Position numbers and translations under genes: made by a program. Below, in pieces: positions 1-64,000 of a stretch of 64,000 nucleotides of DNA. The notes under the pieces were generated by a model that was not told the DNA's origin, ran no database searches, and saw nothing but the letters and a program-made list of their open reading frames with translations. This DNA comes from Gracilariopsis chorda (taxonomy: Eukaryota; Rhodophyta; Florideophyceae; Gracilariales; Gracilariaceae): the NCBI GenBank assembly GCA_003194525.1, contig NBIV01000042.1:124001-188000 (forward strand). Reading direction: 5' to 3'. Positions within the stretch are counted from its first letter, which is position 1. Each line of letters starts with the position of its first letter.

Positions 1-656
1 AGGCGTTGTTGCTGGAAAGCGAAGCTTCCTCATTCCCGCTCACTGCGGATGGGAACCCTGGACAGGGATTTGATACTGTGCATTTAGTGCAGGAGGATGG
101 TGTGTCGATACCCACCAGTGATTTACCGTCAACGACGGAGATGACCCGTGATACGGGAACGGAAGACCCCGTTTTGTACGGTGGTAACAGTCGGGTTCAA
201 CCCCAACGACTCCAGTTTTCAAACGGTCAATCCCATTATCAACGGCCTGGGTGGACTGACACCCGCCCTGCGGTTCGCTTCTCCGATACTCGGAATAATA
301 ATCCGCGTGTCGCGGTATTGGCTCTCATTTGCCACCTGTGCTATGCCCATGGCCATACCTCACCTCAGTGTATTTGTTCACTGAAGGATATGGCCAAGGT
401 GGTGGCAAATTATGAGGCCCTCACTCCAGAGGAGAAACGTTCCGTCCCGACGGCTTCCTACCTCCGTGCTAAAACGGACTTTTCCCATGCCCTACCACAG
501 ATCCCGCGTGCGCGGCAAGCTTCATACGCCCCGATTCGGGAGATCACGCAACCATCCGTTGCAACCCCGCTTATGCGGATAGAAACCCCCGTCAACGGGA
601 TGAAGCGCTCGTTGTCGAGGAAACCAACCCACCGCCGAAGGCGGAAAACTAACTGA
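1..656 (+). pseudogene. gag: gag, C-terminal part, copy A
   Basis: This is the C-terminal third of the Gag polyprotein, whose N-terminal part lies outside the window. A CX2CX4HX4C zinc knuckle (CHLCYAHGHTSPQC) near 331-372 is the nucleic-acid-binding nucleocapsid motif of retroelement Gag proteins. The upstream part aligns by eye with the 724-residue Gag of copy B. pol starts just downstream in another frame, so the family probably makes Gag and Pol as separate or frame-changed products. Part of a fossil element. Confidence 0.85.
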
Positions 657-669
657 GGGAGTCTCCCCT

Positions 670-3600
670 TTGGGAGAGGCGTCCTCAAGAACGAGGCTGT
701 TGGCGCCCGAGGCGTCCTCGCCTCGCTCCCCGGTGAAAGTCCTCTCGAGGAAAGACGCCGCTGACGCGGACTCTGCGCACCTCGGTGTGTTGCGTCGCCC
801 GTGGATACGGAGTAAAAATCCCCGGATTCCCGGTAGAGTCTTGGTCTTGGCCAAGCGCAATTATAAGGTCTATGCCGACCTTGGCCTTGACCCCCAGTTT
901 ATGGTGAGGTTTCTCACCGTCCTGGATACAGGTGCAGGCCCCAACTTCGTTGTGGAATCATTGTTACCCCCGCTTGTGCGGTCTCGTATCCGCTCTGACG
1001 CGGTCCCCGACATTTCGGATGCGAATAACAACCCGTTACAAACGGTGGGCACAGTGGACCTCGTCGTGAGACTTGGTACCTCCGTGGTGAAGTTGGACTT
1101 CATCGTTTGCCGTTCATTGGCAGCACCAGTCATACTGGGATGTGATTACTGCGACAGATTTGTCGACGCAATCAGGCCCCGCCTCAGGCGTGCAGAACTT
1201 GACGACGGATCGTCGGTTCCGATTGTTCTCCGCCCGCTAAAGCGGTCCTCTCGGAAACAAGTTCCGCTCCCTGCTGCGCAGGAACCACCGCCCCCGTCCC
1301 GCGAATCCACCAAGCTCCGCGTCGCTGCCTCGGTTTCTATACCGGCTGAGTCCCAAGTCTGGGTGCAGGTAAATTCCCGTCACCACGGTCTTCGGGTTAT
1401 ACAACCCCTCGCCTCGTTGTACGAGAAATCCCAGCTGGCGCTGGCTAATGGAATTGTCTCCATTTCCCCGGATGTTCCTTTCCGGATATTGGTTGCCAAC
1501 CTTGGCAAACACCCCCAGTATCTGGTCAAACACCAAGTAATTGGGAGTGTAACCCCCCACCCTATGGGAATGCTGCCAACGAAGATGACAGCCGCCGATG
1601 TACTCGGAGTTACCACCTCTTCTGAGGAGTTCGCCCAACCGTCCGGAGACGTCAAGTCTAAGGAGGGGGAGGAAACCGCTACTTCAGCGTCGAACACACC
1701 GAGTAACTCGGAATTGCGAACCACACCTGTTCCACAGGACAATGCTCCATCGATGAACGACCAGATTGATTCGGAAAAGGCATTTGAAGCGCTGGAATTC
1801 AGCCACGTGCCAGAGTCGCACCGCGACAAACTCCGTACTATGTTACGGGAATTCACCACAATGTGGGATGGCTCGCTTGGCGAGATTAATGCAACGGAAC
1901 ACCGGATCGATTTAATCCCCGGTGCGCGACCGGTTGCACAACCCCCTTACAGGGCAGGTCCGAAAGCTCGGGAAGAGGAGCAGTCCCAAGTGGACAAGAT
2001 GCTCCGCGCAGGTGTGATTGAGCCCGCTCAATCACCCTGGGCATCCACAGTTGTACTGGCTTTAAAGGCCGACGGAACCTGGAGGTTCTGTGTCGACTAC
2101 CGCCGGCTCAATGCCGTGACTGTTAGGGACACGTACCCCATCCCTCGTATGGACGAGTGCATTGACTCCCTTGGAGACGCCACCGTGTTCACGGCCCTTG
2201 ATGCCAATTGGGGATATTGGCAAGTACCTGTCAGACAGGAGGATCGCGACAAAATCGCATTCAACTGCCATGCAGGGACGTACCGCTTCAAGCGGATGCC
2301 ATTTGGGTTAACCAACGCCCCCGCCACCTTTCAGCGTGCAGTAGATATTCTACTCAACCGCTTTAAGTGGCGGAGCTGTCTGGTCTACCTTGATGATATT
2401 ATCATCTTCTCCAACTCGTTGGACGACCATCTCACTCACGTCCGAGACGTGCTGACCGTACTCCGCGATGCGGGAATTAACCTCAAGTTGAGTAAATGCG
2501 AGTTTTTCACAGATACTGTGAAGTATCTGGGTCACATTATCCGTCCTGGACGGTTAGCGATCGAGAAAGCTCGATTCAAATCCCTCGTTGAGGCGAAAGA
2601 ACCCCGTACTCAAACGGAACTGCGCTCCTTTCTGGGGCTGGTCAACGTCTATCGACGGTTTATCCCGAACTTTTCGGATACTGCAGCGCCCCTGAACGCG
2701 TTGTTGCGAAAGGGGAACCCCCCAAAACTGAGAACATTTACGCCCGAGCAATCGGAAGCTTTTAACTCCTTAAAGGAGGCTGTCACATCAGCACCAATCC
2801 TACATCTCCCAAAACTTGGGTTGCCATACTCCGTAGATACGGACTCGAGCGACTACCGAGTCGGGTGTGCTCTTTTTCAAACCACCCCCGAGGGGGAACG
2901 ACATCCAATTGGTTATTGGTCACGTTCGCTCAATGTTCATGAGCGGAACTACTCCGTATCGGAGAAAGAGTGCCTCGCCGTCGTATGGGCGATGACCACT
3001 CTGCGCCCCTACCTTATGGGAATTCACTTCACCGTGTACATGGATCATTCCTCATTTAGGTGGTTGATGAATATCTCCGACCCGTCGGGACGCCTCGTGC
3101 GCTGGAGACTCCGCCTCGCGGAATATGACTTTCAAGTCATTTATAAAAAGGGTGCGCAGAACACCCAGGCCGACGCTTTGTCGCGGTTACCCACAAGTGG
3201 GGAAGCACTCCCAACGGAGGATGATGAAGTCCCATGTTTCATGGCTATAGACCCGGATGATCCGGAATATGCCGTCGAGGCTGGGCCAGAAAACTGGGAC
3301 GAGGATGCTGACTTTGACGAACTACTCGCGTCGCGAGATAAATCTGAGAACCCGTTACCGGGAAACTTTGTACCGGTATCACCGGAAGAAATGATCCGAG
3401 AACAATTCGGCGACCCATTCTGTACGAGAATTCGTGCCCGTATCAACGGTGGTGAAGATCTCCCTTTCGGGGTAAACGACAAAGGCTACCTCGTAAGGAA
3501 GGTCGAAGCCCGCCCACAGATTGTGGTACCACATTCCCTGCAATCGCGGGTGTTACATCTATCACACTACGCCCCCATTGGAGGTCACCCAGGTGGGAGG

Positions 3601-6378
3601 AAACTCTACCTAACCCTGCGAAGGGATTTCTATTGGCCCGCAATGGCGGTGGATTGCTACGCAGCTGTGCGGTTTTGTAGCGAATGCGCGAAGAATCGCG
3701 TCAAACTCCGCAAAAATGCGAAGAAGATGAAACTATTCCCCGCAAGGGTGCCACTCGAGTTTATCGCAATTGTTTTTCTCGGACCACTACTCACCACAAA
3801 ACGTGGAAACAAGTTTCTACTTGTCATCACCGACCGCTTTTCTAAGCTGGTACGGACTGTCCCTCTTCGGAGGATAACCGCTCTCACGGTGGCCCAGGCT
3901 CTGGTGACGCACTGGATTTTTGTCTACGGTCCCCCTGTGGAGGTGCTCTCCGACAACGGGAAGCAGTTCGTGAGCAAGTTCTTCCAGGATGTTTGTCGCA
4001 TCCTGGATGTCAAGAACTTGTTCACGACTACCTACCACCCCCAGTGTAATGGGCAAGTTGAACGGTTTAACCGGACGTTACTCGCGGCGTTACGTTCCTA
4101 CGTCGCTGACCACCCAACGAATTGGGATATCTACGCTGATGCGGTAACCTACGCGTACAATACGCAGGTACACCGGACTACCGGAGTTTCGCCATTCGAG
4201 TTGGTTCTATCTAGAACACCCCCGCCTGTGGCGCTGGAACCCCAAGCTACCTTGGCCAATTTCCCATCTGTGGGTATCTACCGGCAGCAATGGAAGCAAT
4301 GGCTTTCCAAGCTGGTCCCCGCTGCGCGGAAGCCTATGGCACGGGCCCAAGCCACTTACAAGCGGGATTTTGACGCTCGCTTGCGAGGAAAGACCCCCCC
4401 GATTCGGGCAAATAACTACGTCTTCATCAGGAAGGAGTACTACAACCCGGAACGGGAGAAGCGTCACAAACTCTCGCCTGTGGCGGATGGACCCTTCAAG
4501 GTCATCTCTGTTAACACCGACACTGTCGTGGTAGAGATGGGCGACACGCACGAACGGATTTCCCGTGATCGTGTTGTCCTTGCCCCTCCTCCCTCGTCAG
4601 AGGTAGTCCTGGATCCAGGCAACCCCGTTTCTACGGACACTGCAACACCGGAACCATCCGGGAGTACTAGACCTACGGTACTACCACACCCCAGCCGGGG
4701 ACTCTCAGACCCACCGACTCTGTCGGACTCACCGGCTCAGCCGGGTAATTCGGGCCCCTCAGCGCCCGCCCCTACCACGTCTGCCCCACTGGCGCGCATC
4801 TATACCCGCCAGGTGGGAAATGTTATCCCTTATCCCGCCGCTCCGTCTAAGGAGGGGGAGGAGAACACTCGTCTTCGAGGAACAATATCGCCGTCGCAAC
4901 GGGGAACACACCGTAACATACGGAACACTGACCGTGGAGCACGGAGTATGTCATGCGACACTAATCCCCCGTTCCCGGGCAGTACTGTGCAACAGGAACC
5001 AGACGCGCAGGCCCCGCAAAAGCGGCAAATACACCGTTTGTCACGGGAAAACGAGAAGCCTCACTCCAATACTGCAGCAGCGGAAAGGCAATCGCCCGAT
5101 CCATCCCCGGAGGCATCGCCACAAACGCGGAAAACATACCGTGCTACACGGGAAGTTGAATCGCAACTACCACACACCCCTGTCAGGGAAGGATCCCCGA
5201 TAAGGGAGTATGGTGACGATTGCCCCAATCCCCTGAGCAGGGCGATGCCTCGAAGCCGCCGTTGGCGGAAGTCCCCGCGGAAGCGGTTCAATCAGGTCGA
5301 TCAGACCCGCGCCCTGCGGAGAAGAGGCGCCCAGATACACCAGCGCCGCTGGGAAATCCCCACACCCAACCTGGGGAAAAAGGCAGCCAAGCCGCAGTCG
5401 AAGCTTTAAGCCCTGGCTCGCAAGCACCGGAAACGCCTCCCGTCTTTGACGGAATCGAAGCCCCCGCTACAGGGAATAATTTGCGCCAACCCCCGCAACG
5501 CTGCGTCGAAGAACCGAGGAACTCGGGAAAAACGCGCGCCATCGCACGCTCGAAACCGGTCGTACCGGACGCTGCTCCTCCTCATGGAGATGGTGCACCG
5601 CGCTTAGCGGCAATTCCCCTGAAAAGGGTGTCATCGGCACCTGCCCGGCACCCCCCAAAGGGGAATTTTGACCAAAATACCGGTGTACCGGAGTTAGCCC
5701 CAGGCAACCCGTCAGTAGCCGGGGACACCACGGCATCGCCGGAACGTATGGTGCAGAGCGCTCGTGTGCCTGGCAGGGAGGCGGTTTGCAACCCAATCAC
5801 CGTGTCGCACGGGACCCCCCCAGGGGATTGCGGAAATGCCGATCCAGCAGGAGCGGTCATCTTCCCGCAAACTCGCGGTTCGTGAGCTCAACCGCGAAGG
5901 CGGAGCCCAAGTCCCCCGCCGACTGGTGGTTCGCCCGCAATACCGCGAAAGCTGAAATGAACCTGCCCCAATGGGGAATAACATGCCGGTGAAAACCGTG
6001 GCACCACACACCCTCTTGAGGGATATCTTCCCGCATGAGCAGTGGCCGCTATCACATCGCACGGCATCGCCGGAGTTATCGCCGAACACCCTGCTAAGGG
6101 ACATTATACCGCACAGCGGGCAGCCCCCGCAAGGGAATACAACCACCACCCGGCACGGCCGGCAGGTCTACGAGCGAGAGTTCGTAGTAGACCGACTTGT
6201 CGGACACACCTGGGACCAGGATGGTATTCTACAATACCGCGTCCGCTGGTACGGGTATGACCCCAGTGGGGATACGTGGGAGCCAATCGAACACCTCCCA
6301 CGGTCGCAGGTCGTGCGATACCACCGTCAAACGGGAACTGCAGCTCCAGCCACGCTGGTAAATGCCCAAGTTGGGTAA
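670..6378 (+). pseudogene. pol: pol polyprotein with chromodomain, copy A (broken)
   Basis: The pol region encodes, in order: an aspartic protease (VLDTGAGPNFV, about 920-960), reverse transcriptase (FCVDYRRLN near 2088; YLDDIIIF near 2390), RNase H (VDTDSSDYR near 2840), integrase with an HHCC zinc-binding domain (LSHYAPIGGHPGG near 3560, then CSEC) and a catalytic core, then a long Pro/Arg-rich linker of about 500 codons and a chromodomain (VRWYGYDPSGDTWEP near 6240). The chromodomain is known in chromoviruses to steer integration to marked chromatin. The fossil is broken in roughly two or three places. The whole stretch is crowded with short perfect inverted repeats (see findings). Confidence 0.92.
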
Positions 6379-6634
6379 CATTGCCGCGCGAACGGAGGGC
6401 GATAGGAAAGGATAACAAGGCAAGGTCCGTCGAAGACGGGGAACTCAAATGAGAATCACCGTTCAAAACGGGAAAGTTTATTCAAGGGAGCAGCTAGCTC
6501 CCCACAAAACTATACTACAATAGCCGGCTATGCCAGGAAAGAAGAACCGGAGACGGCGCACGCGCTTTTATCACCCATTTCCGTCTGGGAACCCTCCGCG
6601 TCCGCGGTCGTTTTCCCGTCTTAGGGGGGGGATA

Positions 6635-7461
6635 TGTAGTGCAACGCCCTCAGGGAGGGATTCTTGGTACTTGAACGCTTTCCCGATATTATCGGTTGTG
6701 TAGTGTGTATATCAACTACGCCCCACTATGGTGGATATGGACACGTGGGACACGGTTTTGGGTCAATTGCCGGTTGGCCACAGTAGTGGATGTTGCCACG
6801 AAATGTGGAGTATTTTAGTTATTATTATTTATTATTTTCACACCCATTTCTGGGAAGCTAGTACTTAGTGCGACGGCGCACTGCCGTCGCACCAGTAAAA
6901 CTTCCCCAACAAGGGACCCCAACCTGGGGAATTGGCTCTAGTTGTTACCGCTTGCGCGCGTGCTCTACTCCTCCTTGGAGGGAAACGCCGTAAACCACGG
7001 GACATCTAACCCCCTTGCACATCTAAAGAAGCCCATTCTTGGGAGTATAATTGTTCCAATCATATTGGTGTTTCGCCCTGTATAGGGAGTCCTGTCCACC
7101 GGCATCGCCGTATCTGTTCGTCGCTCTCGCGACTCACTTCGTCCTCTCTTCCTCTTCTTCGCCCTTCGTTCTTCCCCTTTTTAGGGTAGCACCTCCCGCT
7201 ACCCGCGGCCCTCGTGTGCGCATCCGCTCACACACCCCCACTTACGTGGAAACATACCTCTACTGAGGATCACACCCCGCTCACGCGGATATCGATTCTT
7301 CGCCTTCACCTCCCTGCGCGAGTCGCGACAGGTGTCCCTGGTCTTACAAACCGGCTTCGCCGTGACACCTCTGGGAGGGCTCTACCCAACTGGGTTCACC
7401 TCGTGAGAGGAAGATCCCGAACGTCTTTCGGTGTTTTTCCCCTTTGGGGCATTGCACCACA
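6635..7461 (+). repeat. 3' LTR of Gypsy copy A
   Basis: This 827-bp LTR starts TGTAGTGCAAC and ends GCATTGCACCACA, so it has TG...CA ends with an imperfect terminal inverted repeat (GTGCAA/TTGCAC). It matches the two LTRs of copy B in reverse orientation. A G-rich polypurine tract (about 6622-6632) sits directly upstream, as expected for plus-strand priming. It contains a perfect 10-bp stem (GTGCGACGGC / GCCGTCGCAC, 6868-6892, 5-nt loop) and many smaller ones such as CCGATA/TATCGG and CCTCC/GGAGG. Confidence 0.9.
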
Positions 7462-7586
7462 AAGGTCTAGACCTACAGAAAGTGGTAGCAGATGGATCAC
7501 TCACATTATCGGTTCCAGCACAAGCGGCGCCAGAACTGAGTGAGACGCAGCAATAGGCGTTTCGTACCGAAACGTTTCGCAAACGG

Positions 7587-9095
7587 TTGTTTGAGGCGTC
7601 GCTTGGAGCATGGTTTATGAAGCCTTTGACTGTTACATCTGGAATGAAAGAAGGATCTGAGAATGAAAGCAAAGTATTAAAGCTGCTCCCAAATTTCTTC
7701 GCAAAGAACCTTGTGTCACGAGGCGAAGCATTCCAGGCTGACTATAATATGCGTGAGAACTTCAACAGGAGCATCACTATCGAATATATTAGGACTGTGG
7801 ATTTATTGGGAGGAAGAGATGTCCTGCTTTTGGCTGGTAGTCCGGATGGAATTGTAGGATACCGGGATGGCAGTCCAACAAACGCTGTGGCTGTTGAGAT
7901 AAAGACAATGACCTCACTGAGAACTATTCAGGCCGCGAAGAGCGTGTGTGAAAGCTACTGTGAAATTGTGCATTTGTCAGGGATTGGCTACTCTGAGTAT
8001 GCTACAAGACTATTCCATAAACTCGTGCCAACCTCAGCCTATCGATTGCAATGCATGCATCACGCAGCGGTGCTCTGCAATGAGAAGGTCATATTTGTTG
8101 TTGCCAAAGGCTGCGACACTGGCGTGGGCGGTATAATTTATGCCGTACTACTCGAATTCTCTCGAAGCATAGTGGCGAACTACAAATTCTGTTTGTCTGG
8201 CATACGAAGCATGGCATTTTCATGGGTTGGGCAGGAAGCAAAACACATTCCGGATTCTTACGATGATCTTTTGCAGAAAACGTATGTTACTGATTTGTTC
8301 TCTTTTGTTTCATTTTATAACATAAGCAAGGCCTACAAAGATCTTTGCTCGAAGCAAGGGCCGCTTGTTCCTGCTCGCATGATACGACCGACGTGTCTGG
8401 TTTACTGGAATCATTTGAAAGGCGGTGTTGATGAATTTAGCCGAAACATGAAGAACTTGTCTTCTACGAATTCATCCGAGAACCCAATCGTTAGCGTTAT
8501 TGGAAGATTGCTCGGTGCCCAGGTTAATAATGCTGGAATTGTATTCAGATTGCTTGCCGCTCGTAACAGAAACTTGCTACCCACAACTATAGACCAATGC
8601 AGCATACAACAGAAGGGCTACAGAAGATTGCGACACAATGTTACCAAGTGCATGTCATTTTCTTCTTTTGCAAAGCAATTGGCAAAAGAATTTGCATTGG
8701 AATACAAACGTTTGTCTGTCCAGCAAACATCGCCAGCTTTAGCCTCATCTAACCTTTCGGAAAATGTTGTGATGAAACCGATGTACACAAGAAATGTCGT
8801 ACAAAATTATAACAGAGATAATGATGCTAACAGAAGGTTAGCGAATTCTTCGTTGCATGTAGTAGTGAATGCGAAAGCTCCATACTGCTCGCTCTACTCA
8901 TTTAGCTATTCTGTTAAACGAGGCAGCAAAGTGTTTACGAAAAAGGGCGGGTCAAAAGTTGTGCAATGGTGTGGGTTGTGTCGACAACCTGTGTGTTCTT
9001 CGTGCTGGGATTCTTGGTATTCCAAACGTCTTTTGGGTAGGGCGGCAATTTCTACAGATGAGCTGCAAGAACTTGAAGAAAAGGCGGAAGCATGA
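7587..9095 (+). CDS. YqaJ-like PD-(D/E)XK nuclease / piggyBac-like protein, 5' end cut by LTR element
   Basis: The 502-residue open frame starts at a non-ATG codon; the first in-frame ATG is ten codons on, at 7617. The N-terminal third has the hallmarks of a YqaJ/lambda-exonuclease-type PD-(D/E)XK fold: GMKEGSENE, then AGSPDGIVGY, then AVEIKTMTS, then YRLQCMHHA, that is SPD...EIK plus the downstream Q/H motif. The middle holds WNHLKGGVDEFSRN, which resembles the NxxGGVD-D segment of piggyBac-type DDE transposases. The C-terminus has a Cys cluster (WCGLCRQPVCSSCW), again like the Cys-rich end of piggyBac proteins. The same frame reads upstream to the LTR junction at 7461 apart from one TAG at 7554-7556, so Gypsy copy A seems to have inserted into this gene. 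Probably a transposon protein; function beyond the motifs is inference. Confidence 0.55.
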   Translation: MFEASLGAWFMKPLTVTSGMKEGSENESKVLKLLPNFFAKNLVSRGEAFQADYNMRENFNRSITIEYIRTVDLLGGRDVLLLAGSPDGIVGYRDGSPTNAVAVEIKTMTSLRTIQAAKSVCESYCEIVHLSGIGYSEYATRLFHKLVPTSAYRLQCMHHAAVLCNEKVIFVVAKGCDTGVGGIIYAVLLEFSRSIVANYKFCLSGIRSMAFSWVGQEAKHIPDSYDDLLQKTYVTDLFSFVSFYNISKAYKDLCSKQGPLVPARMIRPTCLVYWNHLKGGVDEFSRNMKNLSSTNSSENPIVSVIGRLLGAQVNNAGIVFRLLAARNRNLLPTTIDQCSIQQKGYRRLRHNVTKCMSFSSFAKQLAKEFALEYKRLSVQQTSPALASSNLSENVVMKPMYTRNVVQNYNRDNDANRRLANSSLHVVVNAKAPYCSLYSFSYSVKRGSKVFTKKGGSKVVQWCGLCRQPVCSSCWDSWYSKRLLGRAAISTDELQELEEKAEA

Positions 9096-10531
9096 TATCT
9101 GAAGCAAACTTCAACGTAAAGACCTGTTCTTTAGTTTTGTGCATTGAGAGACATGTACGGTGAATCTCTTTCGAGCTGGGTGAGGTTCTACAGCGATCTA
9201 GAGAACTTCACTGTGTGGCAATTGGTTCTCCAAAAATCTCCATAAATCACCGCGTTCTTAGAGTGAACGAAAATGTTCACTGAACCAGCACGGGGTTAAA
9301 GTGGGGGCCCGCGTTTCATGTTACATTAAATGAGGGGTGAAAGTGGGGTGATTTATGAGCATAATGGCGATCCAAAATGAAAACAAATTTTTAATATCAT
9401 CTCGCGGTGGGTTTAGTTTTGTTACTTGGATGGTAAAAAGATGTCAATTAATTCACTATCACATCCCCGTTGGAGATGGCCTAGAATTCAGTGGAATGTG
9501 TGGACAGAACTGCACGCTCCACTTAACGTCCAGTGCAGCACTTCAAAGCCACGATTTCATTAATTTCTGATTTTTCATGCATTTTCTTCAAAAATGACAG
9601 CAATAATGACGGTTCATGAAGAAATCGGTGATTTGCACTTGGATATGCAACCCAGACGCTGTCAGCTACTGTAATAAAACCGGATCATTGATATAAAGCA
9701 TAATCTCGATCCATACGTCATAATCACGATCGGATTGTCTGGTTTGAATCAAGTTTGATTGAACTGGCTCAAGGATAGGGTTGAGCTTGTGGCACCATAT
9801 CGGATACAGTTGACAGTTTATCCTCCGAGTAGACAACATGGAAGGCACAGCGGACCACTCCGTGTCCAAATTATGGAGTCCCCGGCTCCCAGCTCCAAAG
9901 TTTGTGGTCCCGAGCTGGTCCAGAACAGAGCTCAATAGGCGTCGTGGACCAGGCCCGTCGAGTCATTAAAAAAACATTTCTCCAAAGGAGGAGAAACATT
10001 TTAAATGTTTCAGACAACAGCTCCAAAATCTTTCAAACCGATTTACGCCTCCGCCTTCACCAGATGACGTTCAACTGTTCAGCTATTGTTAACACTGGCT
10101 CTCTCCATCGGTAAGGCCCGCGTCTTTGCAATTTTGGCGTCCCTCGACGCGCTGTCGTTCCCTTTCTCCCCCTATGCGCCTTCTTCACACGCCTCTCTCG
10201 ACGTGCCCTCAAAGAACAGAGCTATGCTCTTACGCAAATCTATGCGAGAAACTCTTGCGAGCTCGTTGCAATTTCGGACCGTAGGGCTTTGAAGAACATC
10301 AGCAGGACGAATTGGTTGGTAGAGGAAGAGGTGCAGTCGGAAGCGGCCTCACATACAATATGCGCAAATCTGCCCACAGAGGGCAGTAGGGGTGAGGAAG
10401 CTCCTGCAGGTTCGGGGGCCTCTCTGGTCCACGTGCCCAGTGTAGACTGCGAAGAAGAACTTCGTATTCAACCTGCTGAACACGAAGGCTACAACGTGAT
10501 GTAAACAGAACTACATCCTTCGCAGAGCGAG
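9096..10531. other. No recognisable gene; small hairpin
   Basis: I see no convincing coding sequence here. A 10-bp inverted repeat (ATAAATCACC at 9242-9251, GGTGATTTAT at 9347-9356) brackets about 95 bases and could be a terminal or subterminal remnant of the element carrying the nuclease gene. GC-rich palindromic words (for example GGAGTCCCCGGCTCC near 9872) occur further on. The last part probably belongs to the 5' region of the hAT relic. Confidence 0.4.
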
Positions 10532-13032
10532 GTGAACCGTTATGAAACTTTTAGCAGGGACGGATTCACAGAACGTCGAGATTCTAACGGAATGCCGGGA
10601 CGACGTAGCTCCGGTGGCCGCCCGAGTTCCGGGGGTTCGAATGGTGGGAGGAAAACATCGTACGCAAAGGCAAATTGCTTTGATGTGGTACTGCGGGACA
10701 GGGAGGCAATCGGGTCTATTTGCAAAGGATGCTGCAAGGAGATAAAGGATAGGCAGCGGCGTGCATCAGTCCTTAGCCTTCATGTGCTGTGGTGTCCCCG
10801 CTTTACTCAGGACATAAAAGAACGTGTACCTTCGGAATCGAGCGCACTACAGAAAGAGAGAGGGATCTTTTAGGCATCGGAACCCGACTCCAGCGGGAAG
10901 AGAGTTGGTTCCTTCTCTGCAGACTCGCCTGCAAATAAGATTCGCCGCCTTGAAGGCAGTGCTGAAGAAGCCCAAGCCCTCACTGTATCTCTATTAGAGG
11001 CATTGTCGAGCAAGCTTGGTCATTCCGTGCGCTCGACACTACGCAGTCCCGACCAAACGCATTTCTAAGGTTTCTAAAGTCGTCCGCCCCTTGGTATGCG
11101 AGGTCTTACTTTCCGTCGCGGTACTTGTTTACCGGACGGCAATTGGACGAACTGCACAAGTCTGTTTTCGAACGGGTGGCTTCGAGGCTGCGTTTTGCGC
11201 TACCGACCGGTTACGCTACTCTCATCTTCGACGGATAGAGTGACAGCACTGGGGCCCAGGTCGTTAAAGTTCTTCTTCGCACAGAAAGCTCCGGGCTCGG
11301 TTCGGGGCGAAGGAAGTTCTTTCTAGAATCGGTGTTCACCTCCCATGAAAGAGTGGGAGCGGAAAGTTATGTACGGATTGTTGAATCGGTATTGGAGAAG
11401 TTTGGGGATAGGGAAAGAATCTGTGCTGTTACGAGTGACAGTGCTCAATGCTTTCAGAATGCCAGGAAGGCTCTGACGCGAAAATGCCCCAAACTTGTTG
11501 GTGTACAAGATCAGGCTCATGTTGCAAACCTCTGAATGCAGGATATTGGAGGCTTGGCATGGATCAAGGATATTGTCGATACTGTCACTTGGATTACAAC
11601 CGAATTCAGGCATAAAATGAAGCTAGGAGCCCGCCTCAAGGAGGCGATAGAGAGCTATAACAGCACTATAGCTCGCGTATCGGACAATACCGTGCGAAAA
11701 ATGCCTCGCCATGCTGGCGAGGCAGCGGAGGGGATCTTTCGAGGTATGGATGGACGATTCCTTCTTCCTCCCTTTCCCGTAACAGCGGTAATGTTGCGTA
11801 AACCAGTCCGGACGCACTTTGCCTCCATTGAGGGCACGTTGGAAGCATTCCTTCGAACGCGAACCGTACTCCTGCACGTTTTGCAGTCCTATAACTTTGG
11901 ACCTAATCTGTGGATGGCATCGAAATCAGTTGAAAGGGAAAAGCGCAACAAGGTTATCTCTTTCATAGAGTCAAGGGTCTTTCTAGACAAGATAGAGGAC
12001 ATACACAAAATATTTAGGCTCCTTCGCCGTTATCTACGGGAGTTCGACTCAGATGATGCCAAGATCTTGGAAGTCGTACCGAAGACTATAGCCGTTAAGC
12101 TGGAAATGCGCAGATTGCCTTTAACTGCGTTTTATACTGCTGAACGTCGGGAAGAAGTCCTCCGATAATTCAATCGAAGAGAAAACGGACCGTTGGATGC
12201 CTCCATAAAGGTGCGTTTGTTAGAAGACATCCATTTTGCCTCACATCGTTTGGACCCGTACCGCTGTCCGAGGGATACAGACCCGTTTCTGAACCACTTC
12301 ATCTCCTTCTTAGAGTGGTATTGCTTGGGTCTGGAGGGGTCTACATCATCGCAGGGAACGGGAAAAGGTCGTGTGCTTCGGCAGTGTCTTCTCGAACAAT
12401 ATATGAGAATTGCATCTGAGTGGAACGACCAGAAGAATGTCGCCGAAAGCGATGATGTATACAAGGAGTTTGAGCAGATGCCGCTTGTTTATTGGAAATC
12501 GCTAGCAGACCGGCTGGAATACGCAGAACTACGGGAGTTCGCGTTAAGAAAACTTTCTATATCCCCTTCGTTTTGTGCAGCTGAACGCAGCTTCAGCATG
12601 CAAGGCAGAATTAGAACTAATGCCAGGAATCGGTTTCATACAGAAAAGGTGAAGAAACTGCCCTTTGTTCATTGGAATATGAAGTTGCTTGGCAATGCTG
12701 AACTCATACAGGCTGACTTCTGGCGATCCGTACACAGTAAAGAAGAGCAAGAGGAGGAGGAGTCCGAAGGAGACGAGGAGGAATTTCTGGAAGAGGGACC
12801 AGGAGGAAGGCACGGTACTGATGTTGAGGTCCTCGACCTGTTCGGGGAAGAGTACGAAGAGCTTCGCACGGTTGGATCTAATCTCAATGCTCATACGATC
12901 GGTTCGAGCGAACTGGTTACCTCCGCCATCAATAGTGAACGAATTCCAACAGAACAGCTCATTAATTTGCAAAATATGTCGCTGCGGCCGGCGGTAAGTC
13001 TCCTGCCATTATTTTTTTCACGAATGTGGTGA
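10532..13032 (+). pseudogene. hAT-superfamily transposase relic A
   Basis: The order of parts is that of hAT transposases. A BED-like zinc-binding segment comes first (ICKGCCKEI ... LHVLWC, about 10715-10800). A catalytic-core segment follows (VTSDSAQCFQNARKAL then VQDQAHVANL, about 11425-11532) and then MQDIGGLAWIKDI. The last part is the C-terminal dimerisation domain (PLVYWKSLADRL ... FCAAERSFSMQGRIR ... RNRFHTEKVKKL, about 12480-12660). From 11332 to 13032 one frame is kept, interrupted by TGA at 11533-11535 and TAA at 12166-12168; the N-terminal part is in a different frame. An acidic tail (EEQEEEESEGDEEEF) follows the dimerisation domain. No 8-bp target duplication or terminal repeat was identified. 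Related to, but clearly diverged from, the relic at 50202-52760. Confidence 0.8.
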
Positions 13033-14685
13033 CCTGATATAGGATCGGGCGGTCCGGCGGTTTGCCTCCTGGAGTGGCTGCATGGTACTTAAGAAAAACA
13101 GGCCTCATGCCATCGGGTCTGGGAGAGGAGGTTGTTGACATATGACGTAAGGTTTGCCTCACTTTTGCCTCTTCTATAACGAGCGGGGGTGGGAGGCTAC
13201 TTACTGTGGAGTGATGAGTTGGGAGTGTAGGGTTGGGGTGGAGTGCCGTTAATGTGTCTGCCGCTTGGTGTGAGGGGGGCACTGGCGGGATTTCTGTCGT
13301 TAGCAGGGCACAGGCTTTTGTTTATTCTCCTGCCAAGAAGGCTTTACGTGCCTTCTGCTGGGGGGAGTCACTCTGTGATTGAGCAGAGTTGGAACGAAGG
13401 TGGGCAACTCGTGCTTCATCCAAGAGTGTGTTCCCTTCACCTGCCATTGCCATGGAGATACGTCGTTTGATCAAGCGGCCGAGGGACAGAGAGTTGCTTT
13501 TTCTTGGATCGCCGCGCCCATTCTTGCGCAGTACTAGATTCGGTGTCGCAAAGATGCGCGCTAAAGTGTGAAGGTTCAGTGCTTCAGAGCGGGCTGTGTT
13601 ATAGTTGTTCAGAAGGTGGTAGTACAGCTCGATGTATGGGAGCCGTAGGCTTCGTGGAAGGAACTCGACGGTCGGTACGCGGAGGTTTAAGATCGTGGTA
13701 GTCGGGGCGCAGTCGCCAACTGTGGGTGGCAAAGGCATTCTGGTGGTAGTTTTTAGAGCGGTTTTTCTCTCTTTCTAAGACGAATTACGTCGCTTAGGCC
13801 GGCCACATCCATTGAGACGGCGTTGTTGGATCATTCAGCAATCGTTTGTGGCGTCACAGAAGAGGGCACAGTAGCCATAGGGAACCCATGTTTTTGATTT
13901 AAAGGCGTAGCATGTTCTTCTACGTTCGTTTCATGTAGGCTTGTAACTGGTTCAGGGGATGGATTTACCCGGCGGCGGAGGATGCAGGTGTGTCGTATCT
14001 CATCATCATCATTGTTGCATGCCTGTGCACGCGGTTCTTTCGGCGGCATGAGGTTCAAATCGCATGAAGGATTCCTATGCTTTAAAGCTTCAAAGAAGTT
14101 CTTCTCGTGTTCACACAGCGGTTCTGCAAAGTAGTATTGTGGCCCTCAGGTGGCGTTGGGAGATTCAAGTTGTTTAATTTCATCACGCAGTTTGAACGTC
14201 AATTTCATTAGGTCTGCTGTAGCGGACGATTCTGAGAAAAGGTCCAATATGTCGTTAACTGCAGTAAAGTTTAATTTTGTAAGCATTGGTAAGCCACGAT
14301 GTCGTAGAGCTGTCTCATAGAAACGTTTATAGGCAGGAAATATGAGTGGTACTGAACTTTTGGTTGCGTAAATGAGGAATTTGCGGGTGTCTGGTTTCTC
14401 TACTAGCGTCAGTGCCTTTCTGATGCGTTCTTCGGCAAAGCATCTGGTTATGTTAAATGGGTTCTTCAGGGCGTCATGGTCAGCTGATGTTTGAAGCAAG
14501 GCGGAAGCTTGTGGTTCGTGGCTGACGGATGGCGAGGCAGGAGTTTGAAATTCAGACTTTGTCGTGCAGATCAGATCCAGCGGATCTCCAGAAGATCCAC
14601 TGGATCTAACGTGGCCTTTTTCGCTGCTGAGAGGACAAGTGACAAGTAAATTGAATATACTCAACTTGGCCGCCAAGTTTGCCAA
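12962..14685 (-). pseudogene. Degenerate reverse-transcriptase-like (non-LTR type) fragment
   Basis: On the minus strand, 13282-12962 contains VRQTLRHMSTTSSPRPDGMRP followed by FVKKIMAGDLPPAAATYFAN. This resembles the start of non-LTR reverse transcriptase domains (a G/SPxGPDG-type motif, then a short helix with an xIxxGxxP motif). Upstream minus-strand pieces (13738-13322, with ARIFATPNLVLRKNGRGD and KRRISMAMAGEGNTLLDEARV; 14058-13831; 14685-14146) look like the N-terminal part of the same protein in several frames. The similarity stops abruptly near 12962, where the hAT sequence takes over, so the two elements are probably juxtaposed by insertion or deletion. No YxDD motif is present. Family assignment is tentative. 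Confidence 0.45.
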
Positions 14686-15026
14686 TTTTTGATGTCAAGT
14701 CTGGCCTACAAAGAGGACCGCAGCGGAACCTCCGGCTCTCTAGTAGCCCTCACTGGGCCCACTTAGTGCTCCAGTAGGGAAGCAGTGAGTGGTGCCAATG
14801 TCCTGGAAAGCACGGCCTCCCGGGGGCTGCCAGCGGGCACACATGCACACGTGTGCAAGCACAGGTCGTACAACTCTGCCACCTGTCATTTGTGATACAA
14901 GCGGGGCTTGGCGGATACATCATGAAAAAACATGAGTTTTCACAGTTTATGCATGAATAATCATGCAAAAAGAAGAAATGCATAAACTTCATGAAATCGT
15001 GGCTTCAAAGGAATGCCCTAAGGCCC
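14686..15026. other. Gene-free spacer
   Basis: No coding sequence is supported. A hairpin-like pair GTTTATGCAT / ATGCATAAAC lies at about 14945-14990, next to a run of CATGA-like words. This may be debris of a small non-autonomous element. Confidence 0.35.
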
Positions 15027-15232
15027 TGTCTACATATATGGACATGGAAATGGGTTTTTGGCACTGCACCGGGAAAAGAATTAGAAATAATTCATACTTG
15101 CTTAACGAACATTTAAAAAAAAGTCTGATAGAACGATTTCGAAGTTTCTCTTCCGTGGGGTCGCTCAAAGAGCGGCTCCAAAATCGTTGACAATGGACGA
15201 TATAGATATTTATCCATGTCCATATGCAGACA
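15027..15232. mobile_element. MITE-like element with imperfect terminal inverted repeats
   Basis: TGTCTACATATATGGACATG at 15027-15046 is mirrored by an imperfect inverted copy at about 15213-15232 (reverse complement begins TGTCTGCATATGGACATGGA), enclosing about 206 bp with no coding potential. Length and terminal repeats fit a miniature inverted-repeat transposable element, perhaps non-autonomous hAT or Tc1/mariner. No convincing target-site duplication is visible, so the superfamily is open. Confidence 0.55.
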
Positions 15233-16227
15233 GTGTGGGTTGTGTGTGCTCCATTCTAATTACAGATGGTGGCAAATAGAATCAGAACACAGCAATAAGA
15301 ACAATTACTCGGAGTCCGTCCTGGTCGTCCCCCTCGGCCCTCTCTGTGAGACGACTGGGCTACAAAAGTGTCCGGCCAGACACTGATGCGAACTTGTCCA
15401 GCGATACTTGTAGTGAGCTCCCACACTCTCCTTTCGTTTACTCTGAGCCTCATCGCTCCTTTTATAACACGGATATATCTTTCTGTTCTGATCTTTCATG
15501 TTTGTCAGCTATCGCAGTGCGCTACGATCAATTCCGGCGCGTGCCTTTGTTCAATTACAAAGTCCGATATCAATTTGGGACGTATACGTCTCATCACAGA
15601 CAGGGCCTAAGGCTAGGAGGTCCAGGACCTGGACTCCAGGGAAGCGCATCCCGTATTGTGGAATGTCATTGCTGCCTGCGGCATGCTCATTCTTGGCAAC
15701 GCGACGGCGCCAAATTCACTTGCATGTGAAACGTGAAGGATACAGGGGGCCTGCAAAGGTTTTCGATAGGAACACGGGTAGGAACGATGATCAGCACCGC
15801 TCCCGTGCTTTCATGAGGCCGTCATAGCTGTGGGCCAAATTAGGTGCAGTCCACTAAAAGTGTGAGTGGGCTCCGCTAATGCGGATTGATGAAGGAAACG
15901 CAAGCTCGATTCCGCTCTTCGGTTAGCCTTCAAGGCTACTGTCGTTGGGATCTACTTCATCCCCGTTACGCGCGACGCGTGTCTCCAAGGGAGAGCGGAG
16001 TGAAGCACAAGAAAAAGCAGGCAGGTAGATACTCGCATCCACCTGAAACTGTGAAACTGGTACAGGTAGCATTTTCACGTGCCCGAGTGCTTTACGTTTT
16101 GCCTTTGCTGCTGAAGCATTGTGAATCATTCAATCACCGCGTTGGCAACCAGTCAATCAACAGCGCTAAACTCCCGTGGTTAACTTACTATCGTCTATCA
16201 TCCGTATTATTGCGCCCCACTTTTGAC

Positions 16228-17424
16228 ATGACAATAGACCAACGTGCCGTGCGCCAACGCTCAAAAGGCAATATTACTTCTGCATCTGCCACGCAAGAGT
16301 CTGCTGCAGACGGAATGCCGCCGTCTATTCGGCAGCGCACTTTCTCAGAATCCTTGGCTTTCATAGCGGTGTTCAGCCTTGTGGCAGGTATAACCGCACT
16401 GACCGCGTATACCACTTTTCGACCTGCCTCAAAACCATGGGTTTTGCATCGTGATTCGTCCAAGACACCTGCTCTGGCAGCCAATGGAGTGCAGCACGAC
16501 GTATCAGACATTCGCCAGTCGATGCACATCGACTATGAACGACGACTAGAAGCGGCAACCCGAGGGGGTCGCAAGCTGCCTGTACTGACGTATCTCCGTT
16601 GGTTACACATCCCGAAAACTGGTACTTCCATAGTGAACACTTTTGTCCGATGGGGTTGCACAAATATATCGCAAGACACGTTCGTAGTTCCTCGACTGGA
16701 GAGACCGAAGGACCTCGAGGTATCTGTTGAAGCAACATTCATGTGGGATTGGTTCTTCCGAAACAAGACTGGGCGACAGTGGCTTGACGATCATTGCAAA
16801 GACCGGCTTGTCACCCCACATCCAACTACAAAGAAGAATGAGTACTCGTTTCACTTGCACCGACCGCTTCAGAGGTGGGAGATTCCTCACACCGCTTCAG
16901 TGTTTAGAATGCCGCGACAACGGTCATACTCAAATTACATGCATCTCAGCAAGCATTACAATGAATCCAGGCAGCCATTTGAAACACTTTACGACTTCCT
17001 CAAGAGAGAAGAGTTTTGGTCGCAGCACGCAAAGCTATTACTTGGCAGAAAATACCGCGATCAACGGGTCATCACCATTCCAGAAGCGCGCACAGCCGCA
17101 AAAATTGTATCAGACCACATTGCATTCGCTGGTCTTACAGAAGAGTTCCGCCTATCTTGCCGCTTGTTCCATGCCATGTTCGGGGGAGTTCCACACCTTT
17201 TGCAGTTCGAAAACGTGCGTCCTGGGCTTGACAGATATAAGCATAAAGGCCGAAGAACCGAATCCTTCAGATATGATGAGACGGAATTTAAGGACTGGCG
17301 TGATGAAGCTGATGAAATTGTATACGAGGCGGCCCGCAACCGTTTTTGGAACGACGTACGTAAATGGAAAGATGAAATTGAACTAGATGGATTGGGACCT
17401 GTACATATCAAGCAAAGCGTCTAA
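16228..17424 (+). CDS. Type II membrane carbohydrate sulfotransferase
   Basis: Predicted 398-residue protein from ATG 16228. The frame is open upstream to 15886, but those 114 codons look unlike protein, and starting at 16228 gives a standard type II topology: a short N-terminal tail, one hydrophobic segment (LAFIAVFSLVAGITALTAY, about residues 48-66), a stem and a lumenal catalytic domain. The 5'-phosphosulfate loop is HIPKTGTSIVNTF (about residues 126-137), and the 3'-phosphate motif is RMPRQRSYSNYM (about 226-237), with the usual R...S pattern. Such enzymes move sulfate from PAPS to sugar hydroxyls in the Golgi. In red algae they are candidates for agar or carrageenan sulfation, which is inference here. 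It converges with the Toc34-like gene, with 22 bases between the two stops. Intronless. Confidence 0.85.
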   Translation: MTIDQRAVRQRSKGNITSASATQESAADGMPPSIRQRTFSESLAFIAVFSLVAGITALTAYTTFRPASKPWVLHRDSSKTPALAANGVQHDVSDIRQSMHIDYERRLEAATRGGRKLPVLTYLRWLHIPKTGTSIVNTFVRWGCTNISQDTFVVPRLERPKDLEVSVEATFMWDWFFRNKTGRQWLDDHCKDRLVTPHPTTKKNEYSFHLHRPLQRWEIPHTASVFRMPRQRSYSNYMHLSKHYNESRQPFETLYDFLKREEFWSQHAKLLLGRKYRDQRVITIPEARTAAKIVSDHIAFAGLTEEFRLSCRLFHAMFGGVPHLLQFENVRPGLDRYKHKGRRTESFRYDETEFKDWRDEADEIVYEAARNRFWNDVRKWKDEIELDGLGPVHIKQSV

Positions 17425-17446
17425 AGAACAAAGTGGTTTAGCAGTG

Positions 17447-18874
17447 CTATTGAAGGCGAGACAGTAACAGCGCAGCAATTCCAATGACAACGTACTGTTC
17501 CCACCATTTCTTAGAAGGCGTTGGAACGAGTTGGAAGTCCTCTTCTCCTTCCTTTAACGCCTGTTCTAAGCAACTCAGGAATTGATCAACAAAGTCCGTT
17601 CCGTCACGAAGTCTTCGACGGCCGTTGATCAATGGGCAGCGTTCACTGTTCTCGAACAACACAACCGGAACTTTTGGACCGCGCTTCCACACCTTTCTCA
17701 ATGATTCACGAACGCGTCGAATCTGATCAAAGACCCATATCTCATAACTCAACTCTCCTGTTGGATGCGAGTGAGCGTGGGTCAGAATTACAATCATTCG
17801 ATAAAACATCTCATTCCCAAACAAACGTCGCACTTTCCGAACATGACTGCGAAACGATGTCTCACAAAACTCATCTAAACGCTCTACAAGGAGTACAACA
17901 TGTGCATTTTCTCCCTGAACGTCTTGCATTACCTCCTCAAAGGTACCATGTTCCAAATACACAACATCTTCATTATTATTCACCTCATCAAAGGCCACGC
18001 CCATTTCAGGTAATTCTACGAAAGAGAGCACTGCGTCATCTACTTTAACGTGCGCGAAGTCCGTTTTCATGGAGCCGAATGGCATGTTGTCTGAGATGGG
18101 GAAGTTTGGCCAGTTCACGGCAGCCAAATGACGTCTCTTGTCAGCTTCTAGTTGCTCGCTTTCTGACATTCTTTCGTGCGGGTCGTGGAATGTAAACGGA
18201 TTTGAGGGTGGGAGCAAGGTGCGGGAAAGCAAAGTTTGCAAAGTCGCGGACTTCCCGCTTCCTTGAGTTCCTGCGACTATAAAGGTGCAGTGAGAACCGG
18301 CAAGTGTTGCTATCTGGCGGGCAATTTCATCACCCTGCCATCGTTCATTGCGCATGACGTCCCGCCAATTGCTCGGGTGTGTGGCACCCGCTGCCTCAAG
18401 ACAGGCATCCCACTCTTCCTGATCCTTGTGACTAGCAACGTGTGCAACACAGCATAAGAGTTTCGGCCAGTTTCGTTGCAACCGTATGTCGAGCAGAGAA
18501 GGCACATTCTCTGGCGATATATTCATAAACACCGCGCCTTCGCGGAATAAATTGTAGCCTGCGCGAAATCCTTCGGGCGGATTATCTTCCAGCTCAAGTA
18601 TACGGCACAGACCAATACCAGTTTGCAAATCCTCCAGAGATAGATTCCGATGCGATAACCACGTGTGCACTGCTGAAAGAATGTTAGGCTTCGGAACGGG
18701 TCCCAGAATCTGACGGGGTCGTATTTCTCTCAGCACAGGCTCGGATGAGGCGGTTGTGTCCGGTTGCGTCTCAGAAAGCTCTGGTACTTCTGATTCCACC
18801 AAGGGTACAAGAGCGGCTAAGATCTTCTCGCGATCGATAGAATCATTACCATCCATTTTTCGTAAAGTCATCAA
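17447..18874 (-). CDS. Toc34-like plastid outer-envelope GTPase
   Basis: 475-residue protein of the AIG1/Toc GTPase family, which receives preproteins at the plastid surface. Visible motifs: P-loop GTQGSGKS (202-209); VVLLVERLDEF (326-336) and LFGNEMFYRMIVILTHAHSHP (351-371), which match the Toc34/Toc159 signature of an RLD box followed by an LTHA-type G4 region; a possible G5 (ENSER, 408-412); and a hydrophobic C-terminal tail (YVVIGIAALLLS, 461-472) typical of Toc34 tail anchors. The DxxG switch looks altered (ELPEMG near 287). The first about 190 residues are an extension with no motif I recognise and make it longer than plant Toc34 (about 310 residues). It could be a distant paralogue. 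A start six codons later (second ATG) is possible. Confidence 0.75.
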   Translation of the reverse strand: MMTLRKMDGNDSIDREKILAALVPLVESEVPELSETQPDTTASSEPVLREIRPRQILGPVPKPNILSAVHTWLSHRNLSLEDLQTGIGLCRILELEDNPPEGFRAGYNLFREGAVFMNISPENVPSLLDIRLQRNWPKLLCCVAHVASHKDQEEWDACLEAAGATHPSNWRDVMRNERWQGDEIARQIATLAGSHCTFIVAGTQGSGKSATLQTLLSRTLLPPSNPFTFHDPHERMSESEQLEADKRRHLAAVNWPNFPISDNMPFGSMKTDFAHVKVDDAVLSFVELPEMGVAFDEVNNNEDVVYLEHGTFEEVMQDVQGENAHVVLLVERLDEFCETSFRSHVRKVRRLFGNEMFYRMIVILTHAHSHPTGELSYEIWVFDQIRRVRESLRKVWKRGPKVPVVLFENSERCPLINGRRRLRDGTDFVDQFLSCLEQALKEGEEDFQLVPTPSKKWWEQYVVIGIAALLLSRLQ

Positions 18875-19855
18875 AGTCGTCCTCTTAACAAACTTGCATA
18901 GTGTTAAAGATCAACGTTCTGTTATGGAGTGATGATTGTTTGACCTTCTCGACAAAAACCATTTGCAAACCATACGCTTCTCAAGCACCTTTTCCGATCT
19001 TCACGGTGACCGAAACCTGCATCATTCCCACAAAAGCGCTCTACGATCGCGAATTCTTGACTATGGTTTACACACTCGAGATGGTCAAAGTCAAGGTGTC
19101 GGTGTGGTCGTCGGGTTAGGATGGCTGCAGCTTTCTCAACATGAGCAGCGGATCAGCGATATCCAAAACATATTTTGTCGTAAATTTTCGGGATGTGTTG
19201 CCCGCGAAAGTGCTATAAAAGGGCGCAGGTCGATCGCAACGGCCTCTGCCTTGAGGGAAAAGGTAGATCAAAAAGCCCGGCTTCCGACATACGTCACGGC
19301 GAACACCCTTTCCCATGAGTCTTCGCTGCAATCGGAGAGCCCAGAGTAACACCACTGCGATCAAAAGGAAGTTGACCGGCGCAGCTCATGTCCGGTTGAC
19401 GTCGACATGGATCGTACACTTCCGCAACAAGCTGTTTCATGAATGAGATGAATGAGATGAACGCGATCCCGATTTGGGTTGATCTCCACTCAGATCCAGC
19501 TCGGGTTTGCGTTCGTTCCCGCGGGACCGGCTGGTGGGTGGTTCCTAGCACTTTGTAGTACACGTAAGGCTTTGTGAAGTACTACATGGTTCATCCGGGT
19601 AGGTAAGAGATGATGGGAGAGTTCGTTGGACACCTCAGGAGTGCATCCAGCCGTCATCAAACTGTGCAAGTAGTCCACAATGCGTCTTATAACAGCATTA
19701 TGTTGAAGCTTTCTTGTAAGGAGAATTCCCCACCCCAGAGAAGGCCAACTTGTTCGGCTACTTACATCTGAGACAGCGAGTGCGCTCTCGTCTAACACGA
19801 ATGTTCAGTAGATTAGTACATAAACGAGGTATGCGAAATCTTTACAGCTAGAGCT
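18875..19855. other. Spacer between Toc34-like and 5MP genes
   Basis: About 1 kb with no supported gene. It should hold the promoter of the Toc34-like gene (to the left, transcribed leftward) and the 3' flank of the 5MP gene (to the right, also transcribed leftward). Short direct repeats (GAATGAGAT, twice near 19441-19458) occur. Nothing else stands out. Confidence 0.5.
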
Positions 19856-21115
19856 TTATTCTTCATCACTGCTTTCTTCCTCAGCCGTTTCCAACCATTT
19901 AACAAAAGGGACCATCTGTTCTCTAATGATGTTACTACTAGCAGCGCTTCCCTTTTCCAGTCTAGTACCGCGGTTGAACCATCTCAAGATGGCTTCTTCG
20001 CTCAGCACATCCTTCTGATAGAGCAAATGCACGACGTGACAAAACACGGGAATCTTAAGTAACTCCATGTCGGCACTGATATACGCCTGAACACGTTGAA
20101 TAAGCTCAACTTGCATGGTACCCGACTTGCACACATGTTCCAGTAGTGGGGCGCCCTTTTGCGTAGCTATGAGCAATGCCGTACGATTCTGTTGTGTCTT
20201 TCGTGACATGTTGACGGAGGATACTATACCCGACCACGAAGCATGCACGGTTTCAGCTTCAGTAAGTGCGGTTTCCTCCCTTGTAGAGTCTACGAACTGA
20301 CGCAATTCTTCGTTGGACACATTTCCCAAACGTTCCGCAATTCCATCTCTGAGGGTTCGGATGTTATCTGTTTTGACGCGGCGTTCATTCTGTTCGACGA
20401 GCTTGTCCAGACCCAGTCGCTTGAAGTGTTCGGAAAGATCGTCTGCAGAACGCGATCCAGACGGCATCATATTCACCATAGTACCCGTATCAATTCCGGC
20501 CGATTTGAGTAACATCATGAGTTTATCGACGGATTGATTGTTCTGATGGAGGTAGGAGGTGATGATAGCGGTCATGAAATCCAGAGCAATGCCTGAGGAA
20601 ATTGCGGATTGTGAAGAAAGATATTTCAACACACTGGGTGATAACATCTGACGTTCCAACATGCCCGCGACGGCAACGGCAAGATTGGAACGTGACTTAT
20701 TCTCAAAGACGGCCAAACAAGAAAGGATCTTCGTGAGCACGCTGTCATACCTAACGCGTAGGAAGGGCTTTCTTCTCATAAGCTGGTGCATGATGTCGAC
20801 GACGGCAAGCACCTGTTCGGGAGACTGTGCAGAAAACAAGCAGTGCGCAGTTGGGGTCGGGTTCATTCTAACGGCGCCACCCGGTTCGACAATGTTTCCG
20901 GCTATCATGACCTCGCAAAAGACCTCTCCATAACGGTTGTAGTCAAAGTCCTCAGAGGAAAGCACGGGGATGGCGTCCGGGGAGATGCTATGTTTTTCAA
21001 GTTGTTCGAAGAGTCGATTGCGAAACGAATCGGGATCGAGCTTTGTTTGAATGTTTCGCTTTCTGGTCTTCGGAATGCCTGTTCCCAGAGTGGGACGCAG
21101 TTCTTTCGACGCCAT
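19856..21115 (-). CDS. eIF5-mimic protein (BZW / 5MP family, W2 domain)
   Basis: 419 residues from ATG at 21115, the same length as animal BZW1/BZW2 (5MP). The start MASKELRPTLGTG, then KTRKRNIQTKLDPDSFR and YNRYGEVFCEVMIAGNIVEPGG, matches the conserved N-terminus of this family. The frame stays open about 114 codons upstream, but that stretch is low-complexity Ser/Pro/His and unlikely to be translated. The C-terminal W2 (HEAT-like) domain ends in WLETAEEESSDEE, the aromatic/acidic box by which eIF5, eIF2B-epsilon and 5MP bind eIF2-beta and eIF3c. Family members compete with eIF5 in the preinitiation complex and raise start-codon stringency. Cytosolic. Divergently arranged with the CBM48-TPR gene. 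Confidence 0.92.
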   Translation of the reverse strand: MASKELRPTLGTGIPKTRKRNIQTKLDPDSFRNRLFEQLEKHSISPDAIPVLSSEDFDYNRYGEVFCEVMIAGNIVEPGGAVRMNPTPTAHCLFSAQSPEQVLAVVDIMHQLMRRKPFLRVRYDSVLTKILSCLAVFENKSRSNLAVAVAGMLERQMLSPSVLKYLSSQSAISSGIALDFMTAIITSYLHQNNQSVDKLMMLLKSAGIDTGTMVNMMPSGSRSADDLSEHFKRLGLDKLVEQNERRVKTDNIRTLRDGIAERLGNVSNEELRQFVDSTREETALTEAETVHASWSGIVSSVNMSRKTQQNRTALLIATQKGAPLLEHVCKSGTMQVELIQRVQAYISADMELLKIPVFCHVVHLLYQKDVLSEEAILRWFNRGTRLEKGSAASSNIIREQMVPFVKWLETAEEESSDEE

Positions 21116-21673
21116 GGCGCTCGCGACGGCGGTGGAATAACGGGGGGGGAGGAGCTCTGGACGGCGGGCGGGAGGGTAGGGAAGGTGGGGTGGGGGTGGG
21201 GAGGTGCTCCGTGAACGGCGGGGCGCAAGTCGTCGGCGGTGCACGCATGACAACTTTATGATAGATACATAGGGCGCTGCTGGAGCGAAGGTGAGCGATT
21301 TTTTCAAGTCGTGACACCTGGCCACGACGACCACGCAATGATGTGTCAGTCGTGTGAGTCGTGGCCACGCGTCGCCGCCGGCAGTGACGTGGCGCTCTCG
21401 CGCCACGTCATCTGAGAGGAACGTTACGCCGTGTCTCCCGTGCCGGTGGCGCCACAATCGGCGCCACCCATGATGAGCGCCAAACGGTCAAAGCGCCCGC
21501 GCCCGCCGCTCTTATCGTCACCCACACGCCCTTCATGATGGAGGCTTCATCATGACCGTCTCCGTCTCCCCCATCGCGTCCCACGCCGCCTCGTTCACCG
21601 TCACACACACGCCAGCCCCGACCCCATCCCCATCCCCATCCCCATCCCCATCCCCGTCCCCACCCCATCCACA
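21116..21673. promoter_or_regulatory. Putative bidirectional promoter region
   Basis: About 560 bases separate the start codons of the divergent 5MP (-) and CBM48-TPR (+) genes. The region is GC-rich with short palindromic words (GGCGCTCTCGCGCC near 21390, GGTGGCGCCACAATCGGCGCCACC-type inversion near 21446-21469) and a (CCCCAT)n-like microsatellite at about 21620-21665 in the leader of the CBM48-TPR gene. No TATA box is obvious. Shared regulation is inference from spacing alone. Confidence 0.45.
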
Positions 21674-24200
21674 ATGCATCCTCCCCCCCCTCAGCCTACC
21701 CTTCATCTCCGCCATTCCATCGCCCCGCGCGTCTTGGATAACTCCGTACCCATGTCCACCGTAGTATCCACTTCGCGCTTCTCAGTGCGTGTCGCGCCTC
21801 CACAAACCGCTCCGCCACCCTCCTCCCCTTCGAAGCTGCTCACTACCTTTATCTGGCGCGATTCCGGCGCCCGAGTTCTTCTCGCGGGTAGCTTTGATGA
21901 TTGGCGCAAGCACGAAATGACCTTCGTTCCTTCAATTGGATACCACGTCTTAGTGGTTGAATTGCCTCCCGGTTCATATGAGTATCGTTTCGTCGTCGAT
22001 GGACGTTGGCGCGTCGCCGATGGAGACCCCAATTTGAGGCAAGACCAGTTTGGAGAATTGTCTCATCACCTTACCATTGACGCTGATATAGCTGCAAACG
22101 CGCCCCCAAAACGATTTTCGACTGCTAGTGTCACTGCTGCACACCCCTCTTTGACGGAGCATGCCGCCCTGCATGACGGCGAAAGTGATACCGATCCAGA
22201 GCTTGACGAACCTGATTCCGAACATGAACATCATCATTCAGACATGTCTGAACCTGAACCTGAACCTGCTCCAGCCCCGAGACACCGCGATTCTGCCTAT
22301 ATTAAGGACTATGATGATGACGCTTGCGGCGAACTTGACTTGCAGGCAGACGTGTTTGAAGCCATCAAAGACGTTGCAGAGTCAAATCCACAAACCCAAC
22401 CCGAGCCGAGTCACTCTACTATAGTGGCTGAATCACGTCCGCGACATCGATTTCGCCGCCCTGGGAAGCGTACCCTGCGGAAGCTCTGGGCGCTGTTATT
22501 TGGCGACCTCAGAGAGCAGGAGAATGTCGACCCGGAGCAAAATCAACCGCCACCTGTAACCCGAAATCAAAAGCTTCACGGCATGGCCGATCGTTCTTCT
22601 AGGGGTCTTAAAGTGTGGTTTCCGAATGAGAAGAAGACGCCGCGTGTCGTCAAGGGAAGAAAGGTTCATCCTTCCGAAACAAAGCATGTCATCGATGTGG
22701 AGGAGAAGGCGTTACGACTTCATCAAGTTGAGGAAAACGCCAACACTAGACAGATGCTTGGCAAGACTCTTTTTGCGCAGGGCAAATATGATGCCGCACT
22801 CGCTTTGTTTTCGCTCTCCGTTAAGTTGAGAGAGGATAATGGCCTCAAATATGCAAAGACTACCGCCATTGCACATACCGATGTGGCGAGCGCGTTCATT
22901 CATATCGACGATTTGAAAAAACGCTGAGAAACATCTGAACATCGCTCTGGCCATTTTTGAAAAGGGAACCTTCTCAGGAGGACGGGCGCAACTTGGAGAT
23001 GTGTACTGTTTCCTAGGCGTCGTTGGAGATATTAAGGGCGATTTGTATAACGCTGAAGCGTGCTATTGTAAGGCAGTTGATCTTTATGAACAGGCTCGTG
23101 CTACCACTGATAATCCCAACTATGGTACCGCCATTGAGAACCTCAACGCCAATCGAAAACGTCAGAAACAAGCTCCCAAGCAAATGCGTCGTGAGATTGC
23201 ACGCATTGTTGGGGAGTCCGTCCAGCCGGCCGAACCGCCAGTTCGTAGACCGCCCAAACGGGTTCAAGTCGCTCATCGTCCACATCCGCCTCCACAGCCT
23301 TCCGCACATCCGGTGAAGAGAACGCCACCTCCGCCTCCTCAACGTCCCGCACATCATGACAAGAGAACGCCACCTGCTCATAGAGGTCCACTCGAACCTG
23401 CCCGACCACCTCCGGCTGTCACTTTGGATGAGGAATCTACGTTGGATTCGCAGGCTTTGGGGTATCAGCCTTTGCAACCAGTACCTCCGCCTCAGAAGCA
23501 GCAACCCGAAGTTCAGCCTAGGCGGTCTAGCAAACGGAACAGCAGGCCGACCACGTGGAAGGGCCTTGCAGAAACGGCGCGACAGTCCATGCCGAAGAGT
23601 CCTCCCGATGAAGACCCCTCTGAGAATGAGGAGGATTTGGAACCGCCTGTTGGCTCTTATGAGGAAATGTGCCGCACATGGCACAAAGATGCTCGAAAGC
23701 TTATGGCAAGCGGCAGCTATAAGGAGGCGATTGATATGTACACGTTGGCCGTGTATACCAGGAAGAGACACGGTCCTTGGAAGACGCGCGAAAACGCTGA
23801 AACGCTTGTGGAACATGCGAGAGCCTTGTTCGCTACCAAGCAGCTTGATGAGTCTGTCTCTGCGTTGCGCGATGCAATCGCGATTTCGGAGGAACTTGAT
23901 CAAAGCAAACATGGGGTTTTCCTGGGTGAAGTGTGGGGAAATCTTGGGAGTGTGCTCGATCGACTTGGTGGACGAAGCCATGACGCTTTGACCGCACACT
24001 GCGCCGGGATGGTTGCGTATGGAAAGGCGGGTATGTCAACTGACAATGCGAAATGGCTCAAGGCGTGGAAGAGCTTGTGCATCAACCTTAAAATGAGTGG
24101 CTCGACGGATCGTACTAATGAGATATGGCAGGCTATTGATTTACAGATTCGCGGGGTGACTCCCATGACCAAGGTTGGCAATGTGGTTCTCCATCGGTGA
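21674..24200 (+). CDS. CBM48 (AMPK-beta-type glucan-binding) / TPR protein, with a one-base frame break
   Basis: The N-terminal part carries a CBM48-type glycogen/starch-binding module (VLLAGSFDDWRKHEM ... PPGSYEYRFVVDGRWRVADGD ... FGELSHHLTI, about 21860-22080), as in AMPK beta subunits and starch-associated scaffold proteins. Next come an acidic region (repeated EPEPEPAPAP near 22250) and TPR-like helices (QMLGKTLFAQGKYDAALALFSLSVK). The frame then breaks at AAAAAAC (22916-22922): frame one stops at 22925-22927, and the TPR reading resumes one base over (AEKHLNIALAIFEKG ... YCKAVDLYEQA). It runs on through a Pro-rich linker to further TPRs (AIDMYTLAVYTRK, SVSALRDAIAISEEL) and the stop at 24198-24200. 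One A fewer in the run would keep a perfect TPR, so sequencing error, a polymorphism or a young null allele are all possible. Start could be 21674 or 21752. A role in cytosolic floridean starch is inference. Confidence 0.7.
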
Positions 24201-25098
24201 TGTTCTTTTCGAAAGGGTGCTCTATTGTACTTGAGGCTTGTTTCTGATTTGTTTGATCTGCAAGGGAAGCTCCCAGCATACCTTGTGTCTTTGTCCGTCC
24301 CCAGAAAGTTGCGAGGATATCTTGTTTAACTTCAAGTGCGATTTTTCGTGTACTGCTCCTACCGCCCCCCGGTCGAGGATAAGTGTCCTTTTTTGGATGC
24401 ATGTTTCCGGCTCGATCGGTTGTTGAGCTCACGAAAGAGGGAGAGGACGCGTGGGTTTCTGTTCTGTTTATTGTTTCTTTTTTTTGTCTTCAAGTCATTT
24501 GCCGTTGGAGGTTGTGACGAAATTGTGTGTGTTGTGCGTGTTTGTTGAGGTGAAGTTACGGGTGATGTGTACGTGTTAGCTGTGGTATGGGTATAGAAGA
24601 GGAAGTGTGCTCACTGTCGTGAGGGCCACTTGTTCTGGATCAAGGTGATGTGCTCGAAGGGCGTGTGTGTAGTATCCCTTGGAGCGAAGGTAGGGATCAA
24701 GTACCGTCGGCAATTTAGTGGAGTTCGCGGACGGTGAAGGTGCGATCAAGTCAAGGGTGTGGGGAATTTCTTGCAGAGCATGTTGCAACAAAACTGAAGA
24801 TCACGTGTATGCACTATCTACTACTCTACTACAGTAGGAACAAGCAAGCCAAAGAAGAAAGGTGAGAAGGCGCGTAAGCGATAGTGAGGTGTAGCTTCAC
24901 GTCCAAGATAGTATACAAAAAGGATAGCGAGCGTGAGTGCGCAAACACGTTTGCAACCAGCTCTTTGTTAGATGGCAGTTAAAGGGTTAGCATGACCCGA
25001 ATGCTTCCAGTGAGCAGACGCGCCTACAGCTGGTAATCGTGTACCAAAGACGAGCATGCGATGGTATTAGTAACATGTTAGAAATAGTTATAAGCGAG
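24201..25098. other. Spacer between convergent genes
   Basis: About 0.9 kb between the stops of CBM48-TPR (+) and the LPMO-like gene (-). No supported ORF. A T-rich tract (about 24471-24490) could belong to a 3' processing region. Otherwise nothing is seen. Confidence 0.5.
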
Positions 25099-26466
25099 TT
25101 AGTGCGAGTGACCAAAGGTCATGTTGTGACCAGGGTTCATGTTGGGATCAACGCCCATGTTGGGATCAACGCTCATGTTGGAATCAAGGCTCATGTTGGG
25201 ATCAACGCTTATGTTAGGATGAACGCTCATGTCACCAGCGGTAGACGGCGACAAGGTGTTGTTTTGGTGCGGTTGCACTTGCATAGTACTCATCTTCAAG
25301 CGGAACCAATATACGACAGAAGTAGTAGCACCAGCGCCGGCCGTGTGAACAGAGACATTAAGCTTGATCCACTCATCAAGTAGCGGATTTGCCCAAGAAA
25401 GAACGGTGCCACGACGATCACCAAACATGAGATAAGGAGCAATGCGTTCCCGATTAATGAACACATCATTCATAAAGAAATCCACACAGCGAACATCGCC
25501 CTTTGTGAACGCGCGGAAAGTAAGTTGCATGTGTGGTTGAACGGATACGTCTCGGTAAAAGTGAGTGTCCAACACGGATTGCGAGTGAAGATCAATGAGT
25601 TTGATCTGGGTGACATAGGCGACATGCGGGCCATACGTCGGCAGTCCGTCTCGATACGGGTTGTGGAACGGGTTTGAATACGGGGACAGGGCGGTTTGAA
25701 TGGGATCTGGAAGGCGAGATTCATTGAACGGCCACGGTTTGATATAGGCGCCTTGGTGATGGAGACACGGTTCACGCACGCAAATGCCAATGTTATTGAC
25801 GGCGGCCCAGCATGCGGGGTTGTGCGGGTCGTTTCTGGACAGATTGTCGCCCGGTTGAAAGACGGGGGTGTACGATTTTTGAAACGGGCCGCCTTTTATA
25901 ACGACGTTTGCGCAGCTCCAGTAGTCGGCAAAGTACGAATGGAGGCCGTACCAGTTGAGGCCGCCGTACCAAGCCCAGCCCAAGACGTACTCGCCGTCCG
26001 GGAAGGTTGGGGGTATTTGAACGGTGGCGCGAAACAGCAGCTGCTCAGTGCCGCAGGTGCGCTGAGAAGAGGTGTCGAACGAACAGTGATGCAGGTCGGA
26101 ATCGAAACACAAGTAGCGGAAAGCGTACTGTTGATGCGCTGAGTGGTGCATGCGCAGGTGCTTTGGAACGAGGGTGAGGCGGACGAAACCGCCGTGATGG
26201 TTGTTCTTGGTCCAGACGATGGAGGTGTTCTGGGCGCGACGAAAGGTGGTGGTGGCTGGATGCGGGTTGTGCTGCCAGGAGGATGTCGGGATGCACGGGC
26301 CGGAGCACGAATCATTCGGGGAGTGTTTCGGGCCGCCTAAGCGGCACTCGGGTTTGTTGAAGTGCGAGAAGTCGCCGCGCGGAACGAGCATGAAGCTGTG
26401 CGCCGTGGCGGGTGTGAAGAAGGGAAGAAGCGAAAGAATGAGAGTTGCGAAGGGGGGAAATGACAT
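25099..26466 (-). CDS. Secreted histidine-brace (LPMO-like) protein with Met/His-rich repeat tail
   Basis: 455 residues. Residues 1-22 are a classic signal peptide ending ATA, so the mature protein would begin with His23 (HSFMLVPRGDF). A second histidine pair lies in WTKNNHHGGFVRL (H90, H91). An N-terminal His plus an internal His is the copper-binding histidine brace of lytic polysaccharide monooxygenases, which cleave polysaccharides oxidatively. Further family-like motifs are GWAWYGGLNWYG and FADYWSCANVVIKGG, and many paired Cys fit an extracellular fold. The last about 45 residues are six degenerate six-residue repeats (SVDPNM-like) ending PGHNMTFGHSH, rich in Met, Asn and His. A (CAA)n leader abuts the ATG. 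Substrate unknown; red algal wall polymers are a guess. The exact AA family cannot be assigned by eye. Confidence 0.65.
   Translation of the reverse strand: MSFPPFATLILSLLPFFTPATAHSFMLVPRGDFSHFNKPECRLGGPKHSPNDSCSGPCIPTSSWQHNPHPATTTFRRAQNTSIVWTKNNHHGGFVRLTLVPKHLRMHHSAHQQYAFRYLCFDSDLHHCSFDTSSQRTCGTEQLLFRATVQIPPTFPDGEYVLGWAWYGGLNWYGLHSYFADYWSCANVVIKGGPFQKSYTPVFQPGDNLSRNDPHNPACWAAVNNIGICVREPCLHHQGAYIKPWPFNESRLPDPIQTALSPYSNPFHNPYRDGLPTYGPHVAYVTQIKLIDLHSQSVLDTHFYRDVSVQPHMQLTFRAFTKGDVRCVDFFMNDVFINRERIAPYLMFGDRRGTVLSWANPLLDEWIKLNVSVHTAGAGATTSVVYWFRLKMSTMQVQPHQNNTLSPSTAGDMSVHPNISVDPNMSLDSNMSVDPNMGVDPNMNPGHNMTFGHSH
25123..25230. repeat. 18-bp tandem repeat inside the LPMO-like CDS
   Basis: Six imperfect 18-bp units (for example GTTGGGATCAACGCCCAT at 25141-25158) encode, on the minus strand, the repeating Asn-Met/Asp-Pro tail. 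The unit length is a multiple of three, so copy-number change would keep the frame. Confidence 0.9.
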
Positions 26467-26497
26467 TTTGTTGTTGTTGTTGTTGTTGTTGTTGTTT
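26467..26497. repeat. (CAA)n leader immediately upstream of the LPMO-like start codon
   Basis: About ten TTG units on the plus strand read as (CAA)n on the transcribed strand, ending three bases before ATG. CAA repeats are unstructured and are known to aid ribosome scanning; a role here is inference. Confidence 0.75.
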
Positions 26498-28192
26498 TCC
26501 TTGGGGTTAGGCGTTCATGGCGGGGGGGGTTTATGAAGGATGTTGCGGAGCGGTTGGAGGATGGATTTGAATTGGATGGAGGTGGGTAATGCATGGGGCA
26601 GGGGGTTGAATTCGGGATGTGTGAAGCATTGGAAAGTGACAAAGATTGCGTGGCGAGTAGTTGGGGAAGTGCGAGAAAGATATGCATTATGAAGTGGGAG
26701 ACAAACAAGACAGGTTGTAGTTGTAGTACCACAAGTGGTAGCGTTCCATGTAGAAGCGGACCCCGTCGGTACATGGATATTGCTGAGGCTGGAGCGAGCG
26801 GATGCGAGCGGATGCGAGCGGATGGGGAGCAGCGCGAAGGGCTGTTGTACAGGAGTACCGGCGCATGCCCAAAGCGGTAAGCGCACAGGTGAAGGGCACG
26901 GAAGCGCCGTCTGCCGCCCGCCGCCTGCCGCCCGCCGCCTGCCGCCCGCCGCCGCGCGTGAACGCACAGAGATGGTTGGCAAATGACCAAGCGCCGAAAA
27001 CAGATGCGATGCGATCTCGAAGCACCGGTGGCGGCGCGTGCACAGCGCAGCCGCTGTGTACTACACAGCGCCGACGTGCGTTCCCTTCGGCCACGCGAGC
27101 GGCATGTCATAGTCAAAACGACTAGGCCACATGTCCGGTGTCAACTGATGATTATATCAACCGCCACACGGGAGAAGGCCACTGCGCACGCAGAGAAGGC
27201 GCCGTGCTGACGGGCGTTGACGAGATGTACCAACGGTACATAGCGCGGCGCCCGCGGGGGGAAAGAAACATTTTTTCACATAGTATCTACTAGTATCAAG
27301 TAGGCGCGTCGCTGTGGGGAAAGCACAGTGTGACCACTCCACGCTTGGTGGCCGCCCCTCTCGAGAGTTGTAACCTAATTCACAGTGCGCAAACCTCTAC
27401 ACGTTGCTGCGCGCCAAACCACCGTTTCGTGCCTTCCACCCGCACCCGAGCCGTCGCAAGCGAATCATGTGGCGGCAATGCGCGGTGAGCGCGTCACCTT
27501 TGGCACCGCACGGACCGGCGGGAAGGTTCCCCCCCCCCCCCTGCAGTGTGCGTCAAGTGCGTGTCTCGACGCGGGAATACGTCAGCGGCAGCCAATCGTG
27601 AGCACTTTTGTGTAACGTGTTGCTTTCACAACTGCTGAGTCATCCTCAGCAGCAGCCCGTCCGCAACACTCAGCGCGCGCAAGCGCACAACCGGCGTTTG
27701 CGTTTTTCTGCGAGCAAAAGACTGTTGCGTTGCGAGCAACGCGCTGGCTAACCGGCGGGGGCGCGGCGCGCACCTTCACTTTTTGATGGCTGCGCTAGGC
27801 TAAGCTGTGAGAAAGATGCTTTTCTTACACTGCGGAAAGCGTACGCGCTGTGGCGCCCGCTTCGGAGCTTCGCACATGGCACGTTTTTTAGTCAAATGGC
27901 GCTAGCTACAACACAACCATACGTGCTGCGTATACAATTACACAAGCATCAGTCAAACATTCATCACAAATCAGTGTACGTTAATATGTGCGTCACGGCG
28001 TCGCAGTGGACAACGTCGGCCTAGAAAAACACGGGTGGGTGGCGGTTGCCTATAGTACAAATACACTTTTGCAAATACACAGCGCTCTGCGCCACATCGC
28101 GTCTGTTACGTTAGTACACACACACACAGTTAATACAGGCGCGGAGAGGGAGAGGGAGAGGGGGGGGGGGTGGGGTGAGCGGCGCCCCGTTT
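26498..28192. other. GC-rich spacer with short tandem repeats
   Basis: No convincing gene; many open frames here are products of high GC. It should contain the promoter of the LPMO-like gene. Tandem repeats: three GAGCGGATGC units at 26796-26825, and three 14-bp CTGCCGCCCGCCGC units at 26911-26952. A purine-rich low-complexity run lies at about 28143-28173. Confidence 0.5.
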
Positions 28193-28711
28193 TCAAAAGT
28201 CACCGCTCATCATGTAGTAGTCCAGAATGGCGTTAGATTCAATCACGTCCGAGTCGGCCGCGGCGGCGGGCGCGCCCTGCGCAACGTGGCTTCGACGCGG
28301 CGCGCAGGCGGCATGAAGCGGCGTCAGCGCCACGCCGCCGATGTCGCCACACGCCGCGGGCTGGCGCGGCGGCGGCTGCAGCGGCGGCGGCGCGGCGTGG
28401 GCGTGGCGCGCGGGGCGGCGGCGCGGCGCGTGGTGCGTGGGCTTGGCGGCGGCGGCGTGTAGCATTCTCCGGCGCATGTGGGCGGCGGAATTGAGCTTGG
28501 AGGCGTTGGCGTGCAGGCGCGCTTTCCGGAACGAGTAGGACCAGCCGCATTCGGCGCTGCAGAACGTCTGGTTGTGACGGTCGTTGAACAGTTGGCCGTA
28601 GTACGTGCCACAGCGGCCGCAATTGAAGCAGGGGTGGTACTGAAACACTCGCTGTCGCACGACGGTCAACTCGGTGGGGGGGGGGGGGGGGAATCGGTTG
28701 GCGCAGTCCAT
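28193..28711 (-). CDS. Small FCS/FLZ-like zinc-finger protein
   Basis: Predicted 172 residues from ATG at 28711. The frame is open further upstream, but poly-G runs flank the start. Residues about 20-65 contain HPCFNCGRCG, then DRHNQTFCSAECGWSYSF: a C-x2-C ... FCSxxC arrangement resembling the treble-clef FCS-type (FLZ-like) zinc fingers, which usually mediate protein-protein contacts (plant FLZ proteins bind SnRK1). The rest is Ala/Pro/His/Arg-rich low complexity, ending in a short acidic/hydrophobic tail (SNAILDYYMMSGDF). GC content is far above the neighbouring genes, so chance open frames are a risk; the Cys motif is the main support. Confidence 0.5.
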   Translation of the reverse strand: MDCANRFPPPPPTELTVVRQRVFQYHPCFNCGRCGTYYGQLFNDRHNQTFCSAECGWSYSFRKARLHANASKLNSAAHMRRRMLHAAAAKPTHHAPRRRPARHAHAAPPPLQPPPRQPAACGDIGGVALTPLHAACAPRRSHVAQGAPAAAADSDVIESNAILDYYMMSGDF

Positions 28712-31189
28712 GGGGGGGGGGGGGATCGCGTTGGGGAGGCGAGAAGAGGGGTGGCGGTGTTGACGAGGGGGTTCGCAAGCCTTTTCTGCGCGATGGGAGC
28801 GCGGTCGGGGCGGCGCAGAGTTGGCGGCAAAGGCGCAATGACAAAGGGCAGCGCGCGCGCACAGTTTATAATGCGAAACGGACGCGGCGCCAGTGCGGCG
28901 GCAGCAGCGCACGGCGCGCCGCGCGGCACCGGAGGCGCAAGCACGCGTGCCGCGCCGGTGCGCACCATCTGTCGTGCGCGCGCGCACGTGCTGCGCGCCG
29001 CCGCTTCCGACGTTCACAACTTGTTGGGCTTCACTTGTTTGTGTTGGTGGCGGCCGCTGGTCGGTACCTTTGTACACTAAACTTTTGGTGTCTTGTTCAC
29101 GGCCGCGTCCTTCTCGCCGCTCGGTGTGCGCATCCGCGACGTGTCCGTAAGCGCGCAGTCTGAAACGTGTACCCTTATCTACTGCGCCGCCTTACAACAC
29201 TTCACCTGCTCCACCTTCGTACGTAAGCTACATACCGCCGCTCCAAATCCGCACACGCACGTACAGTATCTACAGTACACAACACATATCAGCACGCACA
29301 AGTCCTCACCCCCACCACCCACCACCAACACGCCGCCCAGGTAACGTACCCTTCGTAATTCTAACCACTGCGTGCAAGCACGCACTCCTCCACCATCCAC
29401 GATACCAACGCTACATCTGCACACCCCAGAATAGAACCCCCCCCCCAAAATAGTGCAAAACATCGGCGCTTGTGCATCTCACACATCACTCCTCGTCCCC
29501 ATAAATGCTACAGTAGTGTAATGCATCTGCATCCACCAAAATATTCGTGCTGCCCTCTCAGCCTCGTTCCACGCGCCGCGCAGCCAACGCCAACACATTT
29601 TCGTTCATGCTCACTTCGCCTTGAAACCACCCCCTTTTCGACGCCGCTGTCGGCTAACATCCCCAATCGCCCCTCAGCACGTCACCTTTTCACGCCTTAG
29701 TCTACCGCAGTGCATACCAACGTGACAACGCCTTTACAGCCCCCCTTCAATCAAACAAACTGCCGCCGAAACTGCCTTACACTGCTCAGTGCAACCCCTT
29801 CTTATTTATACCCTTTTTGCCACCCCCAAAAACGGCCATCACCTCCAACCGCACACGCTTACTCGGTAACAAACAGTTTGGCGCCGTGCTTTGTACCGTC
29901 GCCGCGCTTGCACTGCAACCTCTTGCGCAGGAGAACAGCTCCCACACCTAACCAATTCTTTTGTCAGATGAGCGCCATTCTGCTGCAAAACCGATTCTCA
30001 CATCTCATAACTCAGCTTGTACCCATCCAGTTCACAATCTCATAGCTTTGTCAAATTGCTCTTTAAGCACAATACAACGCACAAACCTTTTGTAGTCCAC
30101 GGTGCACCACTTCACAAGAGAGAACAAAAACAATGCACCTTGCCAGAGGACACCACTTTGCAACATTCAATCAAATTCGTCGCGCGTGTCGCCGCCGTAC
30201 CAACAACTGCTAAAACAATCATAAATCCATATCACCCCCCGCCACCTTACCGTTACAACCTCACCACCACCAATTGCATTCATCCACATGTGCCAACGCT
30301 ACCAAACAACCACTTCCTGCAAAACTCTTAACCCCATCGTCGATCCGACTGTTCATCACTACTTTCCATCCCACCCATCTCCGCCATTGTCACACCAGCA
30401 CGGTTACGAGCGGCTGGCTCTGCTGCTTCATGGCGTCGTTCTTCGCGCGTACAACTAAGATGCCTCATCAATACATTGCCACGCAGATCCAATTCAACTA
30501 AGTGCACAATCTTTTTGGCACTTTCTGAAGGGCAATCCCTTGCAAGCAAACCTAACACGCACTCCAGACATTCTCAGCCGTCAAATGCGTACAATACGTC
30601 GTTTTCATCTTAACGTTTCAACTCTCATCTACATTGTACTTTCAAACCAAACCTTGCAAGTCACGGCAATACTTGTCGAACATGTTCTCTAAACTCTTTC
30701 TACGTTTTAGACTAATCTCGGAAGCAGAAAACACATCTTTTAATGGCTCCAAATAAGCGCAATGTGCACACTTAACTCATATTCCTTTGTGTTCAAACCC
30801 ACTGCGAATATAAGCCGCCGCTAGTGACTCCAGCAGCACAATAACTTCAAAAGTATCCAACATCATCACGATTCTCGCCATACGATATAGTTTTCGTTCC
30901 AGATACGAATTATAAATTATAAGGACGCTTATCTGAAGCGGCTGCAGGATATGATAGGTATGGAACGATAATGTAGCGCCACATAGAGCACTTGCTTCTT
31001 GCGCAGCAGATACAGTTGACGTAACTGCAAGTGCACTGCATATCCATCTAAAAAAAGTACAAGGTTTCCCCATTTGTAACCTCTTTTGTCTTTGTAATGA
31101 TGGGTTTGTTTTGCCCGATTGAAGAAAATAGCGCCATTTACACAAGGACTAGTACGCTGAAATAGGTAATAGGGTAAGAGTAGAAGCAA
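28712..31189. other. Gene-poor stretch
   Basis: About 2.5 kb with no supported gene on either strand. The first 0.4 kb is very GC-rich with poly-G tracts (28676-28690 and 28712-28722 flank the zinc-finger start). About 29200-30600 is C-rich on the plus strand with few G and many CACC/CAAC words. From 30600 on it becomes AT-richer. No terminal repeats were spotted. Confidence 0.5.
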
Positions 31190-31500
31190 CCTTTGGCCGC
31201 GGGCGGAGCTGCGCGCGCCTGAATAGGGGTGATTTGGGGGCTCTCAAGGTTTCTGCTCGCTATCGCTCGCAAACGGCCTGCAAACCAATGAGGGTCGCGG
31301 CGCCGAGATTGAATATAGAATAGAATTGCAATTGAGCGCCCGTTCGTTGATGATTGGCTGGCACTGCAGTTGTGGGCGTAGAATACAGTAAATTGTAATT
31401 GGCTGGCACTGCAAAAATGACTGCAGTTTCGGCGACTGTGCAGCGGGGTGGCTTGCAATCCGCGAAACTCATATTCCAAATTTTATTCCGCTTGGGATAT
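31190..31500. repeat. Dispersed repeat, copy 1 (GGCTGGCACTGCA family)
   Basis: Blocks here recur at 53360-53560 and 53640-53830: GCTGCGCGCGCCTGAATAGG against GCTGCGCGCCGCTGAATAGG, then a CGCTATCGCTC-type block followed by GGCCTGCA, and the word GGCTGGCACTGCA twice (31356-31368 and 31401-31413). Non-coding. Probably a MITE-like or satellite-like family. It lies directly beside the pogo left end. Confidence 0.6.
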
Positions 31501-31757
31501 CATAATGTACCAAAAGCTGGGTCACTTTCAAAGATTTAAAAAGAATACATAGAGAAAGTGTACTTTATACCTCAAAACTTCTTCTATAAGCCCTTGAATG
31601 GTTCTCCTCACGTCGCATCTGCTCAAACCACCGAATAAGGACTCCGTAGGTCTCCTTCACCGCGCAATAGTTAGCAAATTCAGTATCCTCAAGGAACCTA
31701 ATAATGCACAAATACTGGGTCAAATGCGCTGTAACCTCGCGTCCTTAAAAACCAATT

Positions 31758-33174
31758 TCAATGGAAATCTGAGGTAACCGCACCACCATAACGTGCACGT
31801 AGCCTCGCAGTGCTACGGCGCACTGAACGGTTTGCTGCTAGAATCCTGGCTCGTTCACCGCGGATTGCAAGCCAGGCAAGATGCGCTTGCTTCTCTACTT
31901 CAGCTTGAACACGCGTCCTCTGCTTTCCAGCCAGCTCTCGTTGCCTTTCCAAACGATTTGCCTCCGCCTGTGACGCTCTCTCCTTTTTCTCTTTTTCTGC
32001 TTGTCTACGCTCCTCCTCGCGCTCCCGTAACTCCGTACGTACTCTCTCTTCTGTCAATAATAACCCAGTAGCTGTATTCAGAATCCTGTTCACTAACACG
32101 TCTCCATTACTACGTAACAAATTGACAGAAGCAGAAAATGACTGAAACAGATCGTGATAGGTCTTAATTGCCGCTGACTGAGACTCTGCTCCCTCCAGAT
32201 TGGTAATGTCCGTAGCCTTGATAACGTCAGCGTTAATGCCTCCGGTTTGGTTGTCCCAGAGTCCGCATGCTTGAAACCCACTCGTTATGTTTTGAACGTT
32301 ACCTCTTGATTGTAGGCATTTGTAAGGAGCTCGCATATGGTGTAGACGTCATTCTTAGTCTCATCTTTCACAAAAATGGTGCTTTTGTTTAGCTCGTTTC
32401 GAAACGCAGTCTTGTATGGATAGAAAACCGAAAAGTCAAGAGGTTGCGTACGGTGGCTGGTATGTGCCGGTAATCCGACAACGACGATGTTTTTGTCCTC
32501 GAAAAGTTGCAGAACTTTGTAATAACAATGCGCCCCGTATCCATCCAATGCCAGAATGATATTCCGATGTCTTTTCCGCAGAAGTGAAGTTTCTACCACA
32601 AACTTTTCACCCCAGTGGTAGAAAATATCGGTGTCTACTCCAGCCTTTTCTCTATATACACAATAGGCAGTGGGAGGCAGAAACATAGAAGGTGTTTCTC
32701 TGGTTCCGTCGTGTCTCTTCCTAAACTTGGCTTGCTTTCCTGGTAACACAGCAAGTGGACTCCATGCTCTGCCATCTGCGGAGACTACCGCCATCATAGT
32801 GACGTGTTGTTGAGCGTTCGTTGCCCAGTTCAGCTCAACGGAATTGCTTCGTCCTTTTGCATCAAATACTGCTTTTGCGCGGGATCGGGATGTAGTCCTC
32901 GTTGAAAAACCACTTTCGTCGATATTGAAAACCTGTTCCGGTTTGGTTATCTTGTACTCGTTGAACACCTGCTTTAGCCTGGCAAAGTTTTTAGCGAGGG
33001 GAGTTGGCGACATAGCGAGCTGACGGGGGTTTTCCAGTTGGGACCTGCGCTTGAGAGAGTGGTCTGGATGTCACCGTATGAAATTCCGAACGAAACCATC
33101 ACCTGGTCTGTCGTTTCTGAACGCCAATTTTGTTTTACGTTGCTGTGGCAACGAGCGGACATAATGTTGCACCA
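31758..33174 (-). pseudogene. pogo transposase, catalytic and C-terminal part
   Basis: DDE_1-type catalytic domain: FNIDESGFSTR (first Asp), then LALDGYGAHCYYKVL (second Asp), then LPAHTSHRTQPLDFSVFYPYK (the hallmark segment before the third acidic residue). Near 32285-32336 a frame change separates this from the remaining C-terminal part (TSGFQACGLWDN, then a long Arg/Glu-rich coiled coil), which ends at 31758. Its N-terminal DNA-binding part lies beyond Gypsy copy B, at 44395-44681. The gene is thus disabled twice, by the insertion and by the frame change. Confidence 0.85.
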
Positions 33175-33179
33175 AGTCC

Positions 33180-33984
33180 TGTGGTGCAATGCCCCAAAGG
33201 GGAAAAACACCGAAAGACGTCCGGGATCTTCCTCTCACGAGGTGAACCCAGTTGGGTAGAGCCCTCCCAGAGGTGTCACGGCGAAGCCGGTTTGTAAGAC
33301 CAGGGACACCTGTCGCGACTCGCGCAGGGAGGTGAAGGCGAAGAATCGGTATCCGCGTGAGCGGGGTGTGATCCTCAGTAGAGGTATGTTTCCACGTAAG
33401 TAGGGGTGTGTGAGCGGATGCGCACACGAGGGCCGCGGATAGCGGGAGGTGCTACCCTAAAAAGGGGAAAGAGGAAGGACGAGTGGGTCGCGAGAGCGAC
33501 GAGTAGATACGGCAATGCCGGTAACAATAACCCTATACAGGGCGAAACACCAAGACACTTGGAACAATTAGTACTCCCAATGATGGGTCTCCTTTAGATG
33601 TGCAAGGGGGGTGAACTTCCGTACACTACGGTGCTTCCCTCCAAGGAGGAGTTGAGAACACGCGGAGGCGGTAAAGCTCAGAGCCAATTCCCCAGGTTGG
33701 GGTCCCTTGTTGGGGAAGGTTTACTGGTGCGACGGCAGTGCGCCGTCGCACTAAGTACTAGCTTCCCAGAAATGGGTGTGAAAATAATAAATAAAATTAA
33801 CTAAAATACTCCACATTCCGTGGCAACATCCACTACTGTGGCCAACCGCCAATTGACCCAAAACCGTGTCCCACGTGTCCATACCCACCGTAGTGGGGCG
33901 TAGTTCATATACACACTACACAACCGATAATATCGGGAAAACAATCAAGTACCAAGAATCCCTCCCTGAGGGCGTTGCACTTCA
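33180..33984 (-). repeat. 3' LTR of Gypsy copy B
   Basis: 805 bp, written on the plus strand as TGTGGTGCAATG...TTGCACTTCA. Almost identical to the LTR at 43585-44389. A G-rich polypurine tract (minus strand, about 33985-33997) adjoins its inner edge. It holds the perfect 10-bp stem pair GTGCGACGGC / GCCGTCGCAC also found in copy A. Confidence 0.95.
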
Positions 33985-34040
33985 TATCCCCCCCCTAAGA
34001 CGGGGAAACGACCGCGGACGCGGAGGATTCCCAGACGAAA

Positions 34041-35828
34041 ATGGGTGATCAAAGCAAGTGCTTTGTCTCCGGTTCTCCGGTAAATTCCTCTGCACCAGAG
34101 TCCTCAAGTACACAAACGACAACAACAGCCACCCTCGACAAGGGAGAAATGAGCGACGACAACAACATCAACAACCACAGCCAACCTCCGAGACTTCTCG
34201 GGCGATACACCACCGGTTTCCGGTCAGTTCCCCTGCCTCAGGGCGATCGAAATCCGGTACAACCGGGAAATACGGCTGCTGAAGCCGACCATCCCTTCGC
34301 ACTACCACCTTCGGTGGTGTCCTCCGGGACCACTCCGGTGTCCAACTGGCCAACCTACAACACCCTGGTGGGGCTCAACCCGATGAATCGGAATCACGCG
34401 TCGCGCCTGCGCCTTGCCCCGTGGTTTCACCCGGTCGCTGTCCTCAATGAGGGGTTGGTCACCGCTTATGCGGATGGTTCAGACACCCTTCCGGGGGATC
34501 TGCCCAGAGCAGTCACCACATCGTGGGATTGGCGTCACCGGATTGCGATTCCGCGTCACCACCTCCGAAGAAACTCGGGCGAGACCGTCGCTGCGGCGCA
34601 GACCGCGCTGACGCGCATGGCGTACCAACGGCAGAGCCGGGCTCCGTTCGATGTACCGGTCCCACCGGAGTTTGGCTTCGACATTAGCTACTTCCGCACT
34701 CGCGGGGAGATTGGGTACGGCGAGAACCTGTTCCGCCTCGAGACCCTCGCTTGGAGGAATTTCCCCGCAGCGCGGCAAGAGGCCCTTTGCTGGGAGCGAC
34801 CGATTATTCGGGCGGAGTTCAGGTACCTTCCCCGGCAATACCGGTCCAACTTTCTCCAAAACTTCATCCGCTACGAGCGGCGTTGGCGATCCCGATTCGG
34901 GTACTTTATCCCGTATCAGAACGTGGAGATAGAGCGGATTGCGCCGCCTCACCGACTAGGTCGGTATGTAGCACTCCCCGAGTGGTGGCGCTTCCATGAA
35001 GCCTGCCGGGGGTGCTACGTAGAACTTCCGCCGGTACTTACGTACCTCGGTTCGCTGCTCATGCAGGATCCCCGGTCGGGGTTGTGGTCCGTAGTGGTTA
35101 CGGAGTGGGCGGCCCGCAATGCGGCTTATATCCTCAACGAGGCGTACGACCAGTATCGTCTCTGGTTCCTTCAACCGCGCGTGCGGGCAGCGATCCGAAA
35201 CCTGGATCTTCGCATCCCCCTTGGGGGCCAGGCCAACAATGAAGAGGTCCTCCAATTACTTGGGTACATCGACAGCGTTAGCTGGAGTGAGGTCCCGCTG
35301 GAGCAAAGCGGTCGTCTGGATGGCGGCAGCGGTAACACCGGTGGCCCGGGACTGGGTAGAAACACCGCCCTTGCGGGTGCTTTTATCTACTTCGACCCCT
35401 GGGAGTTCCGGGAAATTTCCTCCGAGGAGGCGCGCGAACTTCGCGATGCGCCCCGGCATGTGCCGGAAGACCACCCGGTGGGGTACGTCGATTCTGACGA
35501 TTACTACCGCGCATACGGCGGGGATGACCCAATGGTCGATAACGATCCGGAAGAGCCCGGGGAGATGGACGTAGAGGACACCGGCGCTAGCGCGGAAGCT
35601 TCCCCAGGGGGGGTACCTCCGGCCGAGCCGGCTGCTGACCCTTCGGCGGCGAGTGCCGGACCTTCTATCCCCAGCGGGGTAACGGCGAATGAAAACGAGA
35701 TCATCGCGCGTTTTCTCCGGGGTGCCGGTCTTAGCGCTGCCGAGGTATCGGGGGATGTCACCACCATGGCGGACGCGTTGGCCTACCGCCTTGCTGGGGG
35801 TTACGCCCCGGGCAACGGCGAAGAGTGA
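34041..35828 (+). CDS. Antisense accessory ORF of Gypsy copy B (595 codons, unknown family)
   Basis: This long, whole-looking ORF runs opposite to gag-pol, between the end of pol and the 3' LTR, and does not overlap pol. The protein has a Ser/Thr/Gln/Asn-rich N-terminal tail (about 1-80), a central region (about 90-440) rich in Arg, Trp and Tyr that looks folded (for example YERRWRSRFGYFIPYQNVEI, EWAARNAAYILNEAYDQYRL), an acidic stretch (about 480-530) and a short helical C-terminus (NEIIARFLRGAGLSAAEV). I recognise no domain: it has no env-type membrane segment, RT or protease motif. AATAAA at 35917-35922 could end its own transcript, and the reverse side of the adjoining LTR would be the likely promoter. 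Copy A keeps an antisense start (MGDKSACAVSGS against MGDQSKCFVSGS). Antisense extra ORFs at this position are known in some plant Gypsy elements. Confidence 0.75.
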   Translation: MGDQSKCFVSGSPVNSSAPESSSTQTTTTATLDKGEMSDDNNINNHSQPPRLLGRYTTGFRSVPLPQGDRNPVQPGNTAAEADHPFALPPSVVSSGTTPVSNWPTYNTLVGLNPMNRNHASRLRLAPWFHPVAVLNEGLVTAYADGSDTLPGDLPRAVTTSWDWRHRIAIPRHHLRRNSGETVAAAQTALTRMAYQRQSRAPFDVPVPPEFGFDISYFRTRGEIGYGENLFRLETLAWRNFPAARQEALCWERPIIRAEFRYLPRQYRSNFLQNFIRYERRWRSRFGYFIPYQNVEIERIAPPHRLGRYVALPEWWRFHEACRGCYVELPPVLTYLGSLLMQDPRSGLWSVVVTEWAARNAAYILNEAYDQYRLWFLQPRVRAAIRNLDLRIPLGGQANNEEVLQLLGYIDSVSWSEVPLEQSGRLDGGSGNTGGPGLGRNTALAGAFIYFDPWEFREISSEEARELRDAPRHVPEDHPVGYVDSDDYYRAYGGDDPMVDNDPEEPGEMDVEDTGASAEASPGGVPPAEPAADPSAASAGPSIPSGVTANENEIIARFLRGAGLSAAEVSGDVTTMADALAYRLAGGYAPGNGEE

Positions 35829-36021
35829 GCTCCTTTTGTCCAGTTTTCCTGGTATTCTTTCCCTGGCTATGCCAGTTAGTGTAGTGTAGTATCGTGAGGA
35901 GCTAGCTGCTCCCCTGAATAAACTTTCCCGTTTAGAACGGTGATTTCCAATTAGCATTCCCCGTCTTAGACGGACTTTCCCTTTCTATCCTTTCTCATTG
36001 CCCTCCGCTCGCGCGGCAACG

Positions 36022-39000
36022 TTACCCAACTTGGGCATTAACCAGCGTGGCTGGGGCTGCAGTTCCCGTTTGACGGTGGTATCGCACGATCTGCGACCGT
36101 GGGAGGTGTTCAATTGGCTCCCACGTATCCCCACTGGGGTCGTACCCGTACCAGCGGACGCGGTATTGTAGAATACCATCCTGGTCCCAGGTGTGTCCGA
36201 CAAGTCGGTCTACTACGAACTCTCGTTCGTAGACCTGCCGGCCGTGCCGGGTGGTGGTTGTACTCCCTTGCGAAGGTTGTCCGCGGTGCGGTATAATGTC
36301 CCTTAGCAGGGTGTTCGGCGATAACTCCGACGTTGCCGTGCGCTGTCCTAGTGGCCGCTGCTCATGCGGGAAAATATCCCTCAAGAGGGTATGTGGTGTC
36401 ACGGTTTTCCCCGGCAAGTCATTCCCCATTGGGGTGTCGTTGTTCCCGTCTTCACGGTAGGCCAGGCGAACCGCCAACCGGCGGGGGACTTGAACTCCGC
36501 ATTCGCGGTTGAACTCACGAACCGCGAGTTTGCGGGAAGATGACCGCTCCTGCGGAATCGGCGTTTCCACGATCCCCTGGGGGGTCCCGTGCGGCACGGT
36601 GGTTGGATGGCAAACCGCCTCCCTGCCAGGCGCACGAGCGCTCTGCACCGTACGTTCCGGCGGCGCCGTGGTGTCCCCGGCTACTGGGGGGTTGCCTAAG
36701 GCTAACTCCGGTACACCGGTATTTTGGTCAAAATTCCCCTTTGGGGGGTGCCGGGCAGGTGCCGATGACACCCTTTTCAGGGGCCTGGCCGCTAAGTGCG
36801 GTGCACCGTCTCCATGAGGAGGAGCAGCGTCCGGTACGACCGGTTTCGAGCGTGCGATGGCGCGCGTTTTTCCCGAGTTCCTCGGTTCTTCGCCGCAGCG
36901 TTGCGGTAGTTGCGTTTCAGCTTCCCGTGTAACACGGTGTATTTGCCGCCTTTGCGGGACCTGCGCGTCTGGTTCCTGTTGCACAGCGCTGCCCGAGGAC
37001 GGGGGATTAGTGTCGCGTGAGATACTCCGTGCTCCGCGGTCAGTTGTCCGTATGGTACGGCGTGTTTCCCGTTGCGACGGCGATCTCATTCCTCGAAAAC
37101 GAGTGTTCTCCTCCCCCTCCTGAGACGGAGCGGCGGGATAAGGGATAACATGCCCCGCCTGGCGGGTGTAGATTCGCGCCATAGGGGCGGGCACAGAGAG
37201 GCCCGAATTACCCGGCTGAGCCGGTGAGTCCGACAGGGTCGGTAGGTCTGAGAGTCCCCGGGAGGGGTGTGGTAGCACGGTAGGCCGTCTCACCACCGAT
37301 GTATCGGATGCAGAGCCATATTCCAGCGTAGGGTCCAGCGTAGCTGGTGCAGCCTCAGTCGAGGGTGGCGGAGCTAGCACGATGCGATCGCGAGATAACC
37401 GCTCATGCGCGTCACCCATTTCCACAACCACTGTGTCCGTCGTGACGGAGATAACCTTGAAAGGACCATCCGCCAAAGGCGAGAGCTTATGGTGCTTCTC
37501 CCTTTCAGGGTTGTAGTACTCCTTGCGGACGAATACGAAGTCCCCGGAGTTGATCTGTTCCGGTTTGCCTCCTCGCAAGCGAGCATCGAAATTCCGTTTG
37601 TAGGCGGCTTGGGCGTGGTCCATCGCCTTCCGCGCTGCGGGTACCAGCTTGGTCAGCCATGCTTTCCACTTCTGGCGGTAATCCTTCACAGAAGGGAACG
37701 CGTCCAACGTAGGTTGGGATTCCAACGCCATTGGCGGGGGTGTCCGTGAAAGGACCAACTCGAAAGGGGATATTCCGGTAGTCCGGTGTACCTGCGTATT
37801 GTACGCAAAGGTCACGGCATCCGTGTAGATATCCCAAGTCTTGGGGTGGTCAGCCGTGTAAGCACGGAGAGCTGCGAGCATTGTCCGGTTGAAACGCTCG
37901 ACCTGCCCATTAGACTGGGGATGATACGTGGTCGTGAAGAGATTCTTCACGTCCAGTATCCGACAGACGTCCTGGAAAAATCGCGATGCGAACTGTTTCC
38001 CGTTGTCGGAAAGTAGCTCCAAAGGAGGTCCGTAGGCAAACACCCAATGCCGCACAAAGGCGTGAGCGACCGTGTAGGCGGTAATCCTCTTTAGAGGGAC
38101 TGTCCAAACTAATTTCGAGAACCTGTCCGTAATAACGAGTAGGAACTTGTTGCCTCTCCTGGTAGAGAGCAATGGTCCGATAATGTCAATTGCGACAAAC
38201 TCGAGCGGCGCCCTGGCGGGGAATAGCTTCATCCGTTCGGAGTGCTTCCGGAGTTTGACCCGGTTCTTCGCGCATTGCGTGCAAAACCGCACCGTAGCGT
38301 AGCAATCAACCGCCATGGCGGGCCAGTAGAAATCCCTGCGAAGGGTTAGATAAAGCTTCCTCCCACCGGAGTGTCCCCGAGTTTCGGGTAATGCGAAAGG
38401 TGCAATATCCGCTTCTGTAGCGTGTGCGGTACCACAACTTGTGGGGTAGCCTCGACGGTCCTCACGAGGTAACCAATGTCGTTCACCCCGAAGGGGAGGT
38501 TCTCTCCGCCGTTGAGGCGTGCACGTATCCTTGTACAGAAGGGGTCCCCGAATTGTTCTCGGATCATTTCCTCGGTCTCAACCGGTACATAATTTCCCGG
38601 TATGGGTTTCTCAGAATCATCTCGCGATGCGAGTAGGTAGTCGAAGTCAGCATCTTCGTCCCAGTTTTCTGGCTCAGCCTCGACGGCACATTCCGGATCA
38701 TCCGGGTCCATTGCCATGAAACATGGGACTTCATCATCCTCCGTTGGGAGTGCCTCCCCACTTGTGGGTAAACGCGACAGAGCGTCGGCTTGGGTGTTCT
38801 GCGCGCCCTTTTTATAAATGACTTGGAAGTCATATTCCGCGAGGCGGAGTCTCCAGCGCATGAGGCGTCCCGACGGGTCGGAGATATTCATTAACCACCT
38901 CAGTGAGGAATGATCCGTGTACACGGTGAAATGGACTCCCATAAGGTAGGGGCGCAGAGTGGTCATCGCCCATACGACGGCGAGGCACTCTTTCTCCGAT

Positions 39001-41287
39001 ACGGAGTAGTTCCGCTCATGGACATTGAGCGAGCGCGACCAATAACCAATTGGGTGTCGTTCCCCCTCGGGGGTGGTTTGAAAAAGAGCACACCCGACTT
39101 GGTAGTCGCTCGAGTCCGTATCTACGGAGTATGGCAACCCAAGTTTTGGGAGATGTAGGATTGGTGCTGATGTGACAGCCTCCTTCAAGGAGTTAAAGGC
39201 TTCCGATTGCTCGGGCGTAAATGTTCCCAGTTTTGGGGGTTCCCCTTTCGCAACAACGCGTTCAGGGGCGCTGCAGTATCCGAAAAGTTCGGGATAAACC
39301 GTCGATAGACGTTGACCAGCCCCAGAAAGGAGCGCAGTTCCGTTTGAGTACGGGGTTCTTTCGCCTCAACGAAGGATTTGACTCGAGCTTTCTCGATCGC
39401 TAACCGTCCAGGACGGATAATGTGACCCAGATACTTCACAGTATCTGTGAAAAACTCGCATTTCCTCAACTTGAGGGTAATTCCCGCATCGCGGAGTACG
39501 GTCAGCACGTCTCGGACGTGAGTGAGATGGTCGTCCAACGAGTTGGAGAAGATGATAATATCATCAAGGTAGACCAGACAACTCCGCCACTTAAAGCGGT
39601 TGAGTAGAATATCTACTGCACGCTGAAAGGTGGCGGGGGCGTTGGTTAACCCAAATGGCATCCGCTTGAAGCGGTACGTTCCTGCATGGCAGGTGAATGC
39701 GGTTTTGTCGCGATCCTCCTGTCTGACAGGTACTTGCCAATATCCCCAATTGGCATCAAGGGCCGTGAACACGGTGGCGTCTCCAAGGGAGTCAATGCAC
39801 TCGTCCATACGAGGGATGGGGTACGTGTCCCTAACAGTCACGGCATTGAGCCGGCGGTAGTCGACACAGAACCTCCAGGTTCCGTCAGCCTTTAAAGCCA
39901 GTACAACTGGGGATGCCCAGGGCGATTGAGCGGGCTCAATCACACCTGCGCGGAGCATCTTGTCCACCTGGGACTGTTCCTCTTCCCGAGCTTTCGGACC
40001 TGCCCTGTAAGGGGGTTGTGCAACCGGTCGCGCACCGGGGATTAAATCGATCCGGTGTTCCGTTGCATCAATCTCGCCAAGCGAGCCATCCCACATTGTG
40101 GTGAATTCCCGTAACATAGTACGGAGTTTGTTGCGGTGCGACTCTGGCACGTGGCTGAAGTCCAGCGCTTCAAGTGCTTTTTCCGGATCAATCCGGTCAT
40201 TGCTCGATGGAGCATTGTCCTGTGGAACAGGTGTGGTTCGCAATTCCGAGTTACTCGGTATGTTCGACGCTGAAGTAGCGGTTTCCTCCCCCTCCTTAGA
40301 CTTGACGTCTTCGGACGGCGGGGTGAACTCCTCAGAAGAGGTGGTAACTCCGAGTACATCGGCGGCTGTCATCTTCGTTGGCAGCATTCCCATAGGATGG
40401 GGGGTTACACTCCCAATTACTTGGTGTTTGACCAGATACTGGGGGTGTTTGCCAAGGTTGGCAACCAATATCCGGAAAGGAACATCCGGGGAAATGGAGA
40501 CAATTCCATTAGCCAGCGCCAGCTGGGATTTCTCGTACAACGAGGCGAGGGGTTGTATAACCCGAAGACCGTGTTGACGGGAATTTACCTGTACCCAGAC
40601 TTGGGACTCCGCCGGTATAGAAACCGAGGCAGCGACGCGGAGCTTGGTGGACTCACGGGACGCGGGCGGTGGTTCCTGCGCAGCAGGGAGCGGAACTTGT
40701 TTCCGAGAGGACCGCTTTAGCGGGCGGCGAACAATCGGAACCGACGATCCGTCGTCAAGTTCTACACGCCTGAGGCGGGGCCTGATTGCGTCGACAAATC
40801 TGTCGCAGTAATCACATCCCAGTATGACTGGTGCTGCCAGTGAACGGCAAACGATGAAGTCCAACTTCACCACAGATGTACCAAGTCTCACGACGAGGTC
40901 CACTGTGCCCACCGTTTGTAACGGATTGTTGTTCGCATCCGAAATGTCGGGGACCGCGTCAGAGCGGATACGCGACCGCACAAGCGGGGGTAACAATGAT
41001 TCCACGACAAAGTTGGGGCCTGCACCTGTATCCAGGACGGTGAGAAACCTCACCATAAACTGGGGATCAAGGCCAAGGTCGGCATAGACCTTATAGTTGC
41101 GCTTGGCCATGATCAAGACTCTACCGGGAATCCGGGGATTTTTACTCCGTATCCACGGGCGACGCAACACACCGAGGTGCGCAGAGTCCGCGTCAGCGGT
41201 GTCTTTCCTCGAGAGGACTTTCACCGGGGAGCGAGGCGAGGACGCCTCGGGCGCCAACAGCCTCGTTTTTGAGGACGCCTCTCCCAA
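36022..41287 (-). pseudogene. pol: pol polyprotein with chromodomain, copy B (broken)
   Basis: Same order as in copy A: protease (VLDTGAGPNFV), RT (YLDDIIIF), RNase H, integrase with HHCC domain and core (YHPQSNGQVERFNRT), a long Pro/Arg-rich linker, and a C-terminal chromodomain (RVRWYGYDPSGDTWEP near 36140). It begins a few bases after gag in a different frame. The reading is broken in about one or two places, so this copy is a fossil despite its young LTRs. Confidence 0.92.
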
Positions 41288-41304
41288 AGGGGAGACTCTT
41301 TCAG

Positions 41305-43479
41305 TTAGTTTTCCGCCTTCGGCGGTGGGTTGGTTTCCTCGACAACGAGTGCTTCATCCCGTTGACGGGGGTTTCTATCTGCATAAGCGGGGGTTGCAAC
41401 GGATGGTTGCGTGATCTCCCGAATCGGGGTGTATGAAGCTTGCCGCGCACGCGGGGTCTGTGGTAGGGCGTGAGAAAAGTCCGTTTTAGCACGGAGGTAG
41501 GAAGCCGTCGGGACGGAACGTTTCTCCTCTGGAGTGAGGGCCTCATAATTTGCCACCACCTTGGCCATATCCTTCAGTGAACAAATACACTGAGGAGAGG
41601 TATGGCCATGGGCATAGCACAGGTGGCAAATGAGAGCCAGCACCGCGACACGCGGATTATTATTCCGAGTATCGGAGAAGCGAACCGCAGGGCGGGTGTC
41701 AGTCCATCCAGGCCGTTGATAACGGGATTGACCGTTTGAAAACGGGAGTCGTTGGGGTTGAACCCGACTGTTACCACCGTATAGAACGGGATCTTCTGTT
41801 CCCGTATCATGGGTCATCTCCGTCGTTGACGGTAACTCACTGGTGGGTATCGACACACCATCCCCCTGCGCTAAATGCACGGTATCAAATCCCTGTCCAG
41901 GGTTCCCATCCGCGGTGAGCGGGAGAGAGGAAGCTTCGCTTTCCAGCAACAACGCCTTGGCGGATTTAGACCGATTGTTCGGAGTTCTTGCACGAAGTGC
42001 ATCCCCTTCCGCTCGAGCGTGTTGGACCAGCTCGAGGTAGGTGATCCTTCGCTTGTCCTCCCGATAACGGGTAACTACACTCCGGATTGCCGGGTCAAGA
42101 CCATCAATGAACATCGTACTGCGCTCCCCAGCGGGGTATACGTTACCACATCTGTGGAAAGCCTTGTTAAGGCGCACCGAGTAATCGGTCTCGGTCTCTC
42201 CAGCACGCTGGCGTGTATCTCGCAAAGCGAGGATAGCCTGCTGAATAGCGGTGTTGGTGGCGTAGGAGCGCAGAAGATACTGCACAGCCTCCGGCCAGCA
42301 AGTAACTCCTCCCTCGGAGGCGCGAGAAGATCCTCGGACAGAGGTGTATTGGTCCTCGGCCACTCCCCGTAAGAAATACGGTAAAGCCAAATAGGCTTGT
42401 CCCTCATTCATACCGAGGATATCGGCCTCCGCTACAAAGCGGGATAGGAAATCTAGTACTAGGACTGGGTCCTCTCCAGTACAATACTGGTTGCGGAGCG
42501 AGAGCTGCATTCGCTTAATGCATTCTCGCACCTTTCCCGTACCACGGGGCGTACGTCCAAGTGACGAATCTTCAAGCCGGTAGTACCGGTATGATAAAAG
42601 CTTCCGATAATCCGGGTTTGTCGGTTTCAATTCCCGGAGACCGGGGTGTCTTCTCCCCTTCTGGCGGGTTCGGACCACACCTTCAGTGGCCGATGACCGC
42701 TTCGAGCGGGAGGAGTAGCCTCGCTTCTCGTCCTCCGAGTCGGAGTCCGAGGAGCTCGAGCTAACCGAATGGTTTCGGGGTGAGTCCGACGATGTCGAAG
42801 AATCGGAGTCCGAATATTTTCGGTGATGTTTCCGTCGGTGACGGCGTTTCTTCTTCCCAGCAAGCTGGTCGTTGTGCGATGCCTCGTTTACCGGATCACC
42901 CGGGGATGGTTTGTCCATGAGGACGAACTGCTCCAGCGTCTCCAGGCGGGCACCAATCCGATCAAATCGGGCTTCAACTCCTTCGATGAAGGCGGCGGGT
43001 TGTCCCAAACTCTCCAACACGGAGTTGACGTCAGACCGTAAAATACGGAGCTCCTCGGCGACCTCCTTTACGGGGGTTGCCGAGACCACCTCTTGGAGGG
43101 ATTTTAGTTCCCCTACAAGGGTGTCATGGGCGGTCCACAGAGCGCGGACCTGGGATTCCAGGGAAGTTCCCTGGGGGGTGTTATCACCCGTTCCACGGGG
43201 GCTTGAAGCCGCGACAGCGGGAGCAGGCCGGGGTGCCTGGGGCACTGCGGCAACAGCCGGAGTCGATGCTGCATTCCCCTGCGGGGGTGATAACGAGGGC
43301 AAAAGGAGGTTCCGGGGTTCCCGGTCGGGGGTATCATTCCGCGATGAAGCGGCGCCAGCACGGCTGGAACTTGTCCGTATAGGGATACGGGGTACGAACC
43401 GAACTTCGGAAGAGTCCGCGTTGTCGCGGGAGCGACTACGCGTAACCACTGGCTCCGCGTCGGAGGGATTTCTCGACAT
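41305..43479 (-). CDS. gag: gag of Gypsy copy B
   Basis: 724 codons, open throughout. It has a low-complexity N-terminal region, a Lys/Arg/His then Ser/Asp-rich block (HRRKHHRKYSDSDSS), a retroelement capsid-like region (RQRAGETETDYSVRLNKAF ... STMFIDGLDPAIRS) and the zinc knuckle CHLCYAHGHTSPQC near the C-terminus. It forms the particle core and binds the RNA in this family. Gag lacks an obvious membrane signal. Confidence 0.9.
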   Translation of the reverse strand: MSRNPSDAEPVVTRSRSRDNADSSEVRFVPRIPIRTSSSRAGAASSRNDTPDREPRNLLLPSLSPPQGNAASTPAVAAVPQAPRPAPAVAASSPRGTGDNTPQGTSLESQVRALWTAHDTLVGELKSLQEVVSATPVKEVAEELRILRSDVNSVLESLGQPAAFIEGVEARFDRIGARLETLEQFVLMDKPSPGDPVNEASHNDQLAGKKKRRHRRKHHRKYSDSDSSTSSDSPRNHSVSSSSSDSDSEDEKRGYSSRSKRSSATEGVVRTRQKGRRHPGLRELKPTNPDYRKLLSYRYYRLEDSSLGRTPRGTGKVRECIKRMQLSLRNQYCTGEDPVLVLDFLSRFVAEADILGMNEGQAYLALPYFLRGVAEDQYTSVRGSSRASEGGVTCWPEAVQYLLRSYATNTAIQQAILALRDTRQRAGETETDYSVRLNKAFHRCGNVYPAGERSTMFIDGLDPAIRSVVTRYREDKRRITYLELVQHARAEGDALRARTPNNRSKSAKALLLESEASSLPLTADGNPGQGFDTVHLAQGDGVSIPTSELPSTTEMTHDTGTEDPVLYGGNSRVQPQRLPFSNGQSRYQRPGWTDTRPAVRFSDTRNNNPRVAVLALICHLCYAHGHTSPQCICSLKDMAKVVANYEALTPEEKRSVPTASYLRAKTDFSHALPQTPRARQASYTPIREITQPSVATPAYADRNPRQRDEALVVEETNPPPKAEN

Positions 43480-43568
43480 GAGAAAATACCGTTACGACGG
43501 GAAACGATCACGGAACTTCCGGTGAGTGAAAACAAACCTCGTAAGAGGGAAAACAAAAACCGATTCTA

Positions 43569-43581
43569 GGTCGGGAGACCA
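43569..43581 (-). other. Primer-binding site of Gypsy copy B
   Basis: On the minus strand TGGTCTCCCGACC starts three bases inside the 5' LTR. TGG complements the CCA end of tRNAs, and the stretch implies a primer tRNA ending GGTCGGGAGACCA. I cannot name the tRNA. Confidence 0.6.
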
Positions 43582-43584
43582 CTT

Positions 43585-44389
43585 TGTGGTGCAATGCCCC
43601 AAAGGGGAAAAACACCGAAAGACGTCCGGGATCTTCCTCTCACGAGGTGAACCCAGTTGGGTAGAGCCCTCCCAGAGGTGTCACGGCGAAGCCGGTTTGA
43701 AAGACCAGGGACACCTGTCGCGACTCGCGCAGGGAGGTGAAGGCGAAGAATCGGTATCCGCGTGAGCGGGGTGTGATCCTCAGTAGAGGTATGTTTCCAC
43801 GTAAGTGGGGGTGTGTGAGTGGATGCGCACACGAGGGCCGCGGATAGCGGGAGGTGCTACCCTAAAAAGGGGAAAGAGGAAGGACGAGTGGGTCGCGAGA
43901 GCGACGAGTAGATACGGCAATGCCGGTAACAATAACCCTATACAGGGCGAAACACCAAGACACTTGGAACAATTAGTACTCCCAATGATGGGTCTCCTTT
44001 AGATGTGCAAGGGGGGTGAACTTCCGTACACTACGGTGCTTCCCTCCAAGGAGGAGTTAAGAACACGCGGAGGCGGTAAAGCTCAGAGCCAATTCCCCAG
44101 GTTGGGGTCCCTTGTTGGGGAAGGTTTACTGGTGCGACGGCAGTGCGCCGTCGCACTAAGTACTAGCTTCCCAGAAATGGGTGTGAAAATAATAAATAAA
44201 ATTAACTAAAATACTCCACATTCCGTGGCAACATCCACTACTGTGGCCAACCGCCAATTGACCCAAAACCGTGTCCCACGTGTCCATACCCACCGTAGTG
44301 GGGCGTAGTTCATATACACACTACACAACCGATAATATCGGGAAAACAATCAAGTACCAAGAATCCCTCCCTGAGGGCGTTGCACTTCA
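43585..44389 (-). repeat. 5' LTR of Gypsy copy B
   Basis: 805 bp, the same length as the 3' LTR, with about four differences seen by eye. Bounded outside by AGTCC (44390-44394), matching 33175-33179. Confidence 0.95.
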
Positions 44390-44394
44390 AGTCC

Positions 44395-44681
44395 TTCAAA
44401 CAATTTCGAGAGAGAGGCGTACCACGGTGCGAGAACGAGAGCACCGACGCCTTGATAAGTTGTTCTTCTTCACTTGTGAAGATTGTCTTGCGGCCTCTGC
44501 CTCGTGTCGGCGTGTTGTGATTCTCGGGCTGGGTCAAACGCTGCAAAGAGGAGTACGGGAGATTATGAGCCGGCGTGCATTTTCGGATGGAGATGGAGGA
44601 GCTACGAAGGTTGGAGAGAGCTTTGGCGTAGTTCTGGCGGCCAGCGCGTTGTTTTGGGGCGGTGATGCGCTTTTTCGGCAT
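44395..44681 (-). pseudogene. pogo transposase, N-terminal DNA-binding part
   Basis: MPKKRITAPKQRAGRQNY starts the protein. A Psq-like helix-turn-helix segment follows, then a CENP-B-like HTH (RGRKTIFTSEEEQLIKA ... LSRNCLKDL). The frame runs into the Gypsy LTR at 44389, and the matching continuation lies on the far side, at 33174 downward. Together with TA-flanked ends this supports a single pogo element interrupted after the first about 95 codons. Confidence 0.8.
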
Positions 44682-44954
44682 GACGGCTACTGATGCATGA
44701 AATACTCAAATGCTTGAAACTGGGCTTGTCTTCAGTGCTGTTAGGGAGCAGAACAACACCCTAGAGACACGAGATGTCGTCATTCAATAGAGAAAAGCGC
44801 GCCGAATCTGATGGAGTCGTCAGATTTGAGTTCATATGAGCCGTTTTGGAGCTGAAGTAGTTCGAAGAGCCGGAGATAGGTTCAGCTTTGGAAATGTGGG
44901 TAGACTTAATCGTTAAACCGACCCATATTTGTCCACTGACCCATGTTTGGTGTA

Positions 44955-45817
44955 CCCGATGATACGTCACGGACGTGTGACAATTTTTTTTTCGTGACAG
45001 TGTGCACGTCCTTCTTGTCAAAGTTTTGGCGAAAAAGTAGGAAAGTAGACACACTTTTTCCAACCCCAATGACTGTATTCATTAAAAAGGGTACTGAAAC
45101 GAAAGCTGCACTGCTTGCAATGCAAGCCAATAGGCATCACATGAAGCCGCCGACGGGAAGTAAAAACCTACTCAAAACCTGCAAATATTTGGCAGTTTCT
45201 TGCTTTACTCTACAAACTCAAATAATTTCTAGTAATTTACTTCCCAAATTTATGACTCTGCTTTGTAAGACGGATTCCGGGCATGATGGTTTTCACTGAC
45301 GGTTTTTGCCGGTTGATCCAACCACCTTGCGTGCGGCGCACTCTGCCGAGCAGCGTCTGCTCTGAGGAAGGATTTTGAAGCGCCTGCGACAGCGACCTAA
45401 CGCTGCCACGTATGTCGTACGCTCGGTGACATATCGATAAGCTGTGTGTAAGCTGCTGTTATCTACGCCTTCGCTTGTATTCTCATACTTCACCCAGCTC
45501 ACGGCTTCTGATCCATGACGCCAGACATGCCCTTGCCACTACTGTGTCGCAAGCAGCAGAATCACAGGAGTCATCGCCGTCGTCCATATGGCTCCTCTTC
45601 TCGTCAGCACCAATGTGTCGCTTGCGGCCTTTGAACGCGCGCTTTTCACAGGATATATTGACACGCTTCATACCATTCGATCCCACGCTGCCCTTGTGGC
45701 CGCCGGTCATTATGATCTGTTTCTGTCTCGAATCACGCTTGAATAATCTGACGACGTGTATGAAAATTGTCTGTTTTTATTACCGCCGAGTGTATTCAGA
45801 GCGCAGCTTAGCTAACC
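44955..45817. other. Spacer right of pogo
   Basis: No supported coding sequence between the pogo right end and the TTC27-like start. Nothing repeated was noticed. Confidence 0.45.
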
Positions 45818-48080
45818 ATGATCAGTGATAGTTTGAAACGCGCGTTGATTGATGGCGCGAATGGAGATGTTCACTCCGTGATTGCCGCGTATTTGGCGGG
45901 CATATCTTTGCATCAGGTTTTAGTGCGAGAGATATGGGCGGGACCTATTTCTAGGACTTCTTGCCCTGCACATAGTTAGAACACTTCTTTCTTTCTTGTT
46001 GTAGATGGAGAAGAGGTTTCTATTCCGGCAAAGTGTCTTCATTGGCTACGTGCTACCCGCTTCATATTAGTTGAGCACGTTCAGCAATTTTTTGCATGTG
46101 GTGTTGCTCTTGCACCATGGTAGGCTACTAGGGTTCTTCTTGCTCACCAATCTATTCTTGTAAACCCAACGCCGACTATGCAATCACCCTGTTTCGAATG
46201 TATTGTAAAATTCTCGGAAAGCACGTTGCAGATATGTGTTACCGTTCCGAACAACCGATTGAAGACACCAATCACCACCATCAGATCGTTCAAGAAGAGG
46301 ACGATAAAGCAGACGATTTTGATCTGTTACCAGCACCAGTCGCCGATGGAAATGATACCATTGCTGATGAGGATGATGACTTTCGACAAGTGCTAAGTGA
46401 AGATAAAGCGCACGATAGACAGCTAGCGGCTCTTGCATACATTGAGCTGGCACATGTGCAGAGGTTGTTTTATGACGGAGATGGTGCGCTTGCAAGCCTC
46501 AAGAATGCTGGCAGACTTTACCGTGTAACATTTCGGCTCACTGGAGATATGGGCGTTCGTACCAAGCATCAAAGCAAACCTACAGCTCAGCTCATCTCGA
46601 GAGCCTTTGTCTTGAATGACCCTTCGGATTCTTTTGTGGGTGGTATGAAGAAAAATGCGTTTTGTGTAAAGTTCCCTGTGAATGTAGAATGATCGGAGAA
46701 TAGGGCCAATGTCTAAGCTATCTGGTCGATTACTACTGCGCTTCCACTCCCCAAAGATATTCAAGTTTGCGATGAAGACGTTCTTGGTTTTGTGAAACTG
46801 ACGAGCAGCGACGAAATTCTGAGTCAGGCCATCAGTGAGAAAATTGAGATTGATGATAATGATGAAGAGTTAGCAAATCCAGAAACTATTGGAGCTGAAA
46901 TGAGAAGCCTCACTCCCTTGCAACCTTTAGCGCTTTGTTATGCAAGTGGTATTCTAGCTAGAAACGCCTCGCACGTTTTGACGAAGGAGGAGATGTCGCC
47001 ATTTGTCAGCTTGGTTATAGAAGGAGCAAAAAGTCCGTACGGAACAAGCAGCGTACTAGAACTAAGAGCACTGATGCTTCGCGTCGAGCTTGAAGGGGAA
47101 CGTGGACGCTTTCTAGAGAGGTGCATGCATCAGATGGAGGAGAATGGACGGTTTGTTGACGATTCTTTTGAATCACTAGACAAAGACCTCAGGTATTCTG
47201 CAGCAGCAGAACGAAACATGTTCTTATATGGCTCGTCTCTGCCACCGCGGATGGAAGTGAAGAAGGAACTGGCATTTTCATTCGGCAGGAATGGTTTAGT
47301 TAGATCAGCCATGGAGATCTTTGAAGAGCTAGAGTTTTTGGATGAACTAGTAGATTGCCTTCGCTTGATTGGCAATATCGGAGCCGCCGAGCACCTCGTG
47401 CGAAAAGAAATAGATCAACTTGAAAAAGCAGTGCTTGACGATGGAATATCTGACGATGCCACTTCTGATCTGTCGTTCAGCAAAGGTGCTTCTACAAGAG
47501 CAGTTCAAAGTAGAGCTACTAAAAGACCACGTCTGCTCTGCGTACTTGGAGATGTAACACGACCTCAAGAGCACTTTGAAACTGCTTGGGAAGAGAGTGG
47601 CCATCGATATGCTCGAGCCAAGCGTGCTTTCGGATTGATGTGTATTGAATCTGAGCAATGGGAAGCGGCGATGGGGCATTATAAACAGGCGCTTGCAATC
47701 AATTCCTTCTTTCCAGAGTCGTTATCGTTTACGGATGCGCTGCAATACATAAAGGAGACATACAGACTGGCGCCCATGCGTTCACGCGAGTTATTCAATA
47801 AACACCTGAAAACGGAGAAGCTTGGAACAACTTGGCCAAAGTTCTGCATGATCTGGGAAAGATGAAGGGAGCTCTAAAAGCTCTCATCGAAGCAGGTAAC
47901 CTCATGAGAGATTCCTGGCGGGTGTGGAATAACGTTTTGCTCCTCGCTACATAACTACGAGCATGTCCCGAAATTCTCAGAGCTTTGGACAGACTTATGG
48001 ATATCCGAGGAAAAGAAGGTGTGTTGACGCCGTCTATAGGAGTAGTTGTTACTGTTAACGACGCAGCACAGAACAAGAGG
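45818..48080 (+). pseudogene. TTC27 (Emw1-like) TPR protein, decayed
   Basis: The long open block 46792-47865 holds signature TTC27 text: AAERNMFLYGSSLPPRMEV, FGRNGLVRSAMEIFEELEF, ATKRPRLLCVLGDVTRP and AWEESGHRYARAKRAFGLM. Earlier pieces fit the family N-terminus (ATG 45818; DGEEVSIPAKCLHWLRATRF near 46005; RVLLAHQSILVNPTP near 46130), and later pieces its C-terminus (EAWNNLAKVLHDLGKMKGAL near 47819; ALDRLMDIRGKEGVLTP near 47980). These lie in different frames with stops between them (for example TAG after APW near 46120; breaks near 46690 and 47805), at least four breaks in all. TTC27/Emw1 is a conserved TPR protein, essential in yeast. Tiny introns cannot be excluded, but no clean GT-AG set fits, so I call a pseudogene. 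Confidence 0.7.
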
Positions 48081-49680
48081 TTTTGATGCATGGGTAGATG
48101 CGGGATCATGGGCAACAAGACTATGGGTTGGAGAACCAGCTTTCAAGAGTAGTTTTGACTCGAGCGGGCGCCCCTCGTATAAATTATCTGTGTCAGGTTG
48201 GCGATCGCCCTCGTCAGGTTGAGTTCAATCCGCGAATCTCCGGCGAACTTTTGTATGAAACGGAGAAGGGATATTTGGTTGTAATGGATATTGAAAGTGG
48301 TGTCGTGAAGGCTTCTTGTCATTTGACGGTGGCTCTGAAGCTCGTGAACCGGGGGCTGTCATCTTCAAGACCACTTCATTGACTCGATTACAACTGGGTC
48401 GCAATCCCAAGGTACCGGCAGCCGATGGGCGAGAGACGAACCACATTTACGGACTGTCTTGGTTGAACAAGCAGAGCGACCTGTTTCTCGCAGGACCTTC
48501 TTTCTTTTTTTTATTGTGGTCTGTCGCGCTAAATTATGGGGCGACAGGAGTTCTATCTCTAAAGATAGTTCTCTCTCTTATAGAAGGCCAAAAACCTTGA
48601 CGGCCATCGCTTGATCAATTCTATCAGTGTCTTATCTTTTCTTTCTCTCGGTGCTGGTAGCTCATTTTTACAAGCTATACTTGTCAATGGGCACCGAAAC
48701 AGAACATGATCTACGTCTTTCTTTGCAGAAGTCCCGCAATGGCAACTAGTAGCTTTCCCTTCCTTGTAAAACCTAACGGGATGAAGGAACAGTACATGTT
48801 TGGTGGCGAATTGTGCCAATGCAACCTCTGCTTTTCTTGCTTCATTTTCCTCGACAAACTGGTCAGCCTTGACAGGAAAAACATTCTTGGTTCTACTTCT
48901 CATAGTTAGTAGCGCTTTCACATCTGCAAAGTCAACCGGAATGTTCATTTGCGCCCCAAGCGGAATCTTGAGCCCAGATTTCGCGAGTTTGTCGACACGT
49001 TCGTTTTCCCACAAGCCACAGTGGCTCGGTACCCAAATAATGTAGACGGCAGTTCATGCTCACTCGGTAGAGTTTTGCAGCTAACCATGGTACGATTGAG
49101 CTCTGCTTCCGAAGATTTCCCTGCAGCGCCTCTATAAGCGCTAGACAGTCGATGAAGATCCGAATCGTCTTCTTCTCTTCTGTTTCGACTTTCTCAATCG
49201 CCGTTAGCAGTGCACGCGCTTCAGCTGTATATGAACAGATGTTCACTCCGGCGAGAACTACGTCGTGTTGCGTGTCGAGGTCTCCTTTCTTCCATATTTC
49301 ATATGCACGAGCTCCAACCTTTCCTGCTTGCAAACGTCAAAATTCGAGGCAGTGCCAATCTGAGTGTCGAAGCATCATTTTTTCTTCTCTTTCTACACTG
49401 TAGGCCATCTGTGAATCATCTTAGTAATGGATCCACATGGTTGGCTCTTTGTTCTGTCTATCTTGAAACTGGTCAACGCAGGGGGCTTTCTGTTCTGAGT
49501 ACGAGAGGTAGTGTGCTGTTCTGGCAAACCAACCGTCATCCTATTGCACTGCTACCCTGCTTGACCATTCGCTTTACTCGCCATCATATCTGCCAACTCG
49601 CAGGATGAAATTCTGGGGCCATTCACGTGTTTAATGTGAACTGGATGAAGGATGGAGACGGGGAGCCTGTGTGAGTTTCC
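48081..49680 (+). pseudogene. WD40-like gene remnants, split by a LINE fragment
   Basis: About 48090-48500 encodes WATRLWVGEPAFKSSFDSS, then GDRPRQVEFNPRISGELLY and GYLVVMDIESGVV, which resemble WD-repeat blades, and further on GLSWLNKQSDLFLAG. About 49405-49600 resumes with NHLSNGSTWLALCSVYLET and GLSVLSTRGSVLFWQTNRH, again blade-like. Several frames are used. Between them lies antisense LINE sequence. No family name is offered; the WD40 call rests on pattern only. Confidence 0.4.
48559..49333 (-). pseudogene. LINE (non-LTR) RNase H and 3' end fragment
   Basis: Minus-strand pieces 49333-48932 and 49014-48559 overlap in two frames: YTAEARALLTAIEKVE and IRIFIDCLALIEALQG (RNase H core with the Glu/Asp motifs), then a frame change near WENERVDKLAKSGLKIP (the late RNase H motif), then a Cys/His segment (CHCGTSAKKDVDHVLFRCP) typical of the C-terminus of I/Jockey-like LINE ORF2. 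The RT is absent, as expected for a 5'-truncated copy. It sits antisense inside the WD40-like remnant. Confidence 0.7.
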
Positions 49681-50201
49681 TGTCGTACAGCATTTTTTCT
49701 TCAGGACGATTTATTTTTGGCCTTTCAATCTCTGCCTCCCTTTTAAAATCCATGCGCATGCGGTATTCCTCTTTTCACAAGCGTTCCCCCTCTTTTAGCA
49801 TGCTTTTTGCTTCCTTTCGCTTGCGCTCTTCTTCCTTTCGCTTGCACTCTTATTCTTTTTGTCTGTGCTGCGCATGTTCGAGTATACGGCGTGTCTCTTG
49901 TGCGTTTCGTTCAGCAGAGGCTACTGGACTTGGTTGGTGTAACAGAATATCTGCTTGACGGTTGCCACCGAAACCAATCGATACAATATCATCTCCCGTT
50001 AGCAATATTGCACGCAGACCACAATCCTCAATTTGTTTAATGGACGCATCTATGGCACGCTCTGCGATTCCACGATTGGAGCAGGCAACTGTAGACAGAG
50101 ATGGCGAAACAAAACTGTCAAGCATTTACACATTGAATATAGGCAGTTCCCTTTGTTCGAAACTAGAACAATGTCTCAAGCTAATGGATGCATGTCAGGT
50201 C
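49681..50201. other. Unassigned segment with minus-strand coding remnant
   Basis: A minus-strand stretch (50125-49850) reads AERAIDASIKQIEDCGLRA ... SAERNAQETRRILEHAQ and continues into Lys/Glu-rich coiled-coil-like text in shifted frames down to about 49700. It resembles the charged C-terminal tail of a transposase, but no diagnostic motif is present. Confidence 0.3.
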
Positions 50202-52760
50202 TTACTTACCAAGAAGGGTATCCATCACCGTAGAATCTATCAGCGGCAGATTAGCATCGTTCACATCCTCCCATTCCAGCTCGCCCTCCAACTCTTCTCC
50301 TTCCAGTAGTTCACCCCCATCATAGTCTAAGACAGTGCTAGCTCCTTGTGACACATTTTCACCTGGGGTAACCGATGACTGCACAATCTTCTGATATTTC
50401 CTAGCAGCACTAACCAAAGTTACCTTTCTCCCGTTGTGAAACCCCGTGTTGAATGCACAGAAAATCATCTTCTTGACCTTTTTGGGATGAAGGCGGTTGC
50501 GGACAGAAGTGCGTATTCTAGATTGCAAGCTGAAGCTCCTCTCTACAGAGGGTGACGAAGGACTAACGCCCAAAATTCCTAATGCGAACGTTGGAAGCAA
50601 AGGCCGTTCCTTATAAATGAAGCCAGCAAACCACAGGCATATTCTGATAGGCAAAAAAGAAAGGTCGCGCATTTTCGTCTTTCGCTTGGTTTGCCCAATC
50701 CAGACGAGCATATGTAAAGTCCTCGTATAGGTGCTGCACGGCTCCCGTCTCCCCTCCCGCGCTTCCCAGGTTCTGAGATGCTTGTAATACGTCCGAGCGG
50801 ACGAACTTCTGCATATAAGCCATTACATCACCATAATGACATGAAATGTCTTCATCAAAGCTGCGAATATTCAATGCGTAGGCAACGTAGTGCAAGGACG
50901 TCACAAGCGGTATTCGACGCCCCTTTCCTTCAACTCTAGCTTGGTAGACATTCAGAACTTCCAGTTTCCTTGCGTCTGTGAAAAAATAAGTAACAGGAAG
51001 CTGCGTTAGTTTTCGCTGCAAATCTCATGTAACGGGGAGTACTTCAGAGATATTAGAAGACTCGTCATGAAGTACCTTAAGTACTGGCGGAAGACTTTGA
51101 GAATATGATAAATATCGAGACATTTCTCGTATAAGCTGTCATCAGTTACAGCGGAGTAGAACACCGCTCTTCGAGCGTCATTACGAGTTCCAAATAAATT
51201 TCCCGAGAAGTCCGGATACTCCACGCGCTTTTTGTACACCTCTTTGCTGCGCAAAAATGACTGCAGCATGGCCTCTGAACTGGCAAACCAAGTAGATGCC
51301 TGTTTGACAGCCAATACGGCGAAACAAGGAGACAAAAGACGCATGTATTGGTCATATTCTTCCGTACCAGCCCGATACCCACAGTTTCGAAGCGATGCAT
51401 TGTGAACTTCTTGCAATTCTTTGACCCTAAAATAGAGCTTCGGCCTATTACGAAGATCGCTAACAAGCTCCGACACAATTTTCAATATCTCCCTAATCCA
51501 CTGCATGCCACCAATGTCTTGCATTAAAAGGTTTGCGAGGTGGGTCTGGTCCTGGTTAGGTGTCAAAAAGTTGAAAATCTGCGCCATTTTTTCCTTAGCG
51601 CTCACACAAACACTTGCATTGCCGCTGGTAATCCCGCATATCCTTCGTATATCGCCGAAATCAGCCATTGTGCTTGTCACAAGCGCGGCGTAAAAGTTTG
51701 CATCGCACTTACTAGACCCGGTATAGATCGAACGTAAGAAGAAAGTTTGCCTTGCGCGATCAATAACTGTGATTGAAATCATAACATTAACAGAATTTTC
51801 GTCAGTTCATCTGTCGAAAATCAGTGTACCATAGGACGTAGACAGCTTGGCCGAAATTGAGCTCTTCACACGATTAAACATCGTTTTGTAGTACGAATTT
51901 AGAGATTCACCTCCGATCTTATGCACGATGGGTACTTCTGCCACGATGGCGGGGTTCAAGAGCTTGAGAATCTGAAAGAACTCATCTTCTCCTGGGTTCT
52001 TGCTCAAAATCGAAAAGAGAAGTATATGATTAATAATGAAGGATGCGATTAGCTCTTTTAGCTTTAATACTTTATCAAAGGAATCATCAATTTGAGAACC
52101 CGTTTCCTCCCTTTCCCTCTTCTCGGTCTTGACTTTTCTTTCCACACCAATTGTTCCAATCGTGCTTTGAGCTTCGCTTGTCAAACGGTGTCTGACTTTC
52201 CGCACAGGGGTTGGCAGAACACCAAAACACAAAGAAGTCCCACTCATTCTTCTATAGTGTTCAGCAAAGTGCTTCACTTCTATGAGACGCTCTTTAACAG
52301 CTTTCGGGGTCTCACTACATTCTAGTAGGTACCTGCCCAGCTGTGTCGCGTTGGGTGTTTTTTCCAATGAGTCGTACAGGCAGTTCTTGCAGGTAGTGCG
52401 CGTTTGTAAAGTACCGTCTGGGCCCAGTGACGTGCGGTCGATTTCGAAGCACTCTTCAGTCCACCAACTTTTCCGTCAGCACTTAGACGACGGCTGCGAA
52501 ACCGACGATTCTTGCGTCGGAAGCTGTTGGTTGCTCGACATGAAACACAATGCGTACGGTCCCAGCAAGAAAAACACAGCCATTGTTTGCGCATAGAGAA
52601 GAAGGTCAGTAACTTGAGTAAGATAATAATATAGCGGGAGAGACACGCAGGTGTTGCAGGGCGAGTGGTGAAAGTTAAATCATCATTCCTAAGAAAACCG
52701 GAGTGGTCGGTAGAAGATTGCATGGCACTGAGCTTGCACGGAGAAAACTTGCAAAGCAAT
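50202..52760 (-). pseudogene. hAT-superfamily transposase relic B
   Basis: On the minus strand, in order: Cys-bearing BED-like pieces (52759-52322), a middle part (KERLIEVKHFAEHYRRMSG), a catalytic core part (GITSGNASVCVSAKEKMAQ, then QTHLANLLMQDIGGMQWIREI, 51782-51006) and a C-terminal dimerisation domain (SSPSVERSFSLQSRIRTSVR, about 50580-50510). Compare MQDIGGLAWIKDI in relic A: same family, well diverged. The reading is spread over several frames with about four interruptions. No terminal repeats or 8-bp duplication identified. Confidence 0.8.
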
Positions 52761-53049
52761 TGCGCGCCATTTTGGATTACATACTCTTGTAGAGTTTAGG
52801 CTGGGCTGCACAAGGGTGTCCCATTATTGCCGTCGGCAATTTGTCATAAGTTACAAGTTTGAGCTTTCAAAGAGAAGCCCTTACGCCAGACTGTCTGACA
52901 GGAAGGCCTATGCATGCATGCATGCAAGATGTGTTTCGTTGAACATTGAGAACATTTAGTCCGTGTGTTCTATTATTGGTCTGGGTTTCAAAATGTCACG
53001 AAAGTGAAGCCTGTAATGTGAGAGTTACAACGTAGAGGAAAAATTTATG

Positions 53050-53895
53050 AATGAAGCTTATAATTTTCGGAAGACGACTTTCGCAGCTTGCAATGCTGCA
53101 GTGCCAGCCAGTTCGGAGCTGAAACAGTCAACATGCAGCAGCAGCCAATGCGCTTTGATCTTTGCTGCTGCTGGTGCCGCTGCTGTCGCTGATGCTGCTG
53201 CTGCTGCTGCTGGTGACTTTGTTGAATGGCAGGGAGGCCTTGCGCCAAGAGAGATTTTTGCACGCGCTTAAAGAGGCGTGCCGGCGTGTTTATTGGCGCA
53301 ACGCCACCGTTCAATCAGAATATACCCCGCATATGCTTGTAAGTCTATAGAATAGAGAGAAAAGTAGAGGCGGTATTCAGCCGAAAGTGGCGCTGCGCGC
53401 CGCTGAATAGGGTGAATTGGAGAACTCTTCAGGCCGCATCGGCCACGGGCGTCAGAATAAACGTGACTTTGGGGGATGTGCAGGCCTCTTTTCCTCGCTA
53501 ACGCTCAAAAAAGGCCTGCAGTCCAATTTATGCCGTGGCACAAAGAGTTTCTTTGAAGTGCACTTGACTGACATATTCAGGGCAATGTGCTTCTGCCCTA
53601 AAAAGCGAACGATCGCGTAAGCGTCGTGGTAAAACCTGCCTGTTTCTGAGTGGCTGGCACCGCAGTCATTTTTGAAGTGCAGGCCACTCAGCAGCAAGCA
53701 GGCGATCAAAAGTGCAATATACATGCTCTGTGCATTGGACTGCATTGGCGCAGTGCAAAAAAGCCAACCACATGTCGCGCGAGTCAGGTACTGATGATTG
53801 GCTGGCACTGCATTCATTACTGTACTGCCAGCCACTGAGCAGCACGCAGGCAATCAACATGCAGCAGCAGCCAAGCATCCAATGGGCTTCGAGCT

Positions 53896-53928
<33 letters not shown>

Positions 53929-54050
53929 AATGTTTTAACTGGTGGGGAGGCGTTGCGCCAAATTAGAAATAGCATGCACTGGAGGGGGCGTCCAAGGGGA
54001 TGTTTTGGCGCAAAGCCCCTCGTCAATCAACAACCCCCTCCTGATACATG
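53050..54050. repeat. Dispersed repeat cluster with (GCT)n microsatellites, copies 2-4
   Basis: Two direct copies of one unit (about 53098-53330 and 53825-54045) share a CAGCCA...AACATGCAGCAGCAGCCA lead, a (GCT)n tract (53161-53212; 53900-53934), a GGGAGGC.TTGCGCCAA block and a TTGGCGCAA-type block. The segment between them carries GGCTGGCACCGCA (from 53652) and GGCTGGCACTGCA (from 53800), each followed by an inverted CCAGCC or GGCC partner. Blocks at 53360-53560 match 31190-31290. An ATGC tetranucleotide run lies just upstream, near 52910-52926. Confidence 0.65.
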
Positions 54051-54713
54051 TGTAAATCATCTTAGTACAGGGGGTTGTTGAGGTCAAGAAGTCATACAAT
54101 GTCTGCATTACGCCTTTGACATACCTGTAAAGCGTGCAGTTTCCCCAGAGTATCACTACTTGCTGTTCAACTTTACCATCAGCGGAGATGACAAACATCA
54201 CAGTCCTCTAGTCACTTGCATCTTTGGTTCTTACGAACCTCTGAATCTAAACCGATTCCGATCTTTCGACTCCCTTTCACACGCTATGACCGATTAGATT
54301 CTATATCTAAGCTTCCAACTCTTGTACACTGAGTATTGTTTGGCATTGCTTATTCAATCCCTTCTCATGACTTCTCGAAGTACAACAATATGCAGAGCTC
54401 ATTCGGATGGTTTCAAAACCCCAAAACTCTCCACTTCCATCAAAGTAATCGGTTTATACTGCAAATAGTGCTCGCATATGAACCCGTTTAGCCATCCGAG
54501 TGTTGGCTGGCCATCACAAAAACCGATACTTTTCTTCCCTTTAGTAATTATGGACAACACAAACGTTTGTACTAGGTCTTGTATTCCAACTTTGATGAGG
54601 TTTGTGTTGTTCTCCTGAAAACACAGAGCTTCTCCCAAGATATCCTTTTCTTTTTCTTCGGCTAGTGCCGTAAGGCGATCAGCACCATGAAAGGGGATTA
54701 TTATTTCCGCCAT
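53935..54713 (-). pseudogene. pogo-like transposase relic 2
   Basis: 54713-54399 (minus) ends in FCDGQPTLGWLNGFICEHY, matching the CENP-B-like HTH tail of pogo/Tigger transposases (the gxPgxxWlxgF pattern). Further along, 54201-53935 starts MMFVISADGKVEQQVVILWG, the segment between the first and second catalytic Asp in DDE_1 proteins. Catalytic residues were not located and the middle is lost. It overlaps the (GCT)n repeat cluster at its end. Confidence 0.5.
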
Positions 54714-55449
54714 GCATTTTGGTTGATGGGAGAGTCGTGCAGATCCATTCGTGATACCAACGACAAAGAGGCTTTCAGGAATGTTGTGTCGATTTTCAAG
54801 CTCCTCGAAAGGTTTTTAATATGCAAATCTTTCCCATACTGTCCGCTGGATAGCGCCACGAAAGGAGAAAAAACTCTTCTTTTCCATTGTTTCTCAACAT
54901 CTTTGCGGTATTCGTTGCCTTGAAACTGAAATGATAGAAACTGTTGTGGGTTACAAAGGGCAGTGGACTCGGAAGCTGAGCCTTTTCATAGCCCTGTTTG
55001 GATATGAGATTGAAGAAGGAATTGATGAGATTGGATCAAAATTGTATGTCGTCAGCTGTATATAATGTCAGGGTATCCCAAAACAGTCGAGGATGCCAGG
55101 AAACGTCAAAGCTTTTGTTATAATAGCTGGGGTTAGAAAAGCAAAGAATAAGGAATTCAAGAAACACTTATTTAGTGTTGCGACCGTTCAAACATGTAAT
55201 GCAAAGTTGCATAATGCTGTCGTCTGTATGCGTCATCTTCAGTAGTTGTTGTGCATGGACAATTAAGAAAGAAGTGGAGAGACTTGACAGTCGATGGTGT
55301 AGTTTTAATGGGGCGCACCTTTCCTCTAGTGCGCTGCCGTCTGCGTTTTGGAGCGTTTGAGTTTACAGCTGTATTTTCACGAGAAACCCGTCGGTTCCAT
55401 GCTACGTATGTTAGATCACGTCATTTAATTCCGCTCAACTTCTTATAGA
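54714..55449. other. Spacer, no gene seen
   Basis: No supported coding sequence. Possibly the flank of the pogo-like relic. Confidence 0.4.
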
Positions 55450-58400
55450 TTATGCACAGCTCACGAAGGGCGGCGTTGACAGGTTTTGTGTCAATAAAAC
55501 TGGATTATTGGATAAAGCGATACAGCGGTAGGTACGGCTAGTATCGAAAAAACTGTAGTAGTTTTGCTTAGTATAGACAAGCTGATGTAGAAAGGTGGTT
55601 TGGGGAATAGACGAGAGGCGAGGGCCGAGCTCTGTTCTTTCCCTTTTATACCGGTGGAGAAAGACGCTAGTCATCGTTCTCCACTACAACACTCCTAAGA
55701 TGAGCGCATCAATGCGGCATTGTAAGCAACCATCCCACCATCCTCGGGGATGGAGAGAAGGCAGGACGCTTTCTCACCATCCCCAAGGATGATGAGATGG
55801 TCCACTACATCTCCCTCTTCCTCACCATCCGACAAGGACGGTAAAAAGAGATTTATCGTCACATTCCCTTCCCTTTTTGTGTGGCTTACCATTGTCACGT
55901 AAAATCACGTATAACTAATTGATGAATATCTAAAAGGCATTTAGAAGTAATTAAGAGTTGGTTCAAAGCATCACAGTTCTTAACTTTTGTAAACGAATCG
56001 GCGCCGAAGTGACATATCCAACATCAGAGATTTCGTGGTTGGAATAGGCTTCACGAATGGCAGAAATATCGATCATGAGTCGCTTTTCAGATGTGGATGT
56101 GCTTTTGGTTATTAAGTCGAATTGGCTTTTTGAGTCAATCCACATCTTGATGGGGATTTTCTTTCCGTGTATGGACTCTAAGTCATGTTTGATAACGTAA
56201 GCAACGTGGAATGCATCTCCAAATGCGTATAGTTCGCCTTTTAAGACGGATCTGGTAACTCGCTGGCTTTTGTGACTGAAAATGAAGAATATTGCAGTTC
56301 TTGTCTTTGCCCACGAGAAGAATGATGAATCTGATCTGCGATGGGTTGTCCGTATTATTTGCGAATGATGAATCGGAATAAACCTAAAGGCAAAGTGAAT
56401 TGATATCAAGTTTAACATACTTCAGACTTACATTTTGGCTTTTCTTAATATGTTTTACTACTTTGTTGATGTTTTTCACATCTTCCTGTTAGAAAGATTG
56501 TTCTGTAACTTGAGCGGCCATGTTGACAGCACAGCAAATATCTGGTCGCGTGTGGGTCAACCAAGCAAGTTTATGCCGTAATGAACAGAAATCAGAGAAG
56601 GTGCAATATTTTGGAAGAATTCGCAATCGTTTGGCAAAATGTTCCTGACTTAGTGTAAATCCGTTATCGGTTGTGCGTACTCTTACGCCAGCAAATAAAG
56701 CGGAATCCATTTCCAATTGCTTTGACTCAAACTTCTGAACGGTGAGTTTTGCCTTTTGCAGGAATTTATCGTTTCCCCATTGAAAGAGGTCATCTACATA
56801 CACACCGGTTAAGCCAATGACCTTTTACTGTTCCTGTATGTTAAATAGTGACAGATCTTCTTTTTTCGGTTTCATTCCTAGGTCTTCTTTCAGATGAGTG
56901 GTTATTGTTCTGTACCAATAGTCTCCAGAGTCTGAAAGTCCGTAAAGAGGGCGGCGAAGTTTCAGTAACATGTCTGCTCGAAGTTCCAGTTCTTTTGGAG
57001 GTTTCAAGTACACTTTACGCATGAGCTTCTGTGCTGATTGCAAGTAGGCTTGATGAACATCTGTGTTCCATATTCTATATCCAAGAATAGAGGCGATAGT
57101 AACGAGAACTCGGGTGGAGTATTGTCTTAGATTAGGAGAGTTGTGGACGAGAAGAGCATTTTCTGGATCTTTGTGCCCTTGGGCGGCAAATTTGGCTTTG
57201 AATATCTCTTCATCAGTTTCTGGGTTTTTGATGGCGAGTAAAAATCGGCCATTAAGAATATTGGTGTCTTCTGACAATTTGCCTTGTCTAATGACTTTCC
57301 ACGTTCCACGGGATACTAATCCAGCCAGCTCTTTTCGTTTGGCTTCACTGAATGCTGGTCGGTTCCGACGGTGATCGGAAGGACCTAACACTTCAGTGAT
57401 TTGAACATCATAAACTTCAAAATGACCAGGAAGTATTGGTTCGAGACAAGTATGAAGGTTTTCCATTAGTTCGTCACGATGGAAGAGTTTGATTTGCGTA
57501 AGAGAATGTTGGACTGTTTCTCCATTGCGATTAATGAAGACCTGCTTGTCGTCAATTTTCACAATTCTTGTAGGGTCCAGTCCATTTTATTGGCTTCAAG
57601 TCCTCACGATAAACCAGAACTTCTTGTCCAATCTTCAAGTTTGTGGATGCGGCAGATGGAAGGCGAGCGACGATTGCACAGCGCAATCGAAGCTCCGAAG
57701 TGATTGTTTCCAATTCAGTGCGCGTGATATGAAGAGCTCTCATTTGCTCTTCATGATCTGGAAGTTCTGTGCTAAAGAGTGGAAAGCGAGGAAGAACTCC
57801 AAATACAAGTAGTGAAGGCACAAGTCCTTCCGGTTTCATTGTATCGTTCATAGACTTGACGGCAAATCGAAAAGCTAGAGCGATAGGGATATTGAGCTTG
57901 CTGTAGCGAATCTTTTGATAAATACGACGTAATGGTTCATGGTACCGTTCACCTGGTCCAAGAGAGTTGTGACTTTCAACTTCTGAGAATTGTAATGTGA
58001 TTCCAGCCATGCTTGTCCGTTCTTTCCATCGAGCGGATGTTAATTGTCTGGGTTTATCCGATATCATTTTGTCTGGATATCCAGTGTACAATGTAGCCCA
58101 ACCACTGAGAAATGCGTACCAGATTGCTTCAGTGCTTTGAATCTTGAGAAAAACTGCAGAGCTGAGGTGCGTTTGTGCATCAACAACGTGTAGAACTGGC
58201 ATTTTGTCCAAAACATAAGATCCAAAGCAATTTCATTGTTGAATATTATTTTGCTGGGATGGATACTTGAAAGGACTGTGGCCCGGTTGTAACATTTTGG
58301 CACGTAGCTCATGATTTTGAAAGACGCTTTATGGGTTTCCTAGTTTCCGGTGTGGCATTTCCTGGCTTTGCTCTGGAGATCAAGTTGAAAAGCTCGTTTG

Positions 58401-59640
58401 CGCTGGGATGGTAGAAGTGCAAATGCATTTTTCGGAGTTCATTCTTTGTGTACAGTATCTCAAGGAAGTCTCATTCTAAGTACATATGACCGAATTTACG
58501 CGTGATTGGTATCGACCAATTGAACGTCTTGCTGAGTAAAATATTGTCCACGGTGTTAGGAACAAGAGCGTGTAGGTCCAAAATATCGAGTCGAATGAGA
58601 GGGGGTACAGAAGCGTCAACTATGTCAATCTCTAGTGGAAGGGAAGCGTTTTCAGGTATTGGAATGTGTACTTGCATGGTTCCATGGCTGAAGTATGCCC
58701 CATCTCCAAATTTGAAAACTTTTTTGGAGTGGTTCAGCTTAAATGGAATGCCTACAAGTTTACAGTACGATTGTGCTTATTGTTTCCCCACTACGGATTG
58801 TTTTGCGCCAGAATCCAGATATGCGCCTTGAAATTCGCGTCACTTTCTCTCGAATGAGCTTGTATTCACGTTTTGAATATCAACAAGGTTCCAACGAGGT
58901 GTTCGTGAACTGTAGCAAGCTTGCTTGCGTTTACAAAAACGAATGATTTTGGGTGAGCCAGTGGAGGACCTGTCTGGTCCTTTCTTGTTCTGCTGCTTTG
59001 GAGGAGCACTATGGCAGAAGTGATTAGTACTCCCAGTTAAAAATCCTCAAGGCAATTCGAAAGAGATGGGTCCTTACTCTGCGTTTCACGATTTGACGCA
59101 AAGAATTGTTCGGAAGGGTACGGCTTTGTGTCGTGCTTCTTGGCGTCAAAATCAGCATCGCAAGCGAAAAAACTTTCAGCGCTTTCAAACTCATCATAGT
59201 CACTGGAATCTTCGAGCTGTTGAGAAATTTCGTATAGAACACGTTTTAAAGCCTTATTCTGATCTTTGTAGCCATTGCGTTGGAAAAATTGCACACGGTT
59301 GGCAGCGTTGTTGGTACGATCCTTGCGTTGCCGGCATTCAGCTATTACATGTCCATATTTACCACAGTTCCAACAGTTAACGTTTCGTTTATTTTTCGAT
59401 TGACGACATGTTTCCCTGTTTGTGGAATTTGGAGGGCGTGCATATCGAGATTGGCCAGCAAAAAAGGTCCCCATCGTGTCAGGGTTCTGAAAATCGTCGG
59501 TGGAGAGAGAGTCTAATTGAAGATTCTTCTGATCTCGCATGCGACCAATTTTCTCCTCTTGGTCCAGTTGAATTGTGGCTTCCAAAGGTCGGCCCCATAG
59601 TCGGAAACCAAACTTGTGTTTCTTCCTTACATACACGTTC
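55450..59640 (-). mobile_element. Ty1/Copia LTR retrotransposon relic
   Basis: On the minus strand, in Copia order: gag with zinc knuckle CWNCGKYGHVIAEC (about 59370-59330), protease-like region (YLDSGAKQS near 58800), integrase (DAQTHLSSAVFLKI ... HEPLRRIYQKIRYSK, 58211-57552), RT (KAKFAAQGHKDPENALL; NTDVHQAYLQSA; LYGLSDSGDYWY; MYVDDLFQWG) and RNase H remnants (to about 55963). Integrase before RT separates it from Gypsy. A fossil with several breaks. A TATAAAAGGG-like word on the minus strand near 55650 hints at an LTR at 55450-55950, but no second copy was found. Confidence 0.85.
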
Positions 59641-60499
59641 TCTCAAATTTTGGACTTATAAGGCCACATCTCGGTCACGTCTCGGCCATACTTCAGTTTT
59701 TCTTGATGGTCAAAGGGGCAGATGGTCTACAACTGAGACTAAAAGGGAGTGGGGATGATATCGTAGAAAGCAGATTTTGCAACGACTAGGGAAATGATCA
59801 TTACGCGAAAAATGTGCTTACTTTCTCTTCTTGTAAAACGATAATCGCTTTTTGTTCAAACTCTCCTAGATCAATGCTTGATTTAACAGTCGCAGAGCGT
59901 ACGGGTGTTTACGAAAAAGCAGAGATCTTTTTGAAGGTCAAAAAGGGTAAAGTTGTCACAGATTCCGCTTTTGCAAAAAAACAACATCCATGTCTCATGC
60001 AGAGTGAAAAGAAGACGATGTTTCCTGAGGAAAACGCAGAGATAATCGTACATATTGAGCGAAAAACTTACTTGCATTAAAGTGCTTAGTGGGGCGTGAA
60101 AGCTTTTCGGGCTTGCATTGTCAGGCTTGAAGATAGAATGAGATGGGAAACAGGTGGCGAACGTACGTGGGGGATTACTTCCTGTGTACTCTTGATCAAC
60201 GCAATACCACGAATGGTAGTTTTGAACCAAATGTAAACTGTGTTGAACGAAGCAATCACAGGCATTGTAACTGTCTAGTGCACTTAGCATTTGTAGTGAT
60301 TTATTGCAATTACCAATGAAATAGTGCGGCTAATATCAGTCTCGTTGTAGATGGGAGCCCTAGTTATTGGAATAAAGTGAAACATGATGAAGATTTGGGC
60401 AAACTCTGAATACTTATCTGATCAGTACAGACTTCTCATTCCTGTCTATACTTTTATGCTGTGCAAAAGGAGTCTGTTGACGCGCCTGTTCACCCATCA
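59641..60499. other. Spacer right of Copia relic
   Basis: No supported gene. It may contain the 5' end of the Copia relic. No LTR match was found by eye. Confidence 0.4.
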
Positions 60500-61335
60500 T
60501 GGCCATCATGTTTTCCATAACGTTCTGGAATCTCTTTGCCTCTCTCTGGCCCCCCCTCGGCCTCTCGCTCTTGCAGCTGTGCCTCCAGTTGCCCTACTCG
60601 CTCTTCGCGCTTTGCTTCTCTCTCCTACCGTCGTAATTTCATCTCCCGCTGCGCCGTACGATGGGCTTGATTTTGGATCATGTTTCTATTTAAATTTCCC
60701 GTTAATTCATGGCCTTTCCGTTGAGTCCCAGACCGTACAAGCTGCTTACTCCCCAGTTTTGGCAAACCTTTCTGCTTTGCTCTTGCAACAAGTCACCGAT
60801 TGTATTCCGTTTCCGCTTCTGTTTCTACTTTGCTCCTAACTGTAGATGCCTCGCAGCCTTTCTTATATAACTCATGCTTCTCCATTCCATCTCCATTGTC
60901 AGCCTTCCGCTTTATGAGACGATTAATGTTTCTACCCTCTAACACGTCAGTAGGACAAACCGTAGAGCCTATGGATACTGTCATTCTGTGCAAGCTAGGA
61001 ATTTATCGATTAATCGAATCCGTGCTCTGACGGCATTGAGAGAAGTTCTCATATTGTTTGCGACAGACTGCCTCCCATTCGATTGGTCCAATAGGGATAA
61101 TGCTTCCCATAACAGACAAAAAGTCAAGGGTCTGATTCATCGTGAACTCCAACTCTCGGTGGGATTTCTTTGACCCATTTGTGTTCTTCACAGTGTATTG
61201 TGCTTGTAGTAGTGCAAGTCTGGGGGTTACTGCTTTGTGCATGGAAGGTGAACGTCCATACTCGCTTGGCGGAAATTGAAATCTCGTTTCATTCTGGTAT
61301 GAGAGTACCGTTTTAGTAGCCAAAGGTTGAATCAA
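60500..61335 (-). pseudogene. Myb/SANT-like (DUF6818-type) protein relic
   Basis: 61335-61003 (minus) contains NQTLDFLSVMGSIIPIGPIE followed by WEAVCRKQYENFSQC. This is the pattern LLxxVexxlPIGxxEWExVxxxY of a Myb/SANT-like domain family common in oomycete, fungal and algal genomes, often in transposon-linked proteins. The following minus-strand text (60993-60500) is charged and coiled-coil-like but in several frames with stops. It is probably decayed. The family name is from memory of the pattern. Confidence 0.45.
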
Positions 61336-62513
61336 CTAGCGATGCAGAAAATGTTCTGCCGGTCTGGGTGGCCTTAGTGCCAAAGCACTGAGTTCTAAGC
61401 GTAGCAGGTTAGGCGGGACTATGCATCGGTCTTAATTGCCTCGTACAATTCATAGGTGGCATGTAAAGGTTTCCATTACTGGGGGAGGATTAATGGGAAC
61501 TCGAGAGCGACGGCGATGAGCGGTCTCTTTGCATAGTAGAATGGGCGCGCACAGAAGGCTGTGTATCCATGGGTACTATTGTATGTGATTTTCCTTCATA
61601 ATCACTTTGCAGCAACAGAAAATACAGGCTTTTGAGATTTGAAAGTCCTAGAGGGTCTAGACGCCATGAGCAACGGAGAAGTTTTTGGACACGACAATTG
61701 TACCTTTTTCGGTGGTTCTTAATGTCCAAGAAGGCCTTGGACCCTTCATTATAATCCTTGAGAGAATTTCGGACCAACGAAAGACACAATTCCGGACAGG
61801 CAGCATCTTTGAATCGAAAAAAAGCTGGAATTTGCTGTCTCAATGGAAATCATTTGAAACGAAAGCAATATGTAAGTTGGGGGAGTAAGTCGCCATTTAA
61901 TGCGTATTTGCAATTGCTCGCAGCATGCTTCCATGGTGCTGCAACGTCGGACAGATTCGGTGCGCTTAGCCACGTTGCCGCACAAATCGTCACGTTTGTG
62001 CATATCATAAAAGCTCTTTTGCGTTTTCAGGAGGGGCCCACTATGGAAGCTTCAAAAACACCAACGCATCCTAAAAACCTCTCTAATGGACAAAAGCAAA
62101 ACATAAAAAAGGATTTTGCTGCCATTGGCATCTCCAGCGGTTGGAAAATAAAAACAAAATTTTGAACAGGTTTGTATTTCTGTTGGAAGTTGTAGAGTTG
62201 TAATGGTTGAAATGGTTGAAAGTCAATGGTGATCATCCGAGTTGAACTTCTGAGCATCCATCGGGATTTATATAGACTGTATAGCCTAGTTCTATCAGTT
62301 CCACTAGTCGATGAGAAATCGTCCCAATTTATTGGCATTTTGCTAGCTCTTCTTGGTGGTGTCCATATGTGGGTGGTTTATTCAGTTCCAGATCTATTCA
62401 TTTGATGACTTGGCAAATTCTGCAGCGCTGATGACATGCTCTATGACTTGCCAAGGATGAGCAACACACAGGGCCTTGATGATCTGGCATGAAACTAGGG
62501 AGCATGTGATGAC
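61336..62513. other. Spacer, no gene seen
   Basis: No motif-bearing coding sequence on either strand. Small open frames look random. Confidence 0.4.
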
Positions 62514-64000
62514 TTGACGCATCTCTTGGGAGTTGTTGATGACCATTTGACCATTGCTATATCGTTTGAATTGTCTGTCACCATTGTAATAAGAAGACAC
62601 TCTGTGCTTTGGATTTACTCCGACAGTAAGGAGGATCATCTCAAGCATTCCAAAAAGTATTTTGCCGGAAGTGCCTCTCATGAGTTGAATATTAAACCCA
62701 GTAAGAGTAGTTTTGTATAGACTCCTGCGAAGCTCTTAGAACACATCATCGATAAGATTGTATTTGCGACTTACCCAGAGAAGATTGAAGTTATACAGGA
62801 ACCTTTACGCCTAACCTCTGCGACGGAGTGAAAAAGGTTTCTGGGAATGTCCAGTGTTTATCAACGGTTCATACGTAGGGTTTTCGAAGCATCCAGGGCC
62901 TTGCATAAGGCGTCGTCTCCGTAGAAAAGTGGCTCCAGACGCTAGAAATGAAAGAAGCCTTTCTGGATCTCAAAGTCAATGTTAGTAAAACTCCTTGCTC
63001 GATAATTTTCACGCGTCGACAACCTCTCATAGTTGAAAATGATGCTTCCAGTATTTCTCCGGAAAACGTTCTTTCTCAGAAAGAAAAAGGAAAACAAAAT
63101 GCTATAAAGTTTGCTACTATATCTATGAATGCGTGGCGTTAGCAGTAGTATTTGCATTAAAGACTTTTCGCGTTTGCGTACTGCTTTCTTCCTCGTGTAC
63201 GCTCATCATGGCTAATTCGGCTTTGCATTAATCGTTTAGGACGCGGGAAGTTTGTGGTAAATAGGGAAGATGGATCGCAATAATATCTGAATATGAGTTT
63301 GAAGTAAAGTACAGCCCGGGGCAGGTACTCATACTGTAGATGTAGTACATACTACATTCCGCAGATATAAATATCTGCAGAACAAGGAAACGACTAACTC
63401 GTTCTATTAATATCCTTGGAAGGGCCAATGCACGAATACTTAGCACATTTCCTTATTTATCCAAGGAATTACCTCTCGGGGTTGACAATGAAAGCTAAGA
63501 ATCTTCTAGAGCATTGTAAATTAAGAGGAACGCTCAGAAGTGCTTGGTGTAAAATGATAAGATGTGTTTCAGGAACAAGAAAGAGCTTCTAGTGATACTG
63601 GGGTACAAACGCGATTACACATCTTGAAGAGTTTTCATGATGACACTGGGCACTGTGGCGTTGAAAGAGCCCACCAATTTTCGCTACAGCATTACTGTCG
63701 ATCAGCAGTGTAACTGCATACTGCAAAGTATGTAAACATATGTGATGAGTGATAGTTGGCAAAAAATGTCCCAATGTATAACACCTTTTTCACCTACCCT
63801 TTGACGGAAATGTTGCATACGTTTTCTATTGATTGTGCAGGATCTTTGCCTACTACAGTTTAGAAGAATTGATTTATGTTGCGGAGGGTAAGACATGTGA
63901 CAGTTTGGCCAATTCGGAAGGCCACGCCAACAAAACCTGCAAAGACAATGATTACATTTCTAGAAGATCAGATTAAGAGGTACTTGGCCTGCCACCCATC
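62514..64000 (+). mobile_element. Ty3/Gypsy relic of a different lineage, runs past window end
   Basis: Plus-strand traces: DSKEDHLKHSKKYF and LNIKPSKSSFV (RT palm and thumb, about 62610-62720), FLGMSSVYQRFIRRVFEASRAL (about 62840-62905), EAFLDLKVNVSKTP (about 62953) and VENDASSI (RNase H start), then HDDTGHCGVERAHQF (integrase zinc-binding region, about 63640) and integrase-core-like text to the window end. Heavily broken and old-looking. It lacks the hairpin-dense texture of copies A and B, so it belongs to another family. Confidence 0.7.

What the first reader, a model, noticed from the sequence alone, without database searches (positions are those of the whole stretch)
33180..44389. A Gypsy family saturated with short perfect inverted repeats
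Reading copies A and B, perfect stems recur roughly every 20-30 bases in LTR, gag, pol and the antisense ORF. In 126-599 I count at least eight 5-bp stems with loops of 6 or fewer (for example CCGTC/GACGG at 126-138, CCCGT/ACGGG at 145-157, CCGCG/CGCGG at 303-315). In the RT, 2161-2410 holds about eight, including GCCAAT/ATTGGC, CCTGTC/GACAGG and GATGAT/ATCATC. A 9-bp stem, GTGATTGAG/CTCAATCAC, lies at 2014-2035. Uniform random sequence would give roughly a quarter to a third of these. Host genes (for example 16800-17000 and 20041-20280) look ordinary, as do the hAT, Copia and second Gypsy relics. Because coding sequence carries it, the pattern must be held through synonymous choice or made by a mutational process such as quasipalindrome correction during template switching. 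Candidate roles are genome-wide ordered RNA structure, packaging or silencing evasion.
Basis: partly seen in the sequence, partly recalled or inferred. Interest (0 to 1): 0.86.

Follow-up and report, generated by a model that had tools for sequence, protein, structure and literature searches.

The report
Retrotransposon saturated with 13-base hairpins
A jumping gene in a red seaweed carries hundreds of tiny, perfectly self-complementary hairpins of about 13 bases along its whole length, apparently kept by natural selection for a reason that is not yet known.

Summary
Confirmed, and sharper than stated. Copies A (1-7464) and B (33180-44389) of a Ty3/Gypsy element carry perfect Watson-Crick mini-hairpins at about 31 per kb, against 9.7 in host genes. 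The excess is confined to a 12-13-nt span (5-bp stem with 3-nt loop, 4/4, 4/5), and a sixth pair is avoided. It survives codon- plus dinucleotide-preserving shuffles (z 6-17). All 30 fetched copies have it. A second family in the genome (68% DNA identity) has it, and so, weaker and without the CC/GG ends, does a relative on a foreign contig. Sampled Copia and other Gypsy loci lack it. Private substitutions hit stems as often as elsewhere, but substitutions shared by several copies avoid stems, also when synonymous; loops change freely, and none of 13 shared stem variants is compensated. This favours selection on hairpins during replication over templated 'quasipalindrome correction'. Whether RNA or single-stranded cDNA is read is unresolved: G-U pairs are not favoured. 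Gag-bound dispersed packaging hairpins are the likeliest specific reading, and inferred. Host: a Gracilariaceae red alga.

The parts
33180..44389 (-). Copy B of the hairpin-saturated Gypsy element, 11,210 bp, full length, gag-pol on the minus strand; about 358 non-overlapping mini-hairpins
43585..44389 (-). 5' LTR of copy B (805 bp; 99.5% identical to the 3' LTR); 28 hairpins
33180..33984 (-). 3' LTR of copy B; 27 hairpins
41305..43491 (-). gag frame of copy B (zinc knuckle CX2CX4HX4C seen by eye; no Pfam match), 33.8 hairpins per kb
36022..41353 (-). pol region of copy B, interrupted: open pieces 39185-41353, 38346-39365 and 36022-38577 in different frames; RT, integrase and chromodomain recognised
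33999..35828 (+). Antisense ORF of copy B (609 codons, no Pfam match), 30.1 hairpins per kb
1..7464 (+). Copy A of the same element, cut by the window start, without the antisense-ORF block; 31.3 hairpins per kb
604..5409 (+). Open pol frame of copy A (1601 codons): RT, RNase H, integrase
6635..7464 (+). 3' LTR of copy A (92% identical to the LTR of B)
2014..2035 (.).

Best explanation
A clade of Gypsy elements carries a sequence-wide array of uniform 12-13-nt mini-hairpins that natural selection maintains while the element replicates. Shown here: the array; its size ruler; its presence in LTRs, gag, pol and the antisense ORF; loops freer than stems; avoidance of stem changes among transmitted variants but not among private ones. 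Inferred: the hairpins act on a single-stranded form (genomic RNA or minus-strand cDNA), because 4-5-bp stems have no reason to form in duplex DNA. Most likely specific use (my estimate about 0.3 on its own): each mini-hairpin is a docking unit for a nucleic-acid-binding protein of the element, probably the nucleocapsid part of Gag, which coats and condenses the genome at about 20-nt steps; a dense version of dispersed packaging signals. The fixed size, the avoided sixth pair and the neighbour spacing fit a ruler-like binding unit better than selection for stability alone. The confidence given is for selected single-strand mini-hairpins, not for the Gag step.
For: Excess over codon+dinucleotide shuffles in five ORF stretches, not in two host genes. 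Fixed width: exact 5/3 helices 11.5x in B, 7.3x in E, 5.0x in L073; 6/1 helices (also 13 nt) 14.3x, 10.3x, 13.3x; probability of a sixth pair after 5/3 is 0.11, 0.15, 0.19 against 0.25-0.26. Selection test on 30 copies: private substitutions in stems 90 of 313 (OR 0.99 against sites, p=1.0), substitutions shared by two or more copies 15 of 101 (OR 0.43, p=0.0013; private against shared p=0.0055), shared by three or more 2 of 52. Synonymous only: 31 of 108 private, 8 of 57 shared, opportunity 31.5%, p=0.036. Centres conserved: 15 against 5.0 simulated in the 77%-identity pol stretch, 18 against 4.9 between families B and E. Density kept: 32 against 14.9 and 85 against 28.1 simulated (same calls). 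LTR: 8 of 121 pairs changed on both sides against 1.9 in shuffles, 0 of 500 reach it.
Against: G-U pairs, which RNA structure would tolerate, are not clearly enriched: pooled 83 against 73.7 expected, A-C 110 against 86.4. Unconditioned substitution rates in stems are only modestly below linkers: pol 0.18 against 0.23, gag B to D 0.235 against 0.282, and in the LTR 0.186 against 0.194 when stems are taken from A3 and B5, though 0.147 against 0.231 when taken from L045. Non-synonymous changes alone show no significant private/shared contrast (p=0.25). Related lineages are weaker: D 1.87x, E-like RT pieces 1.8-2.8x. Long-range periodicity is beyond gap shuffles in A (0 of 400) but not in B (34 of 400) or L073 (264 of 400). 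The LTR alignment has only 7 related rows. No binding or probing data exist here.
Confidence: 0.6

Rival explanations
1. Mutational origin: template switching or snap-back synthesis by the element's reverse transcriptase copies one arm from the other, so perfect palindromes accumulate without a function.
For: Watson-Crick pairs only, no wobble excess; loops change faster than linkers (0.30 against 0.23 in pol, 0.32-0.43 against 0.19-0.26 in the LTR); one exact inversion of a hairpin loop among 10 changed loops.
Against: Private changes destroy 26 and create 4 stems. None of 13 shared stem variants is compensated. Double changes of stem pairs are 4 of 151 and 4 of 90 where loop sites change at 33 of 123 and 34 of 83 (restricted to hairpins intact in both copies). 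A copying process does not explain the fixed width, the avoided sixth pair or the CC/GG ends. Four other comparisons give 0 inversions among 22 changed loops.
Confidence: 0.12
2. Selected hairpins whose use is evasion: regular short stems hide the RNA from small-RNA silencing or nucleases while staying too short to look like double-stranded RNA. This shares the selection part of the best explanation and differs in the use.
For: Coverage of the whole element; longer stems are avoided; neighbour spacing of 17-23 nt is near small-RNA length (length recalled, not from a call).
Against: No small-RNA data here. G-U pairs, which would serve as well, are not favoured. Other abundant Gypsy and Copia families of the same genome do without it.
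Confidence: 0.15
3. A duplex-DNA signal: palindromic CC-N9-GG sites at about 20-bp steps bound by a dimeric protein or tuned to the DNA helix.
For: CC/GG ends in A, B and E; a 20.2-nt period close to two helical turns; no clear strand bias.
Against: Inner pairs match far beyond the CC/GG ends, which site recognition would not need; L073 has the hairpins without CC/GG.
Confidence: 0.08
4. Composition or codon bias of a GC-rich element.
For: The element (0.56-0.57 GC) is GC-richer than the host stretches compared (0.47-0.54).
Against: Dinucleotide, codon and codon+dinucleotide shuffles; no excess at loops 15-40.
Confidence: 0.01

Closest known systems
Dispersed RNA packaging signals of small RNA viruses (Twarock, Stockley and colleagues; PMC6281560, abstract and outline seen)
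   Same: Many short stem-loops spread through the genome, overlapping coding sequence, thought to contact the shell protein.
   Different: Those share a protein recognition motif and, as I recall, number tens per genome. Here about 358 hairpins lie in 11.2 kb with free loops, a fixed 13-nt width and end letters that are not shared by L073; no protein contact is shown.
Genome-scale ordered RNA structure (GORS) of some RNA viruses (recalled; only listings seen)
   Same: More self-folding than shuffles over coding sequence; here an 800-nt gag piece as RNA has z -3.2.
   Different: Discrete uniform mini-hairpins, no wobble excess, present in LTRs and an antisense gene; antisense RNA and DNA fold as well or better against shuffles.
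Ty3 genomic RNA structure (PMC11381356, passages seen)
   Same: Ty3/Gypsy element with local hairpins at functional sites; Gag3 binds the genomic RNA.
   Different: The passages seen describe individual hairpins at cis elements, not a genome-long uniform array.
Quasipalindrome correction by template switching (recalled)
   Same: Produces perfect palindromes with short loops.
   Different: Paired arm changes and gain of stems in new copies are not seen.

Membership tests
Ty3/Gypsy LTR retrotransposon | Two near-identical direct LTRs flanking the coding region | tested here: met
   300-nt direct repeats 10,405 apart; LTRs of 805 bp, 99.5% identical
Ty3/Gypsy LTR retrotransposon | RT and RNase H followed by integrase in pol | tested here: met
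   RVT_1, RT_RNaseH, Integrase_H2C2 and rve in that order in 604-5409
Ty3/Gypsy LTR retrotransposon | tRNA primer-binding site and polypurine tract | not tested
   no call made for them
Chromovirus (chromodomain Gypsy) | Chromodomain after the integrase | tested here: met
   PF00385, 1.8e-10, in 36022-38577 of copy B; the 604-5409 frame of copy A shows no Pfam match to it
Genome-scale ordered RNA structure | Folding energy below shuffles | tested here: met
   z -3.2 for one 800-nt gag piece as sense RNA, 20 shuffles; other pieces not folded
Genome-scale ordered RNA structure | G-U pairs tolerated on the RNA strand | tested here: inconclusive
   no clear G-U excess; shared stem variants 8 G-U-making to 2 A-C-making, but 41 to 25 outside stems
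Dispersed packaging signals | Shared recognition motif | tested here: inconclusive
   CC/GG ends in A, B and E, absent in L073; loops without a motif
Dispersed packaging signals | Contact with the shell or Gag protein | not testable with these tools
   needs binding or cross-linking data
Quasipalindrome correction | Paired changes of both arms about as common as loop changes; recent copies gain stems | tested here: not met

The most novel reading that the evidence does not exclude
A clade of retrotransposons has evolved a genome-long lattice of 13-nt hairpins of one size, about one per 20-nt step where neighbours are present, partly rewritten at new positions as the sequence diverges. It would be a second, largely sequence-independent code laid over gag, pol, LTRs and an antisense gene, read by a protein ruler on the single-stranded genome, an architecture I know of in no described retroelement or virus.
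Probability: 0.35. Interest if true: 0.92.

Novelty: new variant of a known kind. Interest (0 to 1): 0.82.

Why it matters
If selection really writes hundreds of uniform hairpins through every gene of a retroelement, it is a very strong case of a structural code laid over a protein code. It offers a testable system for how LTR retrotransposons recognise, condense or protect their genomes; for Ty3 the packaging sequences are 'not precisely defined' (PMC11381356, passages seen). It also warns that synonymous and LTR sites of mobile elements need not be neutral, which matters for dating insertions. Ten searches of the open library listed no paper whose title or abstract start describes such an array; subscription papers and preprints were not searchable.

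Tried and rejected
Chance, composition and codon bias: rejected by three kinds of shuffle. A property of all transposons of this genome: not so in the sample. 15 Copia and 25 other Gypsy loci have 2.2-6.6 stems (loops 1-4) per kb; of 16 of these 40 loci counted with the 13-nt measure, 12 give 0.72-1.19x and four are raised (L045, L048, L059, L061; 1.45-2.42x), and each of those four contains an LTR of this family. A property of all Gypsy relatives: not so; L071, L072 and L074-L077 (RT 33-44% identity) show 0.76-1.26x.

RNA-strand test by G-U against A-C: no clear preference; the 8-to-2 bias among shared stem variants is not significant against 41 to 25 outside stems. Loop inversion as a general process: 1 exact case among 10 changed loops in one comparison, 0 among 22 in four others. 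Codon-phase locking of hairpins: no clear pattern (the pol2 piece is uneven). Viral-contig scans for relatives: three scans, none found. Internal regions next to 75%-type LTRs: four 3-kb pieces (L080-L083) gave no match to A or B except a family LTR in L082. One search failed by a script error and was rerun. The truncated copy L026 was dropped from the selection counts, where it had inflated the private class; with it included private against shared gave p=0.011, without it p=0.0055.
Full report
What was claimed. All seven named stems exist at the stated places.

Is it more than chance? Copy A (window 1-5900) has 21.4 and copy B 23.1 such stems per kb, against 7.7 and 7.9 in dinucleotide shuffles and 6.7-8.8 in seven other ORF stretches of 1.4-2.8 kb in the window. 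The excess sits at loops 1-4; loop 0 shows none, loop 5 is 1.2-1.6x, and loops 15-40 together are 0.82-0.92x. In 500-bp steps it follows the element ends. Shuffles that keep protein and codon usage, with or without dinucleotides, average 25-56 hairpins of the three main classes where the five element ORF stretches have 63-184 (z 6.3-16.7); two host genes give z -1.0 to 1.1.

What exactly is enriched? Helices with a fixed outer width. The best blocks are 5 bp around 3 nt (13 nt wide) and 4 around 4 (12 nt), with 4 around 5 (13 nt) also strong. In B exact 5/3 helices are 11.5 times, and 6/1 helices (also 13 nt) 14 times, as common as expected; after a 5/3 stem the next outer pair forms in 0.11 of cases, less than the 0.26 background. 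In B the outer two pairs are mostly C at the 5' side and G at the 3' side (83% and 74% of 100 hairpins of 5/3), and flanks are A-rich. By a greedy non-overlapping rule B has 358 hairpins (31.9 per kb), A 31.3 and host genes 9.7 per kb; LTRs, gag, two pol pieces and antisense ORF are alike, 30-35 per kb. Neighbouring centres peak at 17-23 nt. A period of 20.2 nt is the strongest in both copies, but its long-range coherence exceeds gap shuffles only in A (0 of 400), not in B (34 of 400) or L073 (264 of 400). The lattice is therefore only suggestive beyond neighbours.

What carries it? A Ty3/Gypsy element with LTRs of 805 bp, 99.5% identical, RT, RNase H, integrase and, in copy B, a chromodomain. 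The pol region of B is interrupted; copy A is open over 1601 codons. The host is a red alga of the Gracilariaceae: a neighbouring host protein (5MP type) is 83% identical to Gracilaria domingensis and 89% to Agarophyton chilense. The species is not shown.

Who else has it? All 30 fetched copies, which are the best-scoring ones of a capped list, have 18-21 stems (loops 1-4) per kb against 2.5-3.1 for control loops. Fifteen Copia loci and 25 loci of other Gypsy families have 2.2-6.6. Of 16 of these 40 loci counted with the 13-nt measure, four are raised, and all four contain LTRs of this family, one of them (L045) of a 75%-identical LTR subfamily for which 40 places at 92-100% identity are listed. 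A second family, E, nested in copy L026 and continued in L084, is 67.7% identical to B over 3455 columns and carries 40/77/99 hairpins of the three classes against 6.1/27.8/27.2 expected. A related element in contig C280 has a weaker excess, 1.87x in two pieces, and in gag 15.5 against 31 hairpins per kb in B. In an 800-nt RT piece E1 gives 2.7x and four further E-like copies (two of them 96% identical to each other) 1.8-2.8x, against 5.2x for A and 7.2x for B. Outside this genome, L073, a Gypsy gag-pol fragment in a bacterial MAG (47-48% identity over pol, 72% over a 128-residue RT overlap), has 27 hairpins of 5/3 against 5.8 expected and 2.35x overall, without the CC/GG ends. Six more distant fragments show 0.76-1.26x.

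Mutation or selection? In 30 aligned copies of a 4.3-kb pol piece (31 rows, truncated L026 dropped), private substitutions fall in stems as often as elsewhere (90 of 313; OR 0.99, p=1.0). Substitutions shared by two or more copies, which have passed through replication, avoid stems (15 of 101; OR 0.43, p=0.0013; private against shared p=0.0055), and those shared by three or more are 2 of 52. Restricted to synonymous changes: 31 of 108 private and 8 of 57 shared, opportunity 31.5%, p=0.036; non-synonymous alone p=0.25. None of 13 shared stem variants in the ORF is compensated on the other arm. In an earlier set of 17 copies, 205 private changes destroyed 26 and created 4 stems. Where A-like and B-like copies are 77% identical, 15 hairpins keep their centre against 5.0 (sd 2.0) simulated, and B has 32 hairpins where drift from A would leave 15. 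Stem pairs of hairpins intact in both are rarely double-changed (4 of 151) although their loops change at 33 of 123 sites (counted from both copies). Without that restriction stems are only modestly slower than linkers: 0.18 against 0.23 in pol, and in the LTR 0.186 against 0.194 or 0.147 against 0.231 depending on which copy defines the stems. In the LTR alignment 8 of 121 pairs changed on both sides against 1.9 in shuffles (0 of 500) and 0-4 when partners are slid (seven related rows). Family E keeps 18 centres against 4.9 simulated and has 67 hairpins elsewhere, where simulation leaves about 23. The picture is selection for hairpin density and size, with turnover of positions.

RNA or DNA? 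Interior wobble pairs are not clearly enriched in pooled data (G-U 83 against 73.7, A-C 110 against 86.4, Watson-Crick 269 against 49.8). An 800-nt gag piece beats shuffles as sense RNA (z -3.2), antisense RNA (-4.4) and DNA (-4.35), 20 shuffles each. Among shared variants the G-U bias in stems is not significant. I therefore place the hairpins on a single-stranded replication form without deciding which.

How does it work? The best-supported statement is that uniform mini-hairpins are selected on the single-stranded genome (0.6). The specific reading I commit to, docking units for Gag in packaging or condensation, is inference (about 0.3): it would explain the fixed size, the avoided longer stems, the free loops and the neighbour spacing. 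Silencing or nuclease evasion is the next use (0.15); a mutational origin (0.12) and a duplex-DNA signal (0.08) are less likely.

Known or new? Closest are dispersed packaging signals (PMC6281560, abstract and outline seen) and genome-scale ordered RNA structure (recalled). As far as I know them, neither matches the density, the size ruler, the lack of wobble and the coverage of LTR and antisense gene. The carrier is an ordinary Gypsy element. Ten open-library searches listed nothing that describes the feature. Hence 'new variant of a known kind', with a bolder reading kept as the novel case.

Noticed in passing
L001-L030 and copy B, 4.3-kb pol piece: A-like and B-like copies are 97-100% identical over the first 2.7 kb and about 59-77% over the last 1.3 kb, a sharp mosaic that suggests recombination between subfamilies.
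   Followed up: partly
window 33999-35828 (+): A 609-codon antisense ORF in the 3' part of copy B without a Pfam match; the block (element coordinates 8543-10314) is missing from copy A, which has about 438 extra bases at window 5049-5487.
   Followed up: partly
G000 contigs C729 8242-9836, C757 1776-3369, C1068 10683-12279: An LTR 74-75% identical to the L045 type directly abuts an L045-type LTR on three contigs.
   Followed up: no
G000 contigs C673, C509, C10, C573 and others: Copia and other Gypsy matches recur at even steps (about 6.1, 6.35, 5.68 and 5.68 kb) on the same strand, as in head-to-tail arrays of elements; assembly artefact not excluded.
   Followed up: no
L073 (JALZUP010000409.1) and L071, L072, L074-L077: Contigs filed under bacterial or archaeal MAGs encode Gypsy-type pol, probably eukaryotic contamination.
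   Followed up: partly
pol 77%-identity stretch and LTR alignment: Hairpin loops change faster than linkers (0.30-0.33 against 0.23 in pol; 0.32-0.43 against 0.19-0.26 in the LTR), in pol also at second codon positions (12 of 57 against 31 of 299).
   Followed up: partly
L083 (G000:C141:32503-35502): A piece beside a 75%-type LTR without a blastn match to A or B shows 1.67x hairpins, mostly 4/4 (28 against 11.2); not identified.
   Followed up: no
window 7557-9095 (+): A 512-codon open frame without a Pfam match.
   Followed up: no
window 7000-13500: Mild excess of inverted repeats at short and long loops (1.53x, z 3.6; 1.21x, z 2.6), only partly copy A.
   Followed up: no
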